From Terebella lapidaria (Eukaryota > Annelida > Polychaeta > Terebellida > Terebellidae), in contig OX424560.1 in NCBI GenBank assembly GCA_949152475.1, positions 24,553,106-24,617,105 on the forward strand: 64,000 nt of DNA. Direction: 5' to 3'. Made by a program: the position numbers and the translations under genes. Each line of letters opens with the position of its first letter. Positions within the stretch are counted from its first letter, which is position 1. The notes below the pieces were generated by a model, which searched no databases, was not told the origin of the DNA, and saw only the letters and a list, made by a program, of their open reading frames with translations. Of this stretch, positions 1 through 64,000 are shown in pieces.

Positions 1-3000
1 CATATACTTTATATACTGAACCATGCTTGTTAAAATGTGGTGCTATGTTTGCATCATAACTTTTTATTCACCTGAATCAAGTGTTGCTTCATTTCGTTCA
101 GATTAAAAATTGTATTTGGACGCCTGTGTTGCTAGTACATTATTCATGCTTAGGCATACCTGTCTGGCAGCATTACAGTCTGATGTATGCCCTAACAATA
201 AAGAAGAACAATGTTTCATTAAAATACACAATGTGCTTGAGACAATAGCAATAATGAGGGGGAGTTACTGGGAAAATAAAATCATAGTCAGAATCTACGC
301 ATGGAGACAATGGAGGGAGATGCCTTTTTACGTCATTTTAATCAGTCATATAATATTCAACTCACAGATTGTCGACAGTGTCTCCATTTGTCTCACAAGA
401 CAAACACGTTCTCTTAGCTTAATCTGTCAAGAAGGTTAGTGGATGATCTCCTCATTCTAGCGTTTGCATAACCATAATCTCAGGAGAAATGACCTACAGC
501 CCAGGTGTCAATAAGCAAATAAATATATTTACGCAATGAAATCAACACAATTGATATAACAAATATAACATCAAAACCCCAACCTAATTTTAAATACATT
601 AGTACGGTCTGATTACACTGATATGATAAATCACTGGTTCCTTGTGTATTCACCAAAAATCTCATGTAATACATTCATTCGTACAAGTAAAATAATCAAT
701 GGATGTATAATAGTAAGAGAACGGACTTACATATCACAAAGAAGGAGTAACAAACATAAATGAAACTGTGCACTGCTGAATCAGTATCATCCTAAGTTCA
801 TACAAGTGCTAAAATAACACATGGAAAAGCTAGACTACCAAAGGCACACAATTTACACTTGTGTAGCCTATCGATTGAGTAGGAACCCTCGTGACACATG
901 CCTAAGCTTCCGACTACTATCAATGTCGTTCTTATGTGTAAGCATCTGCTACTGACAGAGGTCCATCTCCTTGGGAAAAATGTCCTTGGTATGTTCAAAT
1001 CATCGTTTCAGAGGTTCTTCTGTTGATATCATGTTCAGCGAAGTGTGATTCATACAAATGGTAATATTGATATGAAATAGGAACAATAATAATAGTGTGA
1101 TATATGTGCGTGTGAATAAGCTGTGAATAGCCCACATCGATATGAATGAACCCTAGGACCCCATTGAGGTGAATTGGTACGAAATATAGCATATGTATTG
1201 ATGTACCGATGTAGTTATAATTAACCACGTTAACCATGTTATTTTAAAAAAATAATTCTCACATCATGCACTCGAGCAATAAGAGGAAAACTGAATATCA
1301 CTGTGAAAATAGAGAACATAGCCAGCATAGTTATAATGGAACATTTCCCGGCTTTTCCACCAATATATTACACAAAATGGGCCAGGTGAACTCTCATGTA
1401 AATAACACTCTACCATTCCCCTTGGACGTTCTATATTTGTCAACCTCGTCCTGCAATCCACACAAAAACACACTATGTACAGGATTGGGTCATCCTTTAT
1501 ACTGCAATAACATGCAGTCTTCTCGGAATTCATTCAAGTCGTCAATTTCAAAACAAGGAATGGTGACACATATTTTCCCTTGGAGTAGAAATCAAATAAT
1601 TCCCCATCAATAATATATAGAATTATTCAACTGCACAACGTTGTTTTCACATAATTTATGAATAATGCAATGAAACAAAATGTCACAAGTTCCGTCTTTT
1701 CTCGAGATATTACATGTACGTTACCTACATGACCGCAAATAAGTCCATATTCGTCCAGTGCAATCTGGATTGGCACTCACAGAAAATATTTTCATCAGCC
1801 AGTTTAGCATTAATTGGATATTAGTATGTTCGCACGATATTATGAAAATCAATGCGAACGATATGGTATCATACATTACTGCCGAACGTTTAACATGATA
1901 TGAAACAATTGGTATGACAACAATACGTAACAGATCCTTGTCGCTCTATGTACAAGTAAAAACATTTACAAAATGATGTTACAGTACTGAAATAAAGTAT
2001 ACATGCAGAAAGGGTGTGTTATTATCTATTTATGATAAAAGTCATTTGCGTCTGCAAACTGCAGTCAATATGATCAAGGACATCAAATTACACTGCAATA
2101 ATCCATGAACTATATCAACTAGGCATAAGCTGAACTCAGGTGAAGGACGGGAAACTCCACCAACTTATCAGTTCATGATATTGCACAATTTAATCTTGTC
2201 CATGATATTATTAGAATTTATATATAACAGCACATCATATATGTGTATAAATGAATATTATTTTGTCACACTTAATAACTGTATTCATTTTCACATATTG
2301 CTAGATGGATACATCACAGATCACGGGGACTACCACGTGGTGGATATTAAATATATAATGGCAGCTTCCATGTCTGTCACATTGTATGTCTGACCCTTCT
2401 CTTTAAATTGCTGGCACTTGGGTTCCCTAGTGATTCCTATGGGAGATCGAAACATGACAACACCTGTCCCCATTGCACTTTGTGGGATCAATATACTACG
2501 TTTACTGGTTAGCAGTCCAAAGGTCTTAGTGTGGCAAATACCGAATAAAGATATTTGTGTTACGGATTTAGTGGACAAGAATAATTCACCTCAGCACTTA
2601 CATTCTGGATTGGCGAAAATATGCATGTACATAAACGATCAGAAATATCATGTAATTTTAACATTTGATTTGTCCACTGTATTTATAACTTTTTTTATGT
2701 AATTAATATTTTTAGTGTACTTTCCTTGGGTCATCCATTATAACGTAATTTCTGCATCCTTCCTGGTCGTTCTAAATCATTCTAAGTTAGCTTTACGAAC
2801 ATAATCCGTATGTGGTCTTTTTAGCAATTATTATTCATTTCAACCACATGTCTTCTACAAAGAGAATAATTGAATAATTCGATGGAAGCAAAGAAAGAAA
2901 AATATTTTACCATCATCCAAAAAGAATCTAACGTGGATGGATTATATAACTCACATGTGAAACTAAGCTTTGAACATGTGTTGAATTTTATTTATGGAGC

Positions 3001-3202
3001 AAGCAATATAGTTTGCAGCAACTACCACTAAGTGTATATCTCATGAGACATTTCTTTTGTTGCATGTTCCTGTCTCGATATTGCAATACAATCAAGTACA
3101 CTCGATTTATGATTGATAGCCTAAGATTGTGTATGAGTATGAATAACCTAAAGTGACTACCTGAAAAACATAGATATTACAACTTTTTTCTGTGCATATA
3201 TT

Positions 3203-3268
3203 AGACGTAGAATCAATACCCAGTATTAAGTATTCCGAACGAACAAAACAGGGTCCGTTATCCAATCT
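3203..3268 (-). repeat. 66-bp block shared with the reverse-transcriptase tail region
   Basis: The reverse complement matches 16860-16925 at all but a few bases over 66 bp. The corresponding place in unit B (around 9560-9670) lacks it. It therefore looks like a small inserted fragment of the same repeat that follows the reverse transcriptase remnant at 16109-16678. Confidence 0.6.
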
Positions 3269-4519
3269 ACTGGAACTGGTTTGCATGATAATATGTCGCT
3301 GAATCATCAGTAGATATCTCAGCAGATCACTCCGCACTGGTCTAAAATGCAACCCCCCGTGCAGAGAGGAAGTTTCCAAGAACATAATAAACAAAAGGCC
3401 GCCTAAGAACTTGTTGAATTCGCAGCACATACCTATTGTCTACCATAAAAAAATGTTAACTTTTTTTTATGTCGTGTCTTTGCCCCATTTTTTCAACTGC
3501 TCGAAATCGAACACATATTTGTACTTATATCACGTTAGGTACAGTTCATTTACGAATGAGCACATTTCATGCTGATCACCCATACACCTGTACGGACAGA
3601 GCACTACTCCAGAGAATGAAACACGGAGTCCACAAAACCATAATCAATATTAGATTAAAACCATACTGCATGCTGTAGCAAAACATTTGTTGGGTCAGAC
3701 AATTCACATAGTTCGTGACTCTGCCATGGATGATAGCCAACGTGTCTATGAGCTCCTACAAATCAATAATAAAGAATTGCCGACTGGGTAGAGGGAGCTT
3801 TGGAAAAATAAGGAAGATGACAATGATGACAAATGGTGGAGGAACACGCAACTTTAATTGACTGGGCAGGTTTTGTTCCTTGCCTAATGAGAGTAGCGTG
3901 ACTTCTCTTCCATAACAGATGTGTCACAAATAGTTTCCATTCAATGGAAAAGTCATTTTTCATTTAATTCAAGTGTTTGACGTTTCAGCTGCAGTGTCAT
4001 ACTGTTCTTTTGCTCTTTTGCTGAACAAGATCAAGAACTGGACCACGATACATGTAGTTATGTTCAACAGTTGTGGTGATACGAATTACTCTCTTTGTAT
4101 TTCAGCTAAAGCAAAAACATTAATTCACAAATACTCATTCGTAAAAGGAGATACTTTTTTCCCCAAATACGTGCTCTCTGGTATTATATGAAACACTGTC
4201 ATTTATAAGTGTGACCCATCCTAACCATATCACTAGGGAACAACCAACACAACATTCAACGGGATTCTGTCATGGCTGGAATATTGGATTTACTCCATTC
4301 AAGCGTTGGCACTTTGAAAGGCCTTTGGCTTTTGACAAGTGCTGACCACATAAAGTGTCTCTCTGATCAGCTCTAATGTCACCTACACGCGACGGGATGG
4401 TCACCATATACCACATATAGACCATGGGCACCGGTGGATAAAAGAAGAGAAATATGGCCACAGGTTCGACAGCAGATGAACCACATTCATGTCAGTAACC
4501 GGAGCTTAATGAAAGAATT

Positions 4520-4660
4520 GACCTATCGCCGAACCAATTTGTCCGAGTCTTTTTACGCCATTCACGACGCATTCTGCAAAACGTTATTATTGGCCAAAGA
4601 GAAGTTTGCCCACGTAATTTGTGAAACTCGGACAACTTTTGGGGGCTTTGGCGATAGGTC
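4520..4660. mobile_element. 141-bp MITE with AATT flanks
   Basis: The ends are inverted: GACCTATCGCC at the left and GGCGATAGGTC at the right. Similarity continues inward through GTTGTCCGAGT-type sequence, for about 35 bp per arm. AATT flanks both sides (4516-4519 and 4661-4664). Paralogous unit B has the uninterrupted site near 10900 (…GGCAGAATTAGGTG…), and units C, E and F also lack the insert. AATT is the simplest target duplication, although TTGACC ends without a duplication fit almost as well. It has no coding capacity. Confidence 0.75.
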
Positions 4661-5317
4661 AATTAAGTGTAATTCTGCATTATGAGGTAACTTTAGATGT
4701 GATATATCTCAGGTCTCAGATGTAATATTTCTGAGGTTCCATGGAATAATAAATACAACGGTTGCAAAACAAATTAATCAAAATTGATATCCACGGCCAT
4801 ATTGGTGTCCAAAGAAACCTCAGTTCAAAAATAATATTAAAATCATTCTCTTCAGCATGGAAATGAAATGGAGTTGAATGTGAACATATGTGACTTTCGA
4901 GAACGACACAATCCCCTTCTCAGCGTTTCTGTTTCAATCGTGACACACCTCTTGGTGTTAGAGGATAATGGATGACCATGTCTTGTAGAGTGTGTCTTAT
5001 CATGCAGAATGATGATTACCGGGCTCGAGAAGGTGAGGAAAACAGACCGATGCCATAAAAGTCTAAACAACGAGTGTACCTGGCAAACTATGGTGCCGAA
5101 TCTGGGAATTGTTTTTATGTCTCGTTTTGTGTTGCTAAAAGTAAAAAATTATGAATAGTATAAGTGACAGAAATCAAATTTCAATTTAGTATTGCACCAG
5201 TTTCAGACATCGTATGCTATTGAACTTACTGACTTCTAGCTCCTGTCTCAAATGAGAAAAATATCTATTCAAGGTACTGAGTAGGCATGTACATTGTATC
5301 TGTCAAGATAGTAGCAG

Positions 5318-5357
5318 CACAATGTACAATGATAGTAGCAATGCATTGTACATTGTG
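5318..5357. repeat. Short hairpin
   Basis: Two 14-bp arms, CACAATGTACAATG and CATTGTACATTGTG, surround a 12-bp loop. A related ACATTGTA sequence followed by the same GATAGTAGCA stretch lies just upstream at about 5290, so this is a local duplication plus inversion. Confidence 0.6.
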
Positions 5358-5640
5358 GGACACTCAGCATATTTGTACAGCCAGGGCTGGCTAATCTAAT
5401 TTGAAGCCACAATTGGCCGGTGATGTTATTAGGTACGACGTGTAGTAATTAGTTCAATCATTATTCGTTGATAACATGTGGCTCGTTGCTTCTGACCCAG
5501 TTGAATAAGAACATCGTAGTGGACAAAATGATATTTATCCAACCTTTTGCAGATATAATACCATTGGAAAAGTCTTTGAATCCCTGACAATGCCATGAGC
5601 TTATATTTTTGTGATGACAATAAAAACACAGGAGTTCGTA

Positions 5641-6164
5641 TTTTTGAGCTCTTGTAAGGAAAAAGACATACGTTTAGTATATTATGGTGAAGCCACCAAT
5701 GGCGGTTTGGGATTTGCTTTTTACCTTGAAAATAAAAATCGTTTAACTTCTATGCAATAATGACTCAATTGGTGCCTTGAATCTAGAGCCATCAGGGAAC
5801 ACCCGCAAAACAATGACAACTTGACAGTAGCCTATTCATATGGCACTTTTGTTTTTCTGAATTTCATGAAGAGTAAATTTGATCGGAATAAATGGCGTGT
5901 CTGTTTTGGTGTAAAACCACTACCTCATCCAGGTGAATGTACATTTTCCTGACAGTGTTTTGTTTTACTCAAGGTTGTCATCCATCTGGAAATATTTTGG
6001 TGTTAAACCAACAGGCCAGAAACAAATTTAGTCAGCATTTGAAAACCAGTGTCTGGTCCCTGTTGCAATGAATTATTCAAATACATTCGATTTGAGATTA
6101 TGACCAAATAATCTTCCTAGTTGTTTGTAATGATGATGCATTTATTAATTAATTATCACTATTA
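5641..6164. other. Inter-unit segment between A and B
   Basis: No gene was found. The part from about 5870 to 6130 matches 54780-55030, just before unit F, so it belongs to the array's spacer. Confidence 0.55.
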
Positions 6165-9100
6165 TACTTTATATACTGAACCATGTTTATGAAAATATGG
6201 TGTTATTTTTGCATCACAACTTTTTTGATTTACCTGAATTAAGTCTTGCTTCAGTTCGTTCAGATTAAAAAGTGTAATTGGAAGCCTATCTTTCTAGTAC
6301 ATTGTTCATGCATCCTAGACATACTGTCTGGCAGCATTGCAATCTGATGTATCGCCTAACAATAACGAATAACATTGTTTAATTAGAATAACCCAGACAA
6401 TGCACACAATGTGCTCTCTTATAGTCAGAATCTATGCATGCAATGGAGGAAGATGTCTTTTTACGTCATTTTAATCAGTCATAATATTCAATTCACAGAT
6501 TGTCTTCAGTGTCTCCATTTGTCTCAAAAGGCAAACACGTTCTCTCAGCTTAACCTACCAAGAAGGTTATTGGATTATGTCCTCATTCTAGCATTTGCAT
6601 AATTATAATATCAGGAGAGATCACTTACAGCCCAGTTGTCAATAAGCGAAAAAACATATTTTCTTACAGATGTTCCAGTTATGACTGGATTCGAGCAATA
6701 TTGAAAAAATACTGATGATTGACGAAATTTATTTAAATGTAGAATATCATGTTTACACGTAAATGAAAACAGTTTTTCAGCGCACTTATTACAGTAGTAG
6801 AATGCATGTTACACATGAGTCTGTCAACAAAATTGATATTACAAATACAAAATCAAACCATCATCCTAATTTTAAATACATTACTATGGTCTGATTACAC
6901 TTCAATTTAATCAGTTTCATCAAAATCATATGATAAATCACTGGTTCACTGTGGATTCACCAAAATCTTATGTCATACATTCATACGTACATTTAAAATA
7001 ATCAATGTATATTAGTAAGAGAACGGACTTACATATCACCAAGAAAGAGTAACAAGCATAAATGGAACTGTGCACTGTTGAATTAATATCATCTCAAGTT
7101 CATACAAGTGCTAAAATAACACATGGAAGAGCTAGACTACCAAAGACACACAATATACACTTGTGTAGCCTATCGATTGAGTAGGAACCCTCGTGACACA
7201 TGCCTAAGCTACGGACTATCAATGTCTTTCTTATGCGTAGACATCTGCTACTGACAAAGGTCACTCTCCCTGGGAAAAATGTCCTTGGTATGTCCAAATC
7301 ATGGTGTAATTTGGCGAAGTGAACTCCACTACATGTACTTCTGAGGTTCTTCTGTTATCTTCTTCAGCGAAGTGTGATTCATACAAATTATATTATTGAT
7401 TTGAATTAGAAGAAAAAATGCTAGTAGGTGTCGTGTGATATGTGCATGTGAATAAGCTGTGAATACCCAAATCGATATCAATGAAGCCTAGGACCTCACT
7501 GAGGTGAATTGGTCCAACATATAGCATATGTATTAGTGTACCTCTGTAGTTATAAGGAACCACGATGCTACTTTTAAAATGTTTCTCATTTCATATAACC
7601 GAGCAATAAGAGGAAAACTAAATATCACTGTGAAAATAGAGAACATAGCCAGCATCGTTATAATGGAAAATTTCCTGGCTTTTCCACCAATATTTTACAC
7701 AAAATGGGCCAGGGGAAATAAAATTCTACCATTCCCTTGGACGTTCTATTTTGTCAACCTCATTCTGTAATTCACACAGTAATACGTTCTGTACAGGATT
7801 GGGTCATCCATTATACTGCAATAACACCCGGTCGTCAATTTCGAGGCAAAGAATGTTGACACATTGTTTCCCTTGGAATAGACATCAAATAATCCACCAG
7901 CTATTTTATATAGATTATTAAACTGCACAACGTTGTTCCCACATAAGTCATGAATAATGCAACAAAACAAAATGTCACAAGTCTTTTCTTGAGATCTGAT
8001 GTTACATGTAAGTGACCTACATCACCGCAAATAAGTCCATATTCGTCCACTGCAATCTGGATTGGCACTCACATAAAATATTTTCATCAGCCAGTTTAGC
8101 ATTAATTGGAGTTTAGTATGTTTGCACGATATTATGAAAATGAATGTGAACAAAATGGCATCAAACATTACTGCCGAACGTCTAACATGATATGGAATGA
8201 TTGGTATGACAACAATACGTATGAGATCCTTGTCGCTCTATGTGCGAGTAATAACATTTACAAAATGATTTCACTGAACTAAATTATGCATGCAGAAAGG
8301 GTGTGTTACTATCTATTAATGATAAAAGTCTGCAAACTGCAGTCAATATGATCCAGGACATCAAATTAAACTGTAATAATCCATGAACTATATCAGCTAG
8401 GCATAAGTTGAATCCAGGTGAAGGACAGGAAGCTCCGCCAACCAATCAGGTCATGATATTGCACAATTCAATCTTGAGCATGATATTAGAATTTATATAT
8501 AACACCGATACCACATCATGTATGTTTATATATGAACATTATTTTGTCACACATAATAACAGTATTCATTTTCACATACAGCTAGATCGATATATCACAG
8601 ATCGTCGCGACGTGGTGGATATTAAACATATAATGGTACCTTTCGTGTCTGCCACATTGTTACAAAAAATTGTATGTCTGAACCTCCTCTTTAAATTGCT
8701 GGCACTTTGGATCGCTAGTGATTCCTATTGGAGATCGAAGCATGACAACACCTGTCCCCATTGCACTTTGGGGGATCAATATACTACGTTCACTGGTTAT
8801 CAGTCTTGTAAAATTCTTCTTGATCTCACAATCCAATCTAAATGTCTTAGTGTGGGGAATACCCAATAAAGACATTTTGTATTAAAATTACGGATTTAGT
8901 GGACACGTATAATTTACCTTAGCACTTACATTCTAGATGGGCGAAAGTATGCATGTACAGGTGTACTGTTTTTACCTACACGTGTGCAATTTACCTGTGC
9001 TTCTCCAAGATAAACGACCAGAAATATCATGTAATTCAAAATGTGGTTTCTCCACCATATCAATCACGTTTTCCATGTAATCAATATTCTCAGTGTACTT

Positions 9101-11143
9101 TCCTCGGGTCATCCTTTATAGCATAATATCTTTGTATTTCTGGGTCATTTCTGGTCGTTCTAAATCACTATAAGTTAGTTTCACGAACATAATCCATGAA
9201 GTGGTCTTTTTATAATTTATTCATTTCAGCTACATGTCTTCTGCAATGCGAATAATTGAATAATTTGATGAAAACAAAAGAGAAAAAAAATTACCATCAT
9301 CCAACAAGAATCCAACGTGGAGGGAACATGTAACTCACATGTGAAACTAAGCTTTGAGCGTGTTGAATTTTATTTATAGAGCAAGCAACATAGTTTCTAG
9401 CAGTTACGACTAAGTGTATATCTCATGAGACATCTCCTTGGAGCATGTTCCTGTCTCGATATTGCAATACAATCAAGTACACTCGATTTATGATTGATCG
9501 CCTAAGATCGTGTATGAGTATGAATAACCTAAAGTGACTACCTGAAAATCATATACATTAGTAATTTTTCTCTGTTGACATTTTGCCATCACCATTATTT
9601 ATAGGTTGATAGATTAGCCTACCAAGCACAATAAGAGCGCAGCATTGATGTTCAAACTACTAGAACTGGTTTGCATAATAATATGTCACCTAATCATCAG
9701 TAGCTATCTCAGTAGATCTCAGCAATCCTCGCTGGTCTAAAATGCAATCTCCCATGCAGAGAGGAAGCGTCCGAGAACATAAATCCACAAAAGGCTGCCT
9801 GAAAACTTGCTGGTTTCGTATCACAGACCTATTCTCTATGTCGTGTCTTTGCCCCATTTTTCAGCTGCTCGAAATTGAACTCATTTTTGTACTTATATCA
9901 CGTTGGGTACAATTCATTCACTAATGAGCGTATTTCATGCTGAACATTTATACACCTGTACACAGAATTCACAGCCAAGTTACCAGAGCAGCAGCACTAC
10001 TCCAGACAATGAAACACCGAGTCGACAAATTCATAATCAATGTTAGATTACAACCATACTGCATTTTGTAGGAAAACAATTAATGGGTCAGAAAAGTCAC
10101 ATATTTCGTGACTCTGCCATGCATGCTAGCCAACGTATCTATGGGCTCCTACAAATCACTAATAAAGAACTGCCGACTGAACACAAGAAGCTTTAGAAAA
10201 ATAAGAAAGATGGCAATGATGACAAATGTTGCAGGAACACGTAACTTTTCCTGGCTGCACAGGTTTTGTTCCTTCGCTAATGAGAGTAGACTTTTCTTCC
10301 ATAACGGACGTAAGACAAATAGATTCCATTGAATCATTTTCATTTAATTCAAGTATTTCACATTTCAGCTGCAGTGTCATATTATACGTTTTGCTCTTTT
10401 GCTGAACACAAATAAGATTTGAATCATGATAGTTATGTACAACAGTTGTGGTGATACAAATTACTGTCTTTGTATTTCAGCTAAAGCAAAAACTTCAACT
10501 TACGGATACTCATTCACAATAGGAGATACTTTTCCCCCCAAATACGTTCTCTCTAACAGTATCTGAAACAACGTCGTTTATAAACGTGACCCATCCTAAC
10601 CATATCACCAGGGAACGACCAACACAGCTCTCAACGGGATTCTGTCATGGTTGAATTATTGGATTTACTCCAGTCAAGTGTTGGCACTTTAAAAGACCCT
10701 GACTTGTGACAGGTGCTGACCACATAGAGCAACTGACTAGCTCTAATGTCACTCCCACGCGACGGGATGGTCACGATATACCTCATATGCACCATGGGCG
10801 CGGGTGGATGATAGTTATATTGTAAAGGGGAGAGAAAATATCTCCACAGGATCGACAGCAGATGGACATATTCATGTCAGCGCCCGGAGCGTAATGGCAG
10901 AATTAGGTGTAATTCTGCGTTATGAGGTAACTTTAGATGTGATATTTCTGAGGTTTCAGATGTAATATTTCTCATGGAATAATAAAACACAGCAGTTGCA
11001 AAGCAAAATCATCCAAACTGATATCCACGGCCATAATGGTGTCCCAAAAAAATAATATTAATATTAACAAAACATATTAACAAAAATAATATTAAAATCA
11101 TTCTCTTTGCCATGGAAATGAAATGGAGTTGGATGTGAACGTA

Positions 11144-11766
11144 CTGGGAACCGCCGTAAATAAGCCCCGGGCGTATTTACGGAAAACCGCCCTCAGAGAA
11201 CTATACAATTGAAATCGAAAATACGCCCGGGGGCTTTGGGAATAAACTTTTGAACATTTTTGTGAATATATAGTGGATCTATTAGGCCGCGCTGTTTTAT
11301 ATCGTTAACAGTAGCACTGTGCACTTACATGTGTTATGTAATACTTCACAGCCTGGAAAATATCACTACAGCTTTATATTACAAACTATTATCAATACAG
11401 CTTTGGTAAAAAAGAATATCGCGAAATTTGTTTCTCAGAAAATATACCATAATTATACCGAGGAGATAATATTATAGCAGCTGAATATTATATGTTGGTA
11501 TGAAACGATGTCAAACTTATATATTATATGTAGGCCTCGGTAAAACGGTTAACTCATATCGGTATTATTCATTAGCACACCGCCTGGGAAATACAAAACG
11601 GTATAGGGTACATCTACGTCCACAGAAGTAACTATTAATAACGTTTTCGGTTTTACCATGGAACGAAAACATGCAAAAAATACGCCCGGGCGTATTCTCG
11701 GAAAGCTCTACCGTTAATACGCCCATGGGCCAATTATCGGGAGAGCTTATTTACGGGGGTTCCCGG
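11144..11766. mobile_element. 623-bp non-autonomous TA-inserting transposon
   Basis: The termini are inverted: CTGGGAACCGCCGTAAATAA at the left, and a right end that reads CCGGGAACCCCCGTAAATAA in reverse complement. TA flanks each side (11142-11143 and 11767-11768). Unit A has the empty site near 4885 with a single TA (GTGAACATATGTGAC). Near each end there is a second GCCCGGGCGTATT-type motif, so the ends are subterminally repetitive. There is no transposase. The TA duplication and size fit a Tc1/mariner-type MITE, but the family assignment is inference. Confidence 0.85.
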
Positions 11767-12452
11767 TATGTGAATTTTTTTCAGCGTATCTGTGTCAATC
11801 GTGACACACCGCTTGGTGTTAGAGGAGAACGGATGATCGAGTCTTGTAGAGTGTGTCTTATCATGCAGAATGATGATTACCGGGCTCGAGAAGGTGAGGA
11901 AAACACACCGATGCCATTAAAGTCTAAACAACGAGTGTACCATCTGAGCCCTGGCAAAGTTTTGTGCCGAATCTGGGAAATGTTTTATGTCTCATCTTGT
12001 GTTTCTAAAAGTCACAAATTATGAATAGTATTAGTGACAGAAATCCAATGTCAATTTAGGTTTGCCATATTAATAGCACCAGTTTCAGACAGTGTATGCT
12101 GTTGAACTTACTGACTTCTAGCTCCTGTCCTAAATGTGCAAAATAACTAATCAGTGTACTGAATAGGCATGTACATTGTATATGTCAAGATAGTAGCAGT
12201 ATCAAGGTCCAAACAATGCAAGCAGATTTATGCAATGCATTGCACATATTTGTACAGCCAGGACTTGTTAATCTAATTTAGAGCCACAATTCGCTGCTGA
12301 TGTTATTATGTACGACGTGTTGTAATTAGTTCATCCATTAGTCGTTGATACCATATGTCTCGATGCTTCTGACCCAGTTGAATAAGAGTATCCTAGTCGA
12401 CAAAATTATATTTCTCCAACCGTTTGAAGAATTTGGAGATTCTGTATCCACA

Positions 12453-12484
12453 CTGTATCGGTGGTAATAGATTGATACTTACAT
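12453..12484 (+). mobile_element. Truncated retroposon 3' end, copy 1
   Basis: The sequence CTGTATCGGTGG…GATACTTACAT is shared with four other sites (see 51408-51612). Units A and C lack it at the same paralogous position, between CCAACC and TACCACTGG, so it is an insertion specific to unit B. Confidence 0.6.
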
Positions 12485-12600
12485 GATACCACTGGAAAAG
12501 TCTTTGAATCCCTGACAAAGTCAAGAACTATTTTTGTGATGACAAGAAAAACACAAGAGTTCGTTTTTTTAATAAGACACAAGTTTAGTATATTATGGAG

Positions 12601-12879
12601 AAGCAACCGATGACGGTTCACGATTTGTTGTGTGACAAATTCTTTGCGAGTGATGAGTATTTATCAGAATTGTGAGCGAACTAACGTATTCCTGCAGATG
12701 CTACATTAATAATTCATACTTCTTTCATGTACAGTCAGTGTGCTTTCTCTCCCGTCACAGTTACGTTACAGTGATGGGGTACAAGTTACACATGCATGCA
12801 CAACACGATTAATATATTCTTGCAACCCAATGCATAAGAAGAGAAATGATTGAAAGTCTACTGAATATATGTCATTACC
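12601..12879. other. Spacer, nothing recognised
   Basis: AT-rich spacer with short open frames only. I found no repeat or gene in it. Confidence 0.4.
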
Positions 12880-14280
12880 AATATTGCACATAATCCCTGT
12901 GTTACTTTCCCTTCGATTCGCCTAATGTACAGGCTCTGAAAACACATATTGTCCCTACTCAATGGCATTTGCCTTTTGCAACAAAACAGAATTCGTCCCT
13001 CGCCAGCTTGACTCCAATCACAAATGAAGCAGAAATCAAATATTGATTTCGCTCGACACCTTACATTCTGTAGCTGCAACAGTAATCATGGTAGGACCGC
13101 AGCAACTGATATTCTGGTCATTGATTTGCTTTGACAAGAACTGGGTCGAAAATTTACGTCCTAGGCAAAATAGGTTACACAGACAAATATTCCTAGGAAA
13201 TGTTGTCCAATGGGACAATAATCTCAGTAATAAATGTCCAATGGACCTAATTCCCTAGGAAAAACATGTCCAGGGACATATTTCTCCGACACTCATATCC
13301 AGGCAGATTATTCCCCCTAGGAATATATGTCCGGGGGACCTAAAATACATGGAATATATATTCCATTTACACCGGCATCAAGCTCATAAACCATCGATAA
13401 GCGTCTCCAGAATGCGAAGGTTGAACACCGTAACAGAACTGTGAATTAATCAGGATTTTGCCAAAGAAAAGAGAGGTAAAGTTATCGAAAGTTCGGTAAA
13501 TTTTGAATGTTTGTATGCGATAATAAAACTGTATGGTATTTTGAACTACTTTTCTTGATCTTTTATGTAAACGAAAATTGCTCTGTATTTTGCACCACAA
13601 AAATAAATCACAAGTCATAAGTAAACAAATTTAACAATTATAACAACTCTTGTACTTTCATCTCCATTGTATGGTTGTTATCTTCCTCAATAATTTCGTT
13701 TTATTTCTTCTCTTAAAAAATGTTGAGACATCAGTCATTCTACCCAGTGCTTCGCGAGCTACAGGAGGTTGATTATAGCAATGGTACTGGATATTATCAC
13801 AACTGTAATCAATCGATCGTGTCATCCATTTACAGCACTGCACCGACATGCACATATGAAGGCTCTCCACCAATTTATCATGCGTATCGACCACAGCAAT
13901 CACGCTACCAGCATGTAAAATCTAACGACCAGAATCACAAGAATGGTTCAGAATCCACAATCCTGTCTGATTTAGCAGATGCTTGTTTTCAAAGACCGAT
14001 TTAGCATTTTGTATGACAAGGTCAGCATACAGTCTGCCTTGAAGAAGCGTCGCCTTTTATCTGATGTTTGAATGACGTCTTGGAACTGTGATGCATACCA
14101 TGCGTTTGTGTTTAAAAGCCTCATTCTTTCTTTTTGGTGGCCCATGATAGCTCTCTATCGTGTATTTAGCTTTTGTAATCACGAGATACTTAACCATAAA
14201 TGGCAGCATCAGTTCAAAAATACTTCAGATCATGGCAGTCCTTAACATGGTTGTTATTTCTCTAGAAGATGGTTCAACTA
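12880..14280 (+). repeat. Array tail segment, copy 1
   Basis: It matches 53400-54480 in order: the AATGAAGCAGAAATCAAATA block, then CATAAACCATCGATAAGC, then the CCACAGCAATCACG block near 13890. It also matches part of 23741-24400. It follows unit B, as the other copies follow C and E. Plus-strand frames at 13720-14004 and 54069-54359 are both open over the paralogous part, but they are short and unrecognised. Confidence 0.7.
13150..13375. repeat. CCTAGG-rich insertion with diverged repeats
   Basis: CCTAGG occurs four times, usually within a TTCCTAGGAA-like palindrome, and is followed by TGTCC and GGGAC or GGACA half sites. The spacing is roughly 40-70 bp. The paralogous tails at about 24240 and 53640 go straight from the GACAAG/GACACTGG region to AGCTCAT without this block, so it is an insertion or local expansion in this copy. 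Confidence 0.6.
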
Positions 14281-16108
14281 CATCAAGCTGAAATTGTTGA
14301 CCTTGAAAATAAAATCACTGGTGCCCTGTGTATTAGAACAGGAGACAAGAAAAATCACATGCAATACCTTTATGTTAGAAAATGACCGAATGTATAAGAC
14401 AGTGAGAAAAAAGACTTACGCATCACCTGGACGGAGCACCAAACATAAATGGAATTGTGCGCCATTGAATCAATATCCCCTCAGATTCATACCCAAGTGC
14501 TGAAATACTACATTGAAGACCTGGACTACTAACACATACAATTTACACTTGTGTAGCCGATCGATTAAGCAGGAAGCCCCGTGACACATACATTAGCTAT
14601 GGACTATCATTGTCTTTCTGAGGGTTATGCATCTGGTACTGACAAAGGTCCTTTCCCTCGGGAAATGCTCTTGATATGTCCCAATCATCCTGAAATTTGG
14701 CGGGGTGATAACATGAAAATGGAGAAAAACTGTTATGATGTGTGTTGTGATATGTAGTGCGTGTGATTAAACTATGAATAACCCACATTGATATGATTAA
14801 ACTCAATGAACTCCCATGGTTCGACATATAGAATGTGTATTAGTGTACCTTTGTAATTATAAGAAACCACGATGCTACTTTTTAATTTCTCAACGTATCA
14901 TGTAATCAAACAATGTGTCTGTGTCATGCAATGAATATAAACAGGAGGAAACTAAATATCACTATGAAAATAGAGTAGCATAGTTATAATGAGAAATATT
15001 CCAGATTTTTTACACAAACCGGGCCAGGTTAACTCTCGGGTATATAACACGCTGCCGTTCCGCTTGGACGGCTTATTCTCGTCAACCACATCTTGTAATC
15101 ACTATTCGGCATGATAACACACACTGTACAAGACTAGGTCATCCATTACACTGCAATAACAACCGGTCTTCAAGAAATTCTTTCAAGTCGACAATTTCGT
15201 GTCAACGAATGTTGGCACGGATCGTTTCCTTGGAATGGAAATCAAATAAATCACCAGTAATTTCATACAGATCATTCAACCGCATTCAACGTTGTTTCCC
15301 CATAAGGTATGAATAATTCAACAACACAAAATGTCACAAGTCTCGCCTTTTCTTGCAATATTACATGTAAAACACCCAAAAACAAACCAATGACAGGCCC
15401 AAATGTTCCTTTTGCTTTCTCTATGTCGGTGCATGTCTAGTTTCACAGTGTTAGACGTTTCTCCAACATTTGATGCATAATCTAATTTTGTTTATATTTG
15501 GGAAATATTCCATCTGTTTGTGACCGGTTTGAATCCTCCAACAGTTTGCCCATTTGGCACATCAGGGACTGTCAATGTTAGAGACCGTCGGTAGAGCAAC
15601 CAAAATATCACTGATGCCACTGGTTCGTTCAGAATATATTCAATAAATCGTCCCAGGAGATGTCAACTGTGGGAGTTCTGCTTGATCGCTGAAAATAGTT
15701 TGCTTCAGCGTAAATCGATTACTGAAATATGTTCCCGAAAACTTCTTCGTTGGCTATAATGTTAAGTTTTATAAGTTTTATATTGGATTGACATGCAATC
15801 ACATTTTCTCCCATCCCTTATATGTGACATGCATTCTATATCCAACAAAATATTTCTTGTTATGATTGGCACAATGCTAGACCGATATAAAGCGCTAAGT
15901 ACATTGAAAAAAAAAGATATACCCAACCAGGCAAAGTATCATGTTCATCCACCATTAATAAACAGTATATAGCTTCTCATTCTTATACTCCCCTTCCGCT
16001 GTCTGGCAAGTTGCTTTGCAAATTTTTTAAGATCGACTGACATACATGTCCATGCCTAATAGACATGAACATTGAACCGGACATCAGTAGGTTTGACAAT
16101 CTCACCTC

Positions 16109-16678
16109 TTGTTCACTCAAATTCAATATGTGTATCGAAGACAGGGATCAATAAATCAGGCCTCATTTCATACAAGGCAACCACCTAGTAGTACCATGAA
16201 TGTCCGATACATAGATGATGTATTGTCGCTAAATAATCCCAAGTTTGGTGAATATTTGGATGTCATATATCCTAAGGAACTTGAAATTAAGGATACTACA
16301 GAATCCGCTAATTTTTCCAACTATCTAGACCTGAGGTTGGAGATTGATAATGATTCTAACCTGTCAACTAGATTATATGACAAACGTGATGATTTCAATT
16401 TTTCCATAGTCAATTTCCCTTTTCTAAGCAGCAACATTCCCATGTCACCGGCATATGGTGTGTTTGTTTCTCAACTTATACGCTATTCCAGAGCTAGTTG
16501 CAAATATGAGGACTTTGTCTATCGAAGTGCCCAGCTAGTCTCTAAACTGCTGCGACAAGGATATGTTTTACCAAGACTTATAGCTGCGTTTAAGAAATTC
16601 TATGGACGTCATCATGATCTGGTTGATAAATACAGCAAATCCATGTCTGCCATGCAACTAGATCTATTTTCATGTTAA
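16109..16678 (+). pseudogene. Reverse transcriptase C-terminal fragment (YIDD motif)
   Basis: The 189-codon frame carries RYIDDVLSLNN at residues 33-43; YIDD is the polymerase motif C with its two catalytic aspartates. Next come the conserved ELEIKDTT and YLDLRLEID blocks, LYDKRDDFNF, VNFPFLSSNIP, AYGVFVSQLIRYSRA and finally KFYGRHHDLVDKY, ending at a natural stop. These blocks are typical of a reverse transcriptase widespread in marine invertebrates and fish, probably Penelope-like or a close relation. The fingers and palm motifs A and B expected upstream are missing, and residues 1-29 do not fit the family, so the true homology starts near 16185. It is a 5'-truncated, dead copy with no endonuclease visible. 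It sits inside array unit C and is absent from the matching part of unit E. The family name is less certain than the reverse transcriptase assignment. Confidence 0.85.
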
Positions 16679-16830
16679 TTTGGGGGAATTCATGACGGGT
16701 GCCACTAGTGGGGCAGGAAATGCTCACTCTTTCCGGAACACCTGATTTCATGCTCACTCTTTCCGGAACACCTGATTTTTGGGGGTTCATGAGTTTCCCT
16801 GTCATTTTTGTTTTCTCTCACTTCGTATGC
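16679..16830 (+). repeat. 3' tail of the reverse transcriptase element with a 30-bp duplication
   Basis: Directly after the stop come GACGGGTGCCACTAGTGG and a TGCTCACTCTTTCCGGAACA block. That block occurs twice, at 16721 and 16751, with a 30-bp period. The arrangement (catalytic frame, then a CACTAGTGG and TCCGGAACACCTGA tail) matches what I know of this retroelement family in molluscs and other marine animals, and supports the insertion being the element's 3' part. Confidence 0.7.
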
Positions 16831-16859
16831 CTGATATGACTTTCTGTCCCCGGACCATG

Positions 16860-16925
16860 AGATTGGATAACGGACCCTGTTTTGTTTGCTCGGAATACTT
16901 AATATTGGGTATTGATTCCACGTCT
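16860..16925 (+). repeat. 66-bp block also found inverted at 3203-3268
   Basis: The sequence from AGATTGGATAACGGACCC to the CCACGTCT end matches the reverse complement of 3203-3268. It follows the reverse transcriptase tail and may be its distal part or a separate small repeat. Confidence 0.6.
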
Positions 16926-19900
16926 ACCACCAAGGTGATATCATTCATGGAGGAACTCACTTGGAACCATGATTGATCATAAATCAAATTTATTTAACAA
17001 CGGTCCCGGTCCATTGTCGAGTGACAATTTTGAATTTAGAAAGCACCTTCGAATGGAGAAAACTCCACCTACTATGTGCCGGTGATGGGGCTCGAACATG
17101 CTTCACCTACCGCCTCTGAGCTTCATTGCTTCAAGAGCCACCTGTCCTATCAACTCGGTCACAGAGACGTTTAATATGTGTATCGACGTTTCATCAGATC
17201 GTTTATGAGTCGCCCTTAGGCTTCAGACAAAGCCAATGTTTGACTTACTTGACACCTCACAGAGCTAGTAAACTTGAATTGGTAAACTTGAAGAGAGGAA
17301 CCGAGACATTCCCCAGCATCCACTCGGCTTCAGATAACATTTCCTGAAGTCTATTGTTCAAGAAAACAATAGAATTTCATTCCAATTCAGGAGTCAGGAG
17401 CAAAAATAAAGACATGGAACTAATTGGATTTTTGTAGGTGTGTATATTTTTATGAGTGAAGTGAAATGTGAAGGATATGACAAATATTAGAAAATCCTTG
17501 TCACTTAAGTTCAAGTGACAATATCCACAAGATGTTGATATATTAAACCAAAGTATGCATGCAAAGATGGGCACATCACTGCAGTCAAAGTATGTGTTAG
17601 TTATATACAGCCGACATAACCAAGACCATCACATTGAAATGTAATAACCCATATCAGTTAAATACAGGTCGAACCCAGGTGAAACAGGTACAATTTCAAC
17701 AACCAAGCCCACTACTGCAAAGATCAATCCTTGCTAGCCAATATATTATTAGAATTTACAAATAAATAACTGATGCCACATATTGTATGTACTCAGTATC
17801 ACTTTTTATTTTCACATACCAGTCGATCAATGAACAACGTATCGAGGTGAATATTTACGACCATACCCTGGATGTTGCCAACACCCTGGGGCTTTTCAGT
17901 GCATTCACAATTGTCTGCTAGATACGTTACATATCTGACTACTTGATTCTGAATGATTGGCGCTTGTGCATGTGGGATTCCACATAGTAATCCCTAGGAG
18001 ATATCAAAGCCTGCTAACACCTGTACCATGTCTCCAGTGCACCTTATGGGCCAATACAAATGGGTTAAAGTTTAGATGTCATGGAAATATGTCTGGGTTA
18101 TCAATCGTATCCCAATGTGACTGGGTATTTTTTTCTGGATTCAGTAATCATGATTGTATCATTTCAAAATTTACAGTTTATGAGGTACCGGAGGATGAAT
18201 TTTAGAGGGGCATACTGATAGCTTTGTTGCCTCATTGTCTTATGCAGTTGCATGCATTAATAGTGTCCCACTTCCATTCACGAGTAAAACCCACAGACTA
18301 AAGTACAACCACCGGGACTATAATGTAATTTGAAATTTGGGTTGTCCACCATATCGATCAAGTTCTCCATGTAATAAATATTCCCACTGTACATTTTCTT
18401 TGGCCATCCATTATAGCGTAATAACATCATGTGTTTTACGTGTTTCTTTTCATGTTGGCAGTTGTAAGTTACTGAAAGTTCATCTCAGCCACGTGTCGTT
18501 CGTAAAAAGAAGGCGTGAATAATGTAATGAAAGCAAGGGAAGTACTTCATGTTAACCTTCATCCAACAAAAATCCAAATAGAAAGAACATGTCACTTACA
18601 CAAGAACATTAAGCTTCGAACATTTTGTCTGTGGGGTAAAGCAACATATTTTGGAGCAACACGCACTAGGTAGGCTTGTCGGGACACATATTTTGACATA
18701 TACGATGGTCTCGATTTGTCAATTTCCTTTTGTTTGCTGATATTTGTTCACGAAGTTACCTGAGTAAATTTCTACCTAGCCCAGAAAATTAGAACAATCT
18801 AAGATGCCATCCACCGAATATGCAGAGATCACAGGTTAAGAAAGAAATACCCATAATTGACAACCATAAACTGTTGATATAATGGCATCAATTCCAGTGA
18901 TAATTTGGTATATACAAAACCCCATAATCGCTAAATATTTATATTAGTTTTCAAACTTATTCGAATGAATGAGACGTATTTTCAATGCTGGAGCTGCAGC
19001 TGGTTCAAATCACGTGTCTCTAAAGACCACTCCAGTCGGTTCTAAGAATTGATGCCCCATGTAGAGAGGAACTGATCAAGAACAAAATCCACAAGATAAT
19101 GCATAATATTTCGTTGAGTTTGCCTCACAATCCTGTTGAAATATTAATGATGAGTGTTTGCATACATGTACTGACGTTGGCTATTAGAAATGTTATATTT
19201 ATACTTTTATCATGTCAAGTTTGATTCTTCATGCTAATGAGCATATTTCCTGTTCAATAGGGCTTGTTTCAACGATTCTGAACAATGGTAACAGAGCACT
19301 TATACAACTCCAGATAATCAGACACGAAACCCACACGAAATCAGTACTAGATTATAACAATAGTGCATGTTGTAGGAAAACAAATAGTGGACCAGCCAAT
19401 TCACAACTTGCGGTGTATACAAGCCAACATGTCTAGCATTTACTAGAAACCTTCAATAGAGGATTGCCAATTGAAAACAGGGAGCTTTGTGGAACCAAGG
19501 GAGATATCAGCGATGACTAATACTGGAGGAACACGTAACTTTGCCTGTCCTTTGCTATTGAGAGCAGTTCTTCTTTAATACAGGTGACTTCTCGTCCCTG
19601 GATGTGATGGATGTGCCATAAACAAAGACAATTGCTTATCTAAGTATTGTTTCATTTTATTTCAATCATTCAACATTTCAGAAGTAGTGACATAATGTAC
19701 GGTGTTCTTGTCCTGAATATGAACAAAGAATGAGTATTATTCTCGTTGCTATTTTGCTAAACAAAAACATTAACTCAGGGATACCCATGCCAAAAAAATA
19801 GATTTCCAAATATTTTCCGTCTAACAGTACCTGGAACACTTCCGGTTTTATAAACGTTTGCCATCTTGACAACATTATCAGGGGACGCCCAATAGAGCAC

Positions 19901-20435
19901 CAAAGTGCAGCTTTCAACAAGGGTTCTGTCATGGCTGAGTTATTGAATTTATCCCAGACAAGTGTTGGCAGTTAAAAAGGCCCGTGGCTTGTGACAGGTG
20001 CTGACCACATAAAACATCTGACCAGCTCTAATGTCAGTACCGCCTTCAAACACAGAGCTTGGTCAGTGAATACCTGATATGCACCAGGGCGAGAATGGAT
20101 GATACATTGCAAAGAGGAGAGAAAATATGGCCACATGGTGTAATTTGTGTCAAACCCCAGAGTGTAATGGCCGAATTATTTGTTATTATGAGCTATGTGT
20201 GATATGACGTTTGATATTACATGCAATAAGCAACAGCGAGGCAGCAAAGAAATTTAATGAAAACTGATAATTTCAGCCATACTGATCCCCATGTTAATTT
20301 CAGTTCATGAAATTTAAACAATTTTTTTGCCATCGAAATGAAATGAGAAGAAATGAGAACACATCAGAATATGGAAAGTAGAGACAACCCCCTTTCAACA
20401 TTTTTATGTCAATCGTGAGGCATCGCTCCTTGTTA

Positions 20436-21297
20436 GGCCTGATAAAATTGATTTTCTGTTTCTCGTCCCCGCCCGCGTGTGTTCAAAAGCTGCCTCCCAG
20501 ATTTTGTTTACTTGCGATTCTCAAATGAAAATTAGGAAGTGTTCCCGCCCCTATGTTGAGGACCAAATCACAGCATGCAACTTAGGCATATATTTAACTC
20601 CCCTCCTTGTTTTCACTCACCGCCAAATAAGACAAAGACGCTACCAGTTTTCTAAAAGTTATTGCATGTGGAATAAAAAAAAGTTATATACATGCATGTA
20701 AAAATGTGTATAAACTAGTGATCATGAATTGATTCAAATTTCTATATTTTCTCATGTATACTTCAATAGATGTATTTAACTGATAGAACGGTTTTCCACA
20801 ATTACTGCTTATTGAGGCAACATATTATCAACTGACACTTTCTGGTAACAATACTACTAGTACACAGAATCACCCTGACTGAATTATTCTGTCTATGACG
20901 GATCACCAGTGGTGCCATGATGCCCAAGGACCTTCGAGCCCAAATGAATCAAGCCTTCGGAAATGAAGTCATTAATATCATGTCTCAAACATGATTTCAA
21001 TTCTAAAGCCTTGATTTATTAGGGCTTATATGTACTTGAATAAATCAAGCCTTTAGAAAAGAAATCATTAAAGTCATGTATTTACACATGAATTCAATGC
21101 CAAAGGCTTGATTTGTTTGCAAGTGTTTTTATTTCATACGTATGGAATGTCGTCCCGCCAAAAAAAAAGTGCCTCCCTATCCGATTTTCTCCTAAGCTGA
21201 GGACGGTATTTTTTGCAAATGAAAAAAATAAAATATTAAAAATAAAATGTTCCTCCCCACCCAATTTTGAGAAATATACGAGGACGAGAAACAGGCC
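20436..21297. mobile_element. 862-bp non-autonomous element with TTA duplication (Harbinger-like)
   Basis: The ends are GGCCTG at the left and CAGGCC at the right. Both are followed inward by TTTCTCGTCC (the left end has 16 extra bases in between). TTA flanks both sides (20433-20435 and 21298-21300). Unit A shows the empty site with a single TTA near 4960 (GGTGTTAGAGG). A 3-bp TTA duplication with GGCCTG-type termini is characteristic of PIF/Harbinger MITEs. No transposase frame is present. The interior holds two tandem foldbacks (20945-21113). Confidence 0.75.
20945..21113. repeat. Twin foldback repeats inside the TTA element
   Basis: Each foldback starts with AATCAAGCCTT and ends with a complement such as AAGGCTTGATT, with a short CATG-centred loop between. 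The second lies about 96 bp after the first, so a hairpin was duplicated in direct orientation. Confidence 0.65.
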
Positions 21298-21818
21298 TTA
21301 GGGGTTAATGCATGAAACATCTTGTAGAATATGTCCTACGATGCAGAACAGTGATTACCTGTTCCAAGAAGATAACGGAAAATAGTCTGACGCCTTAAAA
21401 AATGTAAACATCGACTGTACCTTTGGATTCTTGACAATTTCTTGTGGCGAATCTAGCAAATTTGTTATATGTAATCTGGTGTTGCTCTCGGAAACGAATT
21501 TGTCGGTTCAGCATGTTCATCATGTTTGTGGAGTATTCTGGACTTGTTACTTGTCAGCCACAATTGGCCGGAGATGTTATTATGTAGGACGTATGGTAAT
21601 TAGCTCATTCATTATTTGTCGAAATGATGTGGCTTTATCTCCCAAGATAATTCAATGTACGACGTGTAGTTTGGATAAAATTATGGTTGTCCAACCGTTT
21701 GCAAATATGATACAGTCATTCAGGCAGTTACGAGATTCAAGCAGTATCGAGAAATGTAAAGATTGGTACGGTGTTAAAAATAAGAATATCTATTGTATTC
21801 CAAACGTACTGATATTAC

Positions 21819-22024
21819 CACTGGGTGGGAGCTTGCCCATGATTCTTGACGAGTCAACTCGGTAAAAATCTTTCCTCGCAGGGGCATTGCTCGGCAAAAA
21901 TCTTTAATCACAGGGGCATCTGAAAGCCCATGGGACAAAAGATTTTTGCCGAGCAAAGCCCCTGCGAGGAAAGATTTTTACCGAGTTGACTCGTCAAGAA
22001 TCATGGGCAAGCTCCCACCCAGTG
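21819..22024. mobile_element. 206-bp foldback MITE with ATTAC duplication
   Basis: Two arms of about 86 bp are almost perfect inverted copies starting CACTGGGTGGGAGC, and the loop is only about 35 bp. The 5-bp direct repeat ATTAC flanks it (21814-21818 and 22025-22029). It is nested in the 2-kb TA element. CACTG ends with a 5-bp duplication loosely recall Transib, but the terminus does not match that family's usual heptamer, so the family is open. Confidence 0.8.
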
Positions 22025-22723
22025 ATTACGTTGAAACCATATTATTTGCGCTTTTATGGTGGAGAAAGAACACCATTACCGTATTTTCCTTACATGAGAT
22101 TCAAGGATGAGCATATAGCAGTCGCCTTATGTTTGTACCGCACAAACTGTCGTAAATCGGTCATGCTACGAAAGGCAGCTGAGAACATCCTAAAGCAATT
22201 GGATTCTTCTATATATTTATGTTTTATATGTATGGGGTATGTGTCGGGATTAAAATGGGAGAGTTTGAGATATCTACAGTATTTTATCAGTTAATGCTGA
22301 GTAAGAAACCTTTTGCAGAAATTCAGTCAGTTACGAGAAACGTCATTTTGGGGTGGTATCGTCGTACGCATATTATAGTTCGATGTGGATTTGTCAGCAG
22401 AGCTCCATATAAAAAATATATGATGAAATAAAAATAACATTCACGAATGTCGCGAGTGACACGTATAATTCTGTTATATGTCAAAATATAAATTTGTGGC
22501 ATTTATTTTATGTATAGCGAATTAATGATAATGATAATTCATTGAAACATTTTATACTATCACAAAGCTTGCATATGGCTTGAAAAGGTTATCAGTAGGA
22601 TGCTACAGAGTACAAAATGGAAACATCCATGGAAAATACACATATATCAGTTAGTAAATATTACCTAAATGTATAATAATGAAACGGGGCAGGTGGGGGT
22701 GCGATAGAGGGGGAAGGGGAAAC

Positions 22724-22744
22724 AGAGAGAGAGAGAGAGAGAGA
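22724..22744. repeat. (AG)n microsatellite
   Basis: Uninterrupted AG dinucleotides in a purine-rich stretch. Confidence 0.9.
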
Positions 22745-23740
22745 AAATGTTTGGCAGAAAATTGGAAAATCACCCAATATCCAGAAAATCAAAATCACGC
22801 AATTTGACGTTTTAAATCTCGTTTTTGGTACGCTCATAACAATAGGAGAGTAAAATGCAAGCTACAGTCATATTAGATATCTATGGCTACAGTGTTGTAT
22901 CAACGTCACTCACCCAATGATCCAAACGAAATTACATTAGAATGTCACATGTACAGTACATTGTGTATATATTTTGGACTTTATAAGCACGAGTTATTGG
23001 GTTAATATCCAAACTATGTATATTTGTTTTTATAGGAACACGAAAAACGTGTCAAAACGATTGTTAAATAATTTTCATCAATACATGTAATTAACATCGA
23101 ATAAACTATTCATTGTATTGTCGTTAACTGTGTTTCCAGTTCATGCTTGTGACACGTCGATTTCGTATGTCCATTCACATGTTTACTGAGACGGTGACGG
23201 CTGTTAATTTTCAAATAAACAGTTATCTTATGTACTGTTTATAGGCCTATGTTAACACATGCAACCCTTGCTTGGCCTGACAGCAACATTGAATTACGGC
23301 GGGTCGATAACCTTTCCGAAACACGGACCCGCGGCCGTGGGTATCGCGTACACGGCATTTACGTTTTCGAGTTTCTCGCCTTTTGCCCGTGATGTTGTTA
23401 ATCGGTGTGATATTTTTTGCATAAATCTTTATTACATGAAGCATTCCAATAGTTGTCATAATCTCTGCGCATACCAGTGCGATGGTCCCCTGTCGCTCAA
23501 ACTGTTCACAACATAACATCTCTCGATACTGCCGGAATTCTATCTAAACTACCCAAATTTCATTCATTAGATTATGGCCTACAGCTAAAAATACAATGAA
23601 AATATATTCGCACGATTTTCAGTTGTTAAATGGGCACAATATTTGCTATCCATCGCAGCAAAAATATCACAACAATCGACGATCATTATAAAGATATATG
23701 CACTTTTCCAAAATGTTTCTCGTAACTGCCTGAACGACTG

Positions 23741-24400
23741 TACCACTGGACAATTTCTTGAATCTCTGGAAAACCATGTATTTACCTTTCTATGGGTGAC
23801 AACATGAGCACAGAGGGGTGTTAGACATTTAAACAGCATTTTCAGGTCTAATTTATTATTGAGGAGAAACCGTCGACAGATTTTGAACTGTTATGCAGGT
23901 AATGTAAGTATCAATCCATCACCACCAATACAGCCAAATTTTGATGACTCAATGTACGACGTGTACTGACGTGAACTGTTATGCAAATGTCCCCTTCTCT
24001 GTGATTGCCAACATTGCCCAGTGCTTACCAAACATTGTGAGCTGCAAGAAAAAACGTATTATGGCATACTCTTATATGCATAATTCATTCTGCACTGATG
24101 TGGAGTCGGACTCCACTTTTCCCATCACAAATGAAGCAGATATTAAAAATCAAATCTGCCCGGCGTCGTACATATCATTGCTGCTACGATAATCATGACA
24201 GGACTGCAGCAACTGATTTTTTCGTTATTGATTCACGCTTTGACACTGGGTCGACGAAGCTCATAAACCACCGATAAGCATATCAGGAGGGGATGAACAC
24301 CATAACACAAATTACTGTGGATTAACAATGCCTTGAGGATAGTGAGAGACATTGAACATATTTTATATGAATTTCTGAAAATTACGAAATCTAATATTAT
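23741..24400 (+). repeat. Resumption of unit C and array tail copy 2
   Basis: TACCACTGG and the following CTTGAATCTCTGG match units A and B beyond the transposon. From about 24120 the ACAAATGAAGCAGA and CATAAACCACCGATAAGCAT blocks match the tails at 13020 and 53446. Confidence 0.65.
23902..23933 (-). mobile_element. Truncated retroposon 3' end, copy 2
   Basis: On the minus strand it reads …GGCTGTATTGGTGG…GATACTTACAT, extending the match to 51408-51612 for about 45 bp before diverging. Confidence 0.6.
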
Positions 24401-26925
24401 AAAGGAAATAAAAGAGGCCGGTTCAAAAAGTATATATAAAGTAAAATATCGTCGATGACGTTATTTTGGCTATGGTGAGCGTCAGATAATCCAAACGGGG
24501 CATAGAAGCTAATTGTTGACAATATTATTGGCATTGATTCCTCATATATATAATTCACAGTCGCTCTAAATCATGACTGAAAAAAAACCTTGATTTATCA
24601 CGAAGAATTCCAAATGACTAGTACACATTACAGACTTTCAAATCTAGCAACATATGCGATGTTCTAATAGCGAACATTTGGTTTACAAAATCATGATGGA
24701 CTAAAAACATTGGGCGGGGGCGAGGTTGTGGAATGGCACTTGGCAGGTTTGAGCTACATAGTAGACTGGGGTATGATTTGAAGTAAATGTCTTGGAATGT
24801 TTAGTTTTGAAGTCATGTATGCCAAAAACCTGGCTTGAAACCATTTCTAAAGATGACATAAAACCCACCTCCATATTAGTGCCAAACTTCCAAAGTTATC
24901 AATTTCCCATGATATTTTGTAATCGTTTACTGTCAGGCAAATTTGTTACTGGAATGTGTACGCAAAAACTTAGGCCACACGTATAAGGACACATTTTCAC
25001 AGTATGCCACTTTATCAGTCATGCTCAGTTAACGAAGTTCGGCGGATACTATGGATTTGTCTCCGTCACGCCGCGTCCGCCGTGGAGATTTCCTTGTGAA
25101 CGCTCTACAGGTTGCAAATCTTAACCGAAACTAATAATTTTTCATACAGACACATCTTATGGTAAGATCCCGACACCAATCGATTTTGGTTGCCATAGCA
25201 ACCAAGTTGGCCGATTGGCGACACATTTTGTGCTCAAATTAGCCTGTTTAACACACATGGCTTGTGAACGCTCTACGAGTGGGAGTTTTCGATGAATGAG
25301 CAAACACTCGTGAAATATGAAATTGTTTTGCTCATAAAATAGTCCTGATAGTGACATTCACCAGCTAGCATATAATACGAAAAATAAATGAAACGAACAT
25401 GGACAAAAAATTACATTTACATGACAACAACATTGATATATATGTGTCTCTTTTTCTAAGTTGACTGAAGCAACACCTCCGAATTTGATGCGAAATAGTC
25501 AAAACAGATGCACATAATATTTAATGTATTGTAACTTCAGTTCGGTGAATACATTCCATGTTTCAACCTAATCCATTAGGGCATTCTGTTTCCTCATCGT
25601 TCGTTCCAATACATTATCTCAAACCACAATGAAGTGTACTTGTCTGTAGAGAAGAACGCGATATTTTGTAGTCCAATGTGCCATTTTATATCTCTGAACG
25701 TGAAGGAAAAAATATGGTAATAGTGCGTTCGATAGGCAGACATCGATGAAGTTTCCAATGAACAGTTTCACCATTATCCATTCAAACGTCCACAGATGTA
25801 CTTAAAATATATGCAGGCAGTAAGATTTCTTAAAGCTCTCAAGTCATCGCCGTTTTTCAGCGGTTCGGTTTTGCGCTGGTATGCGGTTTTTTTAGGCGGC
25901 GAACATAGGACGCAGTTCGGGTCTACGGTATCGGCAGCGTGCACGAAGTACGACAACGATTGGGGATTCCCCTTCCGCCTACGTTAACTTAACGTGGCGG
26001 TTGGCCTTGACTTTCACACAACATACACGACGACTCCCGATGGTAGATGTAATCCTGCGAGTTGCAGAGACAGGTCTCTTTTCCTTCTTCATAGCGGATC
26101 GCGCAATTGAACAGCTTCTGCCTCTTGACCTTGACTTTGACCTTGCACTCCCCCAGATGACAAGTCCACAAAAATGGCGTCGTTTTCTCACATCGTACAA
26201 GTTCTGATCGGAGCATACTTAGCATCAGATAGAGACATTGTTCATCGCTTGGATGCATTAAATCTGGCGGACTGTCGCCTTGATTTGCTGTGCAATAGCA
26301 CTCAAGACGACTCGTGTAGAACGGGTCTGGGAACGGTTTGCGCCGGATGTACTCCCTGAGTCGCCTTCCTGACCATTATTTGTCAGCAATTTTGTAGTTG
26401 CGTGGTCTTTTAAGTGGTGTAATACGGCACAAACCATCGTGTGCTTGTCGTCATTTCCGTGTCTGGGAACCTCGTGCATCGCTATGGCGCCCGTGTGCTT
26501 CACTCGGTCATGGGTATCTTTCTCTTGCATTGGTCTGCAATAAAGTAAAAGTGAAATATCCTTCAATAATTTTATATTGACTTGTGTTATTTTCAAGCTC
26601 GGGTAGGTTTAGTGTGCATTTTAATAGCAGTTTCCTAATGAATGTACGATCAGGACACGTTGACTTGATTCACTAAACGTTACAGCTTAATCAATGTCAA
26701 TCATTTTGAGAAAGTGTAGGACAGTTCTGCTGTTGTGATTGGTATTTAAAATTATTTGCATTCAGGTTTAATTCACTAAAACAGGCAAACTAATGAGGTA
26801 ATGCATAGGATATGCAAATGGAAATTGAATGAGTGGTGATGCGTGTATTTTTAATTGAGTTGCTCCACATCCAAGGCAGTTAAATAAATGAGTTTGGCAG
26901 CGTGATCACACTTCGTAAGGAGCAA
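24400..26925. other. Low-copy spacer, no gene supported
   Basis: It has no counterpart elsewhere in the window apart from two GAACGCTCTAC fragments (about 25097 and 25267). These resemble a GCGCTCTACAGG sequence inside the giant element (about 30372 and 33032). Overlapping frames at 25980-26600 on both strands are open for 60-112 codons and locally GC-richer, with cysteines on the minus strand, but I recognise no domain and no consistent splice pattern. Octamer-like ATTTGCAT (about 26754) and ATGCAAAT (about 26813) occur near the giant element's edge; they may be chance. Confidence 0.5.
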
Positions 26926-26933
26926 TTTAATTT
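26926..26933. repeat. Left target site duplication TTTAATTT
   Basis: It is identical to 43049-43056 and abuts the left terminal repeat. Confidence 0.9.
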
Positions 26934-27391
26934 GGCTTACTGTAAAAAACGAAACGAAATGAAATGAAACGAAACGAGTGAAGTATAGGGTGTTCTCAAA
27001 ATATTTTTTCTCCAGATTTTTTCCCCAATTAATTTCTACAATTTTTTTTTATAATCCACATCAATGAAAACGACAGGTTCCTTTTTTGTTACCCTCGCCC
27101 CGGAGGGGGGGGCGAGGGTATTGCATGTCTGACTGTCTGTCCATGCGCATAACTCCGACACAAATGGTCCGATCGATGTGAGATTAATAGAGATGAAGCG
27201 GTATGGACGTGGCTTGAGCCTCAAGTTTTGACACCAAATATTGTACACACATGACATGTGATTTTACATCAAGGACAGCAGATATCCCTGGGAGGCCGGC
27301 GGAGATCAAGTGCATGAGAAAAGTGGTGGATGTACATACTGCTGCTTGACACATGATAGTTTATGGTTTAGAGATCACTGGTCAATTATTA
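26934..27391 (+). repeat. Left terminal inverted repeat of the giant element
   Basis: It starts with GGCTTACTG and GAAACGAAA-type repeats. It then contains a CCTCGCCCCGG/GGGGCGAGGG hairpin near 27095, and ends at GTCAATTATTA. It is collinear with the reverse complement of 42590-43048 with a few indels in homopolymers and one or two substitutions (for example GGCTTGAGCC against GGCTAGAGCC). Confidence 0.9.
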
Positions 27392-27484
27392 CTTGGCAAA
27401 ATAAATTTTGCCAAGTATGTTGGTCAGTCATCTTGTTACTTGGCAAAATAAATTTTGCCAAGTATGTTGGTCAGTCATCTTGTT
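27391..27484 (+). repeat. Duplicated 47-bp unit with a perfect hairpin
   Basis: ACTTGGCAAAAT…ATTTTGCCAAGT plus ATGTTGGTCAGTC occurs twice in tandem with a 47-bp period, then runs into a GTTTGTTTG tract. It is a sister of the ACTTGACGAAAT hairpins near 30212 and 30297. Confidence 0.85.
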
Positions 27485-28930
27485 TGTTTGTATGTTTGTC
27501 TGTCCGTCCGTTCGCACGCTAGCGGGCGCAATTCTTGCCGGATTTTCATGAACTTTTGACACAACATGTGCAAGTATCTTCCTCATAAGCCTTTCGTTTC
27601 TGAAGGTCAAAGGTCAAAAATTGACGCCAAGGTCGTTCAAAAACCAAAATATTAAAAATCGTAATAACTCCAGTTATATTTTATCTGGAGTTTCGAGATT
27701 TCTTGCATCGATTACTATGGCCAATTCTGCATCTTTTGGTGTATGGCCGACAGCTGTTGCATCAAAATTGACGATTTTGACTCCAGGTTAAAAAGACGGG
27801 GGTCAGGAGTTTCTGGATCAAAAGTTTCATGCATTGCTGTGCGGTCAATTCTTGTCGGATTCTCATGAAATTTTGACAGCATATGCACACAGTATAACGG
27901 CACATTCGTGTTGTTTCTCAAGGTCAAAGGTCAAGAATTAACGCCAAGGTCATTGAAAAACCACAAAATTAAAAATCGTCATAACTCCACTTTCATTCCA
28001 CCTGCACTTCCAAAAGTGTTCACGTCTTTTACTATGGCCAATTCTGCATCATTTGATGTATGACCGACAGCGGTTGAGTCAAAATTGAGGATTTAAACTC
28101 CAGGTGAAATAAATGGGGGTCAGGAATTTCGGATCCAAAGTTTAACACATTGCTGTGCGGTCGATTCTTGTGTGATTTTGACGAAATTCTCACATAATAT
28201 GTGCACGGAATGTCCGCATAACCCTTTTGATTTGGAACATCATAGCTCTCAAACTGTTGTCACGGCAACAGAAAATCGTTACTGAAAAGCATTACATGAA
28301 AACGATAATAGCATTGCTATATGAAACACTCTGCTTCACATCGCCAGCCACGTTAGTGCTGAGCGTAGAGTGTAGGACTTTGAATCCACAAACCCGGGTT
28401 CAATACTATCTCAAAACTATTTTTTTTCTCCATTATGAGATCATGTATTCAATTCCAAACAAGGAAACAACACATTCGTAGTGTACAAATTCAGCAAATA
28501 TATATAGCAGCAGTAATCTTCGTCATTTCTATGTCATCACACTCAATTATTTCTTGGTATATATGTTTCCAAGTCATTTACAGTGTCTCATTGGTTCCAT
28601 TATGATCATGTGTTTCATGCATCATAGCGCATCTGTGTTATCTCCTGAATATACAAAACTCGGTTGCGTAGTAATACAGTATATCATATATGTATCCAAA
28701 TGTAGGTCTCAAACAACATTTCTTTTGTTTTCTGACTCAGAGGTGTACAAGTGATGTAATAAAGCCTAAAAATCTGGTCTAAATACAGTCTGTGTCAAGC
28801 AACAGGCCACTTTATATCAGAACTATTGGGGGTGATCAACCGGCGGAGGAAACCTTCCCCATTCCCGGTTTTTAGCAGTAATTTGCCATAGAGGAACTGT
28901 TACAATACAACACAACTTGTCGGCCACTTT
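27485..28930 (+). repeat. Internal module alpha, copy 1
   Basis: It begins with TTTGTATGTTTGTCTGTC and AGCGGGCGCAATTCTTG, and carries two AGGTCAAAGGTCA motifs (27604 and 27921). Copies lie at 35430-36600 and 39100-40560. Frames are open only in short runs and shift between copies, so it does not look coding. Confidence 0.85.
28341..28412 (+). repeat. tRNA-like cassette 1
   Basis: An A-box-like GTTAGTGCTGAGCGTAGAG is followed about 30 bp later by CCGGGTTCAATAC, which resembles a B box. The acceptor and T stems do not pair well, so it is tRNA-derived rather than a working tRNA gene. It lies inside module alpha and is followed by a T-run. Confidence 0.55.
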
Positions 28931-28990
28931 GGTGCAGTGCGTAGAGCTCAGGACTTTGAATCCACAGACCCGGGTTCAAATCTCTCTTGA
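28919..28990 (+). repeat. tRNA-like cassette 2
   Basis: Reads TTGGTGCAGTGCGTAGAGC … ACTTTGAATCC … CCGGGTTCAAATC. This copy has the best B box (GGTTCAAATC) of the set. Confidence 0.6.
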
Positions 28991-29109
28991 AATTATTTTA
29001 TTTTTATTTTCAACTTACACAATCATGATCATGAATTTCGTTCTAAACAACATAACAACACAATTTAATAACTGTATCAAGCTAGTGTAAAAGCTAGTGT
29101 ATAGACTTC

Positions 29110-29935
29110 TTTTCCAGTTCATTACTTTATTTTGCCAAGTCCTAGCTCTCTGAGCGATTGCTTCAGTTGTATGTTGCTCAGCGATCAAATATGTGTTCTG
29201 TCCGTCTGTTTGCACGATAGCGGGCGCAATCCTTGTCGGAATGACATGAAATTTTCAAAGAAGATGCGCATAAGACTCTTGCACAAACCTATTGATTTTG
29301 AAGGTCATAGCTTAAAAACTGTTGTCTTGGCGACTGAAAAACCGATACATAACTATAACTATGGAGGCTGGAAAACCATAAAGTAACTGTTACATGGAAT
29401 ACACTTCTTCACACTGTCGGCAACATTGGTGCAGTGGATAGAGCGTAAGACTTTGAATCTGAAGACCCGTGTTCAACCCTCCCTCAAAACTCTAATCTCT
29501 TTTATCTCTAACTTAGTTTTTATACAGTCAGTTGCAGTGTTATTTCTAGTTTATAATGCACCTTTCACATTTGTAATAAATTGAAAACTCGCCGAGATAT
29601 CAAAGTAGAAAGAGCAGTGGGGTAAATCTGATTCTCAATCCGTTCACACGCCAATAAGCTGTAGAAACGATTACCCCCTGTGGACATGTCCCGTCCTAAA
29701 TACACACGCTCGGTTGCATAGCAATACAGTATATCATATATGTATCCAGATGCAGATCTCAAACAACATTTCAGTGGTTTTCTAACTCAGTGATGTACAA
29801 GTGATATAACAAAGCCTAAAACTCTAGTCTAAATACAGTCTGTGTCAAGCGACAGGCTCCCTTATATCAGGACTGCTGGCGGTGACGAACCGGCCCCTTT
29901 CCCGGTTTTCAGCAGAACATACAATAAATACACAA
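29110..29935 (+). repeat. Internal module beta, copy 1
   Basis: It starts at ATTTTGCCAAGTCCTAGC and includes GCGATCAAATATGTGTTC and AGCGGGCGCAATCCTTGTC. Other copies are at 36790-37310 and 37970-38790. Isolated copies of its first about 40 bp occur near 30172, 39055 and 40807. Its start contains one arm of the TTTTGCCAAGT hairpin. Confidence 0.8.
29416..29487 (+). repeat. tRNA-like cassette 3
   Basis: Reads TTGGTGCAGTGGATAGAGC, closest of all to a tRNA D arm. An anticodon-like arm TAAGA-CTTTGAA-TCTGA pairs at four of five positions, followed by CGTGTTCAACC. Confidence 0.6.
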
Positions 29936-29942
29936 CTTCACG

Positions 29943-30014
29943 CTGTCGGTCACGTTGGTGCTGTGCATAGAGCTCAGGACTCTGAATCCACAGACCCGGG
30001 TTCAACTCTCTCTC
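29943..30014 (+). repeat. tRNA-like cassette 4
   Basis: GTTGGTGCTGTGCATAGAGC … CCGGGTTCAACTC, followed by CTCAAAACTTG and a T-run. Confidence 0.55.
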
Positions 30015-30211
30015 AAAACTTGTTTTTTCTCTCTAACTTACAGGATGATGTCTTTTATAGCATAACTGCACAATTTGGCAAATAGATAATTTATGAAGAA
30101 AAGAACTATTCAATACTCTCTCAGAACGTTTTTTAGCTGGTTTATAGACTTCTCTTCAAGTTCATTAACTTTATTTTGCCAAGTCCTAGCTCTCTGAGCG
30201 ATTGCTTCATT

Positions 30212-30256
30212 ACTTGACGAAATTAAATTTCGTCAAGTATGTTGGTCAGTTGCGTT

Positions 30257-30287
<31 letters not shown>

Positions 30288-30400
30288 TTGTTTGTTACTT
30301 GACGAAATCAAAGATTTTGTCAAGTATGTTGATCGGTGCCGTTTGTTTTTTTGTTTGTTTGTTTGTTTGTTAGCGCTCTACAGGCCACAGTTTTGATCGG
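30212..30400 (+). repeat. Paired ACTTGACGAAAT hairpins with TGTC and GTTT microsatellites
   Basis: A 27-bp hairpin (30212-30238) and a second, imperfect one (30297-30325) both lead into ATGTTGRTCRGT. They are followed by (TGTC)n and (GTTT)n tracts, then TTAGCGCTCTACAGG. Related junctions occur at 32985 and 35397, so this looks like a recurring module end. Confidence 0.75.
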
Positions 30401-31160
30401 ATTGTTACCAAATTTTCAGGGTGAGTTCTGTAGGTCAATAGGCAGACAACGATTGCTTTTGGTCAAAATCTCTAAAAAATTGTTTCCATGGCAACAGAAA
30501 ACATGAAAAACACATAAAAGACTATAACTCTGGTTCTAATTGTCATAGAGACTTCAAATTAAGTGCATATTGTAGATATACTCGAGTTCTATCTTCCGTG
30601 ACCTTGACCTTGAACTTTGACCTTTACCTTGAGAAGTTCGCTTGAGGTCAAAGTCAAGGTCAAGTACGAAGGTCGGCACAGCATATCGAGTAGTATATCT
30701 TTGGAAAGGTCTCGAGCCCCTGATTCCAGTGATATCTCATTTTTGGCGCTGCGACGTAAACTGACGTCATAATGACGTCATAAACGTCAAAAATCCGAAA
30801 TTTCAAAGGGCCATAACACCGTCAATAGTGAATGGAATCCTTTGAAATTTGATATGCACTTTGACAGCATTGACTTCTACGAATTTAAGTGCAAAGGTCA
30901 AAGGTCAAGGTCAAGGTCATCGAAATCCCAGAAAAACACGTTTCCGGTAATAACATCTGTTTGAATCATTGTGGGCTCATGAAATTTGAACCATGTCATT
31001 CAGAAGAGGTATATCAATCAGACAAATATGTCAAATCCATGATTGACCTCGAATTTTGTCTATAATCTGACAAAGCTTAATCAGAATCTTATGAGGATTC
31101 TGGATTTTACAGATATTTTTAATGTTTTCATGGCTCCAATTTTCACAAATTTAATGAACA
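30400..31160. repeat. Single-copy interior segment rich in AGGTCA half-sites
   Basis: No gene seen. It includes a 20-bp-arm hairpin at 30603-30664 (CTTGACCTTGAACTTTGACC against its complement), one perfect AGGTCAAAGGTCA at 30895, and two TGACGTCA sites at 30762 and 30773. Confidence 0.6.
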
Positions 31161-31560
31161 TTAATTTTAAAGCATTTCCTTGCAGTCAGTTGCAGTGTTA
31201 TTTCTAGTTTATGGTCCACTTTTCACATTTGGAATAAATTGAAAACTCGCCGAGATATCAAAGTAGAAAGAGCAGTGGGGGTGAATTTGATTCTCAATCC
31301 GTTCAGATGCTAATAAGCTGTAGAAACGATTACCCCCTGTGGACATGTCCCCTTCTAAATATACACACTCGGTTGGATAGTAGTACAGTATATCATATAT
31401 GTATCCAAGTGCTCATCTCAAACAACATTTCTTTTGCTTTTTGACTCAGAGGTGTCCAACTGGTATGATAAAGTCTAAAACTCATGTCTAAATACAGTCT
31501 GGGTCAAGCGACAGGCCACTATATATCAGAATTTTTGGGCATGACGAACCGGCATAGCAA
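31160..31560 (+). repeat. Partial module beta fragment
   Basis: From GCAGTCAGTTGCAGTG onward it matches the second half of module beta (29520-29900 and 38355-38760), without the module's start or tRNA-like part. Confidence 0.7.
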
Positions 31561-31968
31561 CCGGCCCCATTCCCGGTTTTCAGCAGAATTTGTCTCACGA
31601 TCAAAGGTCCTGTGCATGCATCAGATATTTATGACAACAGAATCGCTCCCATCATAAGCAAAATTGCATGCTTCACTCTTTTGTCTTTTCGCACTCTAGC
31701 GTCCACAATTTTTGCGCTAGCATCCCCAAACTTCTTTGATGTACAGCTATCAGCTCTGTTACGGCACTGCACGTTTTTAAAAAAAAATCGGTTCATTGAT
31801 GACGTCACCAAAAATTCCTAAAAACTCGAAAAATCCCTATCTCTCATCATTAGCGAATTTTCAAAAATTCACACCGGAGTCATATTTAGTGCGATACCTC
31901 TGAAATTTGACACATTGATGAATGATGATATCGTCCATCAAACCGCGAAGTTTTGTTTGGATCCATCG

Positions 31969-32890
31969 AACGTCAATGACGTCACGACGTAAAACGTCAA
32001 TTTTTGAAATTAGGCTATATCTCAAAAAGTATTCGTCGTACAGAGAAGCGGATTGCACCACTGGAAAGCTCGTTGAATTCTGGTTTAGGAGGGTGCTGTC
32101 CGATACTTTTCCGCTATGATAAATTTTTCGCTATGACGTCATAAACGTAAGGCCGGTCATATCAATTTTTCGACTTTTCAGCGAACATTCAAACCTACAC
32201 TGTGCTCTCAAATTTGAAGGTATTGGACTGTGATTATGAGAACATATGTGGCATATTATTACCCAGTCATATACCGCGTTTCAACATGCCACGTGCAACG
32301 TCAATGACGTCATGACGTAAAACGTCAATTTTCAAAATGGAGCTATATATTGAAAAGTATTCATCGTACAGAGAAGCGCATCACACCACTGGAAAGCTCG
32401 TTGAATTCTGGTTTAGGAGGGTGCTGTTAGATACTTTTCTGCTATAATAGATTTTTCGCTATGACGTCATAAACGTAAGGCCAGTGATATAAATTTTTTG
32501 ATATTTCAGCAAACATTCAAACCTACACCATGCACTCAAATTTGAAGGTATTGGACTGTGATTATGAGACTATATGTGGCATATTAATACCCAGTCATAT
32601 ACCGAGTTTCAACACGTTACGGGCAACGTCAATGACGTCATGACGTATAACGTCAATTTTCAAAATGGAGCTATATATTGAAAAGTATTCGTCGTACAGA
32701 GAAGCGGATTGAACCACTGGAGAGCTCGTTGAATTCTGGTTTGAGAGGGAGCTGTCCGAGACTTTTTCGCCACGATAGATTTTTCGCTATGACGTCATAA
32801 ACGTAAGGCCGGTCATATAAATTTTTCGACATTCCAGCAAACATTCAAACCTACACCATGAACTCAAATTTGAAGGTATTGGACTGAATG
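31969..32890 (+). repeat. Tandem array delta, about 328-bp period, 2.8 units
   Basis: The block AACGTCAATGACGTCA recurs at 31969, 32297 and about 32625, giving a 328-bp period; the third unit is cut short at TTGGACTG. Each unit holds two TGACGTCA palindromes about 157 bp apart, a CACTGGAAAGCTCGTTGAA block and a CAAACATTCAAACCTACAC block. Confidence 0.9.
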
Positions 32891-33059
32891 TCTATGCCTA
32901 AATAGCATGTTGTCTAATATAACCTGCAAAATTTCAGGGTCACATCTCAGAGGTCAAGGTCAGGATCAGTTCAGTAATCATTTCGTCAAGCTTACGACCT
33001 ATGGTCGCTGGTTTGTTTGTTTGTTTGTTAGCGCTCTACAGGTCACAATTTTGATCGTA

Positions 33060-34420
33060 AAGTCCCGAAAATTTGTCAGAAGACGTGCAATTAGTACTCG
33101 ACCAAGTGATTAACTTTTGGGAGGTCAAGGTCAAAAACTGGGGTCAAGGTCAAGGAAAAGGTCAAAATCGAAAAATCGCAATAACTCCGTTTCTAATCAA
33201 TATTATTTTTTCTAGGTATTTTTATATTTTTCTATGGTCAATTCCGCATCATATGATGCATGCCCGATGGTCGTATGACCAAAACTCCCGATTTCCGGTC
33301 CAGGTCGAAAATTTGGGGGTCACGAATTTAGGTTTTTCCTGCCTCACAATATTCAAAACCATATAATAGAGCAAGTTCCCGATAGATGTTCCTGATTTTT
33401 ACTCAGAAGTTGTGCCTTATCACACAAAACACGATTGTGAAGTTATAGGACTCAAGGTCAAGAATTAGCGTTAAGGTCATAGTAAAGGTCAAAATCGAAA
33501 AATCGCAATAACTTCGCTTCTGATCAAAATTAATTTTTCTAAACATTTTTGTATTTTTATTTGGTCAATTCGACATCAGCTGACGTATGTCCGATGGTTG
33601 TACGACCAAAACTCCCGATTATCGCCCAAGGTCGAACATTTGGGGGTTTTGAGATCATTTGAATTTTGTACAATATTCAAACCGTTATTGTGGAGTCAAA
33701 ATCCAATATAAGTTGCTGATTTTTAATCAGTAGGTGTGTCTTCTCACACTGAACATATGTGTAAAGGTGTAGGACTCAAGATCAAGAATTACAGTTAAAG
33801 TCATAGTAAAGGTCAAAATCGAAAAATCGCAATAACTCCGTTTCTATTCAATGTTAATTTTTGTGAGTATTTTTATATTTTTTTATGGTCAATTCCACGT
33901 CCTGTGGTGCATGCCCGATGGTCGTACGACCAAAATTGCCGATTTTCGGTCCGGGTCAAAAATTCGAGGGTCTTGATTTTATGGTTTCATGTCTCGCAAC
34001 TTCAACCCCATATTGCGAGGCCAGGTTCTGATATGTGTTATTGATTTTTATTGAAATTGAACAAATCTGTGGAGTTTCTTAACTCAAGGTCGAAAATTGA
34101 GGTCAAGGTCATGTAAAAGGTCAAAATCGAAAAATCGCAATAACTCCACTTTCGATCAACATTAATTTTTGTCAGTATTTTTGTATTTTTGTATGGTCAA
34201 TTCGGCGTCAAATGGTGTATGTGCGATGGTCGTACGACCAAAACTCCCGATTATCGCCCGATGCCGAAAATCTGGGGGTCATGTGCAAGTTGCATAGTTG
34301 TAGCCCTAGAGTAGTGGCCGCAAAATTACCTAACATAAGTTGCCAATTTATAGGAAATATGAAATGTTTTATGCAGATTTGAATACACAAATATGAAATG
34401 TGGACTTTTCTTGCTCTAAT
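33060..34420 (+). repeat. Tandem array epsilon, 308-327-bp period, about four units
   Basis: GGTCAAAATCGAAAAATCGC recurs at 33160, 33487, 33811 and 34119, that is at 327, 324 and 308 bp. Units share TATGGTCAATTC, CCCGATGGTCGTA and GACCAAAACTCCCGAT. The sequence is unrelated to array delta even though the period is nearly the same. Confidence 0.9.
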
Positions 34421-34593
34421 TCTCCAATTGAGTTGACTGTGAAAGTTGGTTATCAATATTAGTTTGGGTTATAAAGTTACAGTTATTTTGGGATCGATTT
34501 CTTCGTGCAGTCATGCCGACATGCATGCGGTCATACATGTACAGTAAAAGTTGTTCACAATGGGGAAGGGAATACGGCAAAAAGTTGTATGAT

Positions 34594-34676
34594 GGCTTTG
34601 TGGCCGAGTGGTTACAGTGCTCACTCTCTAACACGTAGGCTGTTGACTCTGTGGGTTCGAATCTACCTGCTGGTAA
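34594..34676 (+). tRNA. tRNA-Ser-like sequence (tRNA-derived SINE head or pseudogene)
   Basis: A perfect A box, TGGCCGAGTGG (34601), and a perfect B box, GGTTCGAATC (34654), are spaced as in a long-variable-arm tRNA, and a T-run follows. The would-be acceptor ends do not pair and the anticodon stem is weak, so I read it as tRNA-Ser-derived and not a functional gene. It lies inside the giant element and is unrelated to the eleven cassettes there. Confidence 0.55.
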
Positions 34677-34739
34677 AAATTTTTTTTGCTCTTTGTTTTT
34701 TTTTAGAATATCCAGTACCATTATAATCTATTATAGCGG

Positions 34740-35395
34740 TTATCCAAGAACTTTTTGCAATGTGTTATGATATATTAATAATATACACTGTTGAATGATC
34801 ATTTGGTAGGAATATGGGCATTATGTCGTGCGAAAATTGTCGTCGCCTCTGTCATATAATACCAGTATGGCATACAAAAACGGCCATCACGATCTGCTTG
34901 AATTCATTAGATGGTTCTCCAAAGATGCAGCATCATGATATGAAAGTTACCAAGTTGTAGTAACGAACATTAATAGCAATACTGTATTTTATGATTTTTT
35001 TTATATTGACATCATCAAAATTTTGTGCTGTTAGTAGTATATACTATGTTGATACACACATCGATTGGATGTTTTAAATGAGTCAGTCTCAAATGGCTGG
35101 GTCTTGCTCAGGAGACGTCATAAACTTTCAATATGTATGTCTGCTCAGGAGTTGTGCATTATTAATTCTAACAAATTTTTGAAAATTCCGAATTCAGGGA
35201 CAAGTATTAAGGCCAAGGTCACTGTGTAAATGAAGCAACTCTTGTCTAATTTCTAAAATTGTGAATTCTACTGCTGGGTGATGCTCAGGAGGTGTCTTAA
35301 ATGTGTCAATTTCTAATGCTAGTTGTTCAGTAAATATTTTCAATGTGTAAATTATGAGTAAATGTTTTAAATGTAAATAAACAAATGTGTAGATA
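34740..35395. other. Giant-element interior, nothing recognised
   Basis: Single-copy, AT-rich and with no repeats shared elsewhere. It ends at TTTCGTCAAGTGTTGG, a module-end motif. Confidence 0.5.
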
Positions 35396-35429
35396 TTTCG
35401 TCAAGTGTTGGCCTATGGCCGATTTTTTG

Positions 35430-36600
35430 TTTGTTTGTTTGTTTGTATGTTTGTCTGTCCGTCTGTTATGACGATAGCGGGCGCAATTCTTGTCGCATTT
35501 TCATGAAATTTTCACACAATATGCGCAAGCAGCTTCCGCATAAGCCTTTCGTTTCAGAAGGTCAAAGGTCAAAAATTCACGCCAAGGTCATTGAAAAACC
35601 AAAAAATTTAAAATCGTAATAACTCCAGTTATATTATATCTGGACCTTCGAGATTTCTTGCATCGATTACTATAGCCAATTCTGCATCTTTTGGTGTATG
35701 GCCGACAGCTGTTGCATCAAAATTGACGATTTTGACTCCAGGTGAAAAAGACGGGGGTCAGGAGTTTCTGGATCAAAAGTTTCATGCATTGCTGTGCAGT
35801 CAATTTTTGTCGGATTCTTATGAAATTTTGACAGCATATGCACACAGTATAACGGCACATTCCTGTTGTTTCTCAAGGTCAAAGGTCAAGAATTAACGCC
35901 AAGGTCATTGAAAAACCACAAAATTAAAAATCGTCATAACTCCACTTTCATTCCACTTGCACTTCCAAAAGTGTTCACGTCTTTTACTATGGCCAATTCT
36001 GCATCATTTGATGTATGACCGACAGCGGTTGAGTCAAAATTGAGGATTTAAACTCCAGGTGAAATAAATGGGGGTCAGGAATTTCGGATCCAAAGTTTAA
36101 CACATTGCTGTGCGGTCGATTCTTGTGTGATTTTGACGAAATTCTCACATAATATGTGCACGGAATGTCCGCATAACCCTTTTGATTTGGAACATCATAG
36201 CTCTCAAACTGTTGTCACGGCAACAGAAAATCGTTACTGAAAAGCATTACATGAAAACGATAATAGCATTGCTATATGAAACACTCTGCTTCACATTGCC
36301 AGCCACGTTAGTGCTGAGCGTAGAGTGTAGGACTTTGAATCCACAAACCCGGGTTCAATACTATCTCAAAACTGTTTTTTTTTCTCCATTAAAAGATCAT
36401 GTATTCAATTCCAAACAACGAAACAACACATTCGTAGTGTACAAAATCAGCAAATAAATGATCTTTATCGTTATTATGTCATCATACTTAATTATTTCTC
36501 ACTATGAATTCCTTAAAGTCATTTAGCAGTGTCTCATTGGTTCCATTATGATCGTGTCCTTCATGCATCATAATGCATCTGTGTTAAGTCCATTCTGGCA
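35430..36600 (+). repeat. Internal module alpha, copy 2
   Basis: Nearly identical to 27485-28640, with perfect AGGTCAAAGGTCA at 35559 and 35876. It diverges after the CATCTGTGTTA block, where copies 1 and 3 continue. Confidence 0.85.
36297..36369 (+). repeat. tRNA-like cassette 5
   Basis: Same form as cassette 1, with TTGCCAGCC at its start instead of TCGCCAGCC. Confidence 0.55.
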
Positions 36601-36789
36601 TGATTTGTATTCACCGAGTGTCTCTATTCGTTTTGTTCACTTGTTGTCATTGTAATTTTTCATCTGTAACTTACAAGATCATGATCATGCTTTCAATTCT
36701 GAAGAATGTAGCAGCACAATTTAATATTATTACAGTATTATGATGCACGTGTTTATAGACCAAAGCTGGTTTATAGACTTCTCTTCAAG

Positions 36790-37310
36790 TTCATAACTTT
36801 ATTTTGCCAAGTCCTAGCTCTTTGAGCGATTACTTCAGTTGTATGTTGCTCAGCGATCAAATATGTGTTCTGTCCGTCTGTTCGCACGATAGCGGGCGCA
36901 ATCCTTGTCGGAATGACATGAAATTTTCAAAGAAGATGCGCATAAGACTCCTGCACAAGCCTATCGATTTTGAAGGTCATAGCTTAAAAACTGTTGTCTT
37001 GGCGACTGAAAAACCGTTACATAACTATAACTATGGAGGCTGGAAAACCATAAAGTAACTGTTACATGGAATACACTTCTTCACACTGTCGGCAACGTTG
37101 GTGCAGTGGATAGAGCGTAAGACTTTGAATCCAAAGACCCGTGTTCAACCCTCCCTCAAAACTCTAATCTCTTTTATCTCTAACTTAGTTTTTATACAGT
37201 CAGTTGCAGTGTTATTTCTAGTTTATAATGCACCTTTTACATTTGGAATAGATTGAAAACTCGCCGAGATATCAAAGTGGAAAGAGCAGTGTTATTTTTT
37301 TATGCACCAG
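36790..37310 (+). repeat. Internal module beta, copy 2 (short)
   Basis: Matches 29110-29620 and then breaks off after AAAGAGCAGTG. Confidence 0.8.
37087..37158 (+). repeat. tRNA-like cassette 6
   Basis: Same as cassette 3 except for AATCCAAAGACC in the anticodon-side region. Confidence 0.55.
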
Positions 37311-37738
37311 GAGTTATTTTCATAGTTTTCATGTCATACTTAACTATTTGTCGCTATAAATATCACTTAACAGTGTCTCATTGGTTCCATTATGATCGTG
37401 TCTTTTATGCGTCATAGCGCATCCGTGTTAGCTCCATTCTATCAATAATACATACATCATTATATCGTTCCATCTCGGTTGCGTAGTAATACAGTATATC
37501 ATAAAAGTATCCAAACGCAGATCTCAAACAACATTTCTTTTGTTTTCTGACTCAGAGGTGTACAAGTGATATAACGAAGCCTAAAACTCTTGTCTAAATA
37601 CAATCTGTGGCAAGCGACAGGCTCTTTTATATCAGAACTATCCTGGGTGACGAAACGGCGTAGAGATCAGCCCCATTCCCGGTTTTTAGCAGTAATTTGC
37701 CTTCAAGGACCTGTTACAATACAACACAACTTGATGCT

Positions 37739-37810
37739 GTCAGCCCCGTTGGTGCAGTGCATAGAGCTCAGGACTTTGAATCCACAGACCCGGGTTCAAC
37801 TCTCTCTCAA
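37739..37810 (+). repeat. tRNA-like cassette 7
   Basis: GTTGGTGCAGTGCATAGAGC … CCGGGTTCAACTC, intermediate between cassettes 2 and 4. Confidence 0.55.
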
Positions 37811-37969
37811 AACTTGTTTTTTTTCTCTCTAACTTACAGGATCATGTCTTTTATAGCATAACTACACAATTTAATACATGTACAACTTACTTAACAGCAA
37901 CTAGAAAAAACTATTCAAGTCTCTCTCAAAACGTTTTTAGCTGGTTTATTATAGACTTCTTTTCAAGTT

Positions 37970-38790
37970 CATTACTTTATTTTGCCAAGTCCTAGCTCTC
38001 TGAGCGATTGCTTCAGTTGTATGTTGCTCAGCGATCAAATATGTGTTCTTTCCGTCTGTTCGCACGATAGCGGGCGCAATCCTTGTCGGAATGACATGAA
38101 ATTTTCGAAGAAGATGCGCATAAGACTCCTGCACAAGACTATTGATTTTGAAGGTCATAGCTTAAAAACTGTTGTCTTGGCGACTGAAAAACCGTTACAT
38201 AACTACAATTATGGAGGCTGGAAAACCATGAAGTAACTGTTACATGGAATACACTTCTTCACACTGTCGGCAACGTTGGTGCAGTGGATAAAGTGTAAGA
38301 CATTGAATCCAAAGACCCGTGTTCAACCCTCCCTCAAAACTTTAATCTCTTTTATCTCTAACTTAGTTTTTATACAGTCAGTTGCAGTGTTATTTCTAGT
38401 TTATAATGCACCTTTTACATTTGGAATATATTGAAAACTCGCCGAGATATCAAAGTAGAAAGAGCAGTGGGGTGAATCTGATTCTCAATCCGTTCACACA
38501 CCAATAAGCTGTAGAAACGATTACCCCCTGTGGACATGTCCCGTCCTAAATACACACGCTCGGTTGCATAGCAATACAGTATATCATATATGTATCCAGA
38601 TGCAGATCTCAAACAACATTTCAGTGGTTTTCTAACTCAGTGATGTACAAGTGATATAACAAAGCCTAAAACTCTAGTCTAAATACAGTCTGTGTCGAGC
38701 GACAGGCTCCCTTATATTAGGACTGCTGGGGCTGGCGAACCGGCAAAGGAACTGGCCCCATTCCCGGTTTTAAGCAATACATACAATAAA
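37970..38790 (+). repeat. Internal module beta, copy 3
   Basis: Matches 29110-29920 throughout, including the TTACCCCCTGTGGACATG block. Confidence 0.85.
38266..38337 (+). repeat. tRNA-like cassette 8
   Basis: Most decayed of the cassette-3 type: GTGGATAAAGTGTAAGACATT. Confidence 0.5.
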
Positions 38791-38806
38791 TACACTACTT
38801 CACACT

Positions 38807-38878
38807 GTCGGTCACGTTGGTGCTGTGCATAGAGCGCAGGACTTTGAATCCACAGACCCGGGTTCAACTCTCTCTCAA
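38807..38878 (+). repeat. tRNA-like cassette 9
   Basis: GTTGGTGCTGTGCATAGAGC as in cassette 4, with GCAGGACTTTGAATCC following. Confidence 0.55.
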
Positions 38879-39099
38879 AACTTGTTTTTTCTCTCTAACT
38901 CACAGGATCTTGTCTTTTATAGCATAACTGCACAATTTAATACATGTACAACTTACTTAACAGCAACTAGATAATTTAAAAAAAAGAACTATTCAAGTCT
39001 CTCTCAGAACGTTTTTTAACTGCTTAATAGACATCTGTTCAAGTTAATTGACTTTATTTTGCCAAGTCCTAGCTCTTTGAGCGATTGCTTCATTTGTTT

Positions 39100-40560
39100 G
39101 TTAGTTTGTTTGTTTGTTTGTTTGTATGTTTGTCTGTCCGTCTGTTATGACGATAGCGGGCGCAATTCTTGTCGCATTTTCATGAAATTTTCACACAATA
39201 TGCGCAAGCAGCTTCCGCATAAGCCTTTTGTTTCTGAAGGTCAAAGGTCAAAAATTCACGCCAAGGTCATAGAAAAACAAAAAAAATTAAAAATCGTAAT
39301 AACTCCAGTTATATTATATCTGGACTTTCGAGATTTCTTGCATCGATTACTATGGCCAATTCTGCATCTTTTGATGTATGGCCGACAGCTGTTGCATCAA
39401 AATTGACGATTTTGACTCCAGGTTAAAAAGACGGGGGTCAGGAGTTTCTGGATCAAAAGTTTCAAGCAATGCTGTGCAGTCAATTTTTGTCGGATTCTTA
39501 TGAAATTTCGACAGCATATGCACACAGTATAACGGCACATTCCTGTTGTTTCTCAAGGTCAAAGGTCAAGAATTAACGCCAAGGTCATTGAAAAACCACA
39601 AAATTAAAAATCGTCATAACTCCACTTTCATTCCACCTGCACTTCCAAAAGTGTTCACGTCTTTTACTATGGCCAATTCTGCATCATTTGTTGTATGACC
39701 GACAGCGGTTGAGTCAAAATTGACGATATAAACTCCAGGTGAAATAAATGGGGGTCAGGAATTTCGGATCCAAAGTTTAACACATTGCTGTGCGGTCGAT
39801 TCTTGTGTGATTTTGACGAAATTCTCACATAATATGTGCACGGAATGTCCGCATAACCCTTTTGATTTGGGACATCATAGCTCTCAAACTGTTGTCACGG
39901 CAACAGAAAATCGTTACTGAAAAGCATTACATGAAAACGATAATAGCATTGCTATATGAAACACTCTGCTTCACATCGCCAGCCACGTTAGTGCTGAGCG
40001 TAGAGTGTAGGACTTTGAATCCACAAACCCGGGTTCAATACTATCTCAAAACTATTTTTTTTCTCCATTATGAGATCATGTATTCAATTCCAAACAAGGA
40101 AACAACACATTCGTAGTGTACAAATTCAGCAAATATATATAGCAGCAGTAACGTTAATCTTCGTCATTTCTATGTCATCACACTCAATTATTTCTTGTTA
40201 TATATTTTTCCAAGTCATTTACAGTGTTTAATTGGTTCCATTATGATCATGTGTTTCATGCATCATAGCGCATCTGTGTTAATTCCTGAATATACACACT
40301 CGGTTGCGTATTAATACAGTATATCATATATGTATCCAAATGCAGGTCTCAAACAACATATCGGTGGTTTTCTGACTCAGTGATGTACTAGTGATATAAC
40401 AAAGCCTAAAACTCTACTCTTAATACAGTCTGTGTCAAACGACAGGCCACTTTATATCAGAACTATTGGGGGTGATCAACCGGCGGAGCAAACGGGCCCC
40501 ATTCCCGGTTTTTAGCAGTAACTTGCCATAGAGGACCTGTTACAATACATACACCACTTG
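39100..40560 (+). repeat. Internal module alpha, copy 3
   Basis: Matches copy 1 (27485-28930) over its full length, with perfect AGGTCAAAGGTCA at 39238 and 39556. The module-beta start (ATTTTGCCAAGTCCTAGC) abuts it on the left. Confidence 0.85.
39976..40048 (+). repeat. tRNA-like cassette 10
   Basis: Identical in form to cassette 1 in the first module alpha. Confidence 0.55.
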
Positions 40561-40563
40561 ACG

Positions 40564-40635
40564 CTGTGGGTCAGGTTGGTGCTGTGCATAGAGCTCAGGA
40601 CTTTCAATCCACGGACCCGGGTTCAACGCTCTCTC
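40564..40635 (+). repeat. tRNA-like cassette 11
   Basis: CTGTGGGTCAGGTTGGTGC … CGGACCCGGGTTCAACGC. Confidence 0.5.
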
Positions 40636-41689
40636 AAAACTTTTTTTTTTCTCTCTAACTTACAGGATCATGTCTTTTATAGCATAACTGCACAATTTAA
40701 TACATGTACAACTTACTTAACAGCAACTAGAAAAAACTATTCAAGTCTCTCTCAAAACGTTTTTTAGCTGGTTTATTATAGACTTCTTTTCAAGTTCATT
40801 ACTTTATTTTGCCAAGTCCTAGCTCTTTGAGCGATTGCTTCATTAGAATTTGTAACCAAAAAAAAATCTTGTTTCGTTTCGTTTTTTACAGTTACCCACC
40901 ACCAGTAACTGTAAAAAACGAAACGAAACGAAAAAAAAAATTTTTTTGGGAGATTTTCACAAAAATTCTCAAAGACCTTCAATATGAGGATCTGAGCTTC
41001 AGGGTCAGTTTTGACGCCAAATGCACACATGACATGTCGTATCTATTACATCATAGGAGACTATTTGCTGAGAAGCCTGACACGTCCCTCAATTTCTAAT
41101 CCCAGTTTGTGGATCCCAACGTGGCATTATGGTGCAGTGCAGTATCATTAATGTGTCAAGCTGATTTAACATCACGGACAGCTGATATCCCTGAGAGGCC
41201 GGTGGAGAATAAGGTCCATGAGAAAAGTGGTGGATGTACATACCGTTGCTTGACATATGATAGTTTATGGTTTAGAGATCACTGGTCAATTATTAGAATT
41301 TGTAACCAAAAAAAATCTTGTTTCGTTTCGTTTCGTTTTTTACAGTTACCCACCACCAGTAACTGTAAAAAACGAAACGAAACGAAAAAAAAAATTTTTT
41401 TTGGGAGATTTTCACAAAAATTCTCAAAGACCTTGGTATATGCCTTCTTTATGAGGATATGAGTCTCAGGGTCAGTTTTGACACAAAATGCACACATGAC
41501 ATGTCGTATCTATTACATCACAGGAGACTATTCGTTGAGAAGCCTGGCTTTCCCGGTTTGTGGAACCCAACGTGGCATTGTGGTGCAGTGCAGTAACATT
41601 AATGCGTCAAGCTGATTTTACATCACGGACAGCAGATATCCCTGAGAGGCCGGCGGAGAATAAGGTCCATGAGAAAAGTGGTGGATGTA

Positions 41690-41971
41690 GGGCAGATTCA
41701 GGTAGACCGATACACTTAAGACTTTTGACTCAATTGACTGATTTTCTGGCTCATGATTAATAGACGGGCGTTATACTGTGGCACGTGCAGCATACACATA
41801 TGCATAACACAAAATCCTTAATGTAAATTTTTAATTGCCATGCATATTGTTATTTACACACATACTTTTTCGCTTAGAGTCGGTGTATCGGTGAAACTGA
41901 TGCCATTCAGTTTGACCGATACACGTGTTTCAGGCTGACCGATACACCAAGATCGAGACATATATACACCC
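41690..41971. mobile_element. 282-bp insert with TA duplication
   Basis: It interrupts GTGGATGTA…CATACCGCTGC. The uninterrupted form GTGGATGTACATACC is present in the arms and terminal repeats of the same element. TA flanks it (41688-41689 and 41972-41973). The insert begins GGGCAGATTC and contains GACCGATACAC three times plus one inverted copy, two of which form a hairpin around 41883-41925. Its two ends match only at GGG, so the class is unclear. Confidence 0.65.
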
Positions 41972-41996
41972 TACATACCGCTGCTTGACACATGAT

Positions 41997-42167
41997 GGTT
42001 TAGAGATCACTGGTCAATTATTAGAATTTGTAACCAAAAAAAATCTCGTTTCGTTTCGTTTCGTTTTTTACAGTTACTGGTGGTGGGTAACTGTAAAAAA
42101 CGAAACGAAACGAAACAAGATTTTTTTTGGTTACAAATTCTAATAATTGACCAGTGATCTCTAAACC
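41997..42167. repeat. Long near-perfect palindrome
   Basis: From GGTTTAGAGATCACTGG to its complement, about 85 bp per arm, centred on TTACTGGTGGTGGGTAA. Such a structure should be unstable in cloning and replication. Confidence 0.85.
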
Positions 42168-42589
42168 ATAAACTATCATATGTCAAGCAACGGTATGTAC
42201 ATCCACCACTTTTCTCATGGACCTTATTCTCCACCGGCCTCTCAGGGATATCAGCTGTCCGTGATGTTAAATCAGATTGACACATTAATGATACTGCACT
42301 GCACCATAATGCCACGTTGGGATCCACAAACTGGGATTAGAAATTGAGGGACGTGTCAGGCTTCTCAGCAAATAGTCTCCTATGATGTAATAGATACGAC
42401 ATGTCATGTGTGCATTTGGCGTCAAAACTGACCCTGAAGCTCAGATCCTCATATTGAAGGTCTTTGAGAATTTTTGTGAAAATCTCCCAAAAAAATTATT
42501 TTTTTCGTTTCGTTTCGTTTTTTACAGTTACTGGTGGTGGGTAACTGTAAAAAACGAAACGAAACAAGATTTTTTTTGGTTACAAATTC

Positions 42590-43048
42590 TAATAATTGAC
42601 CAGTGATCTCTAAACCATAAACTGTCATGTGTCAAGCAGCAGTATGTACATCCACCACTTTTCTCATGCACTTGATCTCCGCCGGCCTCCCAGGGATATC
42701 TGCTGTCCTTGATGTAAAATCACATGTCATGTGTGTACAATATTTGGTGTCAAAACTTGAGGCTCTAGCCACGTCCATACCGCTTCATCTCTATTAATCT
42801 CACATCGATCGGACCATTTGTGTCGGAGTTATGCGCATGGACAGACAGTCAGACATGCAATACCCTCGCCCCCCCCCCTCCGGGGCGAGGGTAACAAAAA
42901 AGGAACCTGTCGTTTTCATTGATGTGGATTATAAAAAAAAATGTAGAAATTAATTGGGAAAAAAATCTGGAGAAAAAATATTTTGAGAACACCCTATACT
43001 TCACTCGTTTCGTTTCATTTCATTTCGTTTCGTTTTTTACAGTAAGCC
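42590..43048 (-). repeat. Right terminal inverted repeat of the giant element
   Basis: Reverse complement of 26934-27391. It contains a nine-C run in the CCTCGCC…GGGGCGAGGG hairpin. It ends ACAGTAAGCC, immediately followed by TTTAATTT. Confidence 0.9.
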
Positions 43049-43056
43049 TTTAATTT
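43049..43056. repeat. Right target site duplication TTTAATTT
   Basis: Identical to 26926-26933. Confidence 0.9.
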
Positions 43057-43627
43057 GAAAACTTCAACTCAACATAAAGTATTGGTGTGTCTTGCAAGAC
43101 ATAAATACACATTTTGAAAAACAAAATTGCACTAATTTTGTGACTTGAGTTTGAGCACTTGGTTTGAACAGTTTGGGGTCCAACGCAGTAGGTGACGTAT
43201 CTATAGATTCAATAATATGTATGTTTATATGTGTACATGTAATTTGTCTTAAAAATCAAAAGTGCAAATTTATATTAAAATTGATTACCATTTCATCCAT
43301 GAAATATTGACACACAATATTGATATTTTCACAGTAGTTTACATTTCTACATTGCACTACCAATGTGAAAAATCTAGCTTCATACATAACGATTTGCTTA
43401 ATTTCTATATAGAAACCGATGAAAGGGATATGATTCTGTTACTATTAAACTGCATGTTCACGATGTTACCCACCGTTTCAGGCAGACCAGGTCAATAATT
43501 CTCCTAGCTAGAATAACGAATTACACATATAATATCGAGCATGGTGGATAAATTGTTATTGAATAACTATAAGTTTGCCATTGAAAAATGAACAAAAAAA
43601 ATGAATTATTTTTTCGGGGGCAATTTA
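43057..43627. other. Flank of the giant element, no gene supported
   Basis: AT-rich and single-copy in the window. A 78-codon frame at 43262-43498 has no recognisable features. Confidence 0.45.
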
Positions 43628-45231
43628 TTGATGAACTCCCTCCCATTCACAGTACTCATATTTGAATTATTTCGAAGGTAAAAAAAATTATCCCAAAACC
43701 GTTGAATTTTATATTTAATAATCAGCTTTCCACTAATTCACTGTGTAGTGGGTTCTTTTCTTACCCACTGATATGTTTCCTCCATGTTTATCATTTGATG
43801 ACGTTTGTTGCTAAGCTAATGAAAAAAAACCAAATAATTTATTTCTCCAAAATTTTATTAATGAATCAGTTGTTCATTGCTGAAACAGGTGTGGATTGGG
43901 AGATGGAGGTTTGAAATTTAGACTCATCCATCAAATGGAAAGTGGTCATATCTTCACTTTCTTCGAAGGAATAATGAAATTCGTTGATCAGTAAGGTGAG
44001 CATAACTGACTGTTTTTAATATCTCAATCTTGGAGATTAAAAACATTCATTTCGTACTATCTTCAATGAATCGATTGTCTATACATGTTAGGTTGTTTTT
44101 CAAAATTACACATTTGTTGTTGAATATTCGCAAATCTTATTCAAACAATTTAATATATACCTAACTGGCCCAGGTAGGTTTCGATTTTTGCTTTTCTATA
44201 GTCAAAAGGAATTACTTGGAAATGCCAGACATATTAAATGGTATGTATAACCTTCTTGGACCCTACTGTAAAAATAATGTAAATCTATCTCACTATAAAA
44301 TGAAATATAAAATCCTCACCAGGGGTGCAATTTATCTGCTGTCCGACCCACACAGTTCCAGAGCACATGAGCTGCCATGGATCAATCTTATACGATTCAC
44401 ACCCATCAGGGCGCTCTGCTCATTCCGCTTGACCCAACCCCAAGTCGACGGCTCAGGGTCAGGACAGCCAATCACTAGGGGCGGCGAAACTAGGTATTAG
44501 ATAAGCATATTGTGGATCGTTTTGTATGTCGTATATTATTGTCTTTTCATAATCACAAAAATACTATTTATTATTGACCCACGGAGAGAACATAGTTATA
44601 CAACTTTAATTAATTTCATATATAGTTATTGGATATTTAAATTTCATGGGAACAGACATAAATGTCACAATCCTGTTTTTTCTTCTCAGCATGGCTGTAT
44701 GAGCATTTTCGATTCATTATGTAATCTCACCCACATTTACATGTATACTGTAATTGCACAGGTTTACCTAATTGCCTAATTTGACATCTGGCCTGAACAC
44801 AAGAATAATATGCTTTGAACTATATTATAAGGCGAGTGATCAAGTACAGTAAAAATCAGATAATGACAAATGGCAAAGTAACGGTACAGACACGATAAAT
44901 TCTACCCGAAAGGTTCAAAACACATTGACGACAATTCTTTTTCCTCCAGGCCTTGTCTCTTTCTCTACCCCCTCTATTGCGTAACTACGTCCAATTAACA
45001 CGAGTACTCTTGCGATGACATGTGATATCGAATCCACTAAATACCGTCTACAGGCCCCTTCCTACTCCCCAGAAAGATATATAGCTGCTCTTAACGTCAA
45101 AACCAGTAGTGACACGGATGGAATCTCGAGAGTAATCGCCAGAAAGCCACACGGAAAATTACACCGTGGTCACCATGGTTATATAGGATCTATTTTCTTT
45201 CCACTGCTTAGGACTCACTGTCATAATGTAG

Positions 45232-45441
45232 AAGGAAGTGACCACGACCATATAGATCATAATCTTGAGGCTTTTGCCCAGCGAGACAAAGGCTGACTCC
45301 TGTCGCACGTTTTCCTCACATACTGTGGCACTCCGCGGACTGTCAGGTTCTTCGATGGTGACATAAACCTTACAGAGCATGGCTCCAGACCCTGACGTCC
45401 CTTGGTTGACAGTTCTGCTTGAATATATCCTCTTGACACAC
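45232..45441 (-). CDS. Candidate exon with CUB-domain character, copy 1
   Basis: On the minus strand a strong acceptor (a pyrimidine-rich tract ending TTTTTGTTTAG) stands directly before GTGTGTCAAGAGG. Reading in phase 1 gives CVKRIYSSRTVNQG…, then LCKVYVTIEEPDSP, ATVCEENVRQES and AFVSLGKSLKI. The pattern of a strand, a cysteine, then …F(V/S)SxGxSLxI is what the middle of CUB domains looks like, so this may be one exon of a secreted or membrane-bound CUB protein. A paralogous copy lies at 62940-63151. The 3' border is uncertain; a weak GT follows near 45245. No neighbouring exon could be joined to it with confidence. A different minus-strand frame (45257-45439) is also open here and in the copy, so the frame choice rests on the CUB-like pattern alone. 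Confidence 0.4.
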
Positions 45442-46241
45442 CTAAACAAAAAGTAAAAACATCGAAGTCGCATTTTAGTGAAATTCATATCATATTACTG
45501 TTATTATGAAACATGTGCGATACATATAAATGTTTCATTTGTAACAATGTATAATTTTAAAAAATACAATACATATCGTTGTGTGGGATATTATGGAATT
45601 ATCCAATAAATTATGATATCTCACAATTACAGACGTAGTCCTTTGAACATGCAGTATAGTGATGTGGCCAGGAATGTGTTCTATCGTGCATTGTTTATTA
45701 GGTATCACAGTTTATGTGAACCAATTTTGCCCACGAGAACAGTAAATGTAATGGCATTATAATTTTCAAGGTTATCACAGTGTGGCGCCAGCTTTCGTGT
45801 GATATAAGGTCACACTTAATTGGACACAAAATTCTGACCAGTTCAGATTCTGTGGAAGGGACAAATAATGGCTGTCATATGTCATATTCCCCTTGGGATG
45901 CCACCCATAACAGGAAACTAAATTAGAAAGACATGAAGAATCTTGCGGCCCATATTGTGCCAAAGCTCGAAGCCTTCGACAGTTCCACAGTAGGATCTTT
46001 GCTTTTCCCGGGTGAACTTTTCACGAGTTGCCTTTTATGATTTGCCGAGTTGTCTGTGGACATCATAGACCCATGAAGTAACTGGAACTAAAGCGAAGAC
46101 CATTTGAAAATGATGATTTAAAGGGTACCACAATGTAGGCAAGGATGTGTTGGAAAGCAACAGCTTTTGTTCCTCAATTATGACTACCCCCGAAGCCCTA
46201 ACTCCTGCCTGCTAAAACACCCCTGGTCCCCTCTTGTTATT

Positions 46242-46261
46242 CCCCCCCCCCCCTCCCCCCC
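46242..46261. repeat. Poly-C tract
   Basis: About 19 C with one T. The duplicate segment at about 63955 has only a short CCCC here, so the tract expanded in this copy. Confidence 0.85.
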
Positions 46262-46339
46262 ACATGCCTCTCAAACTTATCACGAGGGGTCGGGGATTTT
46301 GGTTATCAGTGGGATACAAAAAAGTAAATAGCCCTACCA

Positions 46340-48880
46340 AGGGGAATATATCAAAATTTTCGTTCAGGGCGGTAACTATTTGGGATTATGAGAGTTGCAC
46401 AGAGGCTTGAAGGGCGGTCCCTTACCAGCTACTATTTAGAGTAAATGGCTCTGCAGTGGTGGAAAAAATAACAATTCATTACCACGATTCTGGCCCACTA
46501 TTCATTAATCTAAACAAGGCTGCTACTGGCGAGTAATTCTTACAACAGAAAAGCCAGCGCAACGCATCCGATTTGCAGCAGTTTGCCACGTGGGGTTACG
46601 GACGATGGGAGTGGGGTTCCTCCCCAGTAGATTATCAAGCTCCTGTCCACCTGCATGCACCTGATAACGCTATGGGTTAGAACATTTTGGAACTTCCCTT
46701 TGTGAATTGATAAGGGGCCTTACATTAATATTGCTGGTCGGTATTTATGTAGAATTAGCAGAAGTAATGACCGTATTAATTTTGGATACGACGGACCTTT
46801 TTCCTCGTTTCATTGGCTCCATATTATGTTTCCTTCGTTTATGAGGTTGGTTCTGTGACTTTGTAATTATTTCTTCCCTGTTTCTCATTAATATTGGAGA
46901 TGTAAATGGCCGCAGATAAGGCATTGTACAATCGACTTCATTGCTTGGCTCTGCGCAGGAATCGTTCGTGTCTTTTCAGCAACAATAACGGTGATGATCC
47001 GTACGCCATACATGGTTACATGCATTTCCACTCCTACTAGATCATGAAAGGATAACAATGCTAACTACCGGAATGTTGCTATTTTTTTAAAATTTATTAA
47101 AATTCTCTTTGTAGATCATTTGGTAAAATTGGAACACATTCCCACATAGTTATGGTGATAATTTGATTGTATTTTTAGCTTTGTTCTGCACCTGCTGGGC
47201 ACTGGGTAATCTTGTTATTGATTATGATTTTCACCTGAACACTAGGCCACTCCTGCTGCACACCGGTAATAACCTCTGATCCTATAGCCCTTAAGTGAGA
47301 GGCTATGTTTTATTTATGCTGAGTCTAGCATCCACACGAGTGTCAAATATTGACTGACAGAGCCTTGACATTTGACACGCAGCTTACAACGGCAATGCAC
47401 AGCCCACCAGTTCCCTCTATTCTCTAAAGTTGCTCCCGTGATCATTCCATAGCTCCGATGACGCAAACGGCAGCGTAATACAGCCTGAACACTGAACGGA
47501 TTGATCTATTCCAGTCACGCAAGCCTTTGACCATCAACTACAGTGGTTGTATTGCCGAATCAGTTCGTGGTAAAAATTGATAATTATATTATCGGAACTG
47601 TTGACTGCGTGCAAAATGTTGTCTTGTCCGTTCTGGAAAGAAGGGGTGTCTGAAAAGTACAAGATTTCTGACAGTTTTAGACTGCTGCTCACAAGTGCCT
47701 GTACGTGCGTCATTCTCCCTGCCACTTAATTGCACATTCGTCTTTGGGGGGAATTTGCACAACGAGGGCAAAGGACCGAAGATAATGGAGACTTGGGCTG
47801 GATTTGCTATCAATTTGCCCAATTTTATACCTGCTTTATATCTCTGGCACGTCAGGACTGCTTGGACCTTCTCTTACGTAACAGCGCTGCCATACTTGGC
47901 ATGTTTAGCCGACAGGGTGCGAGTTGTGCTTTGCATACAAAGGAGATTAGATGAAAGTCACGCTCAAAGTCACTTGCAACCTGCAGGTGATAAGAGACTA
48001 ATATTAAAATTGATCTCTGGGTATTGGTATTTGCTGTCAAATGCAGAGTGATATCGAATAAGATTGATTACGTTGCGCCTATTGATTGCACCAGTCACAG
48101 GGTGCCTTAAAAACAACGTGAATTCAATGCTACACGTCTTGTCAAGATCAATTTAAATATGTGAATAACGATTGATATCAGCACACCTAATTTTGTCTCC
48201 ACACATGCGACTGTGAATTTGGAAATGTACTATAGAGAATAAAAATAGAAAATATATCACTGACATGCACTATTGTGTGTCTGGTTATGATTAGGAAACA
48301 AAATTCATGACACACTATCGACTTCTAATTTTGTCAGAAAACCAAGACGAAATATAGCTCGGTGGCAGACAAAACCGTCATTTCTAACGATCTTGATGGT
48401 CATTATCATTCGTGAAATAAATGTGAATTGGCAACAGCAACAATCAAATATTGTCTAGTTCATGTGGAGTAAGGGAAATTAATTAGTAAAAATAGGGAAA
48501 TAGACTAATAAAATATATGCACATGTATATATGATGAAAATGCAGTGGCATTCACTTGATATCTATATCTAATAATATTCTAATGATAGGGTTGTTCCTT
48601 GAAATGCACGCATTTTTTTTTTGAAATTTACATTTATTCATCACTATCATATGAGGTGTTCCAATCAGATCAAGAGACCAGTGCTGAGTTCGAGCTTTAT
48701 CATTGTCCCTCCCTGTCCCAGTCATCAACAAGCTTCCTGTCTGCCTTTTTTTATATTTGACCTTGTCTATATTGAAAATCTCCGGTAATGAATTTACAAT
48801 CGCCATGGTTGTTTTTCATAGCAACTATTTTTTATTTGCCTTGATTGAATCTCGCTTCATTTTGCCTGGAAGAAAGGGTG
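46340..48880. other. Low-copy spacer, no gene supported
   Basis: No match elsewhere in the window. The 118-codon plus frame at 47695-48051 overlaps open frames on both strands, contains no domain I know, and lacks clear splice signals; I leave it uncalled. Confidence 0.45.
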
Positions 48881-51800
48881 CGATTGTCAGCCCAAGTCTG
48901 TCACCATTATAATCTGATGTATCCCCTAACATAATGAATAACAATGTTTAATTAAAATACAGATGACAATGCACCGAGTGCGCTCCAGAATATACCAAAT
49001 GAGGCAGACATACGCGGATGAAACTGTATCTCACCCATGATCAATCATATTCAGAATCTATGCATGTATGCTATGGGGAGGGGGGGGGGTTGTTTTGATG
49101 TCATTTTAATCAGTCATATTCAATGTAAAGGTTGTCAACAGTTTTTTCATTTGTTCCACAAGACACAAGACCTTCTCTCGTGTGCTACAATTCATTATCC
49201 TAAAAGTAACACAAACGTTATCTACAAAATTTGCAAATGCATCTTTTACCCCTTAACTGAATTGGTCAACATAATTGACAATTTATAATATTGATGATGA
49301 TAAGATATTGGTCTCGATCAGTGATGCAGTTGATGCAGGAAAATGAATTTACACGTGTGTTGTCTATAGATTAAGTAGGACACCCACCCCTCCATGATAT
49401 ACAATTTGAGAATACAGTAATGTAATACGAGGTATATCACAAGTTGTGTTTGTGACCTATAAACAAACCCAGGTCGAAATTAATTTCCTTTGTGACAATA
49501 CTGAAGGGATAGTTTTTGAAATATGTGGTATTTTTGTGGATATGGAATTATAAAAAAAATATGCCTCTACTTTTATCAACATGCATGTGTCACCTAATCA
49601 AGTAAAAGTTATGAGTTATGCAATGAATATAAACACAGGAAAACTAGATATCACTGAGCCAATACACAACATATTTCAAGGATAATCCACCAAAAATTTA
49701 CATAGACTGAACATGCCTAACTCTCATGCTGATACCAACCTACAATTCCCCTTAGATGGTCTATTTTCGTCAACCATGTCTTGTAATCTCTAGTCCGCAT
49801 GAGGACACAGAGTCTACAAGACCGGGTCATCCAGTACCCTGCAATATCATACAGTCTCTGAATTTTGAGACAGTGATAATCGACAATTCTGAGTCAGTGA
49901 ATGTTGGCATGTGTTCATGCTTTGGAATGAAAATCGGATCATTCCCTGGCAATTTTATATATATATATATTATTAAAATCAATGACCGTATTTCTGCGAG
50001 ACGTATTATTAATTCAACAACATTACATGCCACAAGTCTTTCTTTTCCTGAGATATCATAGTCTACATGACCGAGATTATGTTTTGTTGAATTTCACTGT
50101 CACTTGCTCCTTGACAGTGCCAGTTTAGTGTTATGCGTTCTCCACCGTTCCATCTGCGATATATTGGCCTGGCTATTTGTGGAATATCCCATGTGTGTGT
50201 GACCTGTATGAATCGTCCAACATTTTCGCCCATTTGGCACATCTGAGACTGCCAATATTAGGGGCTGGTCCTCATCCCACAATGAATACAATTGACTAGT
50301 GCCACTAGTTTTTTTTCACTGTATTAAATAAATGATCCAAACAGATGATAAAATAATGTCGTGTGTTTACTGAAATATGATCCTTGAAAACTACTTTGGT
50401 GGACATAACGTTTTTTTCTCACACTTTTTCTCAGTGAAGTAATTTACTTTTTCAAACCAGTTTGAATTAGAAATACATTTTCTAATGGTGCATACCGAAA
50501 CGTGCGTGTTTGCAACAGAATGACATGCATTGTATTATAATGGATGTCATATAACAGAATAACCCATTCGTGATTTTTTATCAATATATATTATATCTCC
50601 AACAAAAATGCTTCTTGCTATGACTGGCACGACGCTATGTCCTGATAACAAGCACATTACATTAGAACAAGATAGAGCAAACTTACCGAGGCAATAAAAT
50701 ATTTCCAACCAGGCAAAGTATCGTGTCCATCCACCATTATTCAAGAGTATCCAGCTTTTTATCCTTATACTCCCTTCCTGCTGTCTGCCGGACTGTATTG
50801 CAGATTCTGAATGACGACAAGCATTCACCTACATACATAATACACACCAACACCAACCAGGCTGGCTGTTTGTCTAGCATTCCGACATTACGTTCACTAA
50901 AAATTAATAACATGTGTATCAAACATTGGTATGAATTGATAATAGTTCATTTCATAATAGCAAAATCATCTTCCAAACGTATAATTGGCTTTAAGTACCA
51001 ACAAGGTGATATCATAAAGGAACATTTGCACTGATGGCTGTAAGGTATTGTTGATGAAAACAACAAAGGAAATATCACTTCTGGATTGGTACAATTTTTC
51101 ATCAGAGAGTATATAGATTGCCTGTGGACTTCAGACAAACCCAAAATTTGACTTAATGGACAACTCACAGGTCCATTGAACTTTAATTATATGACAGAAA
51201 CTGAAACATAACCAGCATCTTGACGATGTCATACATGACAAGAGCTGAATTTTCCTAGATTTCTATTATTGAAAATAAATGTGAATGATTGGTATCATAT
51301 ATACCATCAACTCAGTAGCCTTTTGGCTCGTGATTAGGTACTTATGTACTTGTCATATATCTATTCCATGGGGTTTGTTTCAGATTTGTAAATTATTCTC
51401 TTAGGTTGTTGGGCAGTTGTATACTAATTCCATCAGGTGTACAGTAGAACAACTACATTTACCACACTGTCTGCCCCTGATGACGCCAGTGTGTCTTTTG
51501 ATAAAGTATTTGGTCGGGCTTTGTTTCTATTGCAAAATGTTGTATTTTACGTTTGTTGTTGGAATCATCGAAAGTTGGCTGTATTGGTGGTAAAAGATTG
51601 ATACTTACATTACTTAAGTTTTAGTATGAATAAAATCCGTATAATTCAGTGGTCTTATTTCTTTTCTTTTTTTTGTCTTTTGAAATTAATCATTTCAGCC
51701 ACTCTTTTGCAAAGGGAATCAATGAATAAGTTACCGAAAGCAAACAAGAATTCAATGTTACCATCATTCACCAAAATCCAATTTAGACGAAATGTATAAC

Positions 51801-53300
51801 GTTCATGTGGAAATTAAGCTCTGAATCTGTGTTTAATATTTCTTATGGGGCAGACAACATATTTATTTCGCAGCAAATACATCCGAATGTACAAGTCATG
51901 AGACATCTCTTTTAGAACATTTTACTATCTAAATATTGGGATTTCTTATTTGCATGGTGTAATTCGTTGGTATGGGCATATACATTGATTTTTCCGTCAT
52001 TTTTCATATTTGGCATTTCAAAAATAGTGCCATTATACATTCTTTGCTCTTTTGCTGAATATGATTAAGAATTGAGCTGCTATAGTTATATTCAAGAGTT
52101 GTGGTGATACGAATTACTCTTTGTTTGGCTCTTTTGCAAAGCATTAATATTAACTCAGTTATATCCATGATGAATGAGATAACACTCTTTCCAAATATGT
52201 TCAATTTAACATTATCTGGAAGACTTCCGTTTCTAAAACATTGGACCATCCTAACCACATCAACAGGGGGCGGCCAACACAGCACCAAAGTGAAACTTTC
52301 AACAAGGGTTCTGTCATAGCTGAGTTATTGAATTTATTCCAGACAAGTGTTGGTAGTTTAAGAGGCTCCTGGCTTGTGACAGGTGCTGATAACATAAAGC
52401 ATCTGACCAGCTCTAACGTAACCTCCACGCGAGGAGATTGGTCAGAGAATACCTGGTAGACACAAGGGGTTCTGATGGATAATATATTGTAAAGGGGAGA
52501 GAAAATATGGCCTTAGGTTGCGCAACAGATGGACGATATTCATGGAAAGCCTGGAGCATTATGGCAGAATTATTCGTAAATTTGCATTATGAGCTACCCT
52601 TAGATGTAATGTTTCTGAGGCGTCATACAACATGTAATAAATAACAGATGGGTTGCAAAGAAATTTAATCAAACCTGATATTTGCAGCCATACTGGGGTC
52701 CACGGTATCCTCAGTCCACAAAACTGTTGAAAGAGGATTGTGAACATATTCGGATGTGGAGAGCAATCCAATTTACAGTAGCTTTAAGTCGAATTTCAAG
52801 ATCTAATGAATACAAGTCTCTCCGTGCAATCAAATCCATGTTTTGGGGCACACTGTTCAGCAAGTTTGTATAGTCAGTAGCTAATTTAATTGTCAGCCAC
52901 AATTGGATCCTGAAATTATTACGTAGGATGTGTGGTAATTAGGTCATTCGTTATTTGTTGATACCACGTGGCTGATTTCTTTCAATTGAAGGAAATGAGG
53001 ACGTGTTGAACAAGAAATAATTGAGCAGTCTTTCGCAGAATCCCAGCAGCAAATGTGTGCACTCATTTTGGAGGATGAACAACATATGCGTAAACTGAGT
53101 ATATCCCAGCAATGGAAGTCTGATATATTATTGAAGAGCAAGTTTGTTAGTCGTTTCTTATATGACCCACATGGACCGTGTACATGCAAGGGATGAATCT
53201 GGGTTGCAATCATATCATAACCATAATTTTCATACGACCAGATACTGGAGATGGACAGTGATAGAAAAGTTCACTCCTTTCGCGATATTCTACTGAACTG
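48880..53300 (+). repeat. Tandem array unit E
   Basis: Matches unit A in order: 48905 with about 176, 49740-50060 with 1420-1700, 51700-51880 with 2840-3040, 52010-52470 with 3960-4430, and 52540-52700 with 4500-4800. The 50080-50800 part matches 15400-16080 of unit C. An insert carrying the shared 3' end lies at 51408-51612. Confidence 0.7.
51408..51612 (+). mobile_element. Retroposon 3' end fragment, longest copy
   Basis: It matches the minus strand of 61062-61276 over about 205 bp. Landmarks are CCATCAGGTGTACAGTAG, CTGATGACGCCAGTGTGTCT, CTATTGCAAAATGTTG and the terminal GATACTTACAT. Three shorter copies (12453, 23902, 63290) share only the last 30-45 bp. A fixed 3' end with varying 5' truncation is the signature of target-primed retrotransposition. 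CTGATGACG followed by an AAAGC-like segment recalls 3' tails of Penelope-type elements, but this is inference. Confidence 0.6.
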
Positions 53301-53399
53301 ATATATTATGGCATTTTCAAAATCGCAAACACCTTGTACATCCTCTCTGTAACAAGATTTGCCAAATCTACCAGCCATGAAATCATACATTGTCTTAAT

Positions 53400-54480
53400 T
53401 CAATGATATTTGCCTTTCGAGTTCATTCCAGACCAGTTTGACTCCCACCACAAATGAAGCAGAAATCAAATATCGATTCCACTAGATGCTGTACATTTTG
53501 TACCTGCTACAATATTCATGGCAAGACTGCAGCAACCAATATTTTCATCATTGATCTGATATTATATTCTCATTATTTAAATCAAATAACTAAAAAAAAT
53601 AATAATTCTCATTATTTGAATTTTGACAAGAAATAAACTGGCATGAAGCTCATTAGCCACCGATAAGCATCTTGATAGTTGCAGAGGTTGAACATCGCAA
53701 CAGAAATGTGAATTAATCAGAGGAAAATTTATCAAAAGTTGGTGTGCGATCATAAAACTGTCTATTGTTTTAAACTCTTTTATGCAAACGGAAACTGCTC
53801 AGTACCTTTGCAACACAACAGTATATCACAAATTATCAGTGAGCATGCCAGAAAACTAACAACACATGTAATTGCATCTCTGTTGCATGGATGCTTACTA
53901 GTCATATCGTCGTCTATAATCTCGTTTTGTTTCTTCTTACAACAAAAATCAAGATACAAGTCTTCCTGTGCTACCCGAGGGCAGTTAAGTGACATTGCTA
54001 ACTGGAAATTACAAAAATGGAATGGATAAATTTCGTGATAGATATTATCAGAACGCAATCAATCGTTCGTGTTGGCCCTTTACAGCATCACAGCAGCATG
54101 CACACATGGATGTTCTCTACCAATTTATCATGCGTATCGACCACAGCAATCACGTTACCTGCAAGTAAAATCTAACAACGGGAATCACACAGCCACAGTC
54201 TCGTCTGATTCCAGTAGATACTTGTCTTCAAAAGCCGATTTATCGTGTTATATGACAAGGTTAACATACAGTTTTCGCCTGGAAGAAGCGTCACCCTTTA
54301 TATGGTGTTTTGTAATGACGTCTTGGTACTCCGACGGGTACGATGTGTTTGTGTTCTAAAGCTTCATTCTTCCCTTTTGTTCACGCCTGATAGCTCACTA
54401 TGTTAGTGTAATTTTTGTTTGGGCCTTGTAATCAATAGTTACTCAATTGTATATGACACCCTCAGTTCATGAAGACTTCA
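53400..54480 (+). repeat. Array tail segment, copy 3
   Basis: Matches 12880-14280; both carry TTTATCATGCGTATCGACC. A local duplication of TTCTCATTATTT (53567 and about 53607) is specific to this copy, in place of the CCTAGG block of copy 1. Confidence 0.7.
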
Positions 54481-56399
54481 AGGGATGACGATATTTAAGG
54501 TGCTTCTTGTTTTTTCTAGAAGATCTTCTGCATTTGCCAAGGCAATTTTTTTTGCATTTTTTTCGACGTTGAAAATGAAGCTGCTTTTAATCAATGAACA
54601 TTATCGAATTGAATAGTGTTGTATAAGCATTGGCACGTTGTATTGTGTATCCATAAACCGTCATCAATCACAGGTTAATAGCAAAACACCCGGAACAATG
54701 GGAGTTTTACAGCGACGGATTCATACGACGCTTTTAATTTGCATCTTATGAATAATAAATTTGAAACGAAGAAATAAAACCAGTATAAGACCACTGCCTC
54801 ATCGTCGCTATATGTATGTATATTTCACAGGCAGTAATGTCTCTTTTCTGTTATGCATCAGAAGCCCCTGACTCAAGGTTGTCATACATCTGGACTTATT
54901 TCACTCTTGAACCAGGACATAAACGAATTTGTTATTCAGACACTGGTGTCTTGTGACTGTTACAATGCACTATTCAAATTTATGATTTGAGGAATAATTA
55001 ATATGTTTCATAGTTATTTGTAATGACAATACATTTATTATTTAACACTGTCAACATTTACACTGTATCAACTATACTGCATAATAAATAACGTCTGTTA
55101 AATTATGGTAATAAATGTGGATGATGTTAGAATCAATTATTGCAACTACTTGTAAACCGGAATTTATCTTAACCACCAGATTGGCAAGTCCATTAATAAT
55201 AGACTGATGAATACAAAGTCCGCTTTCACAATGATTCAAATGAACATTGAGGCTGAGAATATATAGCAGCTGGAACTGAAACCTATTGTAATGTCAACGT
55301 GGTGTCTTTGTCCTCACCTAGTTTTGTTGTTTTCAAAATTGATCTCATATTTGTATTCATATCACGTTAAGTACAATACATTTACTAATGAGCATATTTC
55401 ATGCTGAACACCTATACACATGTACGAACAATACTCAGCCATGTTACAAGAACAGCAGCACAACTCCAGACAATCAAACACCAAGTCCACAAATTCACAA
55501 TCAATAATAGATAACGACCATAGTGCATGTTGTACGATTGCAATTTGTTGTACAGCTAGTAGACCAGACAAATAACAACGTTCGTGCCTGTGTCATGCAT
55601 GCTAGCCACCATGTCTACTAGTTCCCACAAATATTCAATGAAGGACTGCCGTCTGAAAACAAAGAGCTTTAGAAATGTGAGGAAAAAGGAAATGATGACT
55701 AATGTCGAAGGAACACGTAACTTTGCCTGGCTGGGCACGTTCTGTTCCTTTGCTCTTGTTAATAGTTTTTTTTTGCTTTTCGGAGGCACGTGTGTGGCAC
55801 CGTTAAATGTAACACCTACCCCAAATGTAGTAAGGTCCCCTATATGTCAGAACACAGGAACCTCAAATGTCATCAGGTCCTCTAAATGTCGTAAAGGTCC
55901 TCTAAACATAACATATCATCATATCCTAAATGTCATAAATTTGAGGCCCCCTAAATGTAATATACTTGCCTACCCTAAATGTCATAACACAAGTGAAAAC
56001 ATTCTGAACCATAAATCAAATATAATTGACCACTTGTCGACCATTTGTCCATTGCTTTTTATTTGAAGGATGTTAAAAATATGCTCTTCCGATACAATAA
56101 GGCTAAACATTTGACTGATAAAATATTGACAGTATGATTAAAATACTGAGTAATCAATTAAAAACTTTATCCGACTGGTTCAAAGCAACTAAATTATCAT
56201 TGAACACGAATGAAGCTAATTATATACTACTTAGCAATACATGCGGGTGTTGAGGCCCCTATAGTTATTTATAATAGCATTATTGTCCTATACATTATCT
56301 CTATAATACTACACGGGTAACCCCAACAGCCTACTCAAAGCAACTGCCTTCGAATGTATGCAATTTTAATTTTATTGAAAATCGTCTAATGCAATACAA

Positions 56400-57020
56400 C
56401 AAAACATGTACACATTGGTTTTGACGATTACAGTCCGTCCGAGTTGTCTTTACATCCGTTTTAACAGACATTTTATGTCAGTTTTGTGTATAAACAAACA
56501 AAGTGTATCCATCAAACCCGAATGTAAACAATGCTCAGTTTGCCCCGAGTCCACATCGAGTACATTTTCCAGTTTTTTTTCTGTATATATGGTGTAGTTA
56601 TGAGAAAATATTCAGTGATATACGGTGGTGTGCGTGGAATTGTCAGTCCATCTTGCACATTTATGCTTTGTTTACATCTGCTTTTGATGGATGCAGTTTC
56701 TGTATTTACGTATGGACCGCCAGTTCAAATGAGCAAAATTTTGCAAAAGACTATGTTGCAGACATAGCATTTGATGTGAGTATGTCTCATTGAGTTTCAC
56801 ATGTTCACATCTCAATTTCACATGTTTATTGTGAATATATTTTTCCAAAAATATTGCCTATTTTGGAGGGCAGTTGTTTTCAAATAGGCGCAGCCCCATA
56901 GAGAAACCTCCCCATGGGGACGAATAAAGAATGACTCCTCCAGTGCTGCGACCAGGGGCAGCATCGTGCTCACTTCCTCCATTCCCAATGCTCCTATCAT
57001 AGGAACAACCACTTTATAGC
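56400..57020. other. Element interior with short overlapping frames
   Basis: Frames at 56406-56597, 56503-56793 and, on the minus strand, 56818-57012 are open for 60-96 codons. None shows a family I know. Confidence 0.3.
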
Positions 57021-57168
57021 CTGCTCTTCAATTTTTGTGTTCAATTCTTGAATTTGGACCAAATTTTGTTGGATGTTTTCAGGAAAGAGTCTATTTACTT
57101 TTAGGGGTTGCCTTAGCTCGTTGATCGGTGGATCGTTGTCCGTCGCCCAGTTTTAGTTGCGCCGAGCT

Positions 57169-57329
57169 ATGCCTCACCGTGTGTGTGGCAAGTGCCACGT
57201 GTTTCTGCCAGCCTCGGAGATTCACGATTGCTGCTGGAGGTGCACCAACCCATTCTGCATTGAAGCCCCCCCACCCCCACGTGCGAGGTGTGTGAGAACC
57301 GATCGAAGGAGAACTGGTCGACCATGTGA
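57169..57329 (+). pseudogene. Gag-like zinc-knuckle fragment, frameshifted
   Basis: ATG at 57169 opens MPHRVCGKCHVFLPASEIHD, then CCWRCTNPFC and a proline run. About 57263-57281 the match moves to another frame that reads CEVCENRSKENWSTM to a stop at 57327. Paired CxxC motifs with a SxxHDxCxxC core, then a CxxC plus W-rich stretch, are what I recall from gag-like first proteins of DIRS-type retroelements in marine animals. The frame break makes it non-functional. The identification rests on motif spacing only. Confidence 0.45.
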
Positions 57330-57625
57330 GGCGCCCTGAGGGGCCTTCTTCTTCAGGGAGAGTGCCCTTCCCCGCCTTCTGCGGACCGTTCACCATCTGC
57401 ACAAGCTCGCCGGCGCTGAACTATCACATTTCCCTCTGTCCTCCACCTGGCCGTGCACCTCTTGGCCTCATGGGTGTTGTGGGAGATGTGCTGGGTCGCT
57501 CGCTAATCAATGCATTACACCCTCAGCTTACGAGTGTTTGAACGATTGTCCGGCTGGCTTGGCAAAATCCTTCTTCAGTTTTCACTCTGAGCACTGTGGT
57601 TCCAAGTCTCTGTGCAGTGCTAGTG

Positions 57626-57872
57626 CGTTGCATGATGGCGCGCGGTTCCCGGGATCCAATCGGGTCCCAGGCAGCGATAGGTGTCAAGACATGCACTTGT
57701 TACACTGTCAAACTTGCACTTTTTACACAGTGATGCTCTGCTCCATGGAACTAATCGGATCCCGGGCACCAACAGGAATACAGACTCAATTACCGAGTCA
57801 CTGTCCAGCACTCATGTGTTGCATGGTGGCGGTCCGTTTCCGGGACCCGATTGGGTCCCGGGCAGCGATAAG
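57626..57872 (+). repeat. GC-rich degenerate duplication, about 190-bp spacing
   Basis: A segment starting GTTGCATGRTGGCG and running to TCCCRGGCAGCGATA occurs at 57626-57680 and about 57815-57870; a weaker CGGATCCCGGGCACC sits between at about 57757. Local GC content far exceeds the surroundings, so the fragment came from a compositionally different source. Confidence 0.6.
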
Positions 57873-58329
57873 AACACACGCCCCTTTCGTATCCCGGGCA
57901 CTGATAAGCGATCACTGATAAGTACCATTACTCCCAAGCCCACATCCTGTCCCGGGAGCCAACGGTACTGTTCAGGCCGAGCCGGAATCACACTGTAGTC
58001 GATCCCCAGTCCATCTAGGGGTCCGGACTGACACCCGCGTTCCACATGGACAGCTGAGTACTCACTGCGTCTGTCTACGAACAAGTAGTAGCTCATCTCA
58101 AAAGAACAAGTCTTGGCGTTTTTCTGGATCTGAAAAATGATATGTCACATTTGATGACATTTGGAGTTCCTGTGTTATGACATATATGGGACCTTGCTAC
58201 ATTTGGGGTAGTGTTTCATTAGTGGTGCCACACAGGTGACCATAAACAGAACCAATCCCATTGTTTTTTTTCCAGTCATTTTTCATTTTAAATTAAGTGT
58301 GTACTTGCTTTTTTGACTTTTGTGGAACA

Positions 58330-60780
58330 AGCACTGAACCATGATAGTTCTTAAGCACAACATTTGTGGTGAAACAAATTATTGTTTATGCTCTTTTTTG
58401 AGCAAGTCATCAACTCAGGGGTATACATACAGAGTAGGATATAACATTCTTTCCACATACTTTCCGTCCAACAACTGTTTCTGCTCTTTTGCTAAGCAAA
58501 TCATTAACTTCGAGATATCCATACAGAGTAGGAGATAACACACTTTCCAAATAGGTTCCGTCCAACAATATCTGGACCACTTTTGTGTAAGCGTGGCTCA
58601 CCCTAACCACATTATGAGGGGATGTCCAACACATTGTTCACAAGCAAAGTGAACCATTCAACTGGGGTTCAGGGAGTCATTGAATTCATTCCCGACAAGT
58701 GTTGATAGTTTAAAAGGCCCCTGGCTTTTGACAGATGCTGACCACATAAAGTGTCTTACCAGCCTTTTGACTACCGCCTCCAAACTTGGTGCCTTCAATA
58801 CCTAGGAGGAACCAGGGGCGCGTATGGGTGATAAAGTGTAAACGGGAGAGAAATATGGTCACAGGATCGACAGTTGATGGACAATATTTAGGACAAAAAC
58901 CAGGAGAATAATGTCAGACTTATTCGTAATTCTGGATTATGAGCCACGTTTAGATGTAATGTTTCTGAGGCTTCAGATTACATGTAATGCATACCAGCGG
59001 GACTGCGGAAAGAAACTTAATCAAAACTATTATCCATATCCATTTCAGTTCAACCCTTTTCTCTCTTTGAAAGCAAACACAACTCCATTTTCCGCCTTTC
59101 TAGGTCAATCCTGAGACAGTGCCTGGTGTTAGGGTAATGGATGATCCAGTCTTGTAGAGTGTGTTTTATCATGCAGAATGATGATTACTCGACTCAAGGA
59201 AAGTGGTGTAAATAGACTCAGGGATACCCATACAGAGTAGAAGATAACACACTCTCCACATACATTCCGTCTTACAACGGGTGTGGTAATACAAAGTATT
59301 GTTTGTTTTTTTGCTAAGCAAATCATTAACTCAAGGATACCCTTACAGAGTAGGAGATAACATTCTGTTCATACAGTCCATCTACGAACAAGTGTGTTGA
59401 TACAAATATTGTTTCTTCTCTTTTGCGAAGCAAATCATTAAATCAGGGATAACCATACATAGTAGGAGATGCTAATCTTTCCACATATGCTCCGTCCAAC
59501 AATATCTGGACCACTTTTGTGTAAGCGTGGCCCATCCTAACCACATTATGAGGGGATGGCCAACACATTGTTCACAAGTAAAGTGAATTATTCAACTGGG
59601 GCTCAGGGAGTTGTTGTATTTATTCCAGACAAGTGTTGACAGTTTAAAAGGCCCTGGTTTTAACTGGTGCTGACCACATAAAGTGTCTAACCAGCCCCAA
59701 TGACAACAACCTCCAAACTTGGTGCCTTCAATACCTGGGAGGAACCAGGGGTACGTATGGGTGATAAGTTGTAAATGGGAGACCAATAAAGCCACAGGAT
59801 CGACAGCAGATGGAGAATATTTAGGACAAAACCAAGAGCCTAATGTCAGAATTAAACGTTATTCTGGATTATGAGCTACCTTTAGATGTAATGATTCTGA
59901 GGCTTCAGATTACATGTAATAAATAACAGCGAGACTGCGGAAAGAAACTTAATCAAAACTATTATCCACAGCCATCTCAGTTCACACCCTTCTCTTTTTG
60001 AAAGCAAACACAACTCCATTTTCAGCGTTTCTAGGTCAATCATGAGACAGTGCCTGGTGTTATGGGTAATGGATGATCCAGTCTTGTAATACAAACTATT
60101 GTTTCTGCTCTTTTGCTAAGCAAATCATTAACTCGGGGATACCGATACAGAGTAGGAGATAACACGCTTCCACATACGTTCCGTCTAACAATATCTCATT
60201 TTGTATAGGCATGATCCATCCTAACTACATTACGATGTCCAAGACATTGCCCACAAGCAAAGTGAACCATTCAACTGCGGTTCAGGGAGTTATTGAATTT
60301 ATTGCTGATAAGTGTTGGCAGTTCAAGAGTCTCCTGGCTTTTGACAGGTGCTGACCACATGAGGCGTCCTACCAGCCCCAGTGACTTCAGCCTCCAAACT
60401 TGGTGCGTTCAATGCCTGGGAGGAACCAGGGGCGCGTATGGGTGATCAGTTGTAAATGGGAGACCAGTATCACCATAGGATCGACAGCAGATGGAGAATA
60501 TTTAGGACAAAACCGAGAGCGTAATGTCAGAATTTTTCGTAATTCTGGATTATGATCTACCTTTAGATGTAATGTTATCCACAGTCAGCTTAGTTCACGA
60601 ATCTTTCAACATCTTTCTCCTTTGCCCTCAAATTAAGAGGAAAAAAAAACATTGAACACATCTGAATTTTGAAAGCAAACACAACTCCATTTTCAACGTT
60701 TCTAGGTCAATCGTGAAACATCACTCGATTATACAGTAATGGATGATCCAGTCTTGTAGAGTGTGTTCTATCATTCGGAA
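58330..60780 (+). repeat. Three tandem partial copies of one array block
   Basis: CAAGTGTTG followed by CAGTTTAAAAGGCCC-like sequence and TGCTGACCACATRA occurs at about 58697, 59630 and 60310, spaced 930 and 680 bp apart. Each is preceded by GGATAYCCATACAGAGTAGGAGAT-like sequence, of which extra short copies occur at about 58420, 58515, 59222 and 59336. Confidence 0.75.
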
Positions 60781-61061
60781 TGATGAAACAATGATAATAA
60801 AACTCAAGGAAGGTGGCAAAAATAGACCTACCTCGCAAAAACACAACTGAATGAATGTCATTTATTACCATTACCATTGAATGCTTGGCAAAATTTGATG
60901 TCGAATCTGCAAAATGTCTTTAAAGAATAAAGTCAAATCTGCAAATGAAAATAGATAACAAATAAAAATAGACTTTAATTTAGTGAGCTTCAAGCAGCTT
61001 CATTTCAGTGATTTTTAAGTGATCAGTTTAGTAGTTGTTATAGACCTCATATGCTGTTGCA

Positions 61062-61276
61062 AATGTGAGTATCAATCTATTACCACCGATACAGTTGGAT
61101 TTCAATGATGATAATAGCAAATGTGAAACACAACATTTTGCAATAGAAGCAAAGCCGAAATAATTAGCTTTACGGAAGACACACTGGCGTCATCAGGCAG
61201 ACAGTGTGTGAAGTGTAGTTGTTCCTACTGTACACCTGATGGAATGACCATACAGCTACCCAACAACATATGTAGC
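61062..61276 (-). mobile_element. Retroposon 3' end fragment, inverted copy
   Basis: The minus-strand match to 51408-51612 ends ACTCACATTT instead of ACTTACATTA. It keeps CTGATGACGCCAGTGTGTCT. Confidence 0.6.
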
Positions 61277-62939
61277 TGTGTCAAAGAACTCTCATTCACA
61301 GTATTCAAATTTGGATTATTTTGCAGGTAATAAAATCATCCTAAAATCGTTGACTGTTATATTTAATGATATAAATAAGCTTTTCTTACTAATCCACTGT
61401 GTAGTGGGTTCTTTTTCACCATTCAAAGAGTTCCTCCATTTTATCTTTTGGTGACGTCTGTTGTTGAGCTAGAGAACAAAACACAATCAGGTGCTCATTG
61501 TTGAAACAGGTGTGGCTTGAGAGATGAAGGTTTGAAATATAGACTCATTCGTCAAATGGGAAGTGATCATGTCTTCACCTTCTTCGAAGAAATAATTTAG
61601 CTGATTAGTAATGTCATTTATTGGATTTGAAAACGCTTTAACAGATCAGCATAAATACGGTGATGAATCCGCGGGATTATTTTTAGTATCTTAATCTTGG
61701 AGATTGAAATCATCCATTTCGTTCTATCTTCCAAGAATCGATTGTCTATGCATGTTAGGTTGTTTTTCAAAATTACACATTTGTTGTTGAATATTCACAA
61801 GTCCCATCAAACAATATTGTTTATATCTTACTGGCCAAGATAGGTTTTGATCTTCGTTTTTTATATCGTCAAAAGCAATTACATGAAAATCCCAGACATA
61901 TTAAATGGTATGTATAAACTTCTTGGACCCTACTGTTAAGATAATGTAATTTTATCCCACGATAAAATGAATTAAAAAATCCTCACCAGGCGTGCAGTTT
62001 TCCTGCTCTCCGACCCACACAGTTCCAGATTACGTCAGCTGCCATGGATCGATCTTGTATGCTCCACACCCCATCAGGGCGCTCTGCTCATTCCGCTTGA
62101 CCCAATCCCCAGTCGGCGGCTCAAGGTCAGGACAGCCAATCATTTGGGGTGGCGAAAATAGGTATTAGATAAGCAAAGTATGAATCGTTTTGTATGTCGT
62201 ATATTTTGTTTGTCTTTTCATAATCACAAAGATACTATTTATTATTGATCCACGGAGCAAACATAGTTATACAAGTTTAACTAGTTGTGTATATAATTAT
62301 TGGATATTTATATTTCATGGGAACATACTTTAAAGTCACGATTCTGAACAGACATTAAAGTCACAATCCTATTTTTTCTCCTCAACCTGGCTGTATGAGC
62401 ATTTTAGATTCTTTATGAATCTCACACACATTTTTACAGAAATTGCACAGGTTTATTACCTAAATTGACATCTGGCTTCCAATATGAACGCAAGAATAAT
62501 ATGCTTTGAACTACATTATTAAGCGAGTGATCAAGTACAGTAAAAATCAGATAATAACAAATGGCAAAGTAACAGTACAGACACAATAAATTCTACCCGA
62601 AAGGTTCAAAACACATTGTCGACAATTCTCTCTCCTCCAGACATCGTTTTTTTCTCTACCCCCTCTATTGCGTAACTATGTCCAATGCACCAATTAAGAC
62701 GAGTACTCTTGCGATGACATGTGATATCGAATCCACTAAATGCCGTCTACAGGCCCCTTCCTACTTCCCAGAAAAATATATAGCTGCTCTTAACGTCAAA
62801 ACCAGTAATGACACGGATGGAATCTCGGGAGTAATCGCCAGAAAGCCACGCGGAAAATTACACCGTGTGTCACCATGGGTATACAGGAGCTATTTTTTCC
62901 ATTGTATAGGACTCACTGTCATTATATAGAAGGAAGTGA

Positions 62940-63151
62940 CCACAACCAGAGACCCTAATCTCGACGCTGTTGCCAAGCGAGACAAAGGCTGACTTCTGTC
63001 TCCCATTTTCCTTGCATACCGTGGCACTCCACGGACTGCCCGGTTCCTTGATGGTGACATAAACCTTACAGAACATGGCTCCAGACCCTGACGTCCTTTG
63101 GTTGACAGTGCTGCTTCAATATTTCCTCTTGACACACCACTTCCGGTTCGC
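62940..63151 (-). pseudogene. CUB-like candidate exon, copy 2, with an in-frame stop
   Basis: Paralogue of 45232-45441 with the same type of acceptor (…TTATTGTTTAG on the minus strand) and an 18-bp longer 5' part (GCGAACCGGAAG…). The CUB-like frame reads FCKVYVTIKEPGSPW, ATVCKENGRQ, then SAFVSLGNSVEIRVSG, slightly closer to a standard CUB motif than copy 1. A TGA at 63116-63118 replaces the TCA codon of copy 1. This copy is either broken, begins at a later acceptor, or the exon uses another frame. Confidence 0.4.
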
Positions 63152-63289
63152 CTAAACAATAAGTTAAAAAAATCGAAGTCGTATTTTAGTGAGATTCATA
63201 TCATATTACTGTTATTATGGGAAATGTGCGATATATATAAATGTTTCATTTGTAATAATGTATAATTTTAATTAATTGGTTAAAATCTG

Positions 63290-63320
63290 ACTATTGGTGG
63301 TAATAGATTGATACTTACAT
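63290..63320 (+). mobile_element. Truncated retroposon 3' end, copy 5
   Basis: CTATTGGTGGTAATAG…GATACTTACAT is present here and absent from the paralogous site near 45560 in segment G, which supports a 45-bp insertion after the duplication. Confidence 0.65.
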
Positions 63321-64000
63321 ACATATCGTAGTGTGAAATATCATGGAATTATCCAATAAACTGTGATATCTCTGAAGTACTGACGTAGTACTTTGAACAT
63401 GCAGTATAGTGATGTGGCCAGGAATGTGTTCTAACGTGCATTGTTTATTATGTATCACAGTTCATGTGCACCTATTTTGCCCACGAGGAGAACTTTGGAT
63501 GTAATGGCATTATAATTTTCAAGGTTATCACAGTGTGGCGCCAGCTTTCGTGTGATATAACGTCACACTTAATTGGACACAGAGTTCAGATTCCGTGGAA
63601 GGGACAAATAATGGTTGTCATACGTGAGTATTTCCCTCGGGATGCCACCCATAACAGGAAACTAAATTAGAAAGACATAAAGAATCTTGCGGCCCATATT
63701 CTGCCAGTGGGCAAAGCTCGTAGCCTCCGACAGTTCAACAGTAGGATCTTTGCTTTTCCCGTGTGAATTTTTGACCAGTTGCTTTTATAATTTACCGAGT
63801 TGTCTTTGGACGTCATAGACCCAGGAAGTAACTGGAACTAAAGCGAAGACCATTTGAAAATGATAATTCAAAGGGTACCACAATGTAGGCAAGGATCTGT
63901 TGCAAAGCAGCAACAACTTTTGCCTCCTAAAACACCCCTGGTCCCCTCTTGTCTACACCCCACATGCCAATTTATCACATGTAGTCGGGGATTTGGATTA

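Follow-up and report, generated by a model that had tools for sequence, protein, structure and literature searches.

A pair of nearly identical inverted ends, flanked by a perfect 8-bp target duplication and lying 16.1 kb apart, raises the question of whether so large a unit was mobilized as a whole. In the window analyzed here, a 64,000-nucleotide stretch of the Terebella lapidaria genome, a sequence-only reading had taken such a unit to be a composite that apparently moved in one piece. The analysis points instead, with high probability, to two familiar types of mobile DNA nested one in the other, a 2.7-kb fold-back element having later been split by a 13.5-kb Helentron-type insert. More generally, a nest can mimic a giant transposon, and one perfect duplication together with one pair of ends is no proof of joint movement.

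The fold-back element and its interrupted arm

The element spans 26934–43048 (16,115 bp), with GGCTTACTGTAAAAAAC at both tips and a perfect match between the two flanking copies of the duplication. The earlier description, of an element with terminal inverted repeats, no transposase of its own and a perfect 8-bp duplication, holds; many relatives occur in the genome. The inverted ends of about 459 bp are likewise real (26934–27391 versus 42590–43048, 98.7% over 460 aligned bases), and a single mononucleotide shuffle of the window gave a longest inverted match of 29 bases. Their length, however, was underestimated. The full inverted repeat is about 1.02 kb: the right arm extends inward to 42034, and this continuation pairs with 40842–41404 on the left (98.6% over 563 bases). 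The repeat seems to stop at 459 bp because an insert interrupts the left arm at that point. With 27389–40842 removed, the element measures 2,661 bp, and the closed-up arms span 1,021 bp at 98% identity. Its parts are as follows.

26926–26933, no strand: left target duplication TTTAATTT, same letters as 43049–43056
26934–27388, plus strand: left arm of the fold-back element, outer part up to the insert; 98.7% inverted match to 42590–43048
40843–41404, plus strand: left arm, inner part; 98.6% inverted match to 42034–42593
40882–40918, no strand: palindromic joint where two element tips meet back to back; other joints at 41336–41372, 42064–42100 and 42518–42554
42034–43048, minus strand: right arm, uninterrupted, by inverted-repeat match
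43049–43056, no strand: right target duplication TTTAATTT, same letters as 26926–26933

The arms are long, modular and built from repeats, as in FB-like elements, and tip-to-tip joints were found in 19 of 19 elements examined. As had been noted from the letters, the window copy contains no long frame, the longest from stop to stop being 128 aa. A Pfam scan of an RT-like frame in the window returned no families, and Rfam returned no matches.

The nested insert and its origin

The insert occupies 27389–40842, or 13,454 bp of the element, and harbors the internally amplified modules that the sequence-only reading had correctly recognized. Its junctions read CAATTA/TTACTTGG and GCTTCA/TTAGAATTT. 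Joining the two sides regains the empty site CAATTATTAGAATTT without loss or gain of a base, which indicates a TT target and no duplication, as expected of HINEs. The following features were located within it.

27389–40842, plus strand: HINE-like (non-autonomous Helentron) composite, nested, 13,454 bp, by junction letters, HINE-type ends and genome-unique junctions
27392–27415, plus strand: 5' subterminal repeat with the palindromic sequence CTTGGCAAAATAAATTTTGCCAAG, repeated at 27439 as part of a 47-bp tandem pair (27389–27484)
29130–29165, plus strand: internal HINE 3' end
30174–30209, plus strand: internal HINE 3' end; a new 5' end, TTACTTGACGAAAT, follows directly
30210–35425, plus strand: second HINE type, outer limits approximate; 30210 and 30295 are 5' ends, and hairpins resembling 3' ends follow 32981 and 35396
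31969–32886, plus strand: satellite-like central repeat, 328 bp, 2.8 copies
33157–33948, plus strand: satellite-like central repeat, 324 bp, 2.4 copies
36802–36837, plus strand: internal HINE 3' end
37980–38015, plus strand: internal HINE 3' end
39057–39092, plus strand: internal HINE 3' end
40807–40842, plus strand: outermost HINE 3' end, with subterminal repeat, hairpin GCTC-TTT-GAGC and final 10 bases GATTGCTTCA

The subterminal repeats of the insert are 14 bp long, the 5' copy following TTA (3 nt from the end) and the 3' copy starting 40 bp from the end, inside the size and distance ranges given for HINEs (12–15 bp, 2–4 nt from the 5' end and about 38–60 bp from the 3' end; PMC4067079). 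The 5' repeat is predicted to fold at -9.2 kcal/mol (z -5.03 versus shuffles). At the other end, a hairpin of the form GCTC-NNN-GAGC stands 10 bp from the terminus, where the same description of HINEs places a palindrome 8–35 bp from the 3' end (PMC4067079); it folds no better than shuffles (z -0.08, GCTCTCTGAGC variant). The portion 30210–33005, within the second HINE type, has multi-copy relatives in the genome. Judged by these ends and repeats, the insert is a composite of putative HINEs of at least two types.

The joints between host and insert are unique. The left junction matches 38 places with up to two mismatches in the 762-Mb genome; the only exact one is the window itself, and none of the other 37 reads the arm sequence without mismatch. 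The right junction was found at one place with up to three mismatches (control, 0). The insertion site, in contrast, was seen empty 103 times and occupied 0 times, the empty sites lying in 26 of the 27 fetched stretches that were checked; the window itself holds four empty sites in addition to the split one.

These observations bear on the proposal that the fold-back element already contained the HINE composite when it arrived at TTTAATTT, so that 16.1 kb moved as one unit. The duplication does enclose the whole unit, cut-and-paste movement would leave no second copy, and duplication-bearing pairs of 6.9–8.8 kb elsewhere imply that ends 8 kb apart do move. Nevertheless, joint movement is quite improbable. 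The 13,454 bp form a nested insert with ends of its own and no duplication, each junction occurs once in the genome, and no observation demands movement of the larger unit. The other duplication-bearing pair above 10 kb (on C14) reaches 19.1 kb because an LTR retrotransposon, whose 738-bp repeats are identical, is nested in it. Even less probable, to the point of being nearly negligible, is an assembly chimera in which the ends were joined via a misplaced satellite segment. Other contigs have long arrays similar to the insert, and assemblers err at such places, but each junction coincides exactly with a HINE end and the arm is rejoined without loss of a base.

A nested origin would involve two steps. 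The 2,661-bp non-autonomous fold-back element, with its arms of about 1.02 kb, would have landed at TTTAATTT by cut-and-paste with duplication of 8 bp, mobilized by a DDE/SWIM transposase that full-length family members such as C8:18901978-18910674 supply in trans. Later, the HINE composite would have entered the left arm at TT by rolling-circle transposition, adding 13,454 bp without a target duplication. We infer both this order of the two insertions and the mobilization in trans; the composite, in turn, may have arrived in a single step.

How the composite itself arose is a separate matter. Related repeats form an array of more than 200 kb on contig 1, with a higher-order unit of about 2.59 kb, and composite arrays of such HINE units are present elsewhere in the genome. 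There were 150 scored Helitron_like_N matches in the genome, two of them in gaps of the contig-1 array, where Helitron-type genes lie at C1:41.19 and 41.32 Mb. It is conceivable, at somewhat less than an even chance, that a 13.5-kb Helentron-derived satellite, comprising a true 5' end, five internal 3' ends and then a sixth, was carried from an array to a distant site in one rolling-circle step. If so, Helentrons would serve to found satellite arrays several kilobases long at new places, and the contig-1 array would have been grown and exported by the same rolling-circle machinery. Alternatively, the insert may have been assembled in place by successive HINE insertions at each other's ends, a route that we also rate as plausible but short of even odds. 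HINEs joined head to tail are frequent in the genome (among the 100-odd places listed), and Helentrons are described as preferring targets rich in T, their own TT ends included (PMC4067079). Against assembly in place, one HINE type supplies both outer boundaries, with its 5' end on the left and its 3' end on the right, and other places in the genome have composite arrays of these units; the longest module pairs within the insert diverge by 5–8%, but independently descended units would do so too.

Genome relatives and a probable transposase

The outer left-arm query (1–458) gave at least 44 genome matches at 97–100% among the matches listed; in this search 40 of 1014 candidates were scored, and the counts are a lower bound on the family. 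Exact termini, counted as exact tips only, number 74 (control, 0). The sequence-only reading had called for a genome search for end pairs with duplications, and this search was productive: 24 of 28 candidate pairs carry a perfect duplication (8 bp in 10, 9 bp in 14), compared with 2 of 756 in a mispaired control. Family arms measure about 0.6–1.06 kb with an outer repeat of 458 bp, in keeping with the long terminal inverted repeats of MULEs.

Arm identity in the window copy (98.3%) is the lowest among 19 elements, which would be fitting for an older copy. However, mean identity is 99.3% within one element and 99.2% between elements, and the own partner is best or tied for 9 of 38 tips. Arms of one element are no more alike than those of different elements, and arm divergence therefore dates copies poorly.

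An autonomous relative with the same ends, the other proposed check, was also sought. The transposase search returned 11 matches, of which the best three are 98–100% identical. The copies on C16 and C8 each lie between both ends, with the duplication ACTGTTTA and the 8-bp duplication AGATAGAC, respectively, and the copy on C15 adjoins a left end. The C8 copy (8.7 kb, C8:18901978-18910674) has an open 887-aa frame for a predicted DDE/SWIM transposase. SWIM (PF04434), a zinc finger that MULE transposases often carry, scores 22.1 bits in this frame and 22.6 bits in a 417-aa frame, above the cut-off of 19.6. D322, D389 and E524 are invariant in the seven aligned rows and form a putative catalytic triad. 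Another locus (L021, 2355), with a terminus match of 42 bases only, was rejected as an autonomous relative; it has other large frames, and its pair lacks a duplication.

The superfamily assignment draws on several lines. In a Pfam scan, PF10551 (MULE) matched neither the 887-aa nor the 417-aa frame, and none of its 39 matches in the genome lies at the three transposase copies. The homologue P0003 aligns with the MULE model over 99 of 99 positions (2.4e-5), at 25.1 bits, below the 27.6 cut-off, and with IS256 at 8.8e-4. A profile search of solved structures gave chance-level matches only (E 0.36 or worse), and one for labelled homologues gave four proteins, none with a Pfam label. Duplications of 8 and 9 bp fall within the 8–11 bp tabulated for MULEs (PMC6446971).

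The earlier suggestion of hAT or P transposition, drawn from the 8-bp duplication, does not fit. Perfect duplications are 9 bp in 14 of 24 pairs, the transposase combines a SWIM finger with a Mutator-type DDE arrangement, and the 887-aa frame contains no hAT, P or IS1595 domain (Pfam, E up to 1). Duplication lengths of 8–9 bp brought both Merlin and Mutator into consideration; it was the transposase-bearing copies alone that tipped the choice toward Mutator. Although 8-bp duplications occur in 10 of the 24 perfect pairs and the transposase itself has no PF10551 match, an origin in hAT, P or Merlin is unlikely, since 9-bp duplications, the SWIM match and the alignment of P0003 all stand against it. 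We infer that the host family is most likely a Mutator-like (MULE) fold-back.

Two further observations concern large end pairs. Pairs of 6.9–8.8 kb include C8:17487697, C12, C13:4752559, C14:3601681 and C16:15326206, with interiors read in part. On C7, pairs of 18.8 kb and 16.6 kb have one right end in common, the interior again read in part.

Relation to known systems

Sea urchin TU elements, whose inverted repeats are long and modular and whose duplications measure 8 bp, resemble the fold-back element by description. Another parallel is Tm1, a Mutator/Foldback family of root-knot nematodes, which as described has composite fold-back repeats of variable length, 9-bp duplications, few transposase-bearing and many non-coding copies, and some copies with nested uncharacterized insertions (PMC3169594). 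Tm1-A is reported to encode a Pfam MULE domain with FLYWCH (Phantom; PMC3169594), whereas here SWIM is found, PF10551 is not reached, and duplications are of both 8 and 9 bp. Tetris of Drosophila virilis also has modular arms (up to 1.7 kb), 8–10-bp duplications and a link between transposon and satellite DNA, and its authors place most fold-backs in Mutator (PMC4079207). That satellite, however, is said to derive from the fold-back itself, in contrast to the nested HINE here, and no transposase copy of Tetris was found (PMC4079207), compared with three here; the present family has a probable transposase in the same genome, unlike fold-backs such as Tetris. Plant MULEs with multiple long terminal inverted repeats likewise show more than one, amplified terminus-like unit per end, but these are described as mostly tandem (PMC3310237) rather than tip to tip in palindromic joints.

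For the insert, Helentron-type satellite DNA in a datable target defined by an empty site makes the link between rolling-circle transposition and satellite spread testable. The HINE/Helentron elements of mites and DINE-1 share with it palindromic subterminal repeats, a T-rich target and internal microsatellites or tandem repeats, and have a 3' palindrome to which the hairpin of the insert may correspond, as described in PMC4067079; the insert differs in uniting at least two HINE types, the outer of which contributes five internal 3' ends. Cg_HINE of the Pacific oyster similarly has HINE ends flanking satellite-like central repeats and other transposons as target, but its monomers are given as about 140–180 bp (PMC7492417), compared with 317–328-bp repeats and 1.0–1.6-kb modules here.

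A split fold-back element

The repeat structure of 26934–43048 in the window (C6:24553106–24617105, forward strand, of a 761.6-Mb assembly of 438 contigs) is explained best overall, and in our judgment very probably, by a fold-back element later split by a composite of non-autonomous Helentrons (HINEs). The sequence-only reading had treated 26926–43056 as one 16.1-kb element with inverted ends, a flanking duplication, and no long frame, and this description is borne out: TTTAATTT lies on either side, the tips are identical to each other across the 17 bases compared, and no frame exceeds 128 aa in the window copy. Self-comparison of the window aligns the outer inverted repeat over 460 bases at 98.7% identity (longest inverted match in a single shuffled window, 29 bases). 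A second inverted pair (40842–41404 versus 42034–42593, 98.6%) is the continuation of the outer one, and the whole repeat is longer than was first apparent. The right arm is intact (42034–43048); the left arm breaks off after 27388 and restarts at 40843. Removal of 27392–40841 leaves 2,665 bp, the arms then measuring 1,021 bp (98% identical), and removal of the exact insert, 27389–40842 (13,454 bp), leaves 2,661 bp.

Where the arm is cut, CAATTA is followed by TTAGAATTT. The empty site, CAATTATTAGAATTT, is read in the right arm and in two further places of the window, and its comparison with the cut shows an insertion without loss or duplication of any base. Across 27 fetched stretches, 103 empty sites were counted in 26 of them, and no occupied copy. 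Genome-wide, the right junction occurs in the window only (up to three mismatches; control, 0). The left junction is found at 38 places with up to two mismatches, exactly in the window only; most of the other places read GGTCAGTCATTACTTGG, that is, HINE behind HINE.

These data suggest an order of events in which cut-and-paste insertion of the fold-back element would have come first and rolling-circle insertion of the HINE composite into its arm second, the insert perhaps arriving in one step. Arm identity in the window copy (98.3%) is the lowest among 19 elements, which fits an older copy only weakly, because the two arms of an element resemble each other no more closely than arms taken from separate elements (means of 99.3% and 99.2%).

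The fold-back family and its putative transposase

The outer repeat has at least 44 full-length matches in the genome at 97–100% identity, from a listing in which 40 of 1,014 candidates were scored. Both ends were present in 14 of the 20 stretches fetched first, with perfect 8- or 9-bp duplications in 12, an imperfect one in L017, and none in L022. Four further regions gave perfect duplications on contigs C16 and C9, an imperfect one at C2:12276280, and no right end in the C7 region. Exact 24-base tips number 74 genome-wide (36 on one strand and 38 on the other; none in the control) and form 28 candidate convergent pairs spanning 0.8–19.1 kb, a set that counts the C7 and C11 right ends twice each, with two left ends. 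Perfect duplications flank 24 of these pairs, versus 2 of 756 mispaired flanks. The duplication is 8 bp long in 10 pairs and 9 bp in 14. Tip-to-tip palindromic joints (TTTTTTACAG-TTACCCACCACCAGTAA-CTGTAAAAAA or near variants) were seen in all 19 elements examined.

Two left ends at C11:2398340 and C11:2399547 (stretches L062 and L018), 1,207 bp apart, share the same flank and 9-bp duplication sequence, with 358 bases of flank and end identical; they represent either a local duplication or an assembly error.

An autonomous relative with the same ends had been proposed as a check, and candidates exist. A 6.0-kb copy on C16 (duplication ACTGTTTA) contains a 417-aa frame with 11 genome matches, the top three at 98–100% identity on C16, C15, and C8 and the next at 38%. 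The C8 copy carries an open 887-aa frame within an 8,697-bp element (ends 97%, duplication AGATAGAC); like the C16 frame, it lies between both ends. On C15, a 697-aa frame adjoins a left end, and no right end was found within the 10 kb read. These copies are the probable transposase source for the family, and because the ends are shared, the enzyme may move the fold-back copies in trans.

The protein is taken, with good confidence, to be a divergent Mutator-type transposase. Its SWIM finger scores above the Pfam cut-off, and D322, D389, and E524, together with the SWIM residues C676, C678, C688, and H690, are invariant in an alignment of seven relatives. P0003, a 26%-identical relative, matched the Pfam MULE model at 2.4e-5 (25.1 bits versus a cut-off of 27.6) and IS256 at 8.8e-4. 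Against this assignment, the MULE model matched neither transposase frame itself, none of its 39 genome matches falls at the three copies, and three closer relatives (35–39%) reached it at 0.091 at best. MULE is the probable name for the host family. At C6:41975419 (L044), a 38%-identical relative of the transposase lies in a 1,192-aa open frame.

Comparable systems appear in passages of earlier reports. Tm1 of root-knot nematodes, an already known Mutator-type fold-back comparable to the host family, is described there as having fold-back repeats of composite structure, duplications of 9 bp, a single transposase copy, and nested insertions (PMC3169594). Tetris is given 8–10-bp duplications and no transposase found, and most fold-backs are said to seem to belong to Mutator (both in part of PMC4079207); multiple terminal repeats are likewise noted for plant MULEs (PMC3310237).

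The composite HINE insert

The insert begins with TTA and the palindrome CTTGGCAAAATAAATTTTGCCAAG; the same 14 bp recur inverted, starting 40 bp from its 3′ end, and a GCTC-NNN-GAGC stem lies 10 bp from that end. In published HINEs (PMC4067079), the subterminal repeats measure 12–15 bp and are often palindromic; they lie 2–4 nt inside the 5′ end and about 38–60 bp inside the 3′ end. A palindrome is found 8–35 bp from the 3′ terminus, and the target is T-rich. The ends of the insert are of Helentron type. Relative to shuffles, the 5′ palindrome folds strongly (z −5.03) and the 3′ stem unremarkably (z −0.08); z is −2.10 for the related stem at 32.98 kb and −1.69 for the one at 35.40 kb. The 3′ end is present six times in the insert, one copy abutting a new 5′ end (30209/30210), and the units are filled with GTTT/GTCT-type microsatellites, 317–328-bp tandem repeats, and AAGGTCA-rich modules. 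The insert is thus composite, with two or more types of HINE in it.

Similar 5′ ends were found by the left-junction search on C3, C5, C6, C8, C12, C15, C16, and C23. The 22-base 3′ end has 2,009 exact copies (1,035 and 974 by strand; control, 0); among the places listed, all beyond the first six lie on one strand from C1:41,149,868 to C1:41,366,407. This span is an array of HINE-related modules, all on one strand and exceeding 200 kb; along part of its length, the spacing alternates between 1,041 and 1,552 bp. In a 5.4-kb sample (C1:41158200–41163600, L063), a unit of about 2.59 kb recurs at 99.8% identity, and the sample matches modules of the window insert at 79–92%. Genome-wide, 150 Helitron_like_N matches were scored, two of them in gaps of the array (C1:41189668 and C1:41324513).

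For oyster HINEs, satellite-like repeats and insertion into other transposons are noted in part of PMC7492417. Titles and abstract openings in the literature yielded no description recognised as this fold-back family. We therefore call the family and the HINE insert new representatives of kinds that are already known; the composite insert is the more interesting half of the nest.

Other large members and features of the window

Only one other candidate pair above 10 kb has a duplication (C14:1773809–1792936, 19,128 bp, ATAGATTTA). The locus (L060 and L061, C14:1773709–1793036) shows fold-back arms around a stretch that contains long frames and a pair of 738-bp direct repeats, 100% identical and separated by about 13 kb; this nested stretch resembles an LTR retrotransposon. 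In the two opened cases with duplications, large size in this family is thus due to nested insertions.

A C7 pair of 18.8 kb lacks a duplication, and the portion of it that was read contains large frames of other kinds. At C7:21105288–21121000 (L021 and L029), minus-strand frames of 1,113 and 755 aa lie between end-like sequences, also with no duplication; the longer frame includes a 60-base repeat section and is presumably OTU-like.

Elsewhere in the window, two long direct duplications were observed, one pairing 1–5645 with 6163–12570 (pieces 81–90% identical) and one pairing 43640–46159 with 61289–63909 (79–89%). A 193-aa, reverse-transcriptase-like frame with a YIDD motif (16097–16678), which had no Pfam match, is one that we take to be Penelope-like. 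A near-perfect palindrome of 206 bp (93%) occupies 21819–22024.
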